This document shows, piece by piece, positions 1 through 64,000 of a stretch of 64,000 nt of DNA (position 1 is the stretch's first letter; each line of letters starts with the position of its first letter). Where the stretch lies: positions 46,591 through 110,590 of the forward strand of contig JBBHKE010002760.1 of NCBI GenBank assembly GCA_037447655.1, in the 5' to 3' direction. Source of the DNA: Zygnema cylindricum (taxonomy: Eukaryota; Streptophyta; Zygnematophyceae; Zygnematales; Zygnemataceae). The notes beneath the pieces are model-generated. The model had not been told where the DNA came from and ran no database searches. It was given only the letters and a program-made list of their open reading frames with translations. Position numbers and translations under genes: made by a program.

Positions 1-1020
1 ATATGAGATTTGGACACATTCACCCACTTTGACTTTCCCTTAGAAATACAGCCACCCTGGCAGACAAAAACTCTGACCGACTACACCCCTGTGTAGCCTG
101 GACTCCCCTGAGTCCGCAGCAAAAAGAATCACTGTAAATGGTCAAGTAAATTGATAGTTATGGCTGGCCAAAGTTTGCCATTTATACAGGGTGCTCTCTG
201 GGAGAGGCAGCTGCCTACCCAAAATTTTCTAAGTCCTATTCCCTTTCTGAAACTCTATCTACTGAAGTACGGCACCAATCAAATTACTGTGTCGTACAGA
301 AAAGTACAGGTGCCGGTGTACTTTCTGTACGGCCATTGTACGACATGGCCAAAATGTCGACACGTGTCAAATCAGGATTAGTTCTTGTAATCTCCGGAAT
401 TCCCGTAATCCAATGTTATTACGCCACGTGTTATCTGACGTGGCAAAGACCGTAAAACGCCAAAAGTACATTTCCGTGATCGCGGCGCCTATCGCGGCCG
501 TCCGATCAAAACCGGCTATAATCCTAGCCGCTGAAATTCGTCGCGCGGTATTCGTTTCGCTATCGAAACAAATGCGCGGTATTTGTTTCGCTATCGAAAC
601 AAATGCGCGGTATCCGTTCTGTCCACATACCGTACTTCGTACTGAATCAAACTGTATCTATGTACAAAGTATTTATAAGCCGTTAAACCGATTTATCTAC
701 ATATAAAGATTTATATATTTATCAAACCCTATATATCGTAATATCATTCCTAGACTTAACGGCTAGAGCTAACGGCTAATGCCGGTTGACGGACGACAGG
801 TACCAGGATCAATTCCTGCATCCGACAACTAACTTTTGGTAAGTCTACCTAATTCACCCCCTGTCTTCTCTAGAGAGCCTAGGCAGCCATGGCTCTAGCT
901 CCCTATCCAGCCTTTAGTGACTACAACAAGTGTGGGGGCTTGGATAGGGGAGTTAGAGGCAGACCGCCTCAGCTCTTTTTCTATCCTAATACAGACCTAG
1001 AAAATTCTCAAATATCAACA
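1..1020 (-). mobile_element. LTR fragment, family L1 (copy a), cut by window start
   Basis: Minus-strand LTR whose 5' terminus (TGTTGATATTTG) lies at 1,020 and whose 3' part runs off the window. It aligns by eye with the complete L1 LTR at 20,961-22,145 and with the gypsy 5' LTR at 58,231-58,714. It contains the LTR hairpin at 293-331 and a tRNA-like antisense block around 755-830. Satellite DNA starts at 1,021 with no internal retrotransposon sequence, so it is either a solo LTR or a truncated element. Confidence 0.75.
293..331. promoter_or_regulatory. Conserved hairpin in L1 LTR
   Basis: The arms CGTACAGAAAAGTAC and GTACTTTCTGTACG can pair over about 14 bp around a short GC-rich loop. A diverged version of the same hairpin is seen in nearly every LTR of this window, upstream of the TATA-like box in LTR orientation. 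Its function is unknown; a promoter or RNA-structure role is inference. Confidence 0.5.
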
Positions 1021-3840
1021 TTATAAACATGGTTCAAGGTTTATTTTACCTCTTTTTGTGACCGGGAACAATAAACGTTGTTTGTTACAAATATCTTTGT
1101 TAACGCAAACTCAAATTTGTGTTAGAATGAGCTTTAACAATATAAAGAGTTTGTTGCCACTATTTTATTTAGCGCAAACACAAACTTGTGTTATATACAT
1201 GGTTCAAGGTTTATTGTACCTCTTTTTGTGACTGCAGTACTAAACGTTGTTTGTTACAAATATCTTTGTTAGCACAAACTCAAATTTGTGTTAGAAAGAT
1301 GGTTTAGGTTTTTTTTTACCTATTTTTGTGAGCGTTAACAATATTAAGAGTTTTTTACCACTATTGTTGTTACCGCAAACACAAACTTGTGTTATAAACA
1401 TGGTTCAAGGTTTGTTTTACTTCTTTTTGTGACCGCTTCTAATAAACCTTTTTTGTTACAAATATCTTTGTTATCCCAATCTCAAATATGTGTAAAAGAC
1501 ATGGTTGAGGGTTTTTTTAAACTATTTTTGTGAGCTTAACAATATAAAGAGTTTGTTGCCACTATTGTTGTAAGCGCAAACACAAACTTGTGTTATAAAC
1601 ATGGTTTGAAGTTTATCCTACCTCTTTTTGTGACCGCGAACCATAAATGTTCTTTGTTACATTTATTTTTTAGTGCAAACTCAAATTTGTGTTAGAAACA
1701 GGTTTAGGGTTTTTATTTATTTATTTTTGTGAGTGTTAACAATATAAAGTGTTTGTTACCACTATGGTTTTTAGCGGAACACAAACTTGTATTGTAAACA
1801 TGGTTTGGAGTTTAATTTCCTCTTTTTTTGAGTGCGAACAATAAACGTTGTTTGTTACAAACATCTTTGGTAGCGCAAACTCAAATTTGTGTTAAAAACA
1901 TGGTGTAGGGATTTTTTTTACTATTTTTGTGAGCGTTAACAATATAAAGAGTTTGTTTTCACTATTCTTGTTAGCAAAAACACAAACTTGTGTTATAAAC
2001 ATAGTTTAAGGGTTATTTTACTTATTTTTGTGAGCGCGAACAATAAACGTTGTTTATTACAAATATATTTGTTAGCGCAAAGTCAAACTTGTGTTAGAAA
2101 CATGGTTTAGGGTTTTTTTTTTAATATTTTTGTGAGCGTTAACAATATAAAGAGTTTCTTGCCACTATTTTTGTTAGCGCAAACACAAACTTGTAATATA
2201 AACATGATTCAAGGTTCATTTATCTCTTGTTGTGACTGCGAACAATTAACGTTGTTTGTTACAAATATCTTTGTTAGCGCAAACTCAAATTTGTGTTAGA
2301 ATGAGCGTTAACAATATTAAGAGTTTGTTGCCACTATTTTTGTTAGCGCAAACACAAACTTATGTTGTATACATGGTGCAAGGTTTATTTTTCCTCTTTT
2401 TGTGACTGCAGTAATAATCGTTGTTTGATACAAATATCTTTGTTAACGCAAACCCAATTTTGTGTTTGAAACATGGTTTGTAGTTTTTTTTTTAATATTT
2501 TTGTGAGTGTTAACAATATAAAGTGTTATTTACCACTATTGTTGTTAGCGCAAACACACTCTTGTGTTATCAACATGGTTCAGAACTTATTCTACCTTTT
2601 TTTGTGACCGCGAACATTAAACGTTGTTGGTTACAAATATCTTTGTTAGCGCAAACTCAAATTTGTGTTAAAAACATGGTTTAGATTTTTTTTTAACTAT
2701 TTTTATGAGCGTTAACAATATAAAGTGTTTGTTACCACTATTGTATTTAGCGCAAACACAAACTTGTGTTATAAACATGGTTCGGATTTTATTTTACCTC
2801 TTTTTGTGATCGCGAAAATAAACGATGTTTGTAACAAATATCTTTGTTATCGCAAACTCATATTTGTGTTAGAAACATGGTTTAGGATTTTTTTTAACTA
2901 TTTTTGTGAGCGTTAACAATATAAAGTGTTTGATAGCACTACTGTTGTTAAGGCAAACACAAACTTGTGTTATAAACATGGTTCAATGTTTATTTTACCT
3001 CTTTTTGTGACCGCGAACAATAAACGTTGTTTGTTACAAATATCTTTGTTAGCGCAAACTCTAATTTGTGTGAGAAACATGGTTTAGGGTATTTTTCAAC
3101 TATTTTTTTGAGCGTTAACAATATAAAGACCTTGTTGCCACTATTGTTGTCAGGGCAAACACAAACTTGTGTTATAAACATGGTTCAAGGTTAATTTTAC
3201 CTCTTTTTGTGACCGTGAACAATAAACGTTGTTTGTTACAAATATATTTGTTAGCGCAAACTCAAATGTGTGTTAGAAACATGGTTTAATTTTTTTTTTT
3301 TAAATATTTTTGTGAGCGTTATCAATATAAAGTGTTTTTTACTACTATTGTTGTTAGGGCAAACACAAACTTGTGTTATAAACATGGTTCGAAGTTTATT
3401 CTACCTTTTTTTGTGACCGCAGACATTAAACGTTGTTTGTTATTAATTTCTTTGTTAGCCCAAACTCTAATTTGTGTGAGAAACATGGTTTAGGGTTTTT
3501 TTCAACTATTTTTGTGAGCGTTATCAATATAAAGACCTTGTTGCCAAAATTGTTGTTAGCGCAAACACAAACTTGTGTTATAAACATGGTTCAAGGTTAA
3601 TTTTACCTCTTTTTGTGACCGCGAACAATAAACGTTGTTTGTTACAAATATATTTGTTAGCGCAAACTCAAATGTGTGTTAGAAACATGGTTTAGTTTTT
3701 TTTTTTTTAATATTTTTGTGAGCGTTATCAATATAAAGAGTTTTTTACCACTATTGTTGTTAGCGCAAACACAAACTTGTGGTATAAACATGGTTCAAGG
3801 TTTATTTTAACTCTTTTTGTGACCGCGAAAAATAAACCTT
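1021..3840. repeat. Satellite A: ~200-bp dimeric tandem array
   Basis: About 14 head-to-tail copies of a roughly 200-bp unit. Each unit consists of two related ~100-bp halves, one with 'AACATGGTTCAAGG' and the other with 'AAACATGGTTTAGGG', both followed by a 'TTAGCGCAAAC' block. This is a two-monomer higher-order repeat. One unit near 1,027-1,197 is about 30 bp short. Short open frames inside it are by-products of the repeat. Confidence 0.9.
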
Positions 3841-6800
3841 GTTATTCCTAACTGTTTGTGTAATTTGGTAACAATTCTTGTTATCCCTAAGTGTTTGTGT
3901 AAATTAGGTAACAATTCCTGTTAGCGCTTTCTTTTTTGTGTAATTTAGGAAATAATTCTGGTTATCGCTAACAATTTGTGTAAATCAGGTAACAATTCAT
4001 GTTAGCGCTAACAGTTTGTGTAAGTTAGGTAACAATTCTTGTTATCACTAACTGTTTGTGTAATTTAGATATCAATTCGTGTTAGCGCTAAGAATTTGTG
4101 TAATTTAGGTAACAATTCCTATTAGCGCTAACTATTTCTGTAATTTACGTAACAATTCTTATTATCGCTAATAGTTTGTGTAATTTAAATAACAATTCTT
4201 GTTAGCGCTATTAGTTTGTGTTATTTAGATTACATTTCTTGTTATCGCTTATTGTTTCTGTAATTTAGGTAACAATTCTTGTTATCGCTAACTGTTTGTG
4301 TAATTTAGGTAACAATTTTTGTTATGGCTAACTATTTGTGTAATTTAGGAAATAATTTTTGTTAGCGCTAACTGTTTATGTAAGTTAGATAACAATTCTT
4401 GTTAACGCTAACAGTTTGTGTAATTTAGGTAACAATTAGTGCTATCGCTAACATATTGTGTAATTTAGATAACAATTCCTGTTACCGCAAACTATTTTTG
4501 TAATTTAGGTAACAATTCTTGTTATCGCTAACTGTTTGTGTAATTTAGGTAACAATTTTTGTTATGGCTAACTGTTTGTGTAATTTAGGAAACAATTTTT
4601 GTTAGCGCTAACTGTTTGTATAAGTTAAATAACAATTAATGTTAGCGCTAACAATTTGTGTCATTTATATTACAATTCCTGTAATCGCTAACATATTGTG
4701 TAATTTAGATAACAATTCCTGTTACTGCAAACTATTTTTGTAATTTAGGTAACAATTCTTGTTATCGCTAATTGCTTGTGTAATTTACAAAACAGTTTTT
4801 GTTATCGCCAACAGTTTGTGTAATTTAGGTAACAATTTCTGTGATAGCTAACTGTTTGTGTAAGTTAGATAACAATTCTTGTTAATTCTAACAATTTGTG
4901 TAATTTAGGTAACAATTATTGCTATCGCGAACAGTTTGTGTAAGTTAGATAAAAATTCCCGTTCGCGCTAACTGATTGTGTAATTAAGATTACAATTCTT
5001 CTTATCTCTAATTGTTTGTGTAATTTAGATAACAATTCCCGTTAGCGCTAACTGTTTTGTAATTTAGGTAACAATTCCTGTTATCGCTAACTATTTGTGT
5101 AATTAAAGTAACAATTCTTGATATCGCTAACAGTTTGTGTAATTTAGGTAACAATTCTTGCTATTGCTAGCTGTTTGTGTAATTTAGGTTACAATTTTTG
5201 TTATCGCTAACAGCTTGTGTAAGTTAGGTGTGAATTCCTATTAGCGCTAACAAGTAGTTTTATTTAGATAACAATTCCTGTTATTGCTAACAGTTTGTGT
5301 AAGTTTGGTATTAATTCTTGTTATCGCTAACTGTTGTGTAAGTAAGGTAACCATTATTGTGAGCTATAACAGTTTGTATAAGTTAGATAACTATTCCTAT
5401 TATCCAAAACTGTTTTTGTAATTTTGGTAACAATTCCTGTTATAGCTAACTGTTTGTGAAAGTTAGGTAACCAACCTTGTTAGCTGTATTAGTTTGTGTA
5501 AGTTAGATAACAATTCTTGTTTGAGCTAACTGTGTGTGTAATTTAGATTACAATTCATGTTATTGCTAACAGTTGTTGTAATTTAGGTAACAATTCATGT
5601 TATCGCTAACTGATTGTGTAATTTAGGTAACAATTCTTGTTATTGCTAATTGTTTGTGTAATTTAGGTAACAATTCTTGTTATCGCTAATAGTTTGTGTA
5701 AGTTAGATAACAATTCCTGTAAGCACTAACAGTTTGTGTAATTGAGGTAACCATTCTTAATATCGCTAATTGTTTGCGTAATTTAGGTAACAAATCTTGT
5801 TATCGCTAACTGTTTGTGTAATATAGGTAACAATTCCTGTTATCGCTAAGTGTTTGTGTAATTTAGGTAACAATTCTTGTTAACACTAATTGTTTGTATA
5901 ATTTAGGTAACAATTCTTGTTTTTGCTAACAGTTTGTGTAATTTAGGTAACAATTCCTGTTATCGCTAACAGTTTGTGTAAATTAGATAAAAATTTGTGT
6001 TATCACTAAGAGTTTGTTTAATTTAGATAACAATTCGTGTTAGCGCTAAGAGTATGTGTAAATGAGGTAACCATTCTTACTATCGCTAATTGTTTATGTA
6101 ATTTAGGTAATAATTATTGTTATCGCAAACAGATTGTGTAATTTAGGTAACAATTCCAGTTATCGCTTTCTGTTTTTGTACTTTAGGTAACAATTTTTGT
6201 TATCGCTAACTATTTGTGTAATATAGTTAACAATTGTTGTTATCGCTAGTTGTTTGTGTAATATAGGTTACAATTATTGTTATCGCTAACTGTTTGTGTA
6301 AATTAGATAACAATTTATGTTCTCGCTAACAGTTTGTGTAATTTAGGTAAATATTCCTGTTAGCGCTATCTTTTTGTGTAATTTAGGAAATAATTATTGT
6401 TATCGCTATCAATTTGTGTAAATCAGGTAACAATTCCTGTTAGCGCTAACAGTTTGTGTAAGTTAGGTAACAATTCTTGTTATCACTAACTGTTTGTGAA
6501 ATTTAGGTAACATTTCCTGTTATCGCTAACTGTTTGTGTAATTTAGATATCAATTCCTATTAGCGCTAAGATTTTGTGTTATTTAGGTAACAATACCTAT
6601 TAGCGCTAACTGTTTCTGTAATTTAGGTAACAATTTTTGTTATCGCTAACTGTTTGTGTAATTTAGGTAACAATTATTGTTGTCGCAAACAGTTTGCGTA
6701 ATTTAGGTAACAATTCTTGTTATCGCTAATAGTTTGTGTAAGTTAGATAACAATTCATATTAGGGCTAACAGTTTGTGTAAGTGAGATTACAATTCCTGT

Positions 6801-9230
6801 TAATCGTTAAGAGTTTGTGTAATTTAGATAACAATTCTTGTTATCGCTTATGGTTTGTGTAATTTAGGTGGCAATTATTGTTATCGCTAACTATTTGTGT
6901 AATTTAGGTAACAATTCTTGTTATGGCTAACTGTTTGTGTAATTTAGGTAACAATTATTGTTATTGCTAACTGTTTGTGTAAGTTATATAACAATCTTGT
7001 TAGCGCTAACAGTTTGTGTAATTTAGGTAACAATTACTGTTATTGCTAACAGTTTGTGTAAGTTAAATAACAATTCATGTTAGCGCTAAGAGTTTGTGTA
7101 ATTTAGATTATAATTCCTATTATCGCTAACATATTGTATAATTTAGATAACAATTCTTGTTATAGCAAACTATTTATTTAATTTAGGTAACAATTCTTGT
7201 TATCGCTAATTGCTTGTGTAATTAAGGTAACAATTCTTGTTATCGCTAATAGTTTGTGTGATTTAGGTAACAATTCATGTTATAGCTAACTGTTTGTGTA
7301 AGTTAGGTAACGAACCTTGTTAGCTCTAACAGTTTGTGTAAGTTAGATAACAATTCCTATTAGCGCTAACTATTTGTGTAATTAATATTACAATTCTTGT
7401 TATCGCTAATAGTTTGTGTAATTTAAGTAACAATTATTGTTATCTCTAATTGTTTGTGTAATTTAGGTACCAATTCTTGTTATCGCTAAAAGTTTGTGTA
7501 ATTTAGATACAAATTTTTGTTAGCGCTAACTGTTTCTGTAGTTTTGGTAAGAATTCCTTTAATCGTTACCTGTTTGTGTAATTTAGGTAACAATTCTTGT
7601 TATCGCTAAGTGTTTGTGTAAAGTAGATAACAATTATTGTTATCGCTAACAATTTGTGTAAATAAGAAATCAATTCTTGTTAGCACTAACTGTTTGTGTA
7701 ATTTAGCTAACAATTCTTGTTATTGCTAACTGTTTGTGTAATTTGGTAACAATTCTTGTTATCCCTAAGTGTTTGTGTAAATTAGGTAACAATTCCTGTT
7801 AGCGCTTTCTTTTTGTGTAATTTAGGAAATAATTCTTGTTATCGCTAACAATTTGTGTAAATTAGGTAACAATTCATGTTACGGCTAACAGTTTGTGTAA
7901 GTTACGTAACAATTCTTGTTATCACTAACTGTTTGGGTAATTTAGGTAACAATTCCTGTTATCGCTAACTGTTTGTATAATTTAGATATCAATTCATGTT
8001 AGCGCTAAGAATTTGTGTAATTTAGGTAACAATTCCTATTAGCGCTAACTGTTTATGTAATTTAGGTAACAATTCTTATTTTTGCTAATACTTTCTCTAA
8101 TTTAAATAACAATTCCTGTTAGCGCTATTAATTTGTGTTATTTAGATTACAATTCTTGTTATCGCTTATTGTTTGTGTATTTTAGGTAACAATTCTTGTT
8201 ATGGCTAACTGTTTGTGTAATTTAGGAAACAATTTCTGTTATAGCTAACTGTTTGTGTAAGTTAGATAACAATTCTTGTTAACGCTAACAGTTTGTGTAA
8301 TTTAGGTAACAATTATTGCTATCGCTAACAGTTTGTGTAAGTTAGATAAAAATTCCTGTTAGCGCTAACTGTTTGTGTAATTAAGATTACAATTCTTGTT
8401 ATCGCTAACAGTTTGTGTAATTTAGGTAAAAATTCTTGTCATCTCTAATTGTTTGTGTAATTTAGGTACCAATTCTTGTTATCGCTAAAAGTTTGTGTAA
8501 TTTAGATAACAATTCCTGTTAGCGCTACGTGTTTCTGTATTTTAGGTAAGAATTCTTGTTATCGCTAACTATTTGTGTAATTAAAGTAACAATTCTTGAT
8601 ATCGCTAACAGTTTGTGTAATTTAGGTAACAATTTTGGTTATCGCTTACAGTTTGTGTAAGTTAGGTAACCATTTTTGTTAGCTCTAACAGTTTGTGTAA
8701 GTTAGATAACAATTCCTGTTAGCGTTAATAGTTTGTGTAATTTAGGTAACAATTCTTGTTATCGCTAATTGTTTGTTCAATTTAGGTACCAATTTTTGTT
8801 AAAGCTAGCAGTTTGTGTAATTTAGATAACAATTTTGTTTTCGCTAACTGTTTTTGTAATTTAAGTAACAATTCTTGTTGTTGCTAAAAGTTTGTGTAAT
8901 TTAGGTAACAATTCCTGTTATCGCTAATAGTTTGTGTAAGTTAAGTAACCATTCTTGTTAGCTCTAACAGTTTGTGTAAGTTAAATAACAATTCTTGTTA
9001 TCGTGAACTATTTCTGTAATTAATGTAACCTTTCTCGTTAGCGCTAACAGTTTGTGTAAGTTAGATAACAATTCTTGTTATCGCTAATTGTTTCTGTAAT
9101 TTAGGTCACAATTCTTATTATCGCTAACAGTTTGTGTAATATAAGTAACAACTCTTGTTATCGCTAACTGTTTCTGTAATTAAGGTAACCTTTCTTGTTA
9201 ACGCTATAAGATTGTGTAACTTAGATAACA
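3841..9230. repeat. Satellite B: 40-bp tandem array (~135 copies)
   Basis: A strict 40-bp period continues for about 5.4 kb, with divergence between copies. The unit reads roughly 'GTAACAATTC' + 'TTGTTATCGCTAAC' + 'TGTTTGTGTAATTTAG'. Many copies carry the perfect 12-bp palindrome GTTAGCGCTAAC. The array abuts satellite A directly at 3,840/3,841 and cuts off a gag gene at 9,231. No genes are present. Confidence 0.95.
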
Positions 9231-9898
9231 GTGGACGGTACCTTGGCCGAAATATAAAATGGATGGAAAAGGAAAAATCATGAGTGTCTAAGGGTTATCA
9301 ATAAATCCTTGACTGAGGATTTAGTAATGTCAAATCTAAGTTTCAAAAAGGCAGTTGAATTATGGAAGTGCTTAGAATGTATTTATGCAAAGACTTCTTT
9401 ATATCATTAGCTTAGCAATGTTACCAAAATAGTTGAACACAAGTATGTATGAGGTAATATGGAGAAACACTGTATTGACTTACAAGTATTATTTGCAAAA
9501 AATTGATTTGGTAGGAGGAAACTTCAGAGATATCTTGTAAATAAAAATTCTACCTAAAGAATATAAGAGCGCATTCGATTGATTGACTGTAATTGACAAA
9601 AAGGATTGGAGTTTAGGTGTAGCTAGACGAGTTGTTCTAGAAGAAGAGGCTAATAAAAAGGTTCTATCAAGTGAGAGGAATATAATGGAATCTAAGTCTC
9701 AGTTTCGGAAAATTATAGGTAATTGTGAGTTCGGAGATCTGCCTAAAAAATGTTTTTTACTATAATAACTTAGGACATACCTTCAGGGTATGTCCATTGT
9801 ATAAAAGTGCATGTGCTACAGGGGAATTTCAAAGATGGATGGGACAACAACCTAGTCCACCCCTCAACAAGAAGGGACTCAAGTTCTTTCGTAAGTGA
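9231..9898 (+). pseudogene. Gag remnant, family B copy A
   Basis: Homologous by eye to the better preserved family B gag at 60,109-60,825, but it lacks about 45 N-terminal residues because the 40-bp satellite replaces them, and it carries stops and a frameshift. The segment with 'SERNI.ESKSQF' and the degenerate zinc knuckle (Cys lost at the second position of CX2CX4HX4C) are recognisable near 9,660-9,800. In this copy the reading continues past the position of the stop used at 60,823-60,825. Structural capsid-type role by family. Confidence 0.65.
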
Positions 9899-9934
9899 GA
9901 GACAAGAATTGACATCTGACAAAATGAATACAGT

Positions 9935-10420
9935 GTGTTGAAAAATTTATTTATTTACCGAACCTTTTGTGTTGTTTGGAATGAGGAGAAAAATATGACA
10001 GAAAAAGATCCCGTTGCTGTCAACATTTCCTATGACAAATTGGTGAGTGACACACAATTACTTAAAGAAGAGGCAACTACAATAAGAGAAGCCAAAGGAA
10101 GTGGAGGGCACATGGATGTGGAAGAAACTGGAAAGATTATTGCTACCAAAAATAGTGAGGAGAAAGAAGAAAGTGAAAAAGACTCGGTTTATGTAACTCC
10201 TTCTAGTTATAAATTGGTGTGTAAGCATGACGTACAAGGAGAAGAAATTCATGAAGTAAGGGGAGTTAAAGAAGTAAACTTTAATTTGGCTGAAGATTAT
10301 TCTTCAGAAATAGAGAACTCTGAAATGAAAACAAAACTTCAAGAAAAGGAAAGAGATAACGATGAGATGGAAAAGAGTATTTACACAAAATGGGGAATTA
10401 ACATCAAAAGTGGAAAATAG
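9935..10420 (+). CDS. Acidic coiled-coil-like ORF of family B element
   Basis: 161 codons, or about 141 from the internal Met in 'NMTEKDP'. Very rich in Glu, Lys and Asp, without a recognised domain or Cys/His motif; parts look like coiled coil. It lies directly downstream of gag, where pol would be expected. Its last 59 bases overlap a basic ORF in the next frame, so the two may once have been one frame or an acidic/basic pair. Function unknown; it could also be a captured host fragment. Too little for a name. Confidence 0.4.
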   Translation: MLKNLFIYRTFCVVWNEEKNMTEKDPVAVNISYDKLVSDTQLLKEEATTIREAKGSGGHMDVEETGKIIATKNSEEKEESEKDSVYVTPSSYKLVCKHDVQGEEIHEVRGVKEVNFNLAEDYSSEIENSEMKTKLQEKERDNDEMEKSIYTKWGINIKSGK

Positions 10421-10802
10421 TGTGGGTTTAAAAACTATTGAACTCATCCAAAAACAAGTAAAAATTGCTAATAAAATGAGACTAAAGAAAAAAGTTCATG
10501 CAACTGCTAGGAAGAGGAAAGAGCAGCTAACTGAAAAGAGGGTGAGAATGAATATATTGAAAATACATACACTTAAGAGAAGTAGCAGATCTATGGAAAA
10601 AGACCGAAAGTTAGTAAGAAAAATTTCACCTTACAGAGGTAGTAAGAGGGGAAACCATGGAAAAACTATGAACAGATCAGCGAGTCATAAGAAATCAAGA
10701 AAAAGAGAAAGATTGCGCAAACACATTTGGAGAAGAAAACTGTTACAAAATAGATCACACCGAAGAACACAACAAGAAACACTGAGAGAATGTGTAACGT
10801 GA
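10362..10802 (+). CDS. Strongly basic ORF of family B element
   Basis: 146 codons, unusually rich in Lys and Arg over its whole length (for example 'HKKSRKRERLRKHIWRRK'), in the +1 frame relative to the acidic ORF it overlaps. The composition would suit nucleic-acid binding, but no motif proves it. The start codon is uncertain because the basic stretch could begin by frameshifting from the upstream ORF. It may be degenerate coding DNA. Confidence 0.35.
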   Translation: MRWKRVFTQNGELTSKVENSVGLKTIELIQKQVKIANKMRLKKKVHATARKRKEQLTEKRVRMNILKIHTLKRSSRSMEKDRKLVRKISPYRGSKRGNHGKTMNRSASHKKSRKRERLRKHIWRRKLLQNRSHRRTQQETLRECVT

Positions 10803-11683
10803 AACTGTGGAGACTTTAAGGACTTTTCAGGAAATTTTATGAGACATTGGTGCAGCAATGTCAACAACATACATCTAACAAAATGGAGGGCGTGGAAGCT
10901 TCTAATGGGGGACAATGTGCAGCAATTGTTTGATAAAGTGTGTAGGTGATTGGTTTTCGGGAAAATCTGATAACATGGCTAGGTGACAAATACAAATGGC
11001 GATTCGAATTCTCGGGAGAGATGTTATAACATTAGTGAAGAGACAGTTTGGCATTTATGGCTTACGGGGAGCTGTTACAAGATAAATTTTGCAAGGTGGT
11101 GGTTTTTCAAAAAGACGAATAGGAAATAGCGAAGGTAGCAGGAGCAATGGCAACATCAACAAAACAGTGGTGATGTGTTGTTTTTGCTAAAAAATTTGTA
11201 TGATGAAGAGTGGGGGTTGATAGTAATTTTTGAATCTCTAAATATTTTCTTTTGTGTGTATATCCATTAGAATAGATATAACAACATACAAAATGGACTA
11301 CTGAGTCTAAAGCTTTAGGGGAGTGTTGAGATAGAAAGTTGTAGTCTCAGTAGATGAGACTGTGAGGAAGAAGTTAAGGGTAAAAAGGAGCGATTGCTAG
11401 GGCTGCGATGTCAAAATAACGCAACATTACAACATAGCAGTACAGGTGCATAATTTATTCTTACTGGGTTGCTTTATACTAATTTGCGCAGCATGGCAAC
11501 ATAACAGTACACACGGCACTTTGTATTCATACTGCGCTGCGATGTCAACCTAGCGCAGCGTAGTAGCAAAACAATACACGCTCCACTTTTACTGCACTGC
11601 GATATCGAACTAGCGCAGCGTAGCAGCATAGCATTTCACGCTGCATATTTTTATGGGTGCACGAAACTAAATTTTGAGGGGAG
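10803..11683 (+). other. 3' untranslated region of family B element with ~85-bp repeats
   Basis: No usable reading frame. From about 11,400 there are roughly three imperfect repeats built on 'CAGCGTAGCAGCATAGCA' and 'GCGCTGCGATGTCAA', much more GC-rich than the surroundings. The same block is found at 59,025-59,130 (plus) and 62,680-62,800 (minus). It ends with the purine tract 'TTTTGAGGGGAG', a plausible polypurine tract next to the LTR. Confidence 0.6.
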
Positions 11684-12206
11684 TATTATTTTGAAAAGTT
11701 AGTTTTGTGCGTACGAGACACTTTTTGTGCGTAACTGCTAAGTGGATTTAATATGGAGACTCGAATAAATTCAGGGATTGGGGGAGCGAACATACGGATA
11801 TAATTAAAGTGGCGTGAATTGGCGCAAAAGAATGGATGGCGGATCGTGAAGCGCTCCGATATGGAATAAACGAAATATTGAAATAAGCGCCGCTAGTACG
11901 GCGGAGCTGCGATGCTGTTAAGTCAACGCAGCTGCAGCTATTTTTATGATCCGTAGGGACAGCGCAATCGAGTAATGATGATTGTACGGTAGTGGTAGCT
12001 TAGTAGTTGCTTAGCGGTAGCTTGGATTTTGACATACGAAGATTGCGGAGATGTCGGTGTAAATAGTCTATACAACACAGGTTTTTCCTTTTGGCTAATT
12101 AGTTTATTAGAGTAGATAAAGTACGGCTGGTATGCCTCCGTACATTCAATAGTGAAATCTTTGAGTATAACTTGCAGGACTTAGATTATTTTATGTATCG
12201 CAGTCA
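11684..12206 (+). mobile_element. LTR of family B, copy A (~523 bp)
   Basis: Starts TATTATTTTGAAAAG (TGTTGTTTTGAAAAG in copy C) after a polypurine tract and ends near CAGTCA. It is followed within a few bases by TTATCAGAGC, which resembles the initiator-Met tRNA primer-binding site typical of plant copia elements. Homologous LTRs lie at 59,152-59,715 and 62,078-62,649. Confidence 0.65.
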
Positions 12207-12636
12207 AGAATTATCAGAGCAATGGCAAACTGTTTTCTGCATCTTTGACCTGTTGGTGTGATCACTCTATTTGGTGCTTTCATGTGAAACTTTGTGGAGT
12301 TATTCTAAGATATAGAATATATATATATCTGTGAAGTTTCATATTAGTCTAGTTTCTGTGTAAGATTCTTTGAGTAGTCTAAGTGGTTAGTTTGTGAAGG
12401 TGTCAACTGTTTTTGTGAAACTCTGGAGCTTATATCTTTTAGATTCCTTGGTGGATTTGGTTGTAACTTTGGAATCTTACAGTGTATATAGTATACTGCC
12501 TATTGTTTTAGTTTGAGGATATTTTGTGTTTTGTGGAGTAATCGATGCTGTGTGAAAAACAATTGTTTGAGGGGTAGTCCGTGGTGCATCTGAGAGTAAT
12601 CCATGGCTGAAATAGGCTATAGACAACACCTCCTAG

Positions 12637-13745
12637 TCTCTTTTCCTACGATCATTAAGATTGCTAGTGAGTACTCTAACAGCGGCCGCTATGTGTGGCC
12701 TTGTACAGATGATAAAGTAGATTAAACTTCCTACGACGTGTCTATAAAAAATAGACTTCGTAAACTCTCTCTCCTCTGGACTCATCTGATCATCTAAGAT
12801 TATCACTCCTCTTTCTACACTCCCATCACTTACTTTCTTCAAGTCCATGGGAGTATTAGAACTATTTGCTTTCACCATCTAGAATTTCTCAAACATATTT
12901 TATATTGTTTTTTTCTCAGTAAGTCTGATAACCCTTTTTCCCCTATCTCTCTCCATTTGGATCCCCAAAATGTATTTTGCCTCACCTAAATCCTTCATAT
13001 CAAATCTACTTCTAAGATCTTTCTTTAGCTTATTGATCTTTTCCAAAGACTTACTGAGCAGAAGCAGATCATCCACATAGATTGCAATAAAAATGACACC
13101 ATTCTCATCCTCAAACATATAGATAGAATGGTCAAAAGTGATCTAGATATATCCCAGACTAGTGAGAAACTCATCTAGTTTCTTATTCCACTGTCGCAGA
13201 GCATGCTTAAGTCCATATAAGGACTTTATGAGCCTGCAGACTTTGCTCTCTTCCCAGCCTTCACAAACCCCTCTGGTTGCCGCATGAAAATTTCGTCCTC
13301 TTACTCACCATTGAGCAAGGCGATCTTAATATCCATCTGATGGATTTCCATGTCTTCTGCTGCTGCTAGACTGAGGAGAATCCTTACTGATAGGAAACAA
13401 ACAACTTGAGCAAATGTCTCCTCATAATCAATCCCCTCATTTTTGGTGAACTCGTTTGCTACCAAGCGAGCGTTATATCTTTCAATGGTATTATCTGGGT
13501 TCAGTTTTAGTTTAAATACCTATTTACAGCTAATATGTTTTCTGTTTGGAGGACAATCCGCTAGCTCCCAAGTATTTGCTTCCATGATCGAAGCCATCCC
13601 ATCATTTATGGCTCTAATCCAACTGTCATTTTTCTGGGCTGTTCATTGTCTCCAAGTATGACTGAGGCTCATCGGGATGAGATAGCTTAGTTACCCTGTG
13701 AGCAACTTGTTTCTCTTGTACTCTTTTGCTGCTCCTTCTCCCCCC
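12637..13745 (-). pseudogene. Copia-1 reverse transcriptase (broken)
   Basis: The RVT_2-type reverse transcriptase is readable in pieces. The N-terminal part (about 13,130-13,745) has stops. The catalytic 'IYVDDLLLL' lies in the open piece 12,900-13,118, followed by 'YILGIQMERDRGKR', and the connection piece is at 12,637-12,878. RNase H is absent because the copy is cut at 12,637. Closely related to the copia-2 and copia-3 RTs in this window. Non-functional. Confidence 0.85.
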
Positions 13746-14645
13746 TTAAAACTCTGACGTTGAAATAGAGGGAAGTCTTGGGTTACTATTTATTGTCTCA
13801 TTCCCTCCCCTATCTATAGAAAATGATTCCGGTTTCTCCTCTTCTATCTCCACGAAGTCCATAGGAATATATGAGGTATCTGCTAACTCTCCTGTATCTT
13901 CGATCTCCCCTGAATCTGCAATCACTATCTCACTCATGTCCTTTTCGGGAAAAATAGAATTCTCCTTACTTTCAGACTCAAACCTGATTTTTATCTTCTT
14001 GATATGTTTGAACGGGTCAATTGACTCTCCTTGATCCATGACAACTAGGTGTTTGACCAGAATGATATCTTGCTTTGCTAAGTCATAGACTCTATATCCC
14101 TTGACATCCAAATCATATCCCTCAAAATATTCAGGTTTTCCCTTAGCATCAAGTTTCCAGTTTTCCTTATCCGTATCTAAACTGTAAACTTTGCTACCGA
14201 ATACTTTAAAGTGAGAAATATCCGGTTTCTTTCCAACCCATCTCTGATAAGGTGTCATACGTTTGACTGTTGAGGTTAGGACTTTATTTTTAATGTAGTT
14301 GGCACAGTTCATGGCTTCGGCCCAAAATCTCTTTCCTATTTTCTTGTCAGCCAACATACTGCATACACTATATCTTAGTGTTCGGTTTAACCTCTCAGCT
14401 ACCCCATCTTGTTCCGGATTATGTGGTACGGTTTTCTGGTGCTAAACTCCCTCATCTCAGAAATATTCCTCAAACTCGTTAGAGGTATATTCTCTCCCAT
14501 TATCACTCCTTATTCTCTTAATGGGGGTTCTGTGCAATTTCTCACTCCAAGCTTTAAATTCTTTAAAGTAAGTTGGTGTTTCAAACTTTGTTTTTAGGAA
14601 GTAAACTCTAAGGTACCTAGACCAATCATTTGTAATTGTCAACAT
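13746..14645 (-). pseudogene. Copia-1 integrase
   Basis: The integrase core shows 'DWSRY' and 'RSDNGREY', the latter holding the second acidic residue of the DDE triad, at 14,457-14,645. The C-terminal piece at 13,746-14,357 begins 'ADKKIGKRFWAEA' and includes 'HFKVFGSKVY', typical of the copia integrase C-terminal region, followed by an acidic linker to RT. A break between the two pieces removes the region of the catalytic Glu. Confidence 0.8.
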
Positions 14646-14707
14646 ATACCTCTTCCCTCCAACTAAGGGTACCCTTACTGGTCCCCAGATATCTGTGTGG
14701 ATTAAAT

Positions 14708-14959
14708 CTAGTACCTTTCCCCTCTATATGTGGCGGCTTTAGGAAAAGGAAGTATGTGAGCCTTACCTTGGGCACATCCACTACAGTCATCCATCATTTC
14801 ATTATCACCAAATTGAATGCCTTCTACTACACCAAGCTTCTTCATTTCCCTCAACCTATCAAAGTTCACATGCCCCAACCGCTTATGCCAAATCATCAAT
14901 TTTGGGACACCAACATAGTAAGCATTCTTCTTATCATTACTCAGGTTAAGCATAAACAT
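14708..14959 (-). pseudogene. Copia-1 GAG-pre-integrase (zinc-binding) segment
   Basis: Contains 'WHKRLGHVNF' and 'CSGCAQGKAH', the His-His-Cys-Cys arrangement of the copia GAG-pre-integrase domain that precedes the integrase core. Separated from the protease piece upstream and the integrase downstream by stops. Confidence 0.85.
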
Positions 14960-14971
14960 TCTTTGGCTACC

Positions 14972-15709
14972 CTAATCTGCATTGAAGTAGACTTCATCCC
15001 TATAGTTAGCAATAAAAACTCTGTTTCTAGTGAAGGTTTCAAACTCTTTGTCATCTAACACAGATGTATAGACAAGATTTTCACTCAGCTTGGGAATATA
15101 GAGTACATCTGAGAAAGTGAGTATAGAAGTCTCACCCTCCACTAAGACTTTAAGATCTACTGACCCCACTAGATCTGTAATAACCACTCTCCCATCCCCA
15201 TACTCTATCTCTACAGTAGGGATTTTCCTTAGCTTAATGAAGAGGTCCTTGTTACGACACAGATGCATGGATGCACCTAAGTCAATGATCCATCCTTCCT
15301 GTGGAGCTTCCCGAATTGCTTCGAGAGCACACTTTTGTCTCTGAGGGATCTCCTTCTCCTCCAAACTCTTGTCAAAAAGAAGCTCTCCATCCTCCTCAGA
15401 TGACTCGTCCTTGATCTCTATTTTCACTTTTGTGACCACAAGTGCCTTTTTCTTCCCTCTAGAAGAACACCCTCCACGTTTCTCTTGGAGCCTTAACTCC
15501 GAAAACTTGACACAATCTACGATAAAGTGTTCTGGCTTTTTACAAAAGTGATAGAGGCCTTTTGGAGCCTTTGGTCTTCCAGGCTGAACTCTTTCTCCTT
15601 TGTATGGATTTTTTGGATCTTGTCTCCACCTATCCCCTCCGGCGGCTAGAGGTTGAACGCTCTTTCCTCCCCTCCTGATCTCAATCGTGTTCTCTTGCAC
15701 AAGTATCAT
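14972..15709 (-). pseudogene. Copia-1 zinc knuckle and aspartic protease
   Basis: A 245-codon open piece. The knuckle 'HFCKKPEHFIVDC' has lost its first Cys, and its Gly-His is now Glu-His. The protease motif is 'DLGAS' where the copia standard is DSGAS (as in copia-3 at about 43,200), an active-site substitution. Downstream flap-like and C-terminal protease sequence ('YGDGR', 'VLYIP') is preserved. Confidence 0.8.
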
Positions 15710-15885
15710 GCGGACCAGTGTATTCGAATTTCATCAACTATCAATCATTTCCTGTACCCGGTACACTATATTCTCATACTCGTCGGGTAGCTTCATGATG
15801 AGGGTGTTAACTTTCATTTTTATTGTACCTGTCCATCTGGCACTCTCCATCTCCATATAAAAACAAGAAAGATCATTACAGTAGT

Positions 15886-16350
15886 CTAAATCTTTCCCCC
15901 TTTGTAAGTAAAATTTCCCAACTTTTGCTTTGCCAACTGAAGCTTTTGAATTGTACCAGCTCTATAAATCTCCACCAAACTCACCCACAAATCCTCGGCT
16001 TTGTAAACATGAAGGTGATAAGCTGTCAAGGCTTGAGTAAGGTGTCTTAGAATGAAATTTTTGTCAGCCATGTTGGTGTCTTCCCACATTTGAGTGTCGT
16101 TCTCCACGGTCTTTAAGATTGCCGCTCTGGGTGTCGTGGGAATAGGGGGAATAGGAGTAAGAAGTGTCTCTTTTTCTTTCCCCTTTTTGGACACAGTGAT
16201 GTCCGCAACATCTGCCTCCTCTGTTGCAACAGATGTTGCTACAGAAATCCTTATTCCACAAAACTCTGGTGGGGTTCCCTGAGGTGGACGTTTCACGTGT
16301 CCACTAACAATACCCCTGTATCGTTTTTCACACTGCGCCCTTGTCATCAT
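15886..16350 (-). pseudogene. Copia-1 gag N-terminal piece
   Basis: 154 codons with the UBN2-like gag pattern 'LWVSLVEIYRAGTIQ.LQLAKQKLGNFTYKGGKI', nearly the same as copia-3 gag (42,076-42,747). The true start is probably 30-40 codons upstream in the region of 16,400, where the copia-3 sequence 'VPIFNESGFIYWE' has its counterpart. A low-complexity Pro/Thr-rich stretch lies in the middle. Confidence 0.75.
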
Positions 16351-16414
16351 GGCTTACCAATAGATAATCCGTGATCCATTGAAGATGGGCACCTTAGAGG
16401 GTGGGCCTATAACC

Positions 16415-17411
16415 TGCAATTTTGTGTCCTCCATTGGACTACAAAATTTAGGAAGCCTCTAGATAGTTTTTAACTAACCCACTTCAAGCCAAAAGCACTG
16501 CTGCCCAAGAGTGCAAACTGACAATTTGACTACACTCTTGTGTAGCTTCAACTCCACTGAGTCCGTAGCAAAAAGAATCTCTGAAAAGGCCCAACTTGGG
16601 CAATAAATTATGAGGCAATAAAAATGCCAATTTGTACAAACTCTCAAAGGGAGAGGTGACTACCTACTAAAATTTACTAAGTCCTAATTCCCTCTCACAA
16701 CCCCTATCTACTGAAAGTACGACCCAATCATACAACTCTGCAGTACAGAAAAGTACTACTGCCGGTGTACTTTTTGTACGGCCTATGTACAACAAGGCCA
16801 TTAAGTGGACACGTGTCCACATTTTACTTGTCCGTATGTTCTTTGGAATTCTCGCGACCAAATGTCATCTCTCCACATGGCGCCAGTTCATCCCATGTCA
16901 CAAAATGCCAAAGTGACCATTCCGGGATCTCGGCGATGATCTGCGCAGTTGGTTAAAAAATGGCGTTCAATTTTGACTGTCGAAACAAATGTGCGATTCA
17001 TTTGTTTCGTGTGGTATGATGTTCGCACTGTATTCAACTAGTTCTATGCCTTTTCATTTGTATTTCCGTCAATCAGTTTATAGATCAGAACACAGTTTAA
17101 ATATTAATCATACCCTATATACTTTAACAAACTTCTACAACAAACCGGTTAGAGATGACGGCTACGCCTCGCTCTCCTGGTCAAGGGTTCGAGTACTGCC
17201 GGACTCAACCTATTGTTGAGAGTGACATAAGTCACTCTTTAGTCCTGCTTATTAGGCTTAGGTAGCCATGGCTTCATTTCTCTTTCTCTCTCTCTCCTTC
17301 ACTGACTACAACAAGTATGGGGGATTGAGAGGAAAGGTGGAAGCAAGTTGCTTGCTCTTTAATTTTATTTTTGACCTAGAAAATATCCTATAAATCTAGT
17401 GATTTTCAACA
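16415..17411 (-). mobile_element. Copia-1 5' LTR (family L2, 997 bp)
   Basis: Minus-strand LTR with terminal TG...CA: starts TGTTGAAAATC at 17,411 and ends ACAAAATTGCA at 16,415, next to the gag leader. Full-length sister of the copia-3 5' LTR. It carries the tRNA-like block at 17,145-17,205, the hairpin region at 16,745-16,785 and a TATA-like box on the minus strand near 16,630. Plus-strand copia-2 sequence begins immediately at 17,412. Confidence 0.85.
17145..17205 (+). other. tRNA-like module, antisense within L2 LTR
   Basis: Contains 'GGTTAGAG' (D-arm / A-box-like) and, about 30 nt later, 'GGGTTCGAGTACTGCC', close to the tRNA B-box consensus GGTTCGANTCC. It lies antisense to the LTR. It lacks a full acceptor stem, so this is not a functional tRNA gene. 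Equivalent blocks occur in other LTRs here (41,278-41,345 and 61,615-61,675). Confidence 0.55.
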
Positions 17412-18248
17412 GTTCCACAAAAAAGGCTTAAGGAGAGGAGCCAGTTTTTAATGAGTTCATAGTGAAGATGGACAGTTTTCAAATGATGTGATTCAGTCTG
17501 AAATATATATAATGGAAGAAGAGGAAGAAGAAGAAAAACATCAGAATTTAATTGAAAGAGGAGACGAAGAAAGGAAAAAAGAAACCCGAAAATGCCATCA
17601 ATTCCAGCATCATAATTTGACGGAGGACAAAGGAACAGCAAACAAATTCAAGAAAGACACTTGAATAACAAGGTTACTAAGCTATCACACCCAAGTGAGC
17701 CAAAGACATATCAGGAGGCAGTGAACAGTATGGAGAACAAATGATGGATCACTGCCATTAATGAGGAGTTGGCTTCCATAATGGAGGCAAACACATGGGA
17801 TCTGGTGGACTGCTCGCTTGACAGAAAACTGATTGGATGTAAGTGGGCTTTCAAACTTAAACTGAATCATGACAATACCATCGAGGGATATAGGGCTTAG
17901 CTAGTGGCTAAAGGGTATACACAGAAAGAGGGTATTGATTATGAAGAGACCTTTGCTCCTCTAATCATATTCCCATCAGTCCCAATTCTCCCAAGCTTAG
18001 CGACAGCGGAAGACATAAAGATTCACCAGATGGACATAAAAATTGCTTTTCTTAATTGAGAACTTGAAGAGGAGATCTTCATAAAGCAGCCGGAGGGATT
18101 CGTGGAAAAGGGTGACGAAAACAAGGTATGAACGCTAATAAAATCATTATTTGGGTTGAAGCATGCTCCACGAAAATTGAACAAGAAATTGGACAAATTT
18201 TTGACCAGACTTGGATATATAAGGATTAGCTAAAATCACTCAATCTAC
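17412..18248 (+). pseudogene. Copia-2 integrase-RT linker and RT N-terminus (broken)
   Basis: Plus-strand copia pol fragment that begins abruptly at the LTR boundary. RT fingers and palm are readable across stops: 'KLIGCKWAFKLKLNHDNTIEGY', then 'LVAKGYTQKEGIDYEETFAP', 'HQMDIKIAFLN' and 'SLFGLKHAP'. At least four in-frame stops, several consistent with point mutation of Trp, Gln or Arg codons. It continues in the same frame into the open piece at 18,249. Confidence 0.8.
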
Positions 18249-19283
18249 TTGTTTGAAGATGAGGAAAGTGCTATATTTATAGCAGTGTATGTTGATGATT
18301 TACTGGTTTTAAGTCAGTCACTAGAAAAGATAAGCAAGCTGAAGAAATACTTAAAAGGTCGGTTTGATATGAAAGATTTAGGAGAGGCTAAATATATCTT
18401 AGGTATTCAAATGGAGAGGGATAGGGGGAAAAGAATAATCACACTAATACAGAAAGAGGCTATAGGAAATATGTTAGAAAAAATCCAAATGGAGAAAGCC
18501 AACAGCTGCTCTACTCCAATAGAATTGAACAAAGTGAGTGAGGGGAGCTTGGAGGAAGGTATTATGATCTTACATGATCATATGAGTGAAAAAGAGGAAA
18601 CGTTCATGAGAGGCATTCCATATAGACTGGTTGTAGGCAGTCTAATCTACTTTATGAACTGCACTAGGCCTGATATTGTAGCAGCGATAGGAATTCTGAG
18701 CAGGAGTCTACACGATCGTAGAAAGAGAGATTGGAAGGCAGCCAAAAGAGTCATGAGATATTTAGTGGGAATTCGGGATTTATGGTTGCATTTGGGTGGG
18801 GATAACACTTATATCACTACATGGAGTGATGCCAGTAATGGAGATGCGCCGATAAGAAGATGCACTTCTGGGTATGTACTTTATGTTGGAAATGGTGCTT
18901 GGAATTGGAGCAGTAAGCAACGAAAGGTGATTGTTGAGTCCACCACGAAGGCTGTGTATATGGCCTCTTTTTCAGTAGAGAAAGAACTAATGTGGGTCAA
19001 GTCATTGTTGCAAGAGCTTTGTTTTATAGAGGTTGGAACACTGAATTTTTTTTGTGATAATCAGGGTGCAATAGCTATCGCAGAAAAGCCTAAACCTCAC
19101 TTTAAGGCAAAACACATGGAAATAAGATTAAGTTTTGTAAGAGAAAAAGTGAAGAACAAAGTGATTAGTTTAGAATATATGTTGGACGGAGAAATGGTAG
19201 CTAACATGATAACAGAGCCTGTTCCCTCTCCCAAATTAAACTTCTGTAGAGATAGATGTGGGTTGAAACTAAAAGTAGGCTAG
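18249..19283 (+). CDS. Copia-2 RT palm/connection and RNase H (open 344 codons, partial pol)
   Basis: The longest intact copia frame in the window. RT catalytic 'VYVDDLLVL' is at residues ~14-22, the connection with 'GSLIYFMNCTRPDI' near 134-147, and an RNase H domain follows. The RNase H has 'WSDASNGD' and 'CDNQGAIAIA', but the usual STEAEY is 'STTKAVYM', so the catalytic Glu is lost. It ends at a TAG followed by a purine tract and the 3' LTR at 19,297. Without gag, protease, integrase and the RT N-terminus it cannot act alone. Confidence 0.8.
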   Translation: MFEDEESAIFIAVYVDDLLVLSQSLEKISKLKKYLKGRFDMKDLGEAKYILGIQMERDRGKRIITLIQKEAIGNMLEKIQMEKANSCSTPIELNKVSEGSLEEGIMILHDHMSEKEETFMRGIPYRLVVGSLIYFMNCTRPDIVAAIGILSRSLHDRRKRDWKAAKRVMRYLVGIRDLWLHLGGDNTYITTWSDASNGDAPIRRCTSGYVLYVGNGAWNWSSKQRKVIVESTTKAVYMASFSVEKELMWVKSLLQELCFIEVGTLNFFCDNQGAIAIAEKPKPHFKAKHMEIRLSFVREKVKNKVISLEYMLDGEMVANMITEPVPSPKLNFCRDRCGLKLKVG

Positions 19284-19296
19284 AAAAAAACGGGAG

Positions 19297-19983
19297 TGTA
19301 AAAATTAGGAATTAATAATGTATTTTCTAGGTCTTGAAATAGAAAAGAAAAAAGGTTAGATAACTTAATCTGTCTGACTCCTAATCTCACTCTCGAAGTC
19401 TCTAAACTTGTTGTAGTTATTGGAGACTTAGGAGAGAGATATGGAGCCATGGTTGAAAGTAGAGGGGTAAGAAGATAGGGGAGAATAAGAGTGACAAAGT
19501 CACTCTTACACAAAAACGTGAGTTTGGCAAGACTCGAACCTTTGACTGGCAAAGCTACGCGTAGCCGTCCGCTCTAACCGGTAAGTTGTAGAAGATCGTT
19601 GAAGTATATAGGGTTCGATAAGTACTTAAAGGTAATAGAGTACCATAAATCATTTAACTGGTTATAGGGACGTAGCATAACATAGAACCAATTGTAGAAT
19701 ACCCTGCATAAAACAAATATACCTGATATTTGTTTGAACGGATGACATTAAAAGCATGTCAACATCAAACAACTAATATTTGAGCCGACATCACGCAATG
19801 GCACCTTTGGCGGTTTTCGGACATAACATCACTGAATGACACATGGCAGAATCCCATTGCATTGCGGATCTGACGGAGTACACCAAAACAAGATAAGGGT
19901 CGACAGACGTCTCCTGCTAAGCAACATCGTACACTCATCATACAGAAAGTAAAATTATATCGGCTCTATTCCCCCACAGAAAT
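19297..19983 (+). mobile_element. Copia-2 3' LTR, truncated
   Basis: Begins TGTAAAAATTAGG straight after a purine-rich stretch (AAAAAAACGGGAG, polypurine tract) downstream of the pol stop. Contains the shared LTR block 'TATTTTCTAGGTCT' and an antisense tRNA-like block near 19,530-19,580. About the last third is missing; an L1 LTR on the other strand follows from about 19,984. Confidence 0.75.
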
Positions 19984-20960
19984 TGTAGATCCAAAGAAGC
20001 TTATCTAGATAGTGCCCACTACAAGTTGATACAAACCCAAATGACTGACACCTTGACAGTGAAAACCCCTATAAAGCTTAACCCCTGTGAAGGAAGACTT
20101 TCTTTGTGCTTTGTTTCTCCACAGAATGCAAAGTTAAAATATGAGTATTTGAACACAATACCCAACTTTGAATTTCCCTTAGAAATACCGCCACCTTGGC
20201 ATGGAAAAGCTTACATAGACTACACTCTTGTGTAGAATACACTCCTTTGAGTACGCAGCAAAAAGAATCACTAAAAATGGTCAAACTAGTGAGTTGTTAT
20301 GTAATGAAAAGTTTGCGGATTTATAAAGATGTCCTCTAGGAGAGAGGCGGCTACCTACTATTTTTCTAAGTCCTAAACCTTACTCTAAATCCTCTACTAT
20401 TGGAGTACGGCACCAATTAAAACAATGTATTGTACAGAAAAGTACAAATGCCGGAGTACTTTTTGTACGGACATTGTACGTCATTGCCAAAATGTTGACA
20501 CTTGCGTTATTCGGATTTGTCGTCATACTCTTTGGAGATGCCGCAAGCAAATGATATATTGCAACGTGTATCCAGAGTGGAAGCATCTGAAAACCGCCAA
20601 GGCGGCTATTCCGGAATCTGGGCTCGCACCATGGCCGTTGATCAAGGTCGGCTTTTGATACAGACCGTTGAAACAAATGTCCGTATCATTTGTTTCGTTC
20701 GGTATATAAGGTATAACAGTTTCTATGCTCTAAGAGTCCGTTGTATCAGCTAAATGGAAATCTCTATATGTACACATCTAAGTATCTATCGTACCCTATA
20801 TACCTTATCATTGGTCCTATACTATATAATAAAGCTAGCGGCTACCGGCTACTCAGATGGACGGTAGGTATCAAGATCAAATCGTGGTACCGACAGCCTT
20901 TGTGGTATAGACTATGTATTAGCCTATTCTTTGTCTCCTTGGACAGCCATGGTTCTAGCT
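19984..20960 (-). mobile_element. L1 LTR fragment, minus strand
   Basis: Starts near the LTR 3' end ('AGATCCAAAGAAGCTTATCTAG', matching 58,265-58,290) and runs to 20,960, where it stops inside the LTR ('GCCATGGTTCTAGCT') exactly where another L1 LTR begins in plus orientation. This is what insertion of the second LTR into the first would leave, but no continuation is found beyond 22,146. Confidence 0.7.
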
Positions 20961-22145
20961 TGTTGATATTTGTGTATTTTCTAGGTCTGTAATAGGATAG
21001 AAAAAGGCAGAGGCAGTCTGCCTCTAACTCCCCTCTCCAAGCCCCCACACTTGTTGTAGTCACTGAAGGCTGGATAGGGAGCTAGAGCCATGACTGCCTA
21101 AGCTCTCTAGAGAAGACAAGGGGTAAATTAGTAAGACTTACCAAAAGGTATTTGACGGACCGAGGAATTGATCCTAGTACCTATCGTCCGTCAACTCGCA
21201 ATTAGCCGGTGACTTTATCCATTTCGACTAGAGTTGGTATTACTACGTATGGGGTTTGATAATTATTTATATAGTTACACGTAGACTAGTTCATTTAACT
21301 GGAAATATATACGTATTGCATAGATACAGTTATGGATAGTACGGAGTACAGATTTATTTATGAAACGGATACCGCGTATTTGGTTCGACCGCGAAACAAA
21401 TACCGCGCGTCTATTTTCAACGGCTAACAATATAGCCAGATTTGATCGGACGGCCACGATAGACACCGCGATCGCGGGATATGTACTTTTGGCAGTTTGC
21501 GGTCATCGCCACATAGGATGACACATGGTTCGTCAACATTGGATTGCGGCGACACCGAAGATTACGGGAACAAATAGATATATGACATGTGTTGACATTT
21601 CAGCCATATCGTACGATTGTCGTACAGAAAGTACACCGGCACTTGTACTTATCTGTACAGTACATTGATGTGATTGGTGCCGTACGTCGGTAGATAGGGT
21701 CTTAGAGTGAGAATAGGACTTAGAATATTTTGTGTAGCTAGTCGCCTCTCCCAGAGAGCATCTTGTATAAATGGCAAACTTTGGTCAGCCATAACTATCA
21801 ATTTACTTGACCATTTTCAGTGATTCTTTTTGCTGCAGACTCACGGGAGTCCAAGCTACACAAGGGTGTAGTCGGTCAGTGTTTTTGTCTGCCAGGGTGG
21901 CTGAATTTCTGAAGGAAAGTCAAAGTGGGTGAATGTGTCCAAATCGCTTATTCAAACTTTGCATTCTGTGGTGGAACTGAGCACACAGAAAGTGTTATTT
22001 CACAGGGGTGAATATATATTGGGGTTCTAACTGTCAAGGGGTCAGTCATTTGGGTTTATATCAACTTGGAGTCGGCACTATCTAGATTAGCTTCTTTTGG
22101 ATATGCTTACTCTGAGGGCCAATGGAGGTCTCAGAGTTTCACTGT
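20961..22145 (+). mobile_element. L1 LTR, complete (~1.18 kb)
   Basis: Begins TGTTGATATTTG and ends around 'GAGTTTCACTGT', directly followed by TGGACC, which resembles the primer-binding site next to the gypsy 5' LTR (58,217-58,230). Contains the antisense tRNA-like block (about 21,155-21,240), the hairpin (about 21,612-21,660) and a TATA-like box at 21,766. The downstream sequence is not recognisable as gag, so this is a solo LTR or a truncated element. Confidence 0.75.
21766..21774 (+). promoter_or_regulatory. TATA-like box of L1 LTR
   Basis: TATAAATGG, about 105 bp downstream of the LTR hairpin. The same arrangement is at 41,850 in the copia-3 LTR (TATAAATT). Position and conservation suggest the core promoter of the LTR. 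Confidence 0.55.
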
Positions 22146-22429
22146 TGGACCTTCACGGTCAACCGAGACAAATCTCAAAATATCCTTTTACAACAATACC
22201 GTTCTATCTACATTCCGCGGCGTTGCTATACCGTTAAGACGCGTTGCTTTGTTGCGCTGCTATGCTGCTACGCTACTAAGTAGCTACGCCGTTAAGTTGC
22301 TACACTGCTATGTTGCGTTGGTCTGGAATCGCAGCTGCGCTGCTCTGACACCGCAACTATAGCAGCCTTCTTGCTAGCTACCAAGTACCCAATCTTGTAA
22401 CCCTGTTACAGGCAGCTATGAAAAGATAT
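22146..22429. other. GC-richer degenerate repeats, no gene
   Basis: Loose repeats of 'TTGCTATGCTGCTACG' type around 22,215-22,375, similar in flavour to the family B 3' UTR repeats. No coding sequence recognised. Confidence 0.4.
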
Positions 22430-23105
22430 GGCTGCGGTGCACAATATGGCTGCCAACCAACGATATGGCTGCATCCCAACGCTATGGTTGCTACCCAACG
22501 ATATGGCTGCCATGCAACAATGTGACTAACTGACAGCCACGCCACGATATGGCTGCTATAACACGAATTAGATTTAATGGCACGATATTGTTGATTTGCC
22601 ACGATATTGTCGCCATTCTACGATATGGCTGCCATGCCCCGATATACCTACCATGCTACGACATATCTGCCATGGCACGATATATTTGCCATGCCCCAAT
22701 ATATCTGCTATGGCACTATATATCTGCCATGCCATGATAAATCTGCCATGACACGATATATCTGCCATGCCCCGATATATCTGCCATGCCGCGATATACC
22801 TGCCATGGCACGATATATATGCCATGACACAATATACCTGCCATGCCCCCATATATCTGCCATGCCGCGACATATCTGTCATGGCACAATATATCTGCCA
22901 TGCACCGATGTATCTGCCATGCACCGATACATCTGCCATGACCCGATATATCTGCCATGGCACGATATATATGCCATGCCCCAATATATCTGCGATGGCG
23001 GGATATATCTGTCATGTCACGATATATTTGCCATTCCACGATATAGCGCATTCTACGATATATCTGCCATGGCCCGATATATAGCGCCATTCCGCGATAT
23101 ATCGT
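22430..23105. repeat. 19-bp minisatellite
   Basis: About 35 imperfect copies of 'CGATATATCTGCCATGNNN'; early copies read 'CGATATGGCTGCCATGCAA'. Because 3 x 19 bp makes a 57-bp reading cycle, all frames stay open for long stretches on both strands and give spurious Tyr/Cys/His-rich proteins of up to about 200 codons. Confidence 0.9.
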
Positions 23106-23199
23106 TTGGACATAATTGTCCAAATTGTCAAAAAAGCGTTTTTTGTGGATGGCCCTGCTAAGCAACTTGCGGAGCCGTTGAATACTGTTGACAAACCAA

Positions 23200-23930
23200 A
23201 AGAGGTGAATCACAAGACAAACCAAAAAAGACAAAACACAAAAAGACAACACAAAACAACAAAAAAAAAACAAAACTGAGAAAAGACAGAACACAAGAAA
23301 GAGAAAACAAAAGAAAGCCAAAGAAGAGATGAGACATCATTGAGAAAAAACAAACTATGAAAAAGAGAAAATATTTAGACAACATAGAAAAGACAAAAAC
23401 AAAAAAAGACAATAAGAAAGGACAAAATGGAGACAGGACAAAACACATAAAATACAAAGCATAAAAATACAAAACATGTAAAAGACAAAACATAACGATA
23501 CAAAATAAAGAGGAGGCAAAACCCATAGAAGACAAAACACAGAAAGGACATCACACAAAAACACAAAACACAAAAAAGACAAAACATAGAAAGCAAAAAA
23601 GACAACAGAGAAAAGACCACAAAAATGACAAAACACAAGAAAGCCAAACCAGAGAAATGACAAACTGAGAAAAGACAAAACAAAGAGGGCAACACAGAAG
23701 AGACAAAACATGGAAAAGACAAAATAGAAAAACAAAGATAAGAAAGAGAAAAAACAAAACAAAACAAAAAAAGCTAAGCAGAGAAAAGACAAATGTACAG
23801 AAAGGCAAAAAGAGAAGAGACAAAATATAGAAAGGACAAAATAGAGAAAAGACAAAAAAACAAAATAGAGTAGGCAAAACATAGAAAAAATAAGATTGCC
23901 AAAAAAACACACAACGTTTTCAGAAAAGTT
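23200..23930 (+). repeat. Nearly T-free A/G/C low-complexity tract
   Basis: About 730 bp dominated by 'AAAAGACAAAAC'-like units with a loose 12-14 bp rhythm and very few T. The reverse strand reads as Phe/Leu/Cys/Ser-rich 'membrane-like' frames that are composition artefacts. Strong strand asymmetry of composition is visible directly. Confidence 0.85.
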
Positions 23931-23948
23931 AAGTATTTGATTGGCTTC

Positions 23949-24431
23949 CTAAAAACAAAAAAATAATACAAACTTACAGACAAATGAAAGATATCTTGTA
24001 TGTCCTCTAGTTATAGAAATAGGTCTGGCTACTACTCGTACTTTTCCAGATCCTTTTTCTTTTTTAGTTTCTTTTCTTTCCTCTCTTTCCTTAACCTTTG
24101 CTTTTTCCGTTTCCCTTTCCTTTCCCCACGTTTCTCTTCTTCCTTCACAAAACTCCCACTTTTTTCCGTCGCAGGAATTGGTTCGATATCTTCTTTCTTT
24201 GATTGATCTTAATAATTTGATTGAAACACCAACCTCAATTTCCATTTCCTCTTCATTAACCGACTCTTTTGTCGACTTTTTTAACTCAAACTTGCCTTCT
24301 CGGTTTTCGCGTAAGCGTTTTGGGGGAGAAGGTTTTCCGAACTCCATCGGATCCTCATCTCCCAAATTTGCAATTAACTCTTCTTGTCGAATTTCATATT
24401 GTCGAACAAAAATTTCGCGAATATCCCTCAA
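23949..24431 (-). CDS. Unidentified charged ORF
   Basis: 160 codons, starting near 'RDIREIFVRQYEIRQEELIANLGDED' and continuing with a Lys/Glu-rich stretch. The last ~20 residues (hydrophobic) run into flanking low-complexity DNA and are probably not real. The frame is open somewhat upstream without a clear Met. No family recognised. It may be an exon or a gag-like piece of an unrecognised element. Confidence 0.35.
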   Translation of the reverse strand: MRDIREIFVRQYEIRQEELIANLGDEDPMEFGKPSPPKRLRENREGKFELKKSTKESVNEEEMEIEVGVSIKLLRSIKERRYRTNSCDGKKWEFCEGRRETWGKERETEKAKVKEREERKETKKEKGSGKVRVVARPISITRGHTRYLSFVCKFVLFFCF

Positions 24432-25827
24432 CCATAAGGTATTTTGTGGGTGTAAAGGTCTTAAGTATTTGGTTCAAGATTTTTAGGGTAAAAAAGTCCC
24501 AAGTACTCCGCATAAGATTTTTAAGTTTTCAGAGAACTACACTGCCCATCGCTATTAATGTTAAAGAATTTTGGGTACTAAAACGTATTCAGCTTTATAT
24601 TCAACAGTTGGATTTCATTTTTTAAGAAGGCGATAAAAAAGTAACAGTTTTGCCTTTAAACCGAGATGTAAAGATTAAAAATCGGAAAACACTGTGACGA
24701 GAAATAAAGTAAATAAAGTACCCGATAAATAATTGCCCGATGAATGTTTAGCATTAAATCAACCATTGTTATTAGAGTTAAATATTACCAGGGCACTCAA
24801 AGCAGTCAAAGGAGTCAAAGGAGTCAAAGTAATTGTGTGATCGACAGTTAGACTTTTTTTCTGAGGCAAGCAATCAAAAGTTGACAACCTTCCCCTTCAA
24901 TAGTGACGTCACGATCATGGTGTCATAAGTCTTTTAAGTTCTTCAAGGTCTTTCAAAGTCTCAAAAGTTCAAAAAGGTTTGATTTTGGGGTTTTAGAAGT
25001 ACCACAAACAGAAGAGGTTGCGCTCGATTGAGTCTCGGACATCACTCCATTCACCAAAGGTCCGTTCCGAAAACCATTTCTTTCCGTTCCTGTTCCCTAC
25101 CACAAGATTGTGAGAGTTCCTCAGGCCCCTTTTGAACACTTCTGTGGTTTTTTTCCCTGCGGAAAATTTAGAAAAAATAATATCCAAAATTGGGTTCCGT
25201 ATAAGTAATTGATCACCAAACAACAATGAGAATTGAGAATAGAAAGTTGTTAAGGATCGGTACATGGATAGAAATCCAGATACACGAACCAGTAATACTT
25301 ACGTACACTTCACTGTGAATCGCGATTACTGTTAGGAAATAATAAGCATGAGGAAAGCTTGTGTTAATTATTCTATTGCCGGTGCAAGAGTTCTGAACCG
25401 GAAAAAAAAAATAGCATTAAGGAAACAACAATTGGTATCAATAACGCGAATTTGTGATCAGAGGGCCAAAAAGACCAGGATCCCATTAGTGTATTTAACG
25501 CTATTATCAAAAATACTGAAACACATATACAAGTATAGTATACTTCTACATAAATAGGATCGCTTCAATGTTATATGACTTTTAAATATATTCTAAATTT
25601 TAACATTAATATATCAAATAGTGCTAATATTTGAAAAAAAAACGAAAGAAAAAGAAACAAATCCAATTTTCGATAGCATGCAAACAGCAGAACATACTAA
25701 AAAATTTGCACAAGGACAAAAAATCTAGCAATTGCAAGTTTTAAGTGCAGTAAAAATGGGAAACAAAGGGTCAGTGAAAATTCTACCTGTTACTCAAATT
25801 TCTGTCAGAAATCGAGACATTCATATT
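24432..25827. other. AT-rich region without recognised gene; one TIR-like end
   Basis: At 24,538 'TACACTGCCCATCGCTATTAATGTT' resembles the terminal inverted repeats of the elements at 33,644 and 33,896, but no mate was found. A short 'AGGAGTCAAAGGAGTCAAAG' tandem lies near 24,800. Nothing else supported. Confidence 0.4.
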
Positions 25828-26618
25828 TCATTTTTGCAGATATTCGTGCCAATCCGAACTGTCCGCTTCTCCATCCTCATCTTCAAAGACTTCAAACCTT
25901 TCTCTGTTCAGCCGAAAACGAAAACAAAAAGGGGGAAAACAGGAACACATGCATTCATCCAACCATTCAGGATTGCTGTTAGAAAAAAAAATAACAAGCA
26001 CATTCTCTTAACAAATATTGGAGGTCTAAGAAGTCTTCATCTACTCCGGACAATTTGCTTATGAGTTGAACAACTCGTTGCTTTGCAGTGAGGCTCGACA
26101 ATAAGAAAAACACTTAAAAACAGAAAAAAGAAAGAAACCAAACATCTGAAGGAGAAATAAAAGGTTTAGCCGTTTGCAAAAAATATACAGGCGTACGGAT
26201 ATTGAAACAAAACACAATGGCACATACCTGCAAAACTTGAAAGATACCAGCTGCAGCGAGGTCAATGCACAACTTAACCCTAACTATTTAAAAAAACACA
26301 CGTACAGGGACTAGTCGAAGCAAATCGAGAGAGGAGGCGCGTTGAGAGAAGGCGAGCGAAGAAAACAGAACCTGAGAAAACAGAAACTGAGAAAGCAAAA
26401 AGTGAGGGAGAGAGAGACTTACCAGTGGAGTGGTGACGGTTGTTCCTGCAGGAGACGCTGCGACAGCTGGCGCTCGGTCGTCAGCGTCCGTACGTCCGGC
26501 TCAGCAATGGCACGAGCAGGCGCCACGTGGCAAGTCCTAGTGGTGCGAGGCCGCACACTGGCGACGCTGTTTGGAGGCTCTGCACGAAGGCCATGGAGGA
26601 CGAGTCCGCCGGGAGAAG
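25828..26618 (-). CDS. Unidentified host gene, terminal exons
   Basis: Four exon segments with matching splice phases on the minus strand. Exon d (25,828-25,903) ends in TGA and encodes 'FEVFEDEDGEADSSDWHEYL'. Exon c is 26,013-26,080 ('VVQLISKLSGVDEDFLDLQ'). Exon b is 26,228-26,279 ('KLCIDLAAAGIFQVL'). Exon a ends at 26,423 with donor ACTG|GTAAGT. The introns are 109, 147 and 143 bp, with GT...AG ends. The donor of exon c (GTTAAG) and the acceptors of exons b and c are weak. The acidic C-terminus after helical sequence would suit a helical-repeat protein, but no family is recognised. Exon a seems interrupted upstream at 26,619 by a terminal-inverted-repeat element. Confidence 0.55.
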
Positions 26619-27107
26619 TACACCGCGCATCGTTATTAGTGTCAACGACACTAGTTTGGGTTCTTAAAATTTTGATTTTTTTCCTCAAATAGGATACATG
26701 ATTTTAATTTTTCCTTGACGTTAGTTAAGGTACCGTACAAAATAGCGTAAAGGACGAATTACAATAATATCTAAATAGTGTGGTGTACGGTCGATGTCAG
26801 ACCGTACATAAATGTTTCCTTTTCAAGTGAAAATTTTACAAAAAATGAGTTAAATCAGACGCGCACGCATAGGATCGTGCGCTAAAAAAATGGGATTGTT
26901 CTGACACGTAAATTAGTCTTACATGTACGGATATTTAAATTTCACGACGGCGTACGATTTTCAATATTTTGTAAAGATACCTATACTAATGTATATAATC
27001 GTACAGCGAATATTCCATTTTTGCTGTTCCCAAATTAGCATAAACGCCGAAATTAGAATACACCTTTTTTTTAAAAAAAAATAATTCTTAATTAGCGTCA
27101 ATGACGG

Positions 27108-27612
27108 TACACCGCGCATCGTAATTAGAGTAAATTACTCTAATTCGGTCGCTCGAAATTTTGACTCTATCACATCAAATAGAGTAAATGATTCTAATTT
27201 TTTCATTATGCTATTTAAGGTAAGGTTTAATTAACGTTTTTAATTCTAATATATGTTCGTTTTAAATAGTGTGGAGTACGGACGACGTCCGACCGTGCAA
27301 AATTGTACTTTTATAAGTAAAAAATTACAAATAATGATTTAATACAGGCCATTATCATGTAACTGCGTTTTAACAAACCGCGTAGTGCAAACGTCATAGT
27401 GACGATAAACTGTACGTTTTGTCAGATTCTGTACAAATACCTTATTTACAGTAGAGGATATTAGCTTGCCAAATTAGAGTACACCGCATAAATTAGAGTA
27501 AATTCCTTTTTGAAACAGTTTTATCACATAAATTAGAGTAAATTACTCTAATTATTTTTTTCTCTTTTTTTACTCTAATTTTTTCATTACTCTAATTACG
27601 ATGCGCGGTGTA
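27108..27612. mobile_element. TIR element M1' (505 bp), nested
   Basis: TACACCGCGCATCGTAATTAG...CTAATTACGATGCGCGGTGTA, long inverted ends rich in 'AATTAGAGTAAATTACTCTAATT'. AATGACGG precedes the left end and also follows the right end once the neighbouring 27,611-28,018 insertion is ignored, a candidate 8-bp target duplication. Its right ~135 bp is duplicated nearly unchanged at 29,078-29,199. Confidence 0.7.
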
Positions 27613-28018
27613 GTGTTGGGTATCGGGTAAATTCATATCGCAATAATTGCGATATTCGATATATTGAATATCGATCGAGCAGATTCCTCGATATATCGTA
27701 CCGGGACCAACATAAATTATCGCGATATATATCGCAAAAAAATGGGTGTCCGTACAGTCATAGTACGGAAAATCGTACGGGTAATTTACCCCCCCCCCCC
27801 CCCCCCCCCCCCCCGGGGGGGGGGGGTTTGTAAAAAAAAAATGAAATTTTTATTTTTTTTATGGCTCGATATATTGGCGATACGATATATCGGCGATATA
27901 TCGCCGATATATCGCGATGATTTGGTTTTCGATATATCGAAGCGATATATCGATTATCGGGTACCTGAAATTCAATATATATCGAATATCGGCAAAGGGT
28001 CCTCGATACCCAACACTA
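27611..28018. mobile_element. Palindrome-rich TIR element with C26G12 tract
   Basis: Flanked by TAGTGTTGGGTATCG and its complement CGATACCCAACACTA, consistent with a TA duplication. The interior is dominated by GATATATCG palindromes. At 27,789-27,826 a run of 26 C is followed by 12 G. No coding sequence. Confidence 0.65.
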
Positions 28019-28080
28019 AATGACGGTATATTTACTTCCACACTATTTAAACTTTGACACTAATAACGATACGCGGTGTA

Positions 28081-28256
28081 GCAGAAACGGAGTTGACACG
28101 TGCGACAAAGGGAGCGACGGTTGCAGCAGCATTGGAGAGGTAGCTGCAGGAGAAGTGGAAAATTTGCGATGGGAGTTGGGACGGATGAAAACGATGGCAG
28201 GAAGCGAAAAACAAACTTCAACGGCACTTTGTGAAGCTTTAAAGTGTAGGGTACAG
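28081..28256 (-). CDS. Exon-like segment between two TIR elements
   Basis: Between M1 and M2, richer in GC than the elements. On the minus strand a pyrimidine tract and CTCCTGCAG make a plausible acceptor at 28,144; the 63 bp that follow stay open into 26,618-26,423 once M1 is removed (one TA kept). The plus strand is also open across the same junction, so strand is not certain. It may be the upstream half of exon a of the unidentified gene. Confidence 0.35.
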
Positions 28257-28797
28257 TACACCGCCAATCGTTATTAGCGTGGGAGTTTGATTAGCGTATA
28301 ATAATAATTACAGTGGTGTAAGCTATTTAAGAATTTGAAAATTTTGGAAAAAATCATATGTTCTAATTGTTTGATTATGGTAATTTGGATCCTTGAAAAA
28401 AAAATGTCGGTCGCAAACATGCTTACACTAATATAGGTCTCCGAACAAAATCTGACAAATCGTACACAAATCGTACATTCACACGGTCGAAACGCGGCTG
28501 TTGGACGAATATGTGGGAACGGGATTTTTACGACCTGGTTTTTTTTCCTTTTTAGAACGCACATTCTCATGCGTCTGCGGTTACTAAAACTAATTTATTG
28601 TAATTTTTAACTTAAAAAGGTACATTTATGTACTTTCTGACACTGACCGTCCACAACTCTATTTAAGAGACAACGTACTGAAAATAACTCTAAATAGAAT
28701 AAAGAAAAAAATAGAATGAACTACACTAATGGAGGATAAAAAAAAAAAAAGCGGGACGGGATTAGTGTACACAACGCTAATAACGATTGGCGGTGTA
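28257..28797. mobile_element. TIR element M2 (541 bp)
   Basis: TACACCGCCAATCGTTATTAGCG at the left end, with the complement CGCTAATAACGATTGGCGGTGTA at the right. No transposase. Same terminal pattern as M1 and M1', so the same superfamily. Confidence 0.75.
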
Positions 28798-28867
28798 GTG
28801 ACACGTGCCGTGTATCGAGAGCCTTTGGCAGGCAATCAACATATCGGTTTTTCGACATACCGAGAGT

Positions 28868-30151
28868 CAAAGGTCGCAAAAGTCAAAATTTTACATAACC
28901 AAAACCGACCGTTTTTTTTTTTTCAAAATCTGAGTACCCGACGCCCTACCGGGTTATGTCACGCTCCTAAATTGTTAACCGTCACCCGAAACGCGTTTAC
29001 GAAAATGAAAGTTAACCGAAACTCGATTTCTCGCGACTACCCGTACCCGCCCGTACCCGAATAAGTACAAAATTAAATTAGAGTAAATTCCTTTTTGAAA
29101 CAGTTCTATCACATAAATTAGAGTAAATTACTCTAATTATTTTTTTCTCTTTTTTTACTCTAATTTTTTCATTACTCTAATTACGATGCGCGGTGTAGCG
29201 GCACAGCGAGTTTAAAAAAAAAAACTAATTTTCAGCAGAGAGTATAAACGTCTGGAAATTTTGTGCCGCCGAGTTCATTTAACCGACTGCCAAGCTGGAA
29301 ATTATCCGTCGACAAGGTTTGGACTTCGGACCTCCGGGTTCCAACTCGCCGGAAATGCACTCACATCCACAGAGGCGTTCACGGTCTTATGGTAGAATTC
29401 CATTAGACGAAAAGTGTGGTTCGTTACTGGACGCCGTACAAGATCGTACATATTCGTACAGCGCCGTACCCTAATTTTTTTTTTGTCAGACGAAATATCG
29501 TTACTGGAAAGCTGTCGGGAAGCTCCAATGATGTAGGTGTAATTCCTGGCCGTTGGATATTCCACTTTTTCACATCATCCAGTGTGACGATACTCTCCTC
29601 GCGAGGAGAGTTGTACGATACTAGACGTGTACCATTGGTACACGTGAAAAAGCAAAAAAATATCCGCTTTGAACAAGCGATCACAGGTCTACACGTCGTA
29701 CAGGCCATGTGCCTACGTCGTACGGTCCATGTGCCGCCTGCCACGCTGGATGCAGGTGAGCCTTAAATATTTTCGCACGCTCCATCTGACATCCACTGAC
29801 ATTCAAAGTTTGCTGCGACCTTCAAAGTTTGCCGCGTCGTTTTGCCATTCCGTTTCGAAATTTTGATTTCCGTTTTCAAAATCAAAAATCTGGCCGCAAA
29901 CTTTACGTACGAATCATTAATTACCTCCGGTCGTACAGATATTTCGTTCTGACTTTCCGTTTGAAGATTTTATTTGAGATTTTCAAATCTGGACTCTAGC
30001 CTACGTGGCGTCAATCATAATTGAGGAAGGTTGGTTACTGGCCCGACAAAATGGAATAGTCTTCCAGTAAACGCTGCCAGTAGAATTTTCCGTACATTTA
30101 CTGGGACCGCCTAATGGAATTCCACCCTTAGTCAACCGTTTGCGACCTCTG
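28868..30151. mobile_element. hAT-type non-autonomous element, hAT-1 (1,284 bp)
   Basis: Ends CAAAGGTCGCAAAAGTC...GACCTCTG with an 8-bp target duplication CCGAGAGT at 28,860-28,867 and 30,152-30,159. 8-bp duplications and CARRG-type ends are hallmarks of hAT elements. The left ~205 bp is the reverse complement of the right part of hAT-2. Inside are a copy of the M1' right end (29,078-29,199) and a segment bounded by GGTAGAATTCCATTAG / CTAATGGAATTCCACC (about 29,393-30,127). Confidence 0.85.
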
Positions 30152-30648
30152 CCGAGAGTCGATATACGGGTCCGTTTTATCTATAAGGCCAACAGCGGGA
30201 CGAAATTACGATATATCGTGATGGGCCATCGGGTGGATAATCATCGCGGGGGTAATCATCGCAGTACCTCCGTACGCTGGTAAGGAATGGATTCTCAAAA
30301 TATTTTCAAACCCCGGCCTTCCGGAATACTTTGGTACTATTTCCGTACTTTTATCTTCGTACTTTATCAGTTGGACGGACCTTTATCCCAATAATGTGTA
30401 ACCAAATGTAGACATTGTTCTCACGGTTTCACCTGTTGTCGGACTTTATTTGCCGCATTAGTATAATTACTAGTTACTAATATCGATTACTCCAGAGACC
30501 TAACGTAGTTACATAATAGCTCGACTTCGAATCCTCAGTGTGTTTCGCCATTATCTTTTTTTGTACCGTTTTATGAAATCAACTGAATGGTTTTGCATAA
30601 TGGTGTGCACGCAAGACCTGGCCGATGAACTGCTCATTTTTATTTACG
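30152..30648. other. Spacer between hAT-1 and the split exon
   Basis: No supported coding sequence. A possible plus-strand donor (ACGCTG|GTAAGG) lies near 30,280, and a pyrimidine-rich stretch at 30,630-30,647 precedes the exon. Otherwise nothing seen. Confidence 0.3.
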
Positions 30649-31319
30649 TTTCAAGAAGATGCAATTGATGACGGAAGTGTCACGTGGCAGCAACATAGAA
30701 GCCCTTCTTTGAGCCGTGAGGAATGCGCAGACCTTCCAAGTGGCAGTCTTCAAATGAAAATCGAATGGACATTGTGTCAGAGGTCGCAAATAGTCAACCA
30801 AAGCCGTGACCGACCGTTAAACGACCGCCCGAGTCGGATCCGGAACGGATTCGGTTGCCAAATTTGGGGGGCTGGGCGGATTCGGGCGGTTGATTCACAG
30901 GAAAAAAAAAAAAAACGGTTACGGTCGGGCAAGCAAAAAACCAAAAAAAATGAAAATTTTGTACTGTCCATGCAATCTAACATTATTGTACTTTGTACTT
31001 TTGTTATCGTGGAAGGTATACGAGATATGTACCACTAATTTTGTACTTATTCGGGTACGGACGGGTACGGTTAGTCGCGAGAAATCGAGTTTCGGTTAAG
31101 TTTTATTTTTGTAAACGCGTTTCGGGTAACGGTTAACAATTTAGGAGTGTGACATAACCCGGTCGGGCGTTGGTTACTCAGATTTTGAAAAAAAAAAACG
31201 GTCGGTCTCGGTTATCTAAAATTTTGACTTTTGCGACCTCTGCATTGTGTGCATGGACAAAAGTTGATTTTAATGGCGAACAACAAATGAATCCTAACAG
31301 TTATACAGAGTGCGATTAA
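30649..31319 (+). pseudogene. Host exon split by hAT-2
   Basis: The frame from about 30,650 ('EDAIDDGSVTWQQHRSPSLS') is open to 30,777, the last base of the 8-bp target duplication, and resumes in the same frame at 31,251, just after the second copy, for 22 codons to TAA at 31,317. A pyrimidine tract and AG precede it at 30,630-30,650, so this looks like a terminal exon of a plus-strand gene. The product is not recognised. With the element in place it would read 10-20 foreign codons or more. If the element is spliced or polymorphic the gene may still work. Confidence 0.45.
30778..31242. mobile_element. hAT-type MITE, hAT-2 (465 bp)
   Basis: Starts CAGAGGTCGCAAATAGTCAA and ends TTTTGACTTTTGCGACCTCTG, inverted with mismatches, flanked by the perfect 8-bp duplication CATTGTGT (30,770-30,777 and 31,243-31,250). 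No transposase. Same family as hAT-1. Confidence 0.9.
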
Positions 31320-33019
31320 CCAAAGCACCGTTATTGTTTGTGCGAATACCGAGTGCTGTAGTCCTTTCCAGTCTTCAAAACTACTTCCTGCAAAGATTGC
31401 TTTCCAACTTCAACAGCAACGGCAAGAAAAGGGTGTTCTATGATGCCGTCAGTTCAAGCCGTTAATATAAATAGCAATCTCCGTGTCTCACTTGATTGGT
31501 CTTGGCACCAGCGTTGGCTGTACAGTACCTTCGTGGAAGGTTCCTTGGCTGGACGTTTTTCTCAACAGCCTGATTCATTGCCCTTAGCAAGCATTACTTT
31601 TGGAATCAAGCAGTTTTCTATCACTGCATGTGAGGTCTTTCACCTTTTAATTATGAACCTGCGCTGCTCCTTTTTCTGGATTGGCCTTTAAATGTTCTCT
31701 GAACTGAAGGTTTAACTCCGGCTATTCAAACCTTTTTGCTTTTGGAAGTAAGAAATTTCTACCTCTGCTTGTGGAAATCTCTTTCAACTTTTGGCTTCCA
31801 TTTTCCGTACAGTGGTCTATGTTGGCAGAGGGCATCCATTTCATTTGGCGTGACATTTGTGTTGTTGTTCTATTTGTTCAAGAATTCGTTAGTATTCTAA
31901 TTTAGTATCACAAAGTATTGTGATTTATAACTTAGAAAGGATGCGGGGCCGTCATAGCTGAATTGAAGTTGCCCCGGTTTTCATGGAGGACAAATTTTGG
32001 TACCTGAAGTTGCTGCAATTATGTCCCTGTGGGTTTTCTTTTCCTAGACTCTGACTTGTAATGTTTCTTAACTGAAGGTTTCAACTTTAGGCTTTTTATG
32101 GCTGTTAGAAACCCCTGTTTGTGAACCACACTATTTCTCATTAATCTATCAATACCAGTTTTTGTTCAAAATAAGCGATAAATGTCAAACCAGCATTATG
32201 CGGAATTCGCCCTGTTGAGTTTGCCAATCAGTGAAGTGCTAATGTTTCAAAAACTATTGAAGTCCAATCCTTTGCAAAATGCGAAAGAGGTGGACAGCTT
32301 TGGATCACTTTAGAGTTGAGAAAAGCACCATTGATATTATTAACGCTATTTTATGTTTAAGGACGAACATAACCGGCACAACCAAAAGAGTGTAAAACAG
32401 GCTAACAGTGATTCACCGTGTAGCTTCCATTATAAATTATATTCTATTATACTACATATGAAATGATATTATATATTGCAGAATTCATATATTATATGTT
32501 ATATGTTATATATTATATATGACATATTACATTATATAGATTTCCATAGTCAGCCATAACAAAAACATTCCTAACAAAATGATATGTGTATGATGTTACA
32601 ACCTTACCGGAGAAAAGATACCAAAAATTACATTTAATGAAACGAACATCATAACAACAGTTATAAGCTTAAGTGACTCTCTACTATACTTTGTCAGGAA
32701 ATGGAAGGACGACCAGCCGAAATTTCCAAAAATCCTAAAAAACGAAGGACTCCATACAAGATAAAAGCAGACAGCCTTGTGGCTACAATTTGGGTCCACA
32801 TTCGGTCCAATTTAGGTCTATTGTGGGACGTATCTTTTTGAACTGAAGAGGAGCATTGGCCGTGTCGATTAAAGTGAAACTCGGTACAGAAGGGAGTTCG
32901 CCATAGGGCGATCCGAGGGAAGAAGAAGGGGGGGAACAACAATAAAAAACGGCAAAACTGGCAACAATCTGACCTTCCTCCGAAATCATCCACTTGCTGT
33001 AGGACGGTACATAGCGTCA
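31320..33019. other. Intergenic region
   Basis: No gene supported. Probably the 3' flank of the split exon on one side and of the KCP2 homologue on the other. A strongly AT-rich TATATG stretch lies at about 32,440-32,540. Short open frames have no exon structure. Confidence 0.4.
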
Positions 33020-36000
33020 TCAATGTGACTTCTTCTTCACCTCCGTTTGTTGATGAACCACTGCCGATATCTTACTCATTTCGTACAAAATGCCGATCGA
33101 AAACAAAACACTGTAGCGAATTTCTCAGCCACCCGATAAAAAACGGAGAAGTTAAAGCCATGATTCCCCACACAATCGAAACTGACACAAGTAAAATGAA
33201 GAAGTGAAGTAAAGTGAAGCAATTGATTCTGAAATCAGCGCCATGCTCAAAAAAGTTGTCTGACCAAAGTCAACATCGATATTGACCATTGGTACATTCA
33301 CAAAAGACACCAGACATATATAACAATAATGGCAATAATCACAGTAATATTCATTATAACGATAACAAATAAGGGAAAGGGCATGCTCATTTTAATTAGT
33401 ATTAATAATAATAACACATTGTGACATTATCACAGATACAAATGAGACGAAAAAAAAAGGAGGACAAAAAGACTGTTGCCATAATGCCAGCATGGCTTAA
33501 AAATTAAGGCCGAAGGATAGAAAAAAAGGTCTCACCATGTAGTGCAGGAAACGCGATGCACAAACGCAGCTGATATCACGGCCACTACTTCTGACAACAA
33601 GACTGCTCACAAAACGAGTCCCTTCACGTGTCAGTCATCAGTATACACTGCCCGTTGTTACCAGTGTTAATAAAGCTAACTCGGTCGCACTTTTTTTGGC
33701 CAAAAATCACAAAAGTGTTAATACACTATTTAAGGGAGTAAACTACAAATCCGCCACATCTCCCTGCACTAAATTAGTCTTAGACATTCTAATTCCGCAT
33801 ATACTTACACTAATAGCCATGGGCAGTGTAGTTCTGCAGATTACCAAAAAAAAAGTGCATTGCCATCCGATGGTTCCTGATTAACACTAATGAGTTACAG
33901 TGTATCGCTATTAGAGTTGATTTTTTTTCTCGTCACTCATAACATCTTTGCTCGATGCACACATGTCTGATTTTCGATCGGAGAACCAATGGGAATTACC
34001 ATCACAACCGCCGGTTTAACAATCCGACAAATGTGCATGGAAAAAAATTGTTTCAAGTAGCGAAAAAAACATTAATGGTAACAATGATACACAGTGTACC
34101 TTGTCAATGGTGCCGATGGCATTCCTGCTTAATTTCCCGAAGGGTACAAACAAACAGGCTCGTAATCTATGTCAAATAAATCTACAACAATTAAAAAAAA
34201 ATTGAAGAGTTCACTCTTCTACATACCTGCTCCCCACCCCGTGCGTAAACCGGCATATTCCTGAAGGTTTCCAAGAAACTGCAAAGAAAGCAAAAAATAG
34301 TGCGTAGCAACATCATAAGCGTGAAAATTATAGTGAAGCCAAATAGAATTTAGAATTTGAGTGCAGTCATGGTAAGAAGAATCAAATTCCAGGAATTAGA
34401 GAGGTGAAGGGGAGGAAAAATGACTTGCTTTTACTGGTGCAAGAACGAAAACATAAGTACAACTAATTCTGTCCTGTTCGCATATGCGGTTCTGCCTTCG
34501 CAAAAGTAACAAAAAAAGCAGGCATACATGATATTGAGCTTTTCCAACACAGATCAAACGGTGCAAAATCATGCTGTCTGCAAACCGCATATAATCCAGG
34601 CAACACCATTCCCTTCACAATTCTAAATAGTACTACAGCCTTCATGAGCAACTGAGGATCATGGTGGACTTGATATTCAAGAGAAATTTCTCCCTGCCTT
34701 CACAAAGTTACTGTCTGCTTCTGGACCAATGTCAGCCGAGTCAACATACAGAAAAAGATACCGCAATCTGTTCATATGCGGTATTTCATTCCACGGGAAA
34801 AGAGACCACCACGAAATCACTAATAGAGCCATATTCGCTAAGACAGAGAAGAAAGGGAGCGAGGCGATGAGCGGGCAAGAGGGGGGGAGAGAGGGACAGA
34901 GAGAGAGGGATGGAAAAGGGGGAGAAGAGGAGAAGAGGAGAGGGGGAGAGGGGGAGAGGGGGAGTTTGGTGCCTTCGAGGTATGGAAGTACTCTTTTGAC
35001 GGCAGTGAGATGAGTGAGAGACGCACGATAGGATAATTGGACAAAACGCATACGGTTATGCAAACATTCGACCACTCATTTTTCTCTATTGTAGGGTAGA
35101 AAGAAAATAGAGTTAAACACCTAGAAAAAACATTAACGCTAATAGCGATACACTGTAATTCCTACCTTGTCTCAATAAAATTGCGCCAATGAGAGAGGAG
35201 ACTCGCCCAAAATCTGTCCACATTTTACTATCCTTATTTCCACATTTAGAAGAGGGAGAGGGAGAGGGAAAGAAAAGGAGAGGGAGAGAGAGAGGGAGGG
35301 AGAGAGAGTGAGAGAGTCCGTCTGACGAAACTGTCACTTATGGTTTTACATGGTATGCTAACTGTGTTTGGGCAACCAAAGGTATCCTTTTGTAGTGTGA
35401 CAGCTCCAGTGCCATAATGCCTTTTGAAACACGTTGTAACTTAGGATAAAGACCAATGTAGGGTTGCAGTTATACTCCATAGTACCACCATGATGGTTTC
35501 TGTCAGTGGTAAAACTATTCGATTCTTGTGAATCAAGGGAAGATTTATCGGTCTGAAGCACGACTCTGTCAGTTCAGACATTCAGTACATTTTAGGAAGT
35601 GCAAATAACTCAGCTTGAGCAGCCATAGGAACCAACAGGAACTTCTTCTTCAACTGTCAATTCGGTCCTTCAAATATGAAACGCATCCTTTTTGCACATT
35701 ATCGTACACAGGCTGTAAAGAGAAAAACTTGTCACTTTGAGGAAACCTAGACTCGATGCTGTGGCATGGCAGAGTCAGCACACCAATGCCGATAATGGCG
35801 TCACTGGTCGGCAACCGTAAAAATCGTACGTAATCCTAACGCACAAATCGTACATTTTGCTGTACGGCTACTGCGATTACTGGGCAAAAGCGGCAGTAAT
35901 CGCGTATGCGTAATTACCTTCGGAGTATCCGGGCAATGCCAGCTGTGGTATTACGACTGGCGGCTCTCGTCCAGCCTTACCGTGAGAGTGAAGAGGAACA

Positions 36001-36355
36001 GAAGCGCGCTGACGAATCCGCCCACGATGGTGAGCCATTCCGAGGAGGCCAGGATCTGAGCATTCATCTGCTGCGCTGAAAGTGTGATGAGGAACAGAAA
36101 GAAAGCATAGACCATGGAACTCGAGGGAGAGGTCACTTTGGACGGAGCTGCAGAGAAAGATACGAGAAGAAACAGACAAAAATGGAATTAATGGAGAGCA
36201 AAATGTCATTTCTTAGCCGAAAACACTGACGTGAAAGGCGAGGATATAATACAGAAGCAAAAAACAAAGGAGAGGAGAAAAAATAGAGAAAAAAAGTCTT
36301 GAAAGACGGGTGAGAGATTGGTGCAGTGGTTCTGTGAGTTACAATGCTTACCCAT
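33020..36355 (-). CDS. KCP2: KCP2/KRTCAP2 homologue, oligosaccharyltransferase accessory subunit (5 exons)
   Basis: The coding exons on the minus strand are 36,352-36,355 (ATG plus one base), 35,981-36,147, 34,227-34,278, 33,536-33,590 and 33,020-33,110. All introns have GT...AG ends and the phases join without a break to give about 122 residues, ending in tandem stops TGA TGA. Seen in the protein: an N-terminal hydrophobic segment, 'LASSEWLTIVGGF', a second membrane segment, 'GNLQEYAGLRTGWGA', 'VHRVSCTTC' and a Lys-rich C-terminus. These match the conserved features of the keratinocyte-associated protein 2 family as I know it (animal members have 'ASTEWLT' and 'VHRVCVTTC'). KCP2 is a small ER-membrane subunit of the oligosaccharyltransferase, which N-glycosylates nascent proteins. 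Introns 2 and 3 hold transposable elements and polypurine tracts. Gene appears intact. Confidence 0.85.
33644..33830. mobile_element. Small TIR element in KCP2 intron 3
   Basis: TACACTGCCCGTTGTTACCAG at the left; the right end is the complement-like ...CTAATAGCCATGGGCAGTGTA. 187 bp, no coding capacity, TA at both ends. Confidence 0.6.
33896..34098. mobile_element. Second small TIR-like element in KCP2 intron 3
   Basis: Left end TACAGTGTATCGCTATTAG, right end ...AATGATACACAGTGTA. About 203 bp, imperfect ends. A related single end (CTAATAGCGATACACTGTA) lies at 35,139-35,157 in intron 2 without a clear mate. Confidence 0.45.
34855..35310 (+). repeat. Polypurine tracts in KCP2 intron 2
   Basis: Two blocks, about 34,855-34,970 and 35,248-35,310, almost pure G/A on the plus strand, built of GAGAGG and GGGGAGA units. 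In the KCP2 transcript they are polypyrimidine. They could form triplex (H-DNA) structures; that is inference. Confidence 0.7.
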
Positions 36356-37380
36356 CGGGATCGATGTCACCCCTACCAAGAGCTAACACGGATGACACCG
36401 GAGCTCGTAGGAAAAGAATGAAGAAGGAAAAACCCTAACAGGTAAGAGAAGATGACTAGACCTTGGCACATCACGACAAACAAGTATAAAAAGTGAAACA
36501 AAAAAGTCAACGGTACACCAGAAATGATCATTCAAATGTCCGAAGATAATTGAAAATACTATATGTAGTTAGCCCGTATTATACAGGTACTATACGATAT
36601 TTTTAGAAATAGTACGAGTATAAAAAAAGGAACCAGCCGCTGTTGTTCAAATCGTGCGATTTTTTCCTTTTTTGAGATTGAAACGTTTAAATTCGTGACA
36701 GTTGAGAAAATCGCAAAAAATCGCGATGAACCTTGCGATTTCTTGCAACTTTTCGCACGCACGAGCACGCTGATTGGGGCCACACCTCGTTTTCTCCGCG
36801 CGACCGTATGTTTAAGGTTATTTTATTTCTCTCTTTTTTTTGTTTTATCATAAAAAAACACAAAACAAACCCTATGACCCTATAGACATACCCGATTATG
36901 GCGTGTGGGACTATCTCTTCTCGGTGTGGACACAGTGACATACGGTTTTCTTAACTATTGGCCCTCGTAACGAACCTAGACTGTATTTTCTGTCCGGTAA
37001 ACTGAACGGACAATCTACGTAAAAAGTACAGCGTTTCCCGTAAAATGTACAGATTTTCATAGAAATGTAAGAAATTTGATGAAAAAATACGGCGCAGTTA
37101 TTAGTATTTTCTGTTCAGTAAATTGAACAGAAATTTCACGGAACATGTACATAATTTTTTTGAAAATGTACGGACATTTTCCAAAAAGAGACATTCAAAT
37201 TTCACACTATTTGCGCATGGTATGTTTGAAAAATGTACGGAAGTTTTATTTATTTATTTTTTGAAAGAAGTCGCCAAGGATTGTTGAAAACGAAACCGAA
37301 CGCACGTCGCCTCCCTCTAACCTACCCTCCTCCGTCGCAATATTTTTACTTAATATTTTTACTTTCCTCTCTTCCAGACT
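36356..37380. other. KCP2 upstream region with hairpins
   Basis: The KCP2 5' UTR and promoter should start here (minus strand). A telobox-like AAACCCTAA core lies near 36,431. At 36,988-37,012 and 37,112-37,135 are two related palindromes, TGTCCGGTAAACTGAACGGACA and TTCTGTTCAGTAAATTGAACAGAA-like. No coding sequence recognised. Confidence 0.35.
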
Positions 37381-37782
37381 TATGACAGAAGCAACAATGC
37401 CCAAAATCGAGGAGAGGAGTGGGATCACGTGAAGGCTGCAGATAGTGGGATTCTTTTTGCCAACCGATTATGCGTCTGTAATTATTGCAACTTCGTATAT
37501 AACACCCAAGCAACAAGGATTAGAAATCATCTTCTTGGAATTGTCAAGAGTAGAGGGATATGACCTTGTAGAATGTGTCTAGACGAGGAGAAGGAGGAGT
37601 TAAGTGCTTTAGAAAACAACAAATCTGCAAATTCCTCTCAAAAACGTGTAATGTGCGACTTGGATGAACTCACCAACAATTTTCCACCCTTTTTGTTGAA
37701 AAAGGTGTTGTCCATAGCCTTTTGCAACCATGGATTTATCCTTGGAAGCACCACGTACTACCCCACAAACAACCTACTTTGA
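37381..37782 (+). pseudogene. hAT transposase fragment, BED-type zinc finger
   Basis: A pyrimidine tract and CCAG at 37,378 precede a frame reading 'EEWDHVKAADSG' then 'CVCNYCNFVYNTQATRIRNHL', which matches the BED finger layout (Trp, then CX2C, then a His-rich helix) at the N-terminus of hAT transposases. A TGA near 37,560 interrupts it; 'CRMCLDEEKEEL' follows and the frame is open to 37,782. The catalytic RNase H-like and hAT dimerisation regions are missing. Relic of an autonomous hAT element. Confidence 0.6.
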
Positions 37783-37839
37783 ATTCACACAAAATCCTAC
37801 AGCGATAACAAAAGAGACTGAAACTACATAAACAGATAG

Positions 37840-37995
37840 TTTTCTATAAATGAAACTACATAAACAGATAGTTTCTATGTCATTAATTATCCTCACAAAG
37901 TTTTACACAAAAATACTTAATAAAATGATCACATCATCAGGCCAACGTTGCAAAAAAAAATAGTCTGCCATAACTCTTTGATAAATCTGACAACT
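37840..37995 (-). mobile_element. Diverged family B LTR/leader relic
   Basis: Reading the minus strand, '...TTTGTGTAAAACTTTGTGAGG', 'TGATGTGATCATT' and 'GGCAGACTATTTTTTTTGCA' follow the same order as the family B leader after the LTR (compare 59,725-59,830), with many substitutions. An old fragment. Confidence 0.4.
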
Positions 37996-38284
37996 TCACA
38001 ATGAAATTACACACAAATCAGACACATTATAGGTCTGCAAATATATGGAAATGTAGACAACAAAAAGGGGAACACACAAGCAAAATTTCACATAATTTTG
38101 CTTACACATCTGTGAGATATCACAGATTAAAAATACAAAAAAAACACATACAGTTTTTGTACAGAAAAATTGTTCCTATGTGCAAAAAACGACTAAGTCC
38201 TAGTATATACTCTCACAGCTACCTATCTCCTAATAACAACCAATCAGAAACTGACACGTAATCTATCAATTCCTAAACCCTAAA

Positions 38285-38700
38285 TTTCACGTAATTTAGT
38301 AGCGTCACTATTTGTACCCCAGGTGTACGGTTTTGTGTACGACGCCTCTCGTAGTGCGCCACCTGTCATAAAAACTCCATAAAGAAATCGATGCCTCTAT
38401 CGTAATCCTTTAGAAATTTGCCACGTGTCATTCCGAGGTGTATTTTGTCATCCACAATTTCCGGGCAGATCCGTACTTTGCGATTTTGCGAACCGTCCGA
38501 TGAATCCTTCGATCGTCGAATTTCCGCCGCATGTAATGTTGTACAGTGTGCTCTGTACAACATTATTCTCCACTGTATTTCTCCCTGTGTGAACGCCTAA
38601 GACGACATTCCATACATATTCTCTTTCCAATGCCGTTAACTCGCAAATGACGCATTGTAATAGTTTAAATAAATGTCAAACCTTGATATTGTAACGATAT
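38285..38700 (-). mobile_element. Old LTR-like relic with 12-bp hairpin
   Basis: Shares LTR-like features (CCACGTGTC boxes, a GTAC-rich hairpin) with the L-type LTRs but is too diverged to place. Perfect inverted arms AATGTTGTACAG / CTGTACAACATT lie at 38,534-38,563. Confidence 0.3.
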
Positions 38701-38949
38701 CATAAACTCAGATTGGTTAGTAAAGCGGATTGCTACAACGTGAAATTATCAAGCGCAAGAGATTGAATCTCTCTCTGACAAGAATTTTGGGACAGGCCAC
38801 TTCGCGACCTTTTCTTTTTTTCGATGCCCTGGCTGCCTCACTGTAGCGGCAACTTTGATTTCAACCATGTCCTCACGTAAATAATAAATGTGTCCCTCTG
38901 TCCTCACATTTTTCAAAATAGAGAGGATTGAAGCTTTCATAAAACAACA

Positions 38950-39751
38950 AAAGGTATTTTATCTTCTATCTCTTTAGTCTATGGTCTTACTACAACCCTC
39001 ATATTTGTCGCAGTCACTGAGGACTGGCAAGGGAACCATAGCTGCCGCACGCAAACAGAGAGTCAGGCTAAGTGAACAGAAGAGACAACCCTCTGCAAAA
39101 GATAGGCGGTCAAAGTTTATGATTTGATCTTGTGATCTTCGGATGACCGCCGTACGACATTGCCGTCCGCCTTATCCGGTAGGTCTTGATGAAGCGTTAT
39201 GTATGTGGGGTATGATATCTATTTAAAGTTGGACGACACGATATGTTTCATTTAACAGCTTACAGGATAAATTGAACATAGAAATGGATCGGACCGCACG
39301 AAATCCGGACAACACGGAATTTATGAAACGACATTTAATTTCGACGGACGAAATCAAATGTCAATCTCAAATCGAACGGCTCATATTGGAGCCGATGTAA
39401 CGGAATAGACATTTGGTAGTTTGCGGAGCGAGTGTCGACGGGTGACACGTGGCAGGCCATGAGTGGACAGCAAATATTAAGGAAAGAGCAACTACGACTC
39501 TAGAACTGATGTGCGCCAGCGAGACGGCCATGCCATACTATGGCCGTACAAGAAGTATAGCTGCACCAGTACCTTCTTGTACCTTACAGTCTTCTGATTG
39601 GTCAGGTACACTAGTAGTAGAGGGTTTAGAGAGGGAGTTTAGGACTTATAATTTTTCAGGCACCTCTCCCTGAGAGACCTTTTGTATTTGTATGTCATCA
39701 TTTGGCCAGCCATAACGCAATGCTCAGGGGAGCAATTTCAACGATTCATTT
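38950..39751 (+). mobile_element. Copia-4 type LTR fragment
   Basis: Same LTR type as 39,752-40,679 ('GGTATTTTATCTTCTATCTC' near the start), but its last ~180 bp are missing; it is cut by the next LTR at 39,752. Either a tandem arrangement or one LTR inserted into another. Confidence 0.7.
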
Positions 39752-40679
39752 TGTTGAAAAAGCGTATTTTATATTCTATCTCTTTTGTTAGTGTATGGTT
39801 ATTCTACAATTATCATACTTGTCATAGTTACTGATAGCTAGGAGGCAATCATGGTTGTCTGATGCAGACAAGAAGACAGGCAGAAGACAAAGCCCCTGCA
39901 AAAGATAACGTGCCAGGAACAAATTGATACTGTGACCTCCAAGATGCCCTACGTCGTAGCCCTTTCGCCTTATCCAATAGGTCTTGATGAAACGTTACAT
40001 ATGTTGGATGTGATATTAATGACGCAACGACACATACGAAATAAAATGAACATAAAACATACTGTACCGCACGAATTACTGTACTATACGAAACGACGTT
40101 TAATTTCAACAAACGAAATCAAATGTCGTTGGCAATTGACGACTTGCAAAGGAGTCGAAATTCAAGAGTGGACATTTGGCAGTTTGCAAGCCAATGTCGG
40201 CGGACGACACCTGGCGAGATATGTTTGGACAACGGATATTACGTGGGGAGCAACTACGTCTCAAGAACTAACACGCGTCAGCTGAGCGGCCATGCCGTAC
40301 TACGGTCGTACAAGAAGTACAGCGGTACTTGTACCTTCTTATACCTTACAGTCATTTGATTGGTTAGGGTACACTAGTAGTACGTTTAGAGAGGGAGATT
40401 GGGACTTAGGAAAAACTAAGGTCGCCGCCTAACTCATAGAGTGCTTGTGTATTTATAGGCCATCTTTGGCCGGCCATAACATAATGTTCAGGGGAGCTAT
40501 TTCACTGATTTTTTTTGCTGCGGACTCAAGGGAGTCCAGGCTACACAAGGGTCTAGTCGGTCAGAGTTTTTGCACCAGAGGGTGAGACTTATTCTATGCC
40601 AAAATCAAAAGTGCAAATGTTATCCTAGAGGCTTAACATAAGCTGGATATATTGTACGAATGGAGGTCACAAAGGTTCA
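39752..40679 (+). mobile_element. Copia-4 5' LTR (928 bp)
   Basis: Starts TGTTGAAAAAGCG and ends AAAGGTTCA, just before the gag leader. Contains the hairpin near 40,300-40,350 and 'GGCCGGCCATAAC' close to the transcription-start region, as in the other LTRs. Confidence 0.75.
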
Positions 40680-41065
40680 AGATATGGGCCCACCCTCTAG
40701 GGTGCCCATTTTCAATGGAACAGGTTTCATTTATTGGGAAACTATGATGAGGGGTGCACTGTTTGAAAAAAGACTACGGGGCATTGTGAGTGGGCGTGTG
40801 TGTCGGCCATTTACAAAACTAGGAAGTCCACCATGGTTTGGAGGATATTCGTTCACAAGAGGATCTACGGGGGCAGAGGAGGTAGAGGATATTGGAGAAA
40901 GCATCTTGTCGGACACAGGGAAGGAGAAGGGGAAGGAAAAACTCACATGAATGGCTACTGGATCAGTTATTGTAAGAGATGTTCAGAAAACTGAGGCTAA
41001 TGACTGTGAAATCTGGGATTTCAACAATACCGTGGCGACTCATTTTATTCTCGGGCGTCTCACTA
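40660..41065 (+). pseudogene. Copia-4 gag, interrupted by copia-3
   Basis: The frame starts 'MEVTKVQDMGPPSRVPIFNGTGFIYWE' and is homologous to copia-3 gag. It has a stop at 40,948 and degenerates to 41,065, where the copia-3 LTR begins. No continuation of this gag was found downstream. Confidence 0.7.
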
Positions 41066-41277
41066 TGTTGAAATAACTAGTTGTTTTTGGTATTTTCTAG
41101 GTCTAAATAGATCAGCGGAAAAAGACAAAAAAAGCACAGGCAACATGCCTCGACCCCTTCTCTCTAGCCCCCATACTTGTTGTAGTCACTAAAAGAGAAA
41201 GAGAATGGTGGAGCTAAGGCTGCCTCAACTCCATAGGCATGACTAAAGAGTGACATAAGTCACTCTCAACAAATGGT

Positions 41278-41345
41278 TGAGTCCAGCAGGACTCGAACCT
41301 TCGATCGGCAGAGCGCGGTGTAGCCGTCAGCTCTAACCGATCTGT
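41278..41345 (-). other. tRNA-like module, antisense within copia-3 LTR
   Basis: On the minus strand it reads 'CGGTTAGAGCTGACGG', then about 30 nt later 'GGTTCGAGTCC', a perfect tRNA B-box followed by 'TGC'. A-box and B-box spacing is tRNA-like. No acceptor stem or usual anticodon arm is evident, so not a working tRNA. A diverged copy sits in the 3' LTR near 47,655-47,725. Confidence 0.6.
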
Positions 41346-41849
41346 CGTAGGAGTTCGTTGAAGTATACAAGGTGTGATTTATATTTAAACTGTGTTATGA
41401 TACATCATGTGATAAACGGAATTACTAATGAGGAGATATATAACTAGTTATATATAGTGCGAACATGATCGCGCAAGAAACAAATGAATCGGACATTTGT
41501 TTCGACGACTAATATTTAATTTCGGTTTTTGATCCGACGACACATATCACTGCCGAGATCTCGAAATGGTCACTTTGGCGGTTTTACGACGTGGCGTGAC
41601 CCGCCGACACGGGGAGAGATAACATTTGGTCGCGCGAATTGCTAAGAACATAAGGACGAGCTAAAAGTGGACACGCGTCCACTTAATGGCCTTGTCGTAC
41701 ACAGGCCGTACTGAAAGTACATTGGCCGTAGTACCTTTCTCTACTGTACATTAATCTGATTGGATTGTACTATAGTAGATAGGGGTTGTGGAGGGGTTTA
41801 ATACTTAGAAAAATTTTAGTAGGCAACCACCTCTCTCATTGAGAATTTG

Positions 41850-41857
41850 TATAAATT
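41850..41857 (+). promoter_or_regulatory. TATA-like box of copia-3 LTR
   Basis: TATAAATT, in the same place relative to the LTR hairpin as the TATA-like box at 21,766 in the L1 LTR. Confidence 0.5.
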
Positions 41858-42075
41858 GGCATCTTTGCCACCCCATAACTTATCGGTTGGTTGGCTGTTT
41901 TCAATGATTTTTCTTGCTACAGACTCAAGGGAGTCCAGACTGCACAAAAGTGTAGCCAGATTGTCAATTTGTATTCGTGAGCAGCAGTAGTTGTGGCTAA
42001 AAGTGGGCTTGTTAAAAACTACCTAGAGGCTTCCTGAATTCTGTAGTCCAATGGAGGACACAGAATTGCAAGGTT

Positions 42076-43251
42076 ATGGGCTCACCCTCTAAGGTGCCAA
42101 TATTCAACGAATCTGGGTTCATTTATTGGGAAGCTATGATGACAAGGGCTTTGTGTGAAAAACGATACTGGGGTTTCGTCAGTGGACAAGTGAAACGTCC
42201 ACCTTCAAGAACTCCACCAAGATTTGGAGGACTAAGGTTTTTTGCAGCAGCGACTGCTTCACCGAATGAGGCAAATGATGGGGACAGCAGTGTGTCCAAA
42301 AAGGGGAAAGGGAAGGAGACACCCCTTACTCCTATTGTCACGGAACTTGGAGCGGCGGCCGTGAAGACCGCGGAGAACGACACTCAAATATGGGAGGACG
42401 TAAACATGGCTGCCAAAAACTTCATTATAAGGCAACTCACTCAAGCTTTGGACAACCCTCATCCTCACATTTACAAGGCCGAGGGGTTATGGGTGAGTTT
42501 GGTGGAGATCTATAGAGCTGGTACTATTCAGTAGCTCCAGTTGGCCGAGCAAAAGTTAGGAAATTATACTTACAAAGGGGGAAAGATGTTAGACTACTGT
42601 AATGATCTCTCTTGTTTGTATATGGAGATGGAGGGTGCCGGATGGACATGTACAATAAAGATGAAAGTTAACACTCTCATCATGAAGTTACCCGACAAGT
42701 ATGAAAACATAGTGTATCGATTACAAGAAATGACTGACAGTTCATAGAAGTGGAACACAGTGGTCCGGATGATACTTGTGCAGGAGAACACAATTGAGAT
42801 AAAGAGAGGAGGAAAGAGCATCTAAACTCTAGCTGGAGGAGCAAACCGATGGGGGAAGGATCCAAAAAAACCATACAATGGAGATACATATTAGTTTGGA
42901 GGACCGAGGCCCCCAAAGGTTCTTTGTTATTTTTGCAAAAAACTAGGACACTTCATAGCGGATTGTGTCAAGTTGTCGGAGCTAAGGCTCCAAGAGTTCC
43001 GTGGATGGGGTTCTTCAGGTGGAAAGAAGAAGGCATTTGTGGTCACAACAGTGAAAGGAGGGACCGAGGACGAGTCCTCTGAGAAGGAGGATGGGGAGCT
43101 TCTCCTTGACGAGAGCCTAGAGGAGAAGGAGATCCTTCGGAAACAAAAATGCGCTCTCGGAGCAATTCAGAAGCTCAACTTGAAGGATGGATCATCGACT
43201 CAGGTGCATCTATGTATATGTGTCGTGATATGCACCTTTTCACTAAGCTAA
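42076..43251 (+). pseudogene. Copia-3 gag with zinc knuckle
   Basis: One reading frame with a few stops (TAG at 42,532 and 42,745, others near 42,820-42,900). The UBN2-like part 'LWVSLVEIYRAGTIQ' is near residues 138-152. The intact CX2CX4HX4C knuckle 'CYFCKKLGHFIADC' starts at 42,925. The protease frame overlaps the end of this one from 43,149. Nucleic-acid-binding capsid protein by family. Confidence 0.85.
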
Positions 43252-43796
43252 GAAATATCCCTACTGTAGAGATAGAGTATGGGGATGGGAGATTGGTAAC
43301 TACAGATCTAGTGGGGTTGGTAGATTTGAAAGTCTTAGTGGAGGGTAAGACTTCTATACTCACCTTCTCAAAAGTACTCTACATTCCTCAGCTGAGTAAA
43401 AATCTTGTCTCTACGTCTGTGTTAGATGACAAAGAGTTTGATACCTTTATTAGAAAAAGAGTCTTTACAACTAAGTATGGGGATGAAGCCTACTCTACAG
43501 CAGATAAGGGTAGCAAAGGAATGTTTAGGCTTAACCTGAGTAATGAAAAGAAAAATGCTTACTATGTTGGTGTTCCAAAGATGATGATTTGGCATCAGCG
43601 GTTGGGGCATGTGCATTTTGATAGGCTGAGGGAAATGAAAAAGCTTGGTGTAGTAGAAGGCATTCAGTTTGGGGATAATGAAATGATGGATGATTGTAGT
43701 GGTTGTGCTGAAGGTAAGGCTCATAGACTTCCCTTTCCCAAAGTCGCCACATATAGGGGTGAAAAATTACTAGATTTGGTCCACACAAATATTTGA
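43149..43796 (+). pseudogene. Copia-3 protease and GAG-pre-integrase (open 215 codons)
   Basis: Aspartic protease active site 'DSGAS' at residues 17-21 (canonical), then 'YGDGR' and 'VLYIPQLSKN'. The GAG-pre-integrase has 'WHQRLGHVHF' and 'CSGCAEGKAH' near the end. The frame stops (TGA) at the junction to integrase, where 'LVHTNI' leads into '.GPVKVPS'. Confidence 0.85.
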
Positions 43797-44760
43797 GGAC
43801 CCGTAAAAGTACCTTCAGTCGGAGGGAAGAGGTTTATGTTGACAATAACCGATGACTGGTCTAGATACTCTAAAGTTTACTTCCTAAAAACAAAGCGTGA
43901 AACACTAACTTACTTTAAAGAATATAAAGCTTGGAGTGAAAGTTGCAAAAAACCCCCATTAAGAAAATAAGAAGTGATAATGGGGGAGAATTTTCCTCTA
44001 ACCAGTTTGAGGAATACTTGAGAGATGAGGGAGTTCAGCACCAAAAAATTGTACCATATAACCCGTAACAAAATGGGGTAGCTGAGAGGTTAAACCAAAC
44101 ACTAGGAGATAGTGTATTTAGTATGTTGGTTAATAAGAAAACAGGAAAGAGATTTTGGGTAAAAGCCATTAAGAATATGTGCCAACTACATTAAGAATAT
44201 AGTCCTTACCTCAGATGTAAAAAAAATGACACCTTATGAGAGATAGGTTGGAAGGAAACCAGATATCTCTCACCTTAAAGTGTTCGGTAGCCAAGTTTAC
44301 AGTCTTGACACGGACAGGAAAAAATGGAAACCCAGATGCTAAGGAAAAACCAGGATACTTTGTAGGATATGATGAAGATATCAAGGGATATAGAGTCTAT
44401 GACTTAGCAAAGAAAGTTATCATTCTGGTAAAACACCTAGTTGTCATGGATGAAGGGAAGTCATTGATCCCTTCAAATATACCAAGAAGATAAAAATCAG
44501 ATTTAAGTCCGAAAGTGAGGAGAACTTGGTTGTTCCCTAAAAAGACATGAGTGAAACATTGATTGAAGATTCAGGGGAGAACAAGGTACAAGAGATCCAT
44601 CGCAAACCTTACATATTCCTATGGACTTCGAGGAGAAAGAAGAGGAAGAACCGGAATCGGCTTTCATGGATGGGGGAGCCGATGAGACAATAAGGAGAAA
44701 TCCAAGACTTCCCTCCATCCTAGCTTCGGAGTTTGAGTGGGGGAGAAAGAACAGCAAACA
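43797..44760 (+). pseudogene. Copia-3 integrase
   Basis: Readable in changing frames: 'MLTITDDWSRYSKVYFLKTK', then 'RSDNGGEFSSNQFEEYL', then 'NGVAERLNQTLGD', which supplies the Asp and Glu of the DDE triad. The C-terminal region ('GYDEDIKGYRVYDLAKKVI') is at 44,340-44,493. Several frameshifts and stops, including two near 43,965 and 44,070. Confidence 0.8.
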
Positions 44761-47435
44761 GATTCAGGAAAAATAGGCCGCTCAGAAGGTAACTAAGCTA
44801 TCTCACCCAAATGAGCCGCAGTCTTACTCAAAGGCAGTAAACAGTTCGGAGAAAGAGAGATAGATTAGAGCCATTAATGATGAGATGGCCTCTATCATGG
44901 AACTAAATACTTAGGAACTAGCGGTCTGTCCTCCAAACATTAAACCGATTAGCTTTAAATGGGTGTTTAAACTAAAATTGAACCCAGATAATACCATTGA
45001 AAGATATAAGGCTCGGTTGGTAGCAAAAGGGTTCACCTAAAAAGAGGGAATTGACTATGATGAGACTTTTGCTCCATTTGTTCGGTTCCCATCAGTAAGA
45101 ATTCTCCTCAATTTAGCAGCACCAGAAGACATGGAAATACACCAGATGGATATTAAAACCGCTTTTCTCCATGGTGAGTTAGAGGAAGAAATTTTTATGC
45201 GACAACCACAGGGGTTCGTAAATGGAGTAAAGAGCAAAGTTTGCAGACTCATAAAGTCCTTGTATGGATGACACTGGAATAAGAAACTATATGAGTTTCT
45301 CACTGGTCTAGGATATATCCGGATCAGCTCTGACCGTTCTATATGCATGTTTGAAGATGAGAATGGTGTGATTTTTATTGCAATTTATGTGGATGATTTG
45401 TTGGTGTTAAGTTAGTCTTTGGAAAAGATAAATAACTTAAAAAAAGATCTTAGAAGCAGGTTTGACGTGAAGGATTTAGCTGAGGCAAGATATATTTTGG
45501 GAATTCAAATGGAGAGAGATAGGGGGAAAAGGATCATTAAACTTACTCAAAAAGAAGCAATAGGTAATATGCTTGAGAAATTCCAGATGGAAAAGGCAAA
45601 CAGTTGTACCACTCCCATGGACTTCAAGAAAGTAAGTGATGGGAGTGTAGAAGGAGGAGTGATAATCTTAGATGATCAGATGAGTCCAGGAGAGAGAGAG
45701 TTTATGAAGTCTATTCCTTATAGACAGGTTGTAGGAAGTTTAATCTACTTTATAAACTGTACCATGCTGGACATAGCCGCAGCAGTTAGAGTCCTCAGTA
45801 GGAGTCTTAATGATCCTAGAAAGAGAGACTGAGAGGCAACCCAAAGAGTCATGAGATATCCAATGGGAACAGAGGAATTATGGTTGCATTTGGGAGGGGA
45901 GCACACTCACATCACTACTCGGAGTGATGCGAGTTATGGGGATGCACCTATGAGAAAATGCACTTCTAGATATTAGTTGTATGTGGGAGAAAGTGTTTGC
46001 TGTTGGAGTAGTAAGCAACAAAAGGTGGTTACTCACTCTACTATGGAGGCTGAGCACATGGCCTCTTGTTCTGCTGTGAAAGAGTTGATGTGGGTCAAAT
46101 CTTTGCTACAAGAACTGGGTATGAGAAGGAGGGAGTGCATGAAGTATTTTGTGATAATCAGGCTGCCATTGCCATTGCAGCCAATCGAAAGCATCATTTC
46201 AAAGCTAAGCATATGGTCATAAGATTGAGTTTTGTGAGGGAAAAAGTAGAAAACAAAGTTGTGAATCTTGTGTATAAGTTGTAGAAATTAATGGTTTTTT
46301 AGTATTTTCTAGGTCTGAATAGAAATAAAGAAGCCGAGGTAGTCTACCTCTTACTTCTCTCTCCAACTCTCAAACTTGTCGGAGTCACTGAGAAATTGGA
46401 GAGGAAGCTAGAGCCATGGCTACCTAGGCTATCCTGAGGTTTACGGGAAATTTATATTAGTCAAGGGATTAATTACTAAAAGGTATGTGCCGCGACAGGA
46501 TTTGATCCTAGTACCTCCCGGCCGTCAGACGGAAGGTAGCCGGTAGCCTTAGCCGTTAAGTCTAGGAGTAGTGTTACATATATAGTACGATAAGTATTTA
46601 TATATGTACACGTAGGATAAATCATTTAACTATTACTGTTAACGGGATACATAGATATGGTAGTGTAAAAGTACAAATTGCGGTACGGATAAGAAATCAA
46701 TACCGCGCATTGATTTCGTAAGCGAAACAAATACCGCGCATGTATTTATTACGGCTAAGATCAAATGCGAGTTTAATCGGACGGCCGGAATTAGCGCCGA
46801 GATCGCGGAAGAAGAATTCGGCGGTTTGTGGGTATAGTCACATCGGATGACACGTGGCGATGTTACATTGGAGCACGGCATCTTCGATGATTAAAGGAGC
46901 GAATCCAGATATTCCACGTGTGGACATTTAGGCCATGTCGTACAATGTCCGTACATAAAGTACACCGGCAGCTATACTTTTGCGTACGGAACTGTAATAT
47001 GATTGGTTCCGTACATCAGTAGATAGAGGTTGTGAGAGAGATAGGACTTAGAAAAATTAGAAGATAGGACCCTCTCTCCCAGAGAGCTTCTGTACAAAAG
47101 GTCAACTTTGACCCTCTATAACTTACTGCTCAGGGGAGCAAATTCAGAGATTCTTTTTGCTATCAACTCAGGGGAGTCTTGCCTTCACAGGGGTGAAGGT
47201 GGTCAGTGTTTTTTTTTGCCAGGGTGGCAGTTATTTTTGCTTAAACACAAAGGGGTCAGGATTATCCTAGAGGCTTCTTGGAAGCTGTCCACTCTGAGGA
47301 TTTATGGAGGTCTCAGAGTTTCATAAGTCTGATGAAAAAATGATGGCTGATATGATGACCAAACTTGTGCAATCTCCCAAGTTAAAGTATCGTAGAGAAA
47401 AGTGTGGACTCAAAGAGAAGTTGAAACCAGACTAG
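44761..47435 (+). pseudogene. Copia-3 reverse transcriptase and RNase H, split by a solo LTR
   Basis: RT N-terminal sequence lies at 44,860-45,400 with stops. The catalytic 'IYVDDLLVL' is near 45,385, directly followed by a stop. The open piece 45,419-45,832 covers the palm end and connection. RNase H ('SKQQKVVTHSTMEAEHMAS', keeping both Glu of the STEAEY region) follows at 45,977-46,284 in two frames. The last ~37 codons lie at 47,324-47,435, beyond the inserted LTR, and end in TAG. Reading across one copy of the TAAGT duplication keeps the frame. Confidence 0.85.
46280..47323 (+). mobile_element. Solo LTR (L1-related, 1,044 bp) with 5-bp target duplication
   Basis: TGTAGAAATTAATGG...GAGGTCTCAGAGTTTCA, with TAAGT immediately before (46,275-46,279) and after (47,324-47,328). 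This fixes the L1-type LTR 3' end at 'GAGTTTCA'. It contains the shared LTR block 'AGTATTTTCTAGGTCTG', an antisense tRNA-like block near 46,495-46,570 and a hairpin near 46,945-46,990. Confidence 0.95.
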
Positions 47436-47448
47436 AAATTAAGGGGAG

Positions 47449-48130
47449 TGTTGAAATAACTAGTTTTTTTTGGTATTTTCAATGTCTAAATAGATTAGTG
47501 GAAAAAGACAAAAAAAGCACAGGCAGCCTGCCTCCTCCCCTTTTCTCTAGCCCCCATACTTGTTGTAATCACTGAAGGAGAGAGAGAATGGTGGAGACAT
47601 GGTTGCCTCAACTCCATAGTCAGGACTAAAGACATAAGTCACTCTCAACAAAAGGTTGAGTCCGGCAAGACTCGAAACTTCGACCGACAGAGCGCGGAGT
47701 AGCCATCAGCTCTAACGGCCTGTTGTAGGAGTCCGTTCAAGTATATAGGGTGTGATTTATATTTAAACTGTGTTATGATACATCATCTGATAGACGGAAT
47801 TACTAATGAGCAGATATATAACTAGTTAATATATAGTGCAAACATGATCTCGCAAGAAACAAATGAATCAGACATTTGTTTCGACAACTAATATTTAATT
47901 TCGGTTTTTGATCCGACGTCACATATCACCGCCAAGATCCCGGAATGGTCACTTTGGCGGTTTTACAACGTGACGTGACCTGGAGACACGGGGAGAGATA
48001 ACATTCGGTCGCGCGAATTTCAGAGAACATAAAGACGAGTTAAAAGTGGACACGCGTCCACTTAATGGCCTTGTCATACACCGGCCGTACAGAAAGTACA
48101 TCTGTCGTAGTACCTTTCTATACTGTACTG
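47449..48130 (+). mobile_element. Copia-3 3' LTR, truncated
   Basis: Begins TGTTGAAATAACTAG after the purine tract AATTAAGGGGAG and is nearly the same as the 5' LTR up to 48,130 ('CTATACTGTACTG'). About 320 bp of its 3' end are missing; a 202-bp TG...CA repeat starts at 48,131. Confidence 0.85.
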
Positions 48131-48332
48131 TGTGGAACGTGCCTAAGAACCGGAATGTTCAGGTACGATGTCCAAGGAGGTGTGCATAAAAAACCTGCAA
48201 TCCACTCCACACACTGATACTTACCCGGATCTGTGACCATGCCCATCTCTGTTCCTTACCCCCCCCCAGGGATATGCATAGATAATAATGAAGAATGGAG
48301 TGGAAAAGAGAAAGTACCCGGTACCCCCCCCA
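48131..48332 (-). repeat. 202-bp LTR-like direct repeat R1
   Basis: On the minus strand TGGGGGGGGTACC...GTTCCACA (TG...CA), highly similar to R2 at 49,518-49,718. Preceded on that strand by GGAAAAAGCAGAATC, a moderately purine-rich stretch. Probably an LTR. Confidence 0.65.
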
Positions 48333-49517
48333 GATTCTGCTTTTTCCACCGGAAGCAGAATAAATGCTACTCCCTTGACCACTCTCCAAAGAATAGAAAG
48401 GAAGTATAGTCGTTTGATCCGGCCCACAAGGACTCCGGACAGAAACCTCACGACGACCATAAGAGTACGCAAATAACTCCCACGCAGAAATATAGAAACA
48501 ATAAAAATCGGCTCTTTCAGGTTTAAAAATATCACCTTGCCCCAGAGAATGGAATAAGATATAGGTAAACAATAATGGTGAAGTAAGCAAACATACCCCG
48601 GAGTGCAAGATGACCAAACCCAGAAGAAAGAAACTCTCCCAATGGCCCCGAAGACAGGTATGAGTCTCCCTCACCCCTCGGTTCCGCCGTACGGATCCGA
48701 CAAGACTCTTCTAAGTTTCAAAGAGAGAAAGTCTAAACCGCCCAAAGGGAGAATAGTGCCAACCACCCACCCGAGCTACGGTCTCCACAAAAGACAATCC
48801 AAAACAAAGATGGCAATAGAGTCAATGACACAATGCAACAATTCTCCAACAGAAAGGTTGATTTAATTCTCTGTGGGCTTTCTCAGGAGACAGTACTGAA
48901 AAAGCAACCTGTCTTCTTTGGCCCCAAGTGCCTTATACAATCAGAGTTTGTCCTAATGCAAGTGCCAAAGTCAAAGCAATGTGGCAGGCCAATCAGCGGC
49001 CACCAATCGTTATCGCACGAACACAAGACAAGACAGTCTGTACTACACTCAGGGCTAAAATTTAGACGACTAGTTCTGGCTCGATTAGCGGCCGAAGGTC
49101 CTTCTATAATACACAAAAGGGCAAAAAAGTTCTGACTCGACGTGAAACCACCTAATTTTGACCCAACGTCATAAATGCTTTACCCATTTGTAGGGCCTGA
49201 ACTAACATCCTACTGACAGCTAACAGCAAGATCTACTGGACAATCTTAAAGGCTGCGTGCCGTTCCACAATGTACCCCTCCGCTAGAGTTACACAGAACG
49301 GATGCCATGTAATGGAGCCGCCACCTTTGCACCGGACTAACTCCGCAGTCCGACCTCCGTTTAAGGTGAACTAAAATGCGTTGTGCTCCATGGTAAAAAT
49401 ACAAAGATCTGATTTGGCTGGCTGTCCCCCCCCCTTCTCCGTACGCGAGAGTCCGTACAAGGTGGACGAGAATAAAAGGCACGCACAAAAGGGAAAATCT
49501 GGATAATCGACGATGGT
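48333..49517. other. Sequence between the two LTR-like repeats
   Basis: 1,185 bp without a supported coding frame on either strand. Could be the interior of a small LTR element flanked by R1 and R2, or host/TE DNA between tandem LTRs. Confidence 0.4.
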
Positions 49518-49718
49518 TGTCGAGCGTGCCTGAGAACCGGAATATTCAGGTACGATGTCCAAGGAGGTGTGCACGAAAAACCTGCAATCCACTCCACACA
49601 CTGATGCTTACTCGGATCTGTGACCATGCCCAATCTCTGTTCCTTACCCCCCCCAGGGATATGCATAGATAATAATGAAGAATGGAGTGGAAAAGAGAAA
49701 GTACCCGGCACCCGCCCA
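49518..49718 (-). repeat. 201-bp LTR-like direct repeat R2, probable gypsy 3' LTR
   Basis: Minus strand TGGGCGGGTGCCGGG...GCTCGACA. It begins about 50 bp after the stop of the PHD frame, preceded by the polypurine run AAGAGGGGGGGGGAATC, as expected of a 3' LTR start. Confidence 0.6.
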
Positions 49719-49765
49719 GATTCCCCCCCCCTCTTAGTCCCGCATGATTAAGAGGATTAGACAGG

Positions 49766-49915
49766 TTAGCCGCCAAACTCGCAGTCCCCACAGAACCACG
49801 GATTTGCGAGTTGAGAGGGGGGCTCCCAATTCACAGGTGGGCAACAGTCATGCCAACCCTGGTGACAGCGTTCACACACCAACAGGAGGTCGGGTACGAG
49901 GACACATGGCAGGCA
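49766..49915 (-). pseudogene. PHD finger at the C-terminus of gypsy pol
   Basis: The frame 'CLPCVLVPDLLLVCERCHQG' continues 'WHDCCPPVNWEPPSQL' and ends 'PWFCGDCEFGG' then TAA. Spacing is CX2C-X9-CX2C-X4-H-X2-C-X16-CX2C, a complete C4HC3 PHD finger with the conserved Trp two residues before the last Cys pair. PHD fingers bind histone H3 tails in specific modification states. It follows the integrase C-terminal piece but in a different frame, so one indel separates them in this copy. Chromoviruses have a chromodomain here. Confidence 0.75.
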
Positions 49916-51080
49916 GAGGAACATGACGGCGGGTCTGCAAAGTAAGTGAGGTGGAAAGTGGGTTCATCCTCTAACCCTCGCAGATGGCAAGGGGCCACAT
50001 TGATCTGATTTTCTTTAATTTTGCGGCCATCCTTCCCTTCTAAGGTAAGAACCCCTTTGTTTGACACCTCCACAACTTTCAAAATCACTCGTCCGGCCGA
50101 AATGTCCAACGTGTCCTTCTTTTGTTGCATGCGATACACAAAATCCCCGGGCACAAATCGCCGTTGCTAAGGGACATAATTACCGCTCCGGCGTTGGGAA
50201 TACCAAAGTTGATCCCTGTGCTGAGCAGCCTGTAAGTTGCCCATGGCCAGAGGTATTTCCCGCTGAAAGACCTTAGCCCTGTCTGCAATCAGGGTATCGA
50301 CAGTCCCCCGGTTGTTCATCTCCGGAAGCACAACCGCCTGAGCCGATGCAGCCCCGGGTAGGATGGGATGTCTGCCGAAAAGAATGAAGTAAGGGCTATA
50401 GGAGTGGAGAGATGCCTGCCTGCTGAACTTGTACCCCATGGCAATCGAAAGCACTCGTGTGTCTTACTCCCCCAAATCCTCTCCCACTGCATATTTCCGT
50501 AGTGACCCTTTCACTGTCTGTACGCACCTCTCGGCCAATCCGTTGGCTTGGGGGTCGTCTCGGGTGGTCAACCTGTGGTCAATGAGGCATTTCTCTAGAA
50601 GGTTAGAAAATTATGCGGCAAACTCGGACCCTTGATCTGTTAGAACTTCGGCCGGTGCTCCAAATTGAGACAAAACTCTCTGCAAAAATGCGTCTACGAT
50701 CGCTTTGGACTCCTTTCGGGGAAGAACCACCAATTTAATCTATTTAGAGAAGTGTTCAATCATGACCAGAACAAAACGGTTCCCCCTTCGGCTAGTGGGA
50801 TGTGGTCCCAGTAGATCCAGTGACCATCTGTAAAACATCCCCGAATGGGGAGGGAATGAAGTTCAGTCCCACCCTTTTTGTCAAAAGCAGCTTTCACTCA
50901 GTCACAAGAAGGGCACGTCTGCACCACACGATTGACCTGGGTCTAGAACCCATGCCACCAATACGACCCTGTGACCAGCGAGGTAGTTCGTTTCTGTCCG
51001 AAGTGCCCGCATTGCTGGTGAAGCCGAACAATGAGGGTTTCCCGATCTGCCAGAGGAGGAACCACTTTCCTTCTCCCATT
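49916..51080 (-). pseudogene. Gypsy integrase
   Basis: The HHCC zinc-binding part is at about 51,050-50,900 ('RLHQQCGHFGQKRT' then 'CPSCD', Cys pair at 50,904-50,915). The catalytic core shows 'SLDLLGPHP' near 50,815, 'LTDQGSEFAA' near 50,640 and 'PQANGLAERCVQT' near 50,540: all three DDE residues are kept. C-terminal pieces are 50,454-50,167 and 50,154 to about 49,916 ('FVYRMQQKKDTLDISAGRV'). Interrupted by stops (mostly TAG/TGA) and frameshifts. Confidence 0.85.
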
Positions 51081-51463
51081 GGCCCATTTCCGGAGAAGAA
51101 TGCCTCAGTCCCATTCATAAGCCGCCATTCGGTTCTGAACACGGGACAATTCACTTCCGGCAAGGTGGGGTAGAGGAGAGCCCTTTTGGATAGACTGGAG
51201 GGAATCGCTGTCATTCCATATATCCTTCCGGCCGGCTCCAATGGGGGCCTGCCCTTCAACATCTGATGCAAAAGTTGATAGTTCTCCTTCATCCCGAGGA
51301 AGCCAAATAAAAGCAGAAGAAGCTTGGATAAGTCCCAGGTTGAGCTCAGGGTCCTCATCGTGACGCGCCCCAGTAGAGTCTCAGGTGGACGGGTCCGGAT
51401 TCGTGCTGAGTCCGTCGGCGTTCCCATGAATCTCACCGGCTCTATAGATAATGCTGAAATCAT

Positions 51464-51863
51464 ATTTCTGCAAGATGAGAACCCAGCTGGCTAATTTTCC
51501 AGTCAACTTAGTGTTCTCCATGATCTATTTAATGGGCTGGTGATCTGTAATAAGGGAGAAGTGTACTCCATAGAGGTAAGGCCTGAAGTGCTGGATGGCC
51601 CAGACCGTGGCAAGTAATTCCCTATGGTAACTGCTGGAATTCCCCTCGGCTCTGTTATTACTCCGGCTTGCGTAGGCCACTACATTCTCAGCCCCAGGAT
51701 CGTCCAATTGAGCCAAAACTGCTCCCAATCCGAACTTGCTCCAATCTGTGTAAAAGAAAAAAGGCCGCTGGTGATCAGGCATCCGGAGCACCGGATGCTA
51801 TTTGAGGGAATCCTTCAGGAATTGGAACGCTGTTTGCTGTTCTTCTTTCCACTTTCACTCGTG
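51464..51863 (-). pseudogene. Gypsy RNase H with RT thumb remnant
   Basis: The open piece 51,791-51,525 reads 'PFFFYTDWSKFGLGAVLAQL', then 'AYASRSNN', 'SSYHRELLATVWAIQHFRPY' and 'LITDHQPIK', the standard Ty3/gypsy RNase H with its Asp and Glu residues. Upstream (51,863-51,800) is 'WKEEQQTAFQFLKDSL', typical of the end of the RT. The RT fingers and palm, including YXDD, are missing: an LTR fragment starts at 51,864. Confidence 0.85.
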
Positions 51864-52421
51864 TGAAACTCTAAGACCTCTATAAGTCCTCAGAGTGGAC
51901 AACTTCCAAGAAGCCTCTAGGATAATCCTGACCCCTTTGTGTTTCAGCAAAAACAACTGCCACCCTAGCAGATAAAAACTCTAACCACCTGCACCCCTGT
52001 GAAGGCAAGACTCCCCTGATCAATAGAAAAAAGATTCTTTGAATTTGCTCCCTTGAGGAGTAAGTTATGGAGGGTCAAAGTAGACCTTATGTACAGAAGC
52101 TCTTTGGAAGAGAGGGTCCTATCTTCTAATTTTTTTCTAAGTCCTTTCTCTCTCACAGACTCTATCTACTGATGTACGGAACCAATCAGAATACAGTTTC
52201 GTACACAAAAGTACAGCTGCTGGTGTACTTTATGTACGAACATTGTACGACATGGCTTAAATGTCCACACGTGGAAAGTTCGGATTCACTCCTTTAATCC
52301 TCGGAGATGCCGCGCTCCAATGTAACATCGCCACGTGTCATCCCGGTAATAATATTCGCACGAAACGTCGCGTGCGCACAAAATGTGGCGTACGCACGAA
52401 ACTAACATTTCAAAAACAACA
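51864..52421 (-). mobile_element. Chimeric LTR fragment inside gypsy pol, replacing the RT core
   Basis: On the minus strand the 3' end 'GAGTTTCA' at 51,864 and the following ~490 bp match the solo LTR at 46,280-47,323. The remaining ~75 bp (52,345-52,421, TGTTGTTTTTGAAAT..., 'GTTTCGTGCGTACG') resemble the start of the family B LTR instead. No matching target duplication: TCGTG on the left, CTATC on the right. The gypsy sequence missing between the two sides amounts to most of the RT. Confidence 0.65.
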
Positions 52422-52599
52422 CTATCGCTCCCCCCCACTGAGGAAGTTCCTGGGTTTGGTATTCTATTTAAATGTAATTTGGTGAATTTGAATTTTTCCC
52501 TCCTTGTCTCTCTCCCCCGCTCAAGCTTTAGTGTCGCTTGCATGGCTAACAATTGTGGGGCTTGAAGGTATGTTGTCTGTGATTGTGGAGACTGAAGGC

Positions 52600-53711
52600 T
52601 TGAGAATGCAAGAGAATGTTTCAGCACCCCGGAAATTGCATTTAAATCCATACTTTGTCCGATTAAACTACACCTTCGTGATGCCGAGACCCCTAGCGCA
52701 GCTCTGGTTCCCTGTTGAAATCCCATTGCTTGTTCCCGTTCTGCAATATTTGGTGCTGTCCATGTGGCGGTTGTACTGTCAAAGATCATTCTTGGTGCGC
52801 CCTCCCCGTAAGCGTGGCTGTTTGGAAACGATACCAGGGTTGGTAGTGCCTTCATTGGAGATCAAGGTTTATTGCAACAGAAAAAAGGTGCTCTGTCGGC
52901 TTTGGTCACTGGAGTGGCCATGCGTTCTGGTCCGAGAATCTGTTGAACTGTGATGTTGGGATCCGGAACCTGGGTTTTTAACAGCTTTGGAGGATGTGAA
53001 GAGGAACCAAGTTGGTCCAATAAGCCCGAACTCGGTGGGCTCTTGATCCGACCTGAGCTGCATCAAAAACTGTTGGAGTTCCCAGAACGTTGGTCACTTG
53101 GTTCCAGCTGTTAACCACCTGTTTTCTTTTATCATCGGTTGGGTGAACATTTTCCAAGACGTACCCCACTGGCGTGTCCTGGCGTTCTGGTATCTTTGTT
53201 ATTAGTCGCGTCATCTAGAAGAATGTTTTGCTGCGGACATCTTGGTGTCCCCTGCCCTGTCCTACTAACGAATACCCCTGGCACGGCCATCCAGCAATTA
53301 CTAGGTCCACCCTTCCAAGCTTTTCCTAATGTGAATTGGTGATATTGTCCACATTTTGGGGAAGCGTACGGTGAGAGTTAGACATGGGGGACACCGGTAG
53401 TTGCTGTGGGTAAAGTTGATGTAACTATTGCAATCGGTACTCACTGACTGCACGGGCGTCCGGATCAATCTCACTGCTGAGTACGCTTCTACTTGGTATC
53501 CAGCTTTGAGGACGGCCTCTAGATCGGAGCTAATGCCGCAAAATAGTGATAGAATCCTGAGTCCTGATGGCGGGACCTCCAGTGACACCACCTGTCGATT
53601 GAAGTCTTTCCCTTTGTTAGGAATCGTTGGAAGTTCTGACCACGGAACCTTTGCTATTCCGGATGATATTGCAGCAAAGCTCCTGTCCACTTCCCGACGA
53701 AGTGTGGCCAT
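52600..53711 (-). pseudogene. Cytosine-5 DNA methyltransferase (DNMT) domain in gypsy pol
   Basis: Motifs in linear order on the minus strand: I 'LRILSLFCGISSDLEAVLKAG' (LFCG at 53,535-53,546), IV 'DLVIAGWPCQGYS' (catalytic Cys codon 53,281-53,283), VI 'YVLENVHP' (ENV 53,146-53,154), VIII 'QVGSRAHRVRAYW' (near 53,020-53,055), IX-X 'AEREQAMGF' and 'LIGQSMDLNAI' (52,634-52,745). The order is not permuted, unlike plant DRM enzymes. DNMTs transfer a methyl group from S-adenosylmethionine to cytosine C5. Two frameshifts (between I and IV, between VIII and IX) and at least three stops (53,326, 53,215, about 52,865) kill this copy. Motif I continues the protease frame, so PR-DNMT was one polyprotein. 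Confidence 0.9.
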
Positions 53712-53765
53712 CTGTCTTAATCGATTTCGGTACTCCCTTTCCCACCGCTTGGAAATAGGGAATTG

Positions 53766-54590
53766 CTAGATGGAATTGGCGATATCGGGGGAGTGGTCGA
53801 ACAACTCCAAAAGGGTTGAGGTAGAGTATACGGGATAACAACCAGACACCGGAACAACAGTTTTTCCTTGGTTCCATAACTCCAAGGGGACCACCACTTT
53901 GGTACCCTCCGGATCCTTCGGGTCTGAGACTGTGATTTGTTCCTTCCATATGCTCAATTCCATGTTGAATCTTGTCCATGTGGCCATTCCCAGCAAAATT
54001 TCGAATTGTTTACCTTCCACCACTAGAAAGGGGATTTGAATTTGAGCTTGCTAGCCTGCATCATCCGCAAATTCAATTTCCATGGCTTTTATGATACCAT
54101 ATACTGGTTGGCTCCCACTGCTGACCGTACTCAGACATATGTCGCTGGGGTTGATTTTTGGCTGCAGTTCTTCGGGCATTTGTTGTAATGCTGAGGTGGT
54201 GATGAGATTAGGGAGAGCTCCAGTATCCACCACTGCATCTTGGTACCCGCCGTATCCATTAAGTTTAAAATAACCCGTTCTGTTTAGAATAAGAGCCACT
54301 GACAGGGCCTTATAATCTCTATCCGCCATAAAAGTTTTTGGTTCCGCCGACATGAAGACTGTCTTGGGTGGTTTTGCCAACACGACCCTTTCCCTCTTGG
54401 TGTGAATCTCTTCCCCTAGTGCCTGAATGAGGGTTTCTTCGGGCAGATTGTGGGAGGAAGCTAGAGTCTTGACGTGCGTCAGGGCGTAGGGCATCAAGTG
54501 TCGCACTAGCATGACTGCCGGTTTTGGGCGATGAAATTGGTGAGTCCTTGTCCTCCAATTTCTCCTGTCTCCCACCCCCTTCTTCCTCAC
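53766..54590 (-). pseudogene. Gypsy aspartic protease
   Basis: 'AVVDTGALPNLITTSAL' with the active-site DTGA at 54,216-54,227, then after one in-frame TAG at about 54,050 'FEILLGMATWTRFNMELS', the typical C-terminal ILLG of retropepsin-like proteases. The same frame, after a TAG near 53,767, runs into the DNMT N-terminus. Would have cleaved the polyprotein. Confidence 0.85.
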
Positions 54591-54867
54591 TTTCTGTGTC
54601 AGAATTTGCTGTTAAAGGTGTCTCTGGCGGATCCGTGGATGGTCTTTCGACCAAGTACCTTTCGAACAATTCCTGATCTGTTTCAGGGGTTGAAGGATCT
54701 TTTGCAGGCTGGGGATTCTTAAAATTTTCGAAACCAAGAGGAAGTTTCTTTGGAGCTGGGGGAGGCGGCTGAGTTAGCTTGAGTCCCAGTCCAATGTTAC
54801 TGTTCAGACAGACTGCTTGCGGTGTGAAGGATAAGGGACCGGTGGTTTAAAGGCTGTGGTCCTTTTG

Positions 54868-55497
54868 TTACATCGGTTGTTTGTCTTTCCTCTGGGAAGA
54901 CGTTGTAGAGCGCAGTTGTCTTTGACTGTCCCCTTCACCAACGTTCCAGGCTCCGGACAGAAATGTCCGAGCATGATGAGCCTTTGGAGGCTCCATATCC
55001 CAGCCCATTAGGTCATCATCATCTCCATCCACCGTGGTCTGCTGTTCTAGCTCCGCTAACTTTTGTAGCAGTTTTTGTTTTTGCTTCTGCAATTTTTGAG
55101 CCGGTGTAAGAGGTTGAGAAGTGCGGGCAGGGGATCTTAATCTTAGAGCAGCCAGTTCTGTTGCCAAAGTGGCCAACTGGGTGCTTTGTTGCTGAATGAT
55201 ATGTTCCGGTGTTAGTCTGCTGGGTCCCGGTTCATTTGGAGATTCACATCCCCAAGGATACAAAAGTTGCAACGGTAGAGGATTATTGACAGTTTCCCCT
55301 TCACCTGTGAACAAAGCATATTGCATCATTTCCTTTGGAACCCCATTCTTCTGAAAGCATTGCCCTTTTTTGTGGCCCATGAACCCACAAGCTTCACATT
55401 TCGACCCCTCAGTAGTATACTTCCCCCTTAGCTCATTAGAGATTTGAGCGTCATCAAATTTCGGAAGTCGGATTTGTCTCAACTGGGATTGAGACAT
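54868..55497 (-). pseudogene. Gypsy gag, second zinc-knuckle segment
   Basis: 209 codons with the CX2CX4HX4C knuckle 'CEACGFMGHKKGQC' at 55,357-55,398, then a Leu/Gln/Lys-rich coiled-coil-like part ('LQKQKQKLLQKLAELEQQ'). It lies between the main gag and the protease; an additional acidic linker ('DTESEEEGGG') is readable at 54,669-54,319. One frame apart from the main gag. Confidence 0.75.
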
Positions 55498-55556
55498 CTT
55501 AGCGGTTTCAGAGCGTGGAGTAGGTTTATATGTATCCTTGGTGACCGGTGTTCGGT

Positions 55557-56732
55557 CTACTCCTCCGCCTCCTTGCTTACGTTCCTGCTGCTTCTGGTTC
55601 TTTCTGCACGCTCTCTCTCAAACTCATTCTGCTTGATGGCGAGTTCTGGTTTGAGCTTTCGGGGGCACCTTTTCCATCCGTGACCGGGCTGGTTACAGTT
55701 TAGGCAGTCGTAAAGAAAAACTTTTTCATCTGCCCCCATTGCAGGTTCTGGTCGGGCATCTGCTTCCTGTTTCCCCTTAACCTTCCGCAAAGCTTGCAGT
55801 TCTGTCTGTTCGTCGTGACTGAGCGATGTTTCCCCGGCGAAACGTGCAAAGTTGGCTCTTGATTTCCCGGTAACACCCTTTTCTCGTGCCTCGCTATGAA
55901 CAAAATGATCATACAATTTCATAGCAGCCAATAAAATTTCTTGAGCTGTGGGATTCCGGTCGTGTATAGCCTGACTGGCACTCCAATTGTCCAGAGCTGC
56001 CTGTCCTGTTGGCCCGAAGGAATGCAGAACAGCGACATAATATTTGGTGGCGATAGCCGGTGCATCGATGGTGGACAGTTTGGTCTTCTGGCAGAGGCAT
56101 GAGAGGCGGTTGAACAGCGTATGGGGAGTTTCATTCTTCAAACAGCGGAAGTCTGTGAACTCCTTGATGGCAGTTTCGTTCGTTTCTGTGTAAAGAAGTC
56201 TCCAAGCGTCCAGAAGAGTGGTACAGGGATTAGGATTGGCAACCATGCTGTTGGCTGCTTCGGCTGCGTGTATCGCCTGCAGGTGGTTGACATTGGCCCT
56301 GCCTTGGGCCTGAAGTTTCATATCCATAGTGAAATTGGGGGTGAGAGGAGCTGCAGCTGCGGCAGCCAGGTCGTCTGCTGCCTGAAGAGCCTCGGCGTCC
56401 AGATCCGGATCCGATATTTTGATACTGGGGGCCATCAACAAAGGTTGACGCTCCTTATAATCGGCCAAAGCTCCTCCGGCTAGATAATTTACCATCATCG
56501 GAAACAGGGTGGTTTCAAAATCTGCTGGAATGGCCCCTCCCCTGTATTTGTTAATTTCGGACTGCGTGAAGGATTTCCACAGCAGTTCAAAATCAGAGAA
56601 AGCAATTCCCGAGTTGTCTCCGGTGAAGATCCGGACGTCCGCCCATTCTCCTTTCTTCTTCGGTAAGATTGGTGAACCTTGGTGACGCTTGTCCGGTCGG
56701 GCTGACAAACTGAACCGGTGAGATTGCCCCAT
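55557..56732 (-). CDS. Gypsy gag core with zinc knuckle (open 391 codons)
   Basis: Longest open frame of the element. The capsid-like region at residues ~30-290 includes 'WKSFTQSEINKYRGGAIPAD' and 'EFTDFRCLKNETPHTLFNRL', a retrotransposon-gag pattern. The knuckle 'CLNCNQPGHGWKRC' (CX2CX4HX4C, perfect) is at 55,665-55,706, followed by a charged tail. The N-terminal start is uncertain because upstream gag sequence (56,811-58,069) is readable in other frames. RNA packaging and particle formation by family. Confidence 0.8.
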   Translation of the reverse strand: MGQSHRFSLSARPDKRHQGSPILPKKKGEWADVRIFTGDNSGIAFSDFELLWKSFTQSEINKYRGGAIPADFETTLFPMMVNYLAGGALADYKERQPLLMAPSIKISDPDLDAEALQAADDLAAAAAAPLTPNFTMDMKLQAQGRANVNHLQAIHAAEAANSMVANPNPCTTLLDAWRLLYTETNETAIKEFTDFRCLKNETPHTLFNRLSCLCQKTKLSTIDAPAIATKYYVAVLHSFGPTGQAALDNWSASQAIHDRNPTAQEILLAAMKLYDHFVHSEAREKGVTGKSRANFARFAGETSLSHDEQTELQALRKVKGKQEADARPEPAMGADEKVFLYDCLNCNQPGHGWKRCPRKLKPELAIKQNEFERERAERTRSSRNVSKEAEE

Positions 56733-58069
56733 GATCTGCTACCTCAAGATCCGAACTGGTCCCTCCTTCGATGGGAAGGGCGGTTGTACCAGCAGTGGTC
56801 CTCTCCCCCACGGAGGAAGGTCTGGTCCTTGGAAAAGTGGGATAGTCGTCTGCCCCTCTATATCCGAAGAGGCACGTGCTTTCCGGAGGACTTCCTCTTC
56901 CGATGGTATGTGAAGACGAGGGCGAGGTTTCCGGGTAATGGATGGCGATGGAGAGGGTGATGACTGGAAGCTTGGAGGAGAAGGTGACTGTTTCCTGAAA
57001 AGAGTCTGCTTCCTAGGTTGCCTCTAAGAACCTTCGAGAGGAGGAGTTCCGGAACTAGAGGATGGCGACCGTCTGTCAGGAGGCGAGTAGACGTCGGGTT
57101 TGTGGGGTAGGCGAGGTGAACCTGTTGACCCCCGGACTGCTCCTGCGGGAGAGATGGATTGCGAGGGGGAAGGGGCGTGAGGTGGTGATGGAGGAGGAGT
57201 GGTAATTCGGAGGGAGATGTGTAGTCTCCGGTCGGGTTGTAGCTGCACCACAGCCTCCACGGTAGAGGATCCCGCGAATGAGACAAATGTAGGGAGATCT
57301 GTAGCCGCAGCTACCGGATTACTCGACAAATCTGCACCCAACCCCTCTTTGTTAGGCCCCGTTGTTTCCTCCCCTTCCTGCTGAAGAGGAGATTTTGGTC
57401 TCAGTGTTGGTGATGTCCTGGTATCTCTTGTGACCGGAGGAGTTGCTTGATCTAGAGGTCGTACTTCCGCTGCAGGAACTGTTCTACGAGGAGGGATTAC
57501 CTGTCCACTAAGGATTCCCCCAGATTTTCGTCTAGCTTCCCGTATCAAGACCAACTCTTGTTCTAATGCCCTCTTCTTTTCCTCTTCAAGAGCATCCCAA
57601 TCTATTGCGACGGGTACGGCCCCGCCACAGCATTATCCTGCGATCGCAAGATCTCCACCAATTTCTGGGTGCTGCTCACCACACCCGAGAGATCAGCAAT
57701 CCCCAAACCGGGTACCTCGGGGTCCGTAGGCCTTGAACGCCATAGTCCTTCGGATGGTCGGACAAGTGGTTCGAAAGGAGAAATAGAACTCGGGGACATT
57801 GATGCAGAAGGAAAGAGCGGCTCTTCTTTGGCTAGAGGAGAAAAATGACCTTTGCTGACCCGATGATTCAACCGGAAATTTCTCTGAGGCTCGGGTAACT
57901 TCCGCTTGCTACTCCCTTCCCTAGTCCGGCCCCTAGAAGTTGCTCTGCCCCTAGAAGGTCTACTGGTGGCAGTTTCTTGAGAGACGGTAGACTGCGGTTG
58001 GGTAGCAAACGGCCTCTCCGGTTGCTCTCGGGCTGAGATGGGAGAGCCACTCTCGGACGAGCTACTCAT
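56733..58069 (-). pseudogene. Gypsy gag N-terminal, Pro/Ser-rich region
   Basis: The probable start is ATG at 58,069 ('MSSSSESGSPISAREQPERP'). A low-complexity Ser/Pro/Arg-rich sequence runs to 57,602 in one frame, 57,554-57,024 in another, then 56,811-56,593. No domain recognised; the composition suits a disordered gag N-terminus. At least two frameshifts. Confidence 0.55.
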
Positions 58070-58216
58070 GATCTCCACTACTCCTCCCACTGGGCGTATA
58101 ATCCGGGCTCGGTCGGTTCTGGAAACCCGCTACACCAGCTCCTTCTTAACCTTCAACTCATGGATGTTGTGAAGAGTTAGAATCTCCTTACGACCAGGTC
58201 GGTTAGGGTCCGCCAA

Positions 58217-58230
58217 CTGTCTCGGGTCCA
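58217..58230 (-). promoter_or_regulatory. Putative primer-binding site of gypsy element
   Basis: TGGACCCGAGACAG directly after the LTR end ...TTTCAACA. It begins with TGG, as sites complementary to tRNA 3' CCA ends do. The tRNA species is not determined. Confidence 0.5.
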
Positions 58231-58714
58231 TGTTGAAACTCTGAGACCTCCATTGGCCTTCAGAGTATGCAGATCCAAAAGAAGCTAATCTAGATAGTGC
58301 CGACTCCAAGTTAACATAAACCAAAATGACTAACCCCTTGACAGTCACAATCCCAATATAGATTCACCCCTGTGAAATAACACTTTTTGTGTGCTCAGTT
58401 CCACCACAGAATGCAAAGTTAGAATATGAGATTTGGACACATTCACCCACTTTGAATTTCCCTTATAAATGCAGCCACCCTGGCAGACAAAAACTCTGAC
58501 CGACTACACCCCTGTGTAGCCTGGACTCCCCTGAGTCCGCAGCAAAAAGAATCACTGAAAATGGTCAAGTAAATTGATAGTTATGGTTGGCCAAAGTTTG
58601 CCATTTATACAGAGTGCTCTCTGGGAGAGGCAGCTGCCTACCCAAAATTTTCTAAGTCCTATTCCCTCTCTAAAACTCTATCTACTGAAGTACGGCACCA
58701 ATCAAATTACTGTG
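58231..58714 (-). mobile_element. L1-type LTR at the 5' end of the gypsy element, 3' half only
   Basis: Runs from the LTR 3' end (TTTCAACA at 58,231) to 58,714 ('AATTACTGTG'), nearly the same as 1-292 on the same strand. The 5' half is missing and replaced by satellite B sequence. It differs completely from the 201-bp LTR-like repeat at the other end of the element. Confidence 0.8.
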
Positions 58715-58825
58715 ACAGTTAGCGCTAATACGCATTGTTACCTAACTTACACAAACTATTTGTGCTAACAAGAACTGTAACCTTACTTACACAAACTGTT
58801 AGCGCTAACAGGAATTATTTGTTGT
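58715..58825 (-). repeat. Displaced piece of satellite B (about 2.5 units, inverted)
   Basis: Contains 'GTTAGCGCTAATACG', 'TTGTTACCTAACTTACACAA', 'TGTTAGCGCTAACAGG': reverse-complement copies of the 40-bp unit, sandwiched between the L1 LTR and a family B LTR, almost 50 kb from the main array. Confidence 0.85.
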
Positions 58826-59151
58826 TTTGAAAAGGAAGTTTCGTCCGTGCTTTTAACTATGCGTAACTCCTAAGTGGATGTAATATGGAGGCCCGAATAG
58901 ATTCATGGATTGGGGGAGCAACGTACAAATATAATTAAAGTGGCTTGAAAAGGCACTAACAAATGGATGGCGAATCGCGAAACGATCTGATATGTCAAAA
59001 CAAAATATTGAAATAGGTATATAGCATGGCAACATAGCAGTACACGCTGCACTTTGTATACATATTGCACAATGATGTCAATCTAGCGCAGCGTAGCAAC
59101 ATAGAATTACACGCTGCATATTTTTTGCACGAAACTAAATTTTCGAGGGAG

Positions 59152-59715
59152 TGTTTTTTTCGAAAAGTCAGTTTTGTGCGTACGAGACAGATCGGGTGTA
59201 ACTGCTAATTGGATTTAATATGGAGGTTTGAATAGATTCACGGATTGGGGGAGCGAACGGATTGATATAATAAAAGTGACGTAAAAGACTCATTGAGTGG
59301 TGTGAACAAGCTGTGACAAATGGACGGCAGATCGCGAAGTGATCCGATGTAAAATAAACGGAATGTTGAAATAGGCGCCGTCGGTACGGCGGAGCTGTGA
59401 CGCAGTTAATTCAACGCAGCTGCTGCTATTTTTATGATCCGTACGGACAAGCGCAGCCAGAACAACTGTGGATAATGTGAATAGGACAGATTTTGGGTAA
59501 TGATGATTGTACGGTAGTGGTAGCTTAATAGTTGCTTAGCGGTAGCTTGGTTTTTGACATATGAAGAGTGCGGTGTAAATATTATGTAAAACAGAGGTTT
59601 GTCCTTTGGAATAATTAGTTTATTAGAGTAGATACAGTACGGCTGGTATGCCTCCGTACATTCAGTAGTCTGAGTGTAACTTGTAAGACTTAGATTATTT
59701 TATGCATCACAGTCA
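59152..59715 (+). mobile_element. LTR of family B, copy B (~564 bp)
   Basis: TGTTTTTTTCGAAAAGTCAG...ATCACAGTCA, with the tRNA-Met-like priming region 'TTAATCAAAGC' just downstream. Homologous to 11,684-12,206 and 62,078-62,649. Confidence 0.7.
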
Positions 59716-60108
59716 AGTTAATCAAAGCAATGGCAAACTGTTTTCTGCATCTTTGACCTGTTGGTGTGATCACTCTGTTTGTTACATTCATGTGAAACTT
59801 TGTGAAGTTATTATATGATATAGAATATATATGTTTTTCCAGTTTCATTCTATTCTGTTATCTTTGTAATATTCTGTGTGAGGTCTAAGTGGTTAGTTTG
59901 TGAAGCTGTCAACTATTTTTGTGAAACTCTGGAGCTTATATCTTCTAGATTCTTTGGTGAATTTGGGTGTAACTTTGGGAGCTTATAGTGTCTATAGTAT
60001 AATGTCTATTGGTGTAGTTTGTGGCTATTTTATTTATTGTGGAGTATTCTGTGCTGTCTGAAACACAGGTGTTTGAGGGGTAGTCGGTGGGGCTTCCATG
60101 TGTAGTCC

Positions 60109-60825
60109 ATGGCTGAAATTGGCTATGGACACCTGTTTATAGGCCCACACCCATGGCTACCCATATTTGATGGATCAAAATATCACTATTGGAAGTGTGC
60201 ACTCGAGAGCTACTCCGAGAAGATGGAGCTAATGGACGTGGTGGACGCTACCCTGGCCGAAACATCAAATGGATGGAAAAAGAAAAATCATGAGTGTCTA
60301 AGGGTTATCAAGAACTCCTTCACTGAGGATTTAGTAATGCCATATCTAAGTTTCAAAAGGGCAGCTGAATTACGCAAGTGCTTAGAATGTATGTACGCAA
60401 TGACTTCTTTATATCATTGACTTAGCAGTGTTACCAAAATAGTTGAACACCAGTATGTAGGAGGTAGTATGGAGAAACACCGTATTGACTTACAAGTATT
60501 ATTTGCAGAAAATGATTTTGCTAGAGGAAACTTTACAGATTCTCAACAAGCTATCTTGTTAATGAGAAATCTACCTAAAGAATATAAGAGTGCACTTGAT
60601 CGATTGACTTTAATTGATAAAAAAAATTGGAGTTTAACTTTAGCTAGACGAGTTGTTCTAGATGAAGAAGCTAATAGAAAGGTTTTATCAAGTGAAAGGA
60701 ATATAAAGGAATCTAAGTCTCAGTTTCAGAAAAGTAAAGGTAATAGTGAGTTCGGAGATTGGCCTAAGAATTGCTTTTACTGGAATGATTTAGGACATAC
60801 CTTCAGGGTATGTCCATCGTATTAA
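60109..60825 (+). pseudogene. Family B gag (one in-frame stop)
   Basis: Starts 'MAEIGYGHLFIGPHPWLPIF' and has the copia gag pattern 'FDGSKYHYWKCALESY'. A TGA at 60,418-60,420 interrupts, then the same frame continues to TAA at 60,823-60,825 with 'YKSALDRLTLIDKKNW' and a degenerate zinc knuckle 'CFYWNDLGHTFRVC' (second Cys replaced by Trp). About 239 codons in total; the best preserved family B gag here. Confidence 0.75.
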
Positions 60826-60842
60826 AGTGCATGTGTTACAGG

Positions 60843-61801
60843 TGCAATTTTGTGTCCTCCATTGGACTACATAATACAGGAAGCCTCTAGATAGTGATTA
60901 ACTAACCCACTAGCAATGGCAACAACTGCTACCGAAGAAGACAAACAGACAACCTAACTGCACCCCTGTGCAGCTTGGACTCCCTTGAGTCCGTAGAAAA
61001 ATAAATCTCTGAAAACGCCCAACCAAGCGATAAGTTATAGGGTGGCAAAGATGCCAATTTATACAAACTCTCAGAGAGAGAGAGGACTATCTACCTAATT
61101 TTTCCTAAGTCCTAGTTTTTCATAGTTCTCTCTCACAGCTCCTATCTACTGCCTGTACGAACCAATCGCAACATTGTATAGTACTAGAAAGTACTACTGC
61201 CGATGTACTTTCTGTACGGCCAATGTACGACAAGGCCATTAAGCAGGCGCGTGTCCATTTTTCACTCGTCCGTACGTTCTTCGGAATTCCCGGGATCGAA
61301 TTATGTCTCTCCACGTGGCGCCAGGTCATGCCACGTCACTAAATGCCAAAGTGACTATTCCGGGATTTCGGCGATGATGTGCGCCGTTAGATTTGACGCG
61401 AAATTTAATCTCAGCCGTAATAAATACTTGCGCGATATTTGTTTCGCTGTCGAAACAAAATGCGCGATATCCATTTCAAACGAGTACAGTACTTCGTACT
61501 TTGTAGAACTATATCCATGCGTGGCGTAAAGAGTTTCAGTTAAATGATTCTTGTACAACACAATAGTTTAAATAGTAATGAAACCCTATATCTCCTAACG
61601 AACTTCTACGACAGACTGGTTAGAGCTTATGGCTACGCCGCGCTCTACCGGTCGGGGTTTTGAGTCCTGCCGAACTCAACCTTTTGTTGAGAGTGACTTA
61701 AGTCACTCTTTAGTCCTTCCTATGGAGCTGAGGCAGCCATGGCTCCATTGCTCTCTCTCTCCTTCAGTGACTACAACAAGTATGGGGGCGAGAGAGAAGA
61801 A
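60843..61801 (-). mobile_element. Solo L2 LTR, 5' end truncated
   Basis: LTR 3' end (TGCAATTTTG on the plus strand) at 60,843, inserted into family B after 'TGTTACAGG'. It runs to about 61,801, missing the first ~60 bp of the LTR, so the right target duplication cannot be checked. tRNA-like module at 61,615-61,675. Confidence 0.75.
61615..61675 (+). other. tRNA-like module, antisense within solo L2 LTR
   Basis: 'ACTGGTTAGAGC' followed about 30 nt later by a B-box-like 'GGTTTTGAGTCCTGCC'. Same structure as at 17,145 and 41,278. Confidence 0.5.
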
Positions 61802-61870
61802 CCGTGAACTCCCAACTTCACTGTCACACTAATTTCGGTAAGTACTGAACCGAACTCAACCAAAAATAGC

Positions 61871-64000
61871 TTAAGTCCTGAACAACTCTCTCTCACAGCT
61901 GAGGCATAAAGAGGACTAAAGCTTTCTAAAAACAACAAAATACAATGAAACTTCACCAACATATAGATTCTATATCATGTATTAACTCCACAAAGTTTCA
62001 CATGAAAGCACCAAACAGAGTGATCACACCAGCAGGTTAAAGATGCAGAAAACAGTTTGCCATTGCTTTGATAAACTTGACTACGATACATAAAATAATC
62101 TAAGTCATGCAAGTTATACTCAGACTACTAAATGTACGGAGGCATACCAGCCGAACTGTATCTACTCTAATAAACTAATTAGCCAAAAGGACAAACCTAT
62201 GTTGTACAAATTATTTACATCGCAATCTTCGTATGTTATAAACCAAGCTACCGCGAAGCAACTACTAAGCTACCACTACCGTACAATCATCATTACTCCT
62301 AATCTATCCTAGTCATATTATCCTCAGCTACGCTAGCTGCGCTGGCTGCGCTTGTCCGTAAGGATCATACAAATAGCCGCAGCTGCGTTGACTTAAATGC
62401 GTCGCAACTCCGCCGTACCGGCGACGCCTATTTCAACATTCCGTTTATTTTACATTGGATCGCTTCGCGATCCGCCGCCCATTTCTCACAGCTTGTTCAC
62501 ACCACTCAATGAGTCTTTTACGTTACTTTAATTATATCAATCCGTTCGCTCCCCCAATCCGTGAATCTATTCAAACCTCCATACTAAATCCAATTAGCAG
62601 TTACGCGCGAACTGTGTCGTACGCACGAAACTGACTTTTCAAAACAACACTCCCCCGAAAATTTAGTTTCGTGCACCCATAAAATATGCAGCGTGTAATG
62701 CTATACTTCTTTGTTGTGCTAGTTTGACATTGCAGCGCAGTATGAATACAAAGTGCAGCGTGTACTGCTATGCTGCCATGCTGCACTAATTCGACATCGC
62801 AGTCCGAGCTGGTTCTCTTTTTCACCCTTGACTTCCTCCTCATAGCCTCATCTACTGAGACTAAAGCTTTCAAATTCTACACTCCCCTAAAGCATTAGAC
62901 TCATTAATCTATGTTGTATGCAAATATTTCCACTCTAATGGATAAACAAAAGAATAGAAAGAAATATTTTAATATTCAAAATTATGTATCAACCTCCACT
63001 GTTCATCATACAAGAATTTGAACAAAAACAACACATCACCACTGCTTTGCCGACGTCGCCATTGCTCCATCTGCCCTCTGCCAATTCCCATTCGCTTCTT
63101 GCCTTCTTGCAAAAAGTGTCATGTAATAGCTCCCCTTACTCCATAAATGCATAACCTCGAATATTTAGTTGTGTGTACCTGGAATAGAATAATCAGCGTG
63201 TAAGTGTCATACATCACCACTCATTTCGCTGTGGCGCTATGTTGTGTTGTTGTTCCCGACGCGAACTGCTTCCGATGATTCTCCACTGCTTTCGATGCGC
63301 TTTGCCATTTCTTTCAAAATTTTACTTCCTGAACAAGTCATTGCTTCCATTACCTCCTTTGCTTCAAAAAATACATAAATAAATCTTTTTGTTTCTTTTC
63401 AACTAACTCAACAAGGAAGATTACAAATCTAAAATCTTACCAAAAACAAATCGAATGCCAAACAAAGTGTTCTTTATAAGACATGCTTGTAATATAAGTT
63501 TTTCCAAAATTAAGATTTCTCTAAATTCACATTATTCAAAAAATGTCCTCCAGAAAATCATTTCACCCGCTCTCTTATCTTGATCACTTTCTGAGCATGT
63601 TTTCTTCTACCCTTGATCCTTTGAATATTATGTCTTTTTTTTGTTCTCTTAATGATCTTTTGTCTTGTTTGAAGGTATGCATTTCTGTCACAATTTTCTA
63701 CTAGTTTAATGTCAAAAATACTTGTTTTTCTCTTTCACCTTTATGTTTTTCTCCATAGATTTGCTACTTCCATCTACTTCATTCTTCTCAGAAATGTTAA
63801 TTTTGATTCTTCTTCTTTTCAACTGGACTCTTTTAACTTTTGCATTTCTATTACATTTTTCACTCCCACAAACTTCTTTTCTCACTCAAATTTTCATGAA
63901 TAGTTTTTCTTTGTTTTTCTCTTAGTTCACCAATTTTCACGGCCACCTTATTTCTAGTTTCTACTTCTAAGTGTCCATCACTTCTTTCAACTCCTCTTAC
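61871..64000 (-). mobile_element. Family B element, copy C (runs off the window)
   Basis: Minus strand: leader (61,871-62,077), LTR 62,078-62,649 (TGTTGTTTTGAAAAG...CGTAGTCA, 572 bp), polypurine tract TTTTCGGGGGAG, 3'-UTR repeats (62,680-62,800), then internal sequence homologous to 10,950-11,400 of copy A and beyond. No gag seen in this part. Short open frames near 63,700-63,925 are not convincing. Confidence 0.7.

Follow-up and report, generated by a model that had tools for sequence, protein, structure and literature searches.

A decayed Ty3/gypsy retrotransposon of Zygnema cylindricum with a Dnmt3-type DNA methyltransferase, and its green-lineage relatives

Chromoviruses are Ty3/gypsy retrotransposons with a C-terminal chromodomain. 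In KnitGypsy-Dnmt3 of Klebsormidium nitens (de Mendoza et al. 2018, PMC5890265), the Gypsy Pol contains a Dnmt3-related DNA methyltransferase (DNMT), and the excerpted text of that paper reports DIRS-like repeats and purifying selection. The same excerpts describe SymbioDIRS-Dnmt3 of Symbiodinium, where Dnmt3 also lies in Pol and the repeats have the order A-coding-B-A-B, and state that K. nitens has fewer copies of DNMT retrotransposons than Symbiodinium. Dnmt3 in streptophyte and dinoflagellate retroelements is mentioned in the excerpts of PMC12344493; those of PMC10952607 contain nothing on such elements.

The element analyzed here resembles KnitGypsy-Dnmt3 in its Gypsy Pol with a Dnmt3-related DNMT, in its DIRS-like repeats, and possibly in purifying selection. 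It shares the order DNMT-RT-RH-IN with the K. nitens protein P0016, which belongs to the same clade. Unlike KnitGypsy-Dnmt3 as described, it has many matches in its genome (at least 123 scored, host genes included) and a C-terminal PHD finger, the term "phd" occurring 0 times in the excerpted main text of PMC5890265 and the P0016 protein being partial. The stop codon between protease (PR) and DNMT in its family is a further difference. With SymbioDIRS-Dnmt3 it shares the location of Dnmt3 in Pol and the repeat order, but that element belongs to another retroelement class, uses a tyrosine recombinase rather than a DDE integrase, and has CG activity in yeast (PMC5890265, excerpts). Like chromoviruses, our element has a chromatin-reader domain C-terminal to the integrase, but this domain is a PHD finger instead of a chromodomain. 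The PHD finger, the PR/DNMT stop, a palindrome at the junction of the B and A repeats and trees that join the carriers in one lineage are new beyond KnitGypsy-Dnmt3. A literature search, in which subscription papers were poorly covered, found no report of the PHD finger, of the conserved stop or of carriers in chlorophytes or Marchantia.

The locus is probably a dead copy of a green-lineage Ty3/gypsy lineage that captured a Dnmt3-type DNMT, that also has a C-terminal PHD finger, and that worked as proposed below. It raises the question of why an enzyme of a type that normally serves to silence transposons would be carried by one.

The element in the window

The window is a stretch of 64,000 nucleotides within contig C2073 of an assembly of 352.8 Mb (~353 Mb) in 2,689 contigs. 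On its minus strand lies an element that is, judged from its sequence, a dead and internally deleted Ty3/gypsy copy with a Dnmt3-type DNMT between protease and RNase H (Table 1). Stop-to-stop ORF pieces were each searched separately against Pfam. The piece with the PCQG motif alone matches DNA_methylase with an E-value of 5.4e-6 (26.5 bits, cut-off 22), whereas none of the remaining three pieces of the DNMT, searched singly, gave a match to this family. In a genome-wide DNA_methylase search the locus reaches 3.0e-10 (47.1 bits) with two internal TAG codons.

The pol ORF of the genomic relative L013 was used as a reference for alignment with tblastn, and its residues 1–440 and 818–1520 match the window in six segments of 81–93% identity. 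Residues 1–440 are found at 53765–52421 with 81–90% identity in the successive frames -3, -2, and -1; the DNMT domain is therefore complete, though interrupted by at least two frame changes. The domain bounds computed from this alignment, about 53594–52579, are close to the span of 52600–53711 given by an earlier sequence-only reading. That reading had placed a DNMT inside a Ty3/gypsy element, which is confirmed by the DNA_methylase match over the claimed span, by the L013 alignment and by the protease and RNase H on either side. RT is missing, as L013 pol residues 441–817 have no tblastn counterpart, and the repeat found in this gap is 90% identical to 46845–47323 in the opposite orientation.

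Pfam matches of the window pieces to RNase H (8e-27) and the integrase H2C2 domain (1.2e-7) are above cut-off. Those to rve (3.4e-5) and PHD (0.11) are below, and the gag and PR pieces gave no match above cut-off; in L013 as well, Asp_protease_2 (2.1e-4) is slightly below. With the repeats of contig C1374 as blastn queries, the 5' repeat A1 was not found beyond the 5' leader, and the palindrome at the B/A junction has decayed. Since its frames are broken and its RT is lost, the window copy itself is incapable of methylating its own DNA.

Just one of the four short DNMT pieces passes Pfam alone, as might be expected if the similarity were due to chance or if an unrelated DNMT fragment had been inserted in one dead element. 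We rejected this explanation as next to impossible, because the DNMT is 81–90% identical along its full length to the protein of an open relative and other genomic copies are arranged in the same way. The DNMT belongs to the family and is not a one-off insertion; the outcomes that the sequence-only reading had named as refuting did not occur.

Table 1. Parts of the window copy, by position in the window
Feature	Position	Strand	Basis
Repeat B2, 3' end of element	48131..48329	-	blastn with B repeat of C1374; direct repeat of 49518-49723, 93.75%
Repeat A2 (split direct repeat)	48345..49466	-	84% to A1 of C1374, 1132 aligned columns
Repeat B1	49518..49716	-	blastn with C1374 B repeat
Purine run, polypurine-tract-like, just before B1	49723..49733	-	sequence; G run in the corresponding position of relatives
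C-terminal PHD-finger region of pol, decayed	49769..49897	-	81% to L013 pol 1478-1520; Pfam PHD E 0.11
Integrase (H2C2 zinc domain and rve core), broken frames	49891..51104	-	Pfam; L013 alignment
RNase H	51384..51797	-	RT_RNaseH 1e-26 on 51528-51797; remainder via L013 alignment
Gap: linker and RT missing	51864..52423	.	51864-52343 is another repeat
Dnmt3-type cytosine methyltransferase domain, three frames	52579..53594	-	Pfam, genome search, L013 alignment; relatives' best PDB match DNMT3A
In-frame TAG then CAATTC, between PR and DNMT	53766..53768	-	sequence
Aspartic protease (VVDTGA)	53769..54524	-	87% to L013 PR ORF
gag, two zinc knuckles (by eye; no Pfam match)	55341..57416	-	64% to L013 gag, 739 columns
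5' leader part	57423..58215	-	blastn with C1374

Other repeats are present in the window. A 40-bp satellite of about 135 copies (3838–9230) adjoins a 101/202-bp tandem array at 1128–3843. Copia-like fragments, recognized by eye, form a large inverted pair at 12629–16595 and 41890–45836, with pieces that are 80–87% complementary. At 59155–59865 and 61928–62647, inverted repeat arms of ~0.7 kb (88–91% complementary) enclose 2 kb, possibly a DNA transposon.

Relatives in the same genome

At least 123 of 782 candidates in the genome were scored as DNA_methylase (PF00145) matches, all above cut-off, and 85 of these have no internal stop; host genes are included in both counts. Twenty loci, chosen mostly for long open frames, were fetched, and a motif IV pattern was found in 19 of them. 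It reads WECQ in 11 loci (family A) and WPCQ in eight (family B, the family of the window copy); L017 has neither.

The domain order in the relatives is gag-PR-DNMT-RT-RH-IN-PHD. All of these domains are contained in a single ORF of 2395 residues in L009, where the repeats are 100% identical. L014 and L015, with repeats 99.6 and 99.5% identical, have their coding part in three and four ORFs. A polyprotein fusion from gag to integrase, as the sequence-only reading had supposed, is thus present as an intact frame in L009, which belongs to the other family, but in the window's own family it is interrupted by the stop described below. The L009 ORF matches rve (1.7e-11) and H2C2 in Pfam, as does that of L013, and the order PR-RT-RH-IN is found in both. 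No chromodomain was detected in L009 or L013 at an E-value of 0.1.

The Pfam PHD match has an E-value of 1.5e-9 in L009 and of 0.0044, below cut-off, in L013. The nearest solved chains are those of PHF12, BAZ2B, WSTF, lid/KDM5, and PHF21A, followed by others including CHD4 and UHRF1; several of the nearest are known as readers of unmodified H3. A PHD finger of this kind would steer insertion to chosen chromatin. At least 150 of 984 PHD candidates in the genome were scored. Among the matches listed, 20 of 150 follow a DNMT match at no more than 9 kb downstream, 16 of them at a distance of 3.76–3.82 kb, which favors our explanation; the other 130 lie farther than 9 kb away or not downstream, which counts against our explanation. 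According to the excerpts of PMC9915684, Zygnema cf. cylindricum SAG 698-1a has a PHD family enlarged at least 9-fold, and if the present genome is from that strain, PHD fingers borne by Gypsy elements could explain the enlargement.

The PR ORF of family B is closed by a stop codon, after which the DNMT-pol ORF continues in the same frame. This bears on the earlier statement that motif I is in the protease frame: the frame is indeed the same, but the TAG at 53768–53766 intervenes. The patterns used to find this site did not require a stop, duplicates were removed and the window was included. A stop is present at all nine distinct loci with the site, as TAG-CAATTC in seven and as TAG-TAATTC and TAA-CAATTC in one each. 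Two other fetched loci did not yield the site: L007, and L019, a family B copy with a DNMT truncated at its start. At the DNA level L028 is 67.8–75.1% alike to the window copy, and L021 aligns with it in the coding part over just 151 bp (72%). The stop is kept in both and so outlasts much divergence.

With a stop at 9/9 family B sites, DNMT-pol would need readthrough. The readthrough signal of tobacco mosaic virus is UAG-CAR-YYA, and the context of the stop is near it. Normal termination would yield gag-PR, and a minor share of ribosomes would read through TAG-CAA-UUC to produce gag-PR-DNMT-RT-RH-IN-PHD. A conserved RNA fold beside the stop found no support, with an unfavorable covariation term, which counts against our explanation; RNA structure as an aid to readthrough was rejected. 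Many copies of both recent and old date seem to coexist in this one genome, in two families that differ in how they are expressed: through a single ORF in one and by way of a stop codon in the other.

The repeats are arranged as A1-coding-G run-B1-GC-A2-B2, a DIRS-like layout with TG..CA ends. Split repeats in the order A-coding-B-A-B were resolved in six of seven contigs tested, and plain long terminal repeats at both ends were not encountered in these six; the seventh, C544, has no resolvable A/B repeats. A1 and A2 are 100, 99.6, 99.5, 97.8, 93.5, and 80.3% identical in the six contigs. Exact 4-bp duplications flank three of the six copies (TTGG, AAGG, and CCCT), three of four letters match in C1811 and C449, and C1374 has no flank duplication, a point against our explanation. 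C1374, a family B copy, also has an extra B repeat and a stretch of 3.7 kb of other DNA (31633–35348) between two B repeats.

The palindrome GACAGCTGTC is found at the B/A junction in 6/6 resolved copies, which suggests integration from a circle. In our reading, B starts at the polypurine tract, so that the join of A2 and B2 looks like an end-to-end join of a two-repeat circle. Second-strand DNA synthesis would start at the G run. The integrase would then open the circular two-repeat DNA at its B-GC-A junction by cutting GACAGCTGTC, with loss of the GC, and insertion with a 4-bp duplication would leave an A-coding-B-A-B copy, permuted because the circle was cut at a palindrome inside the repeat. 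No primer site of the TGG type was seen by eye in the 12–20 bases after A1, which weighs against this scheme. The split repeats might instead have been made by a tyrosine recombinase acting in trans, by the DIRS route, but we consider this very doubtful. The L009 ORF has its own rve and H2C2 domains, and no member of the phage-integrase family (tyrosine recombinase) was detected in L009 or L013 at an E-value of 0.1. The TG..CA ends and the 4-bp duplications in 3/6 copies are integrase-like; DIRS insertions are not known to have either. The layout of the repeats is that of DIRS elements, and DIRS-like repeats were remarked in K. nitens too (PMC5890265, excerpts); both would suit the recombinase route. 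The anatomy of these repeats also lends itself to testing whether an internal palindrome in a circle can serve a DDE integrase as its substrate.

Kind, conservation, and activity of the methyltransferase

The best PDB matches of the DNMT domains from the relatives are to DNMT3A (1.5e-14 and 8.4e-11), followed by DNMT3C and DNMT3B. A profile of nine alignment rows that we picked by hand matches DNMT3A at 4.2e-22 (82 bits), DRM-type chains at 4.3e-12 to 8.5e-11 (45–49 bits), HhaI at 7.8e-11 (up to 45 bits), and DNMT2 at 29–35 bits. Among enzymes of known structure, the profile comparison places the retro-DNMT nearer to DNMT3A/3B than to DRM2, DNMT2, or the bacterial enzymes. The nine rows have 40 invariant columns, including Cys-Gln of motif IV, Glu-Asn of motif VI, and AHR.R.

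Among 43 DNMT domains of at least 300 residues, the catalytic cysteine is kept in 39 (34 with CQ and five with CE or CK) and lost in P0003, P0068, P0069, and P0072. Glu-Asn of motif VI is likewise present in 39 of the 43, with Glu-His in P0003. The median dN/dS of the DNMT is 0.29 in family A (5 usable of 21 pairs) and 0.26 in family B (6/6), and that of RT is 0.23 (4/28) and 0.15 (3/6), respectively; the pairs are not independent. The DNMT values, from few pairs, range from 0.116 to 0.403 and are below 1, yet above the Ka/Ks < 0.2 of the K. nitens paper.

We propose that the DNMT would be packaged with RT and methylate the new cDNA before or at insertion. Four steps of our scheme are inferred: readthrough, methylation of the cDNA, use of a circle, and targeting by the PHD finger. 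Among them, methylation of the cDNA has the least support. CpG loss was considered as a footprint of self-methylation. The observed/expected CpG ratio is 0.88–0.95 in the coding part of family A (8 loci), 0.655–0.667 in family B (6 loci), and 0.657 in the window copy. It is 0.81–0.84 in other DNA of the window (0.96 in the satellite) and 0.62–1.28 in six flank pieces. The CpG loss expected after heavy self-methylation and mutation is absent in family A, and the low CpG of family B comes without a matching TG/CA excess, this ratio being 1.01–1.09 in both families. The footprint was rejected, as the CpG ratios support no carrier-specific decay driven by methylation, nor do they clearly favor the earlier suggestion that the element could methylate its own DNA.

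It is also conceivable, though we think it rather unlikely, that the DNMT acts without methylating the element, either as a DNA- or cofactor-binding scaffold or by damping transposition to the benefit of the host. Besides the missing deamination signature in the CpG and TG/CA ratios, such a role would agree with P0072 (Chlamydomonas reinhardtii CHLRE_09g398141v5), P0068, and P0069. These are open ORFs with a PHD finger and a DNMT-homologous domain (E-values of 1e-34 to 3e-39) in which motifs IV and VI are not recognizable, and a dead methyltransferase has seemingly been kept in the element. They count against our explanation, as does P0003 with its lost cysteine. Also on this side, yeast with the K. 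nitens DNMT, an enzyme of the same lineage, gained no methylation, a result that its authors call inconclusive because human DNMT3B failed too (PMC5890265, excerpts). Methylation by the DNMT is favored by the catalytic cysteine in 39/43 domains, by the dN/dS of 0.12–0.40, and by two SymbioDIRS-Dnmt3 enzymes, from the other retroelement class, that methylate CG in yeast (PMC5890265, excerpts).

Carriers in other species and the number of captures

One protein search for relatives gave 21 proteins and another the best 120 of 274; the 148 proteins examined comprise 139 from the database and nine from this genome. The DNMT precedes RT in 26 of them (layout I) and lies between RNase H and IN in 22 (layout II), and there are eight other DNMT carriers. 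The remaining 92 are without a DNMT in the same ORF, through a separate ORF or loss, which counts against our explanation. Named carriers, irrespective of layout, are from Klebsormidium nitens (P0016), Marchantia polymorpha (P0092), Chromochloris (P0015), Haematococcus (P0020), and Chlamydomonas reinhardtii (P0072); those of Closterium sp. NIES-54 (P0074, P0085, and P0090) have a partial DNMT. Gypsy elements of layout II (P0015, P0072, P0008, and others) resemble the window's family in their homologous DNMT, in their C-terminal PHD finger and, for members with enough RT, in their RT clade. They differ in that the DNMT has moved, P0015 has a G-patch, and P0072 has lost the DNMT motifs.

The RT tree has 88 rows; P0015, P0020, P0074, and P0085 have too little RT and were left out, and the chosen outgroup does not fall on one side of a branch. 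All 42 carriers in it are in one clade (SH-aLRT 100) of 76 rows, 34 of them without a DNMT in the ORF. Layout II forms one group (99), and layout I is intermixed with rows without DNMT. The DNMT tree, of 65 rows with domains of at least 240 residues, was rooted on eight outgroup rows. It has all retro-DNMTs on one side (98) with layout II nested among them (98). The K. nitens protein P0016 falls within the RT clade of the carriers (100) and groups with the other retro-DNMTs in the DNMT tree (98), in agreement with common descent of the K. nitens element and the one analyzed here. A smaller pair of trees gave the same split between layouts, and the long branches P0086, P0018, and P0079 are placed unsurely. 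The clustering of retro-DNMTs fits the excerpts of PMC5890265, where those of K. nitens belong to a clade that is more divergent than that of the multi-exonic Dnmt3 of the host.

As the trees place the named carriers, the green-algal and Marchantia elements appear to be one lineage with one later relocation of the DNMT, which also supports the earlier view that the DNMT was captured and is of the charophyte kind. If layout I and layout II elements had each taken a Dnmt3 gene, in two or more independent captures, this would account for the different position of the DNMT in the polyprotein, and the excerpts of PMC5890265 interpret the K. nitens element as having acquired its DNMT within that lineage. 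Both trees are also without green-algal host Dnmt3 genes. In the best 120 of 1450 matches of a protein search for these (about 187–595 residues), no protein bears the name Dnmt3, and 17 retro-like rows (at least 95 bits) stand apart from the rest (at most 80 bits). Independent captures are nevertheless unlikely, since layout II is a single nested group in both trees, all 42 RT-tree carriers share one clade, and a C-terminal region with an invariant LPT is common to both layouts.

With a single capture preferred, a wider picture can be put forward tentatively: one ancient Gypsy lineage of charophytes, chlorophytes, and a liverwort may have combined a Dnmt3 writer with a PHD reader, controlled its yield of DNMT-Pol through a programmed stop in one branch, and integrated by way of a circle junction. 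Should a single capture account for the Gypsy carriers from chlorophytes to a liverwort, methyltransferases borne by retrotransposons would be old and persistent in green plants rather than the curiosity of one alga.

Two observations concern the ends of individual proteins. Beyond the PHD finger, P0008 and P0018 contain a stretch that by eye resembles a second, adenine-type methyltransferase (DPWAGT .. TSPWF or TSPHF). The G-patch of P0015 is above the Pfam cut-off, and that of P0008 is slightly below it.
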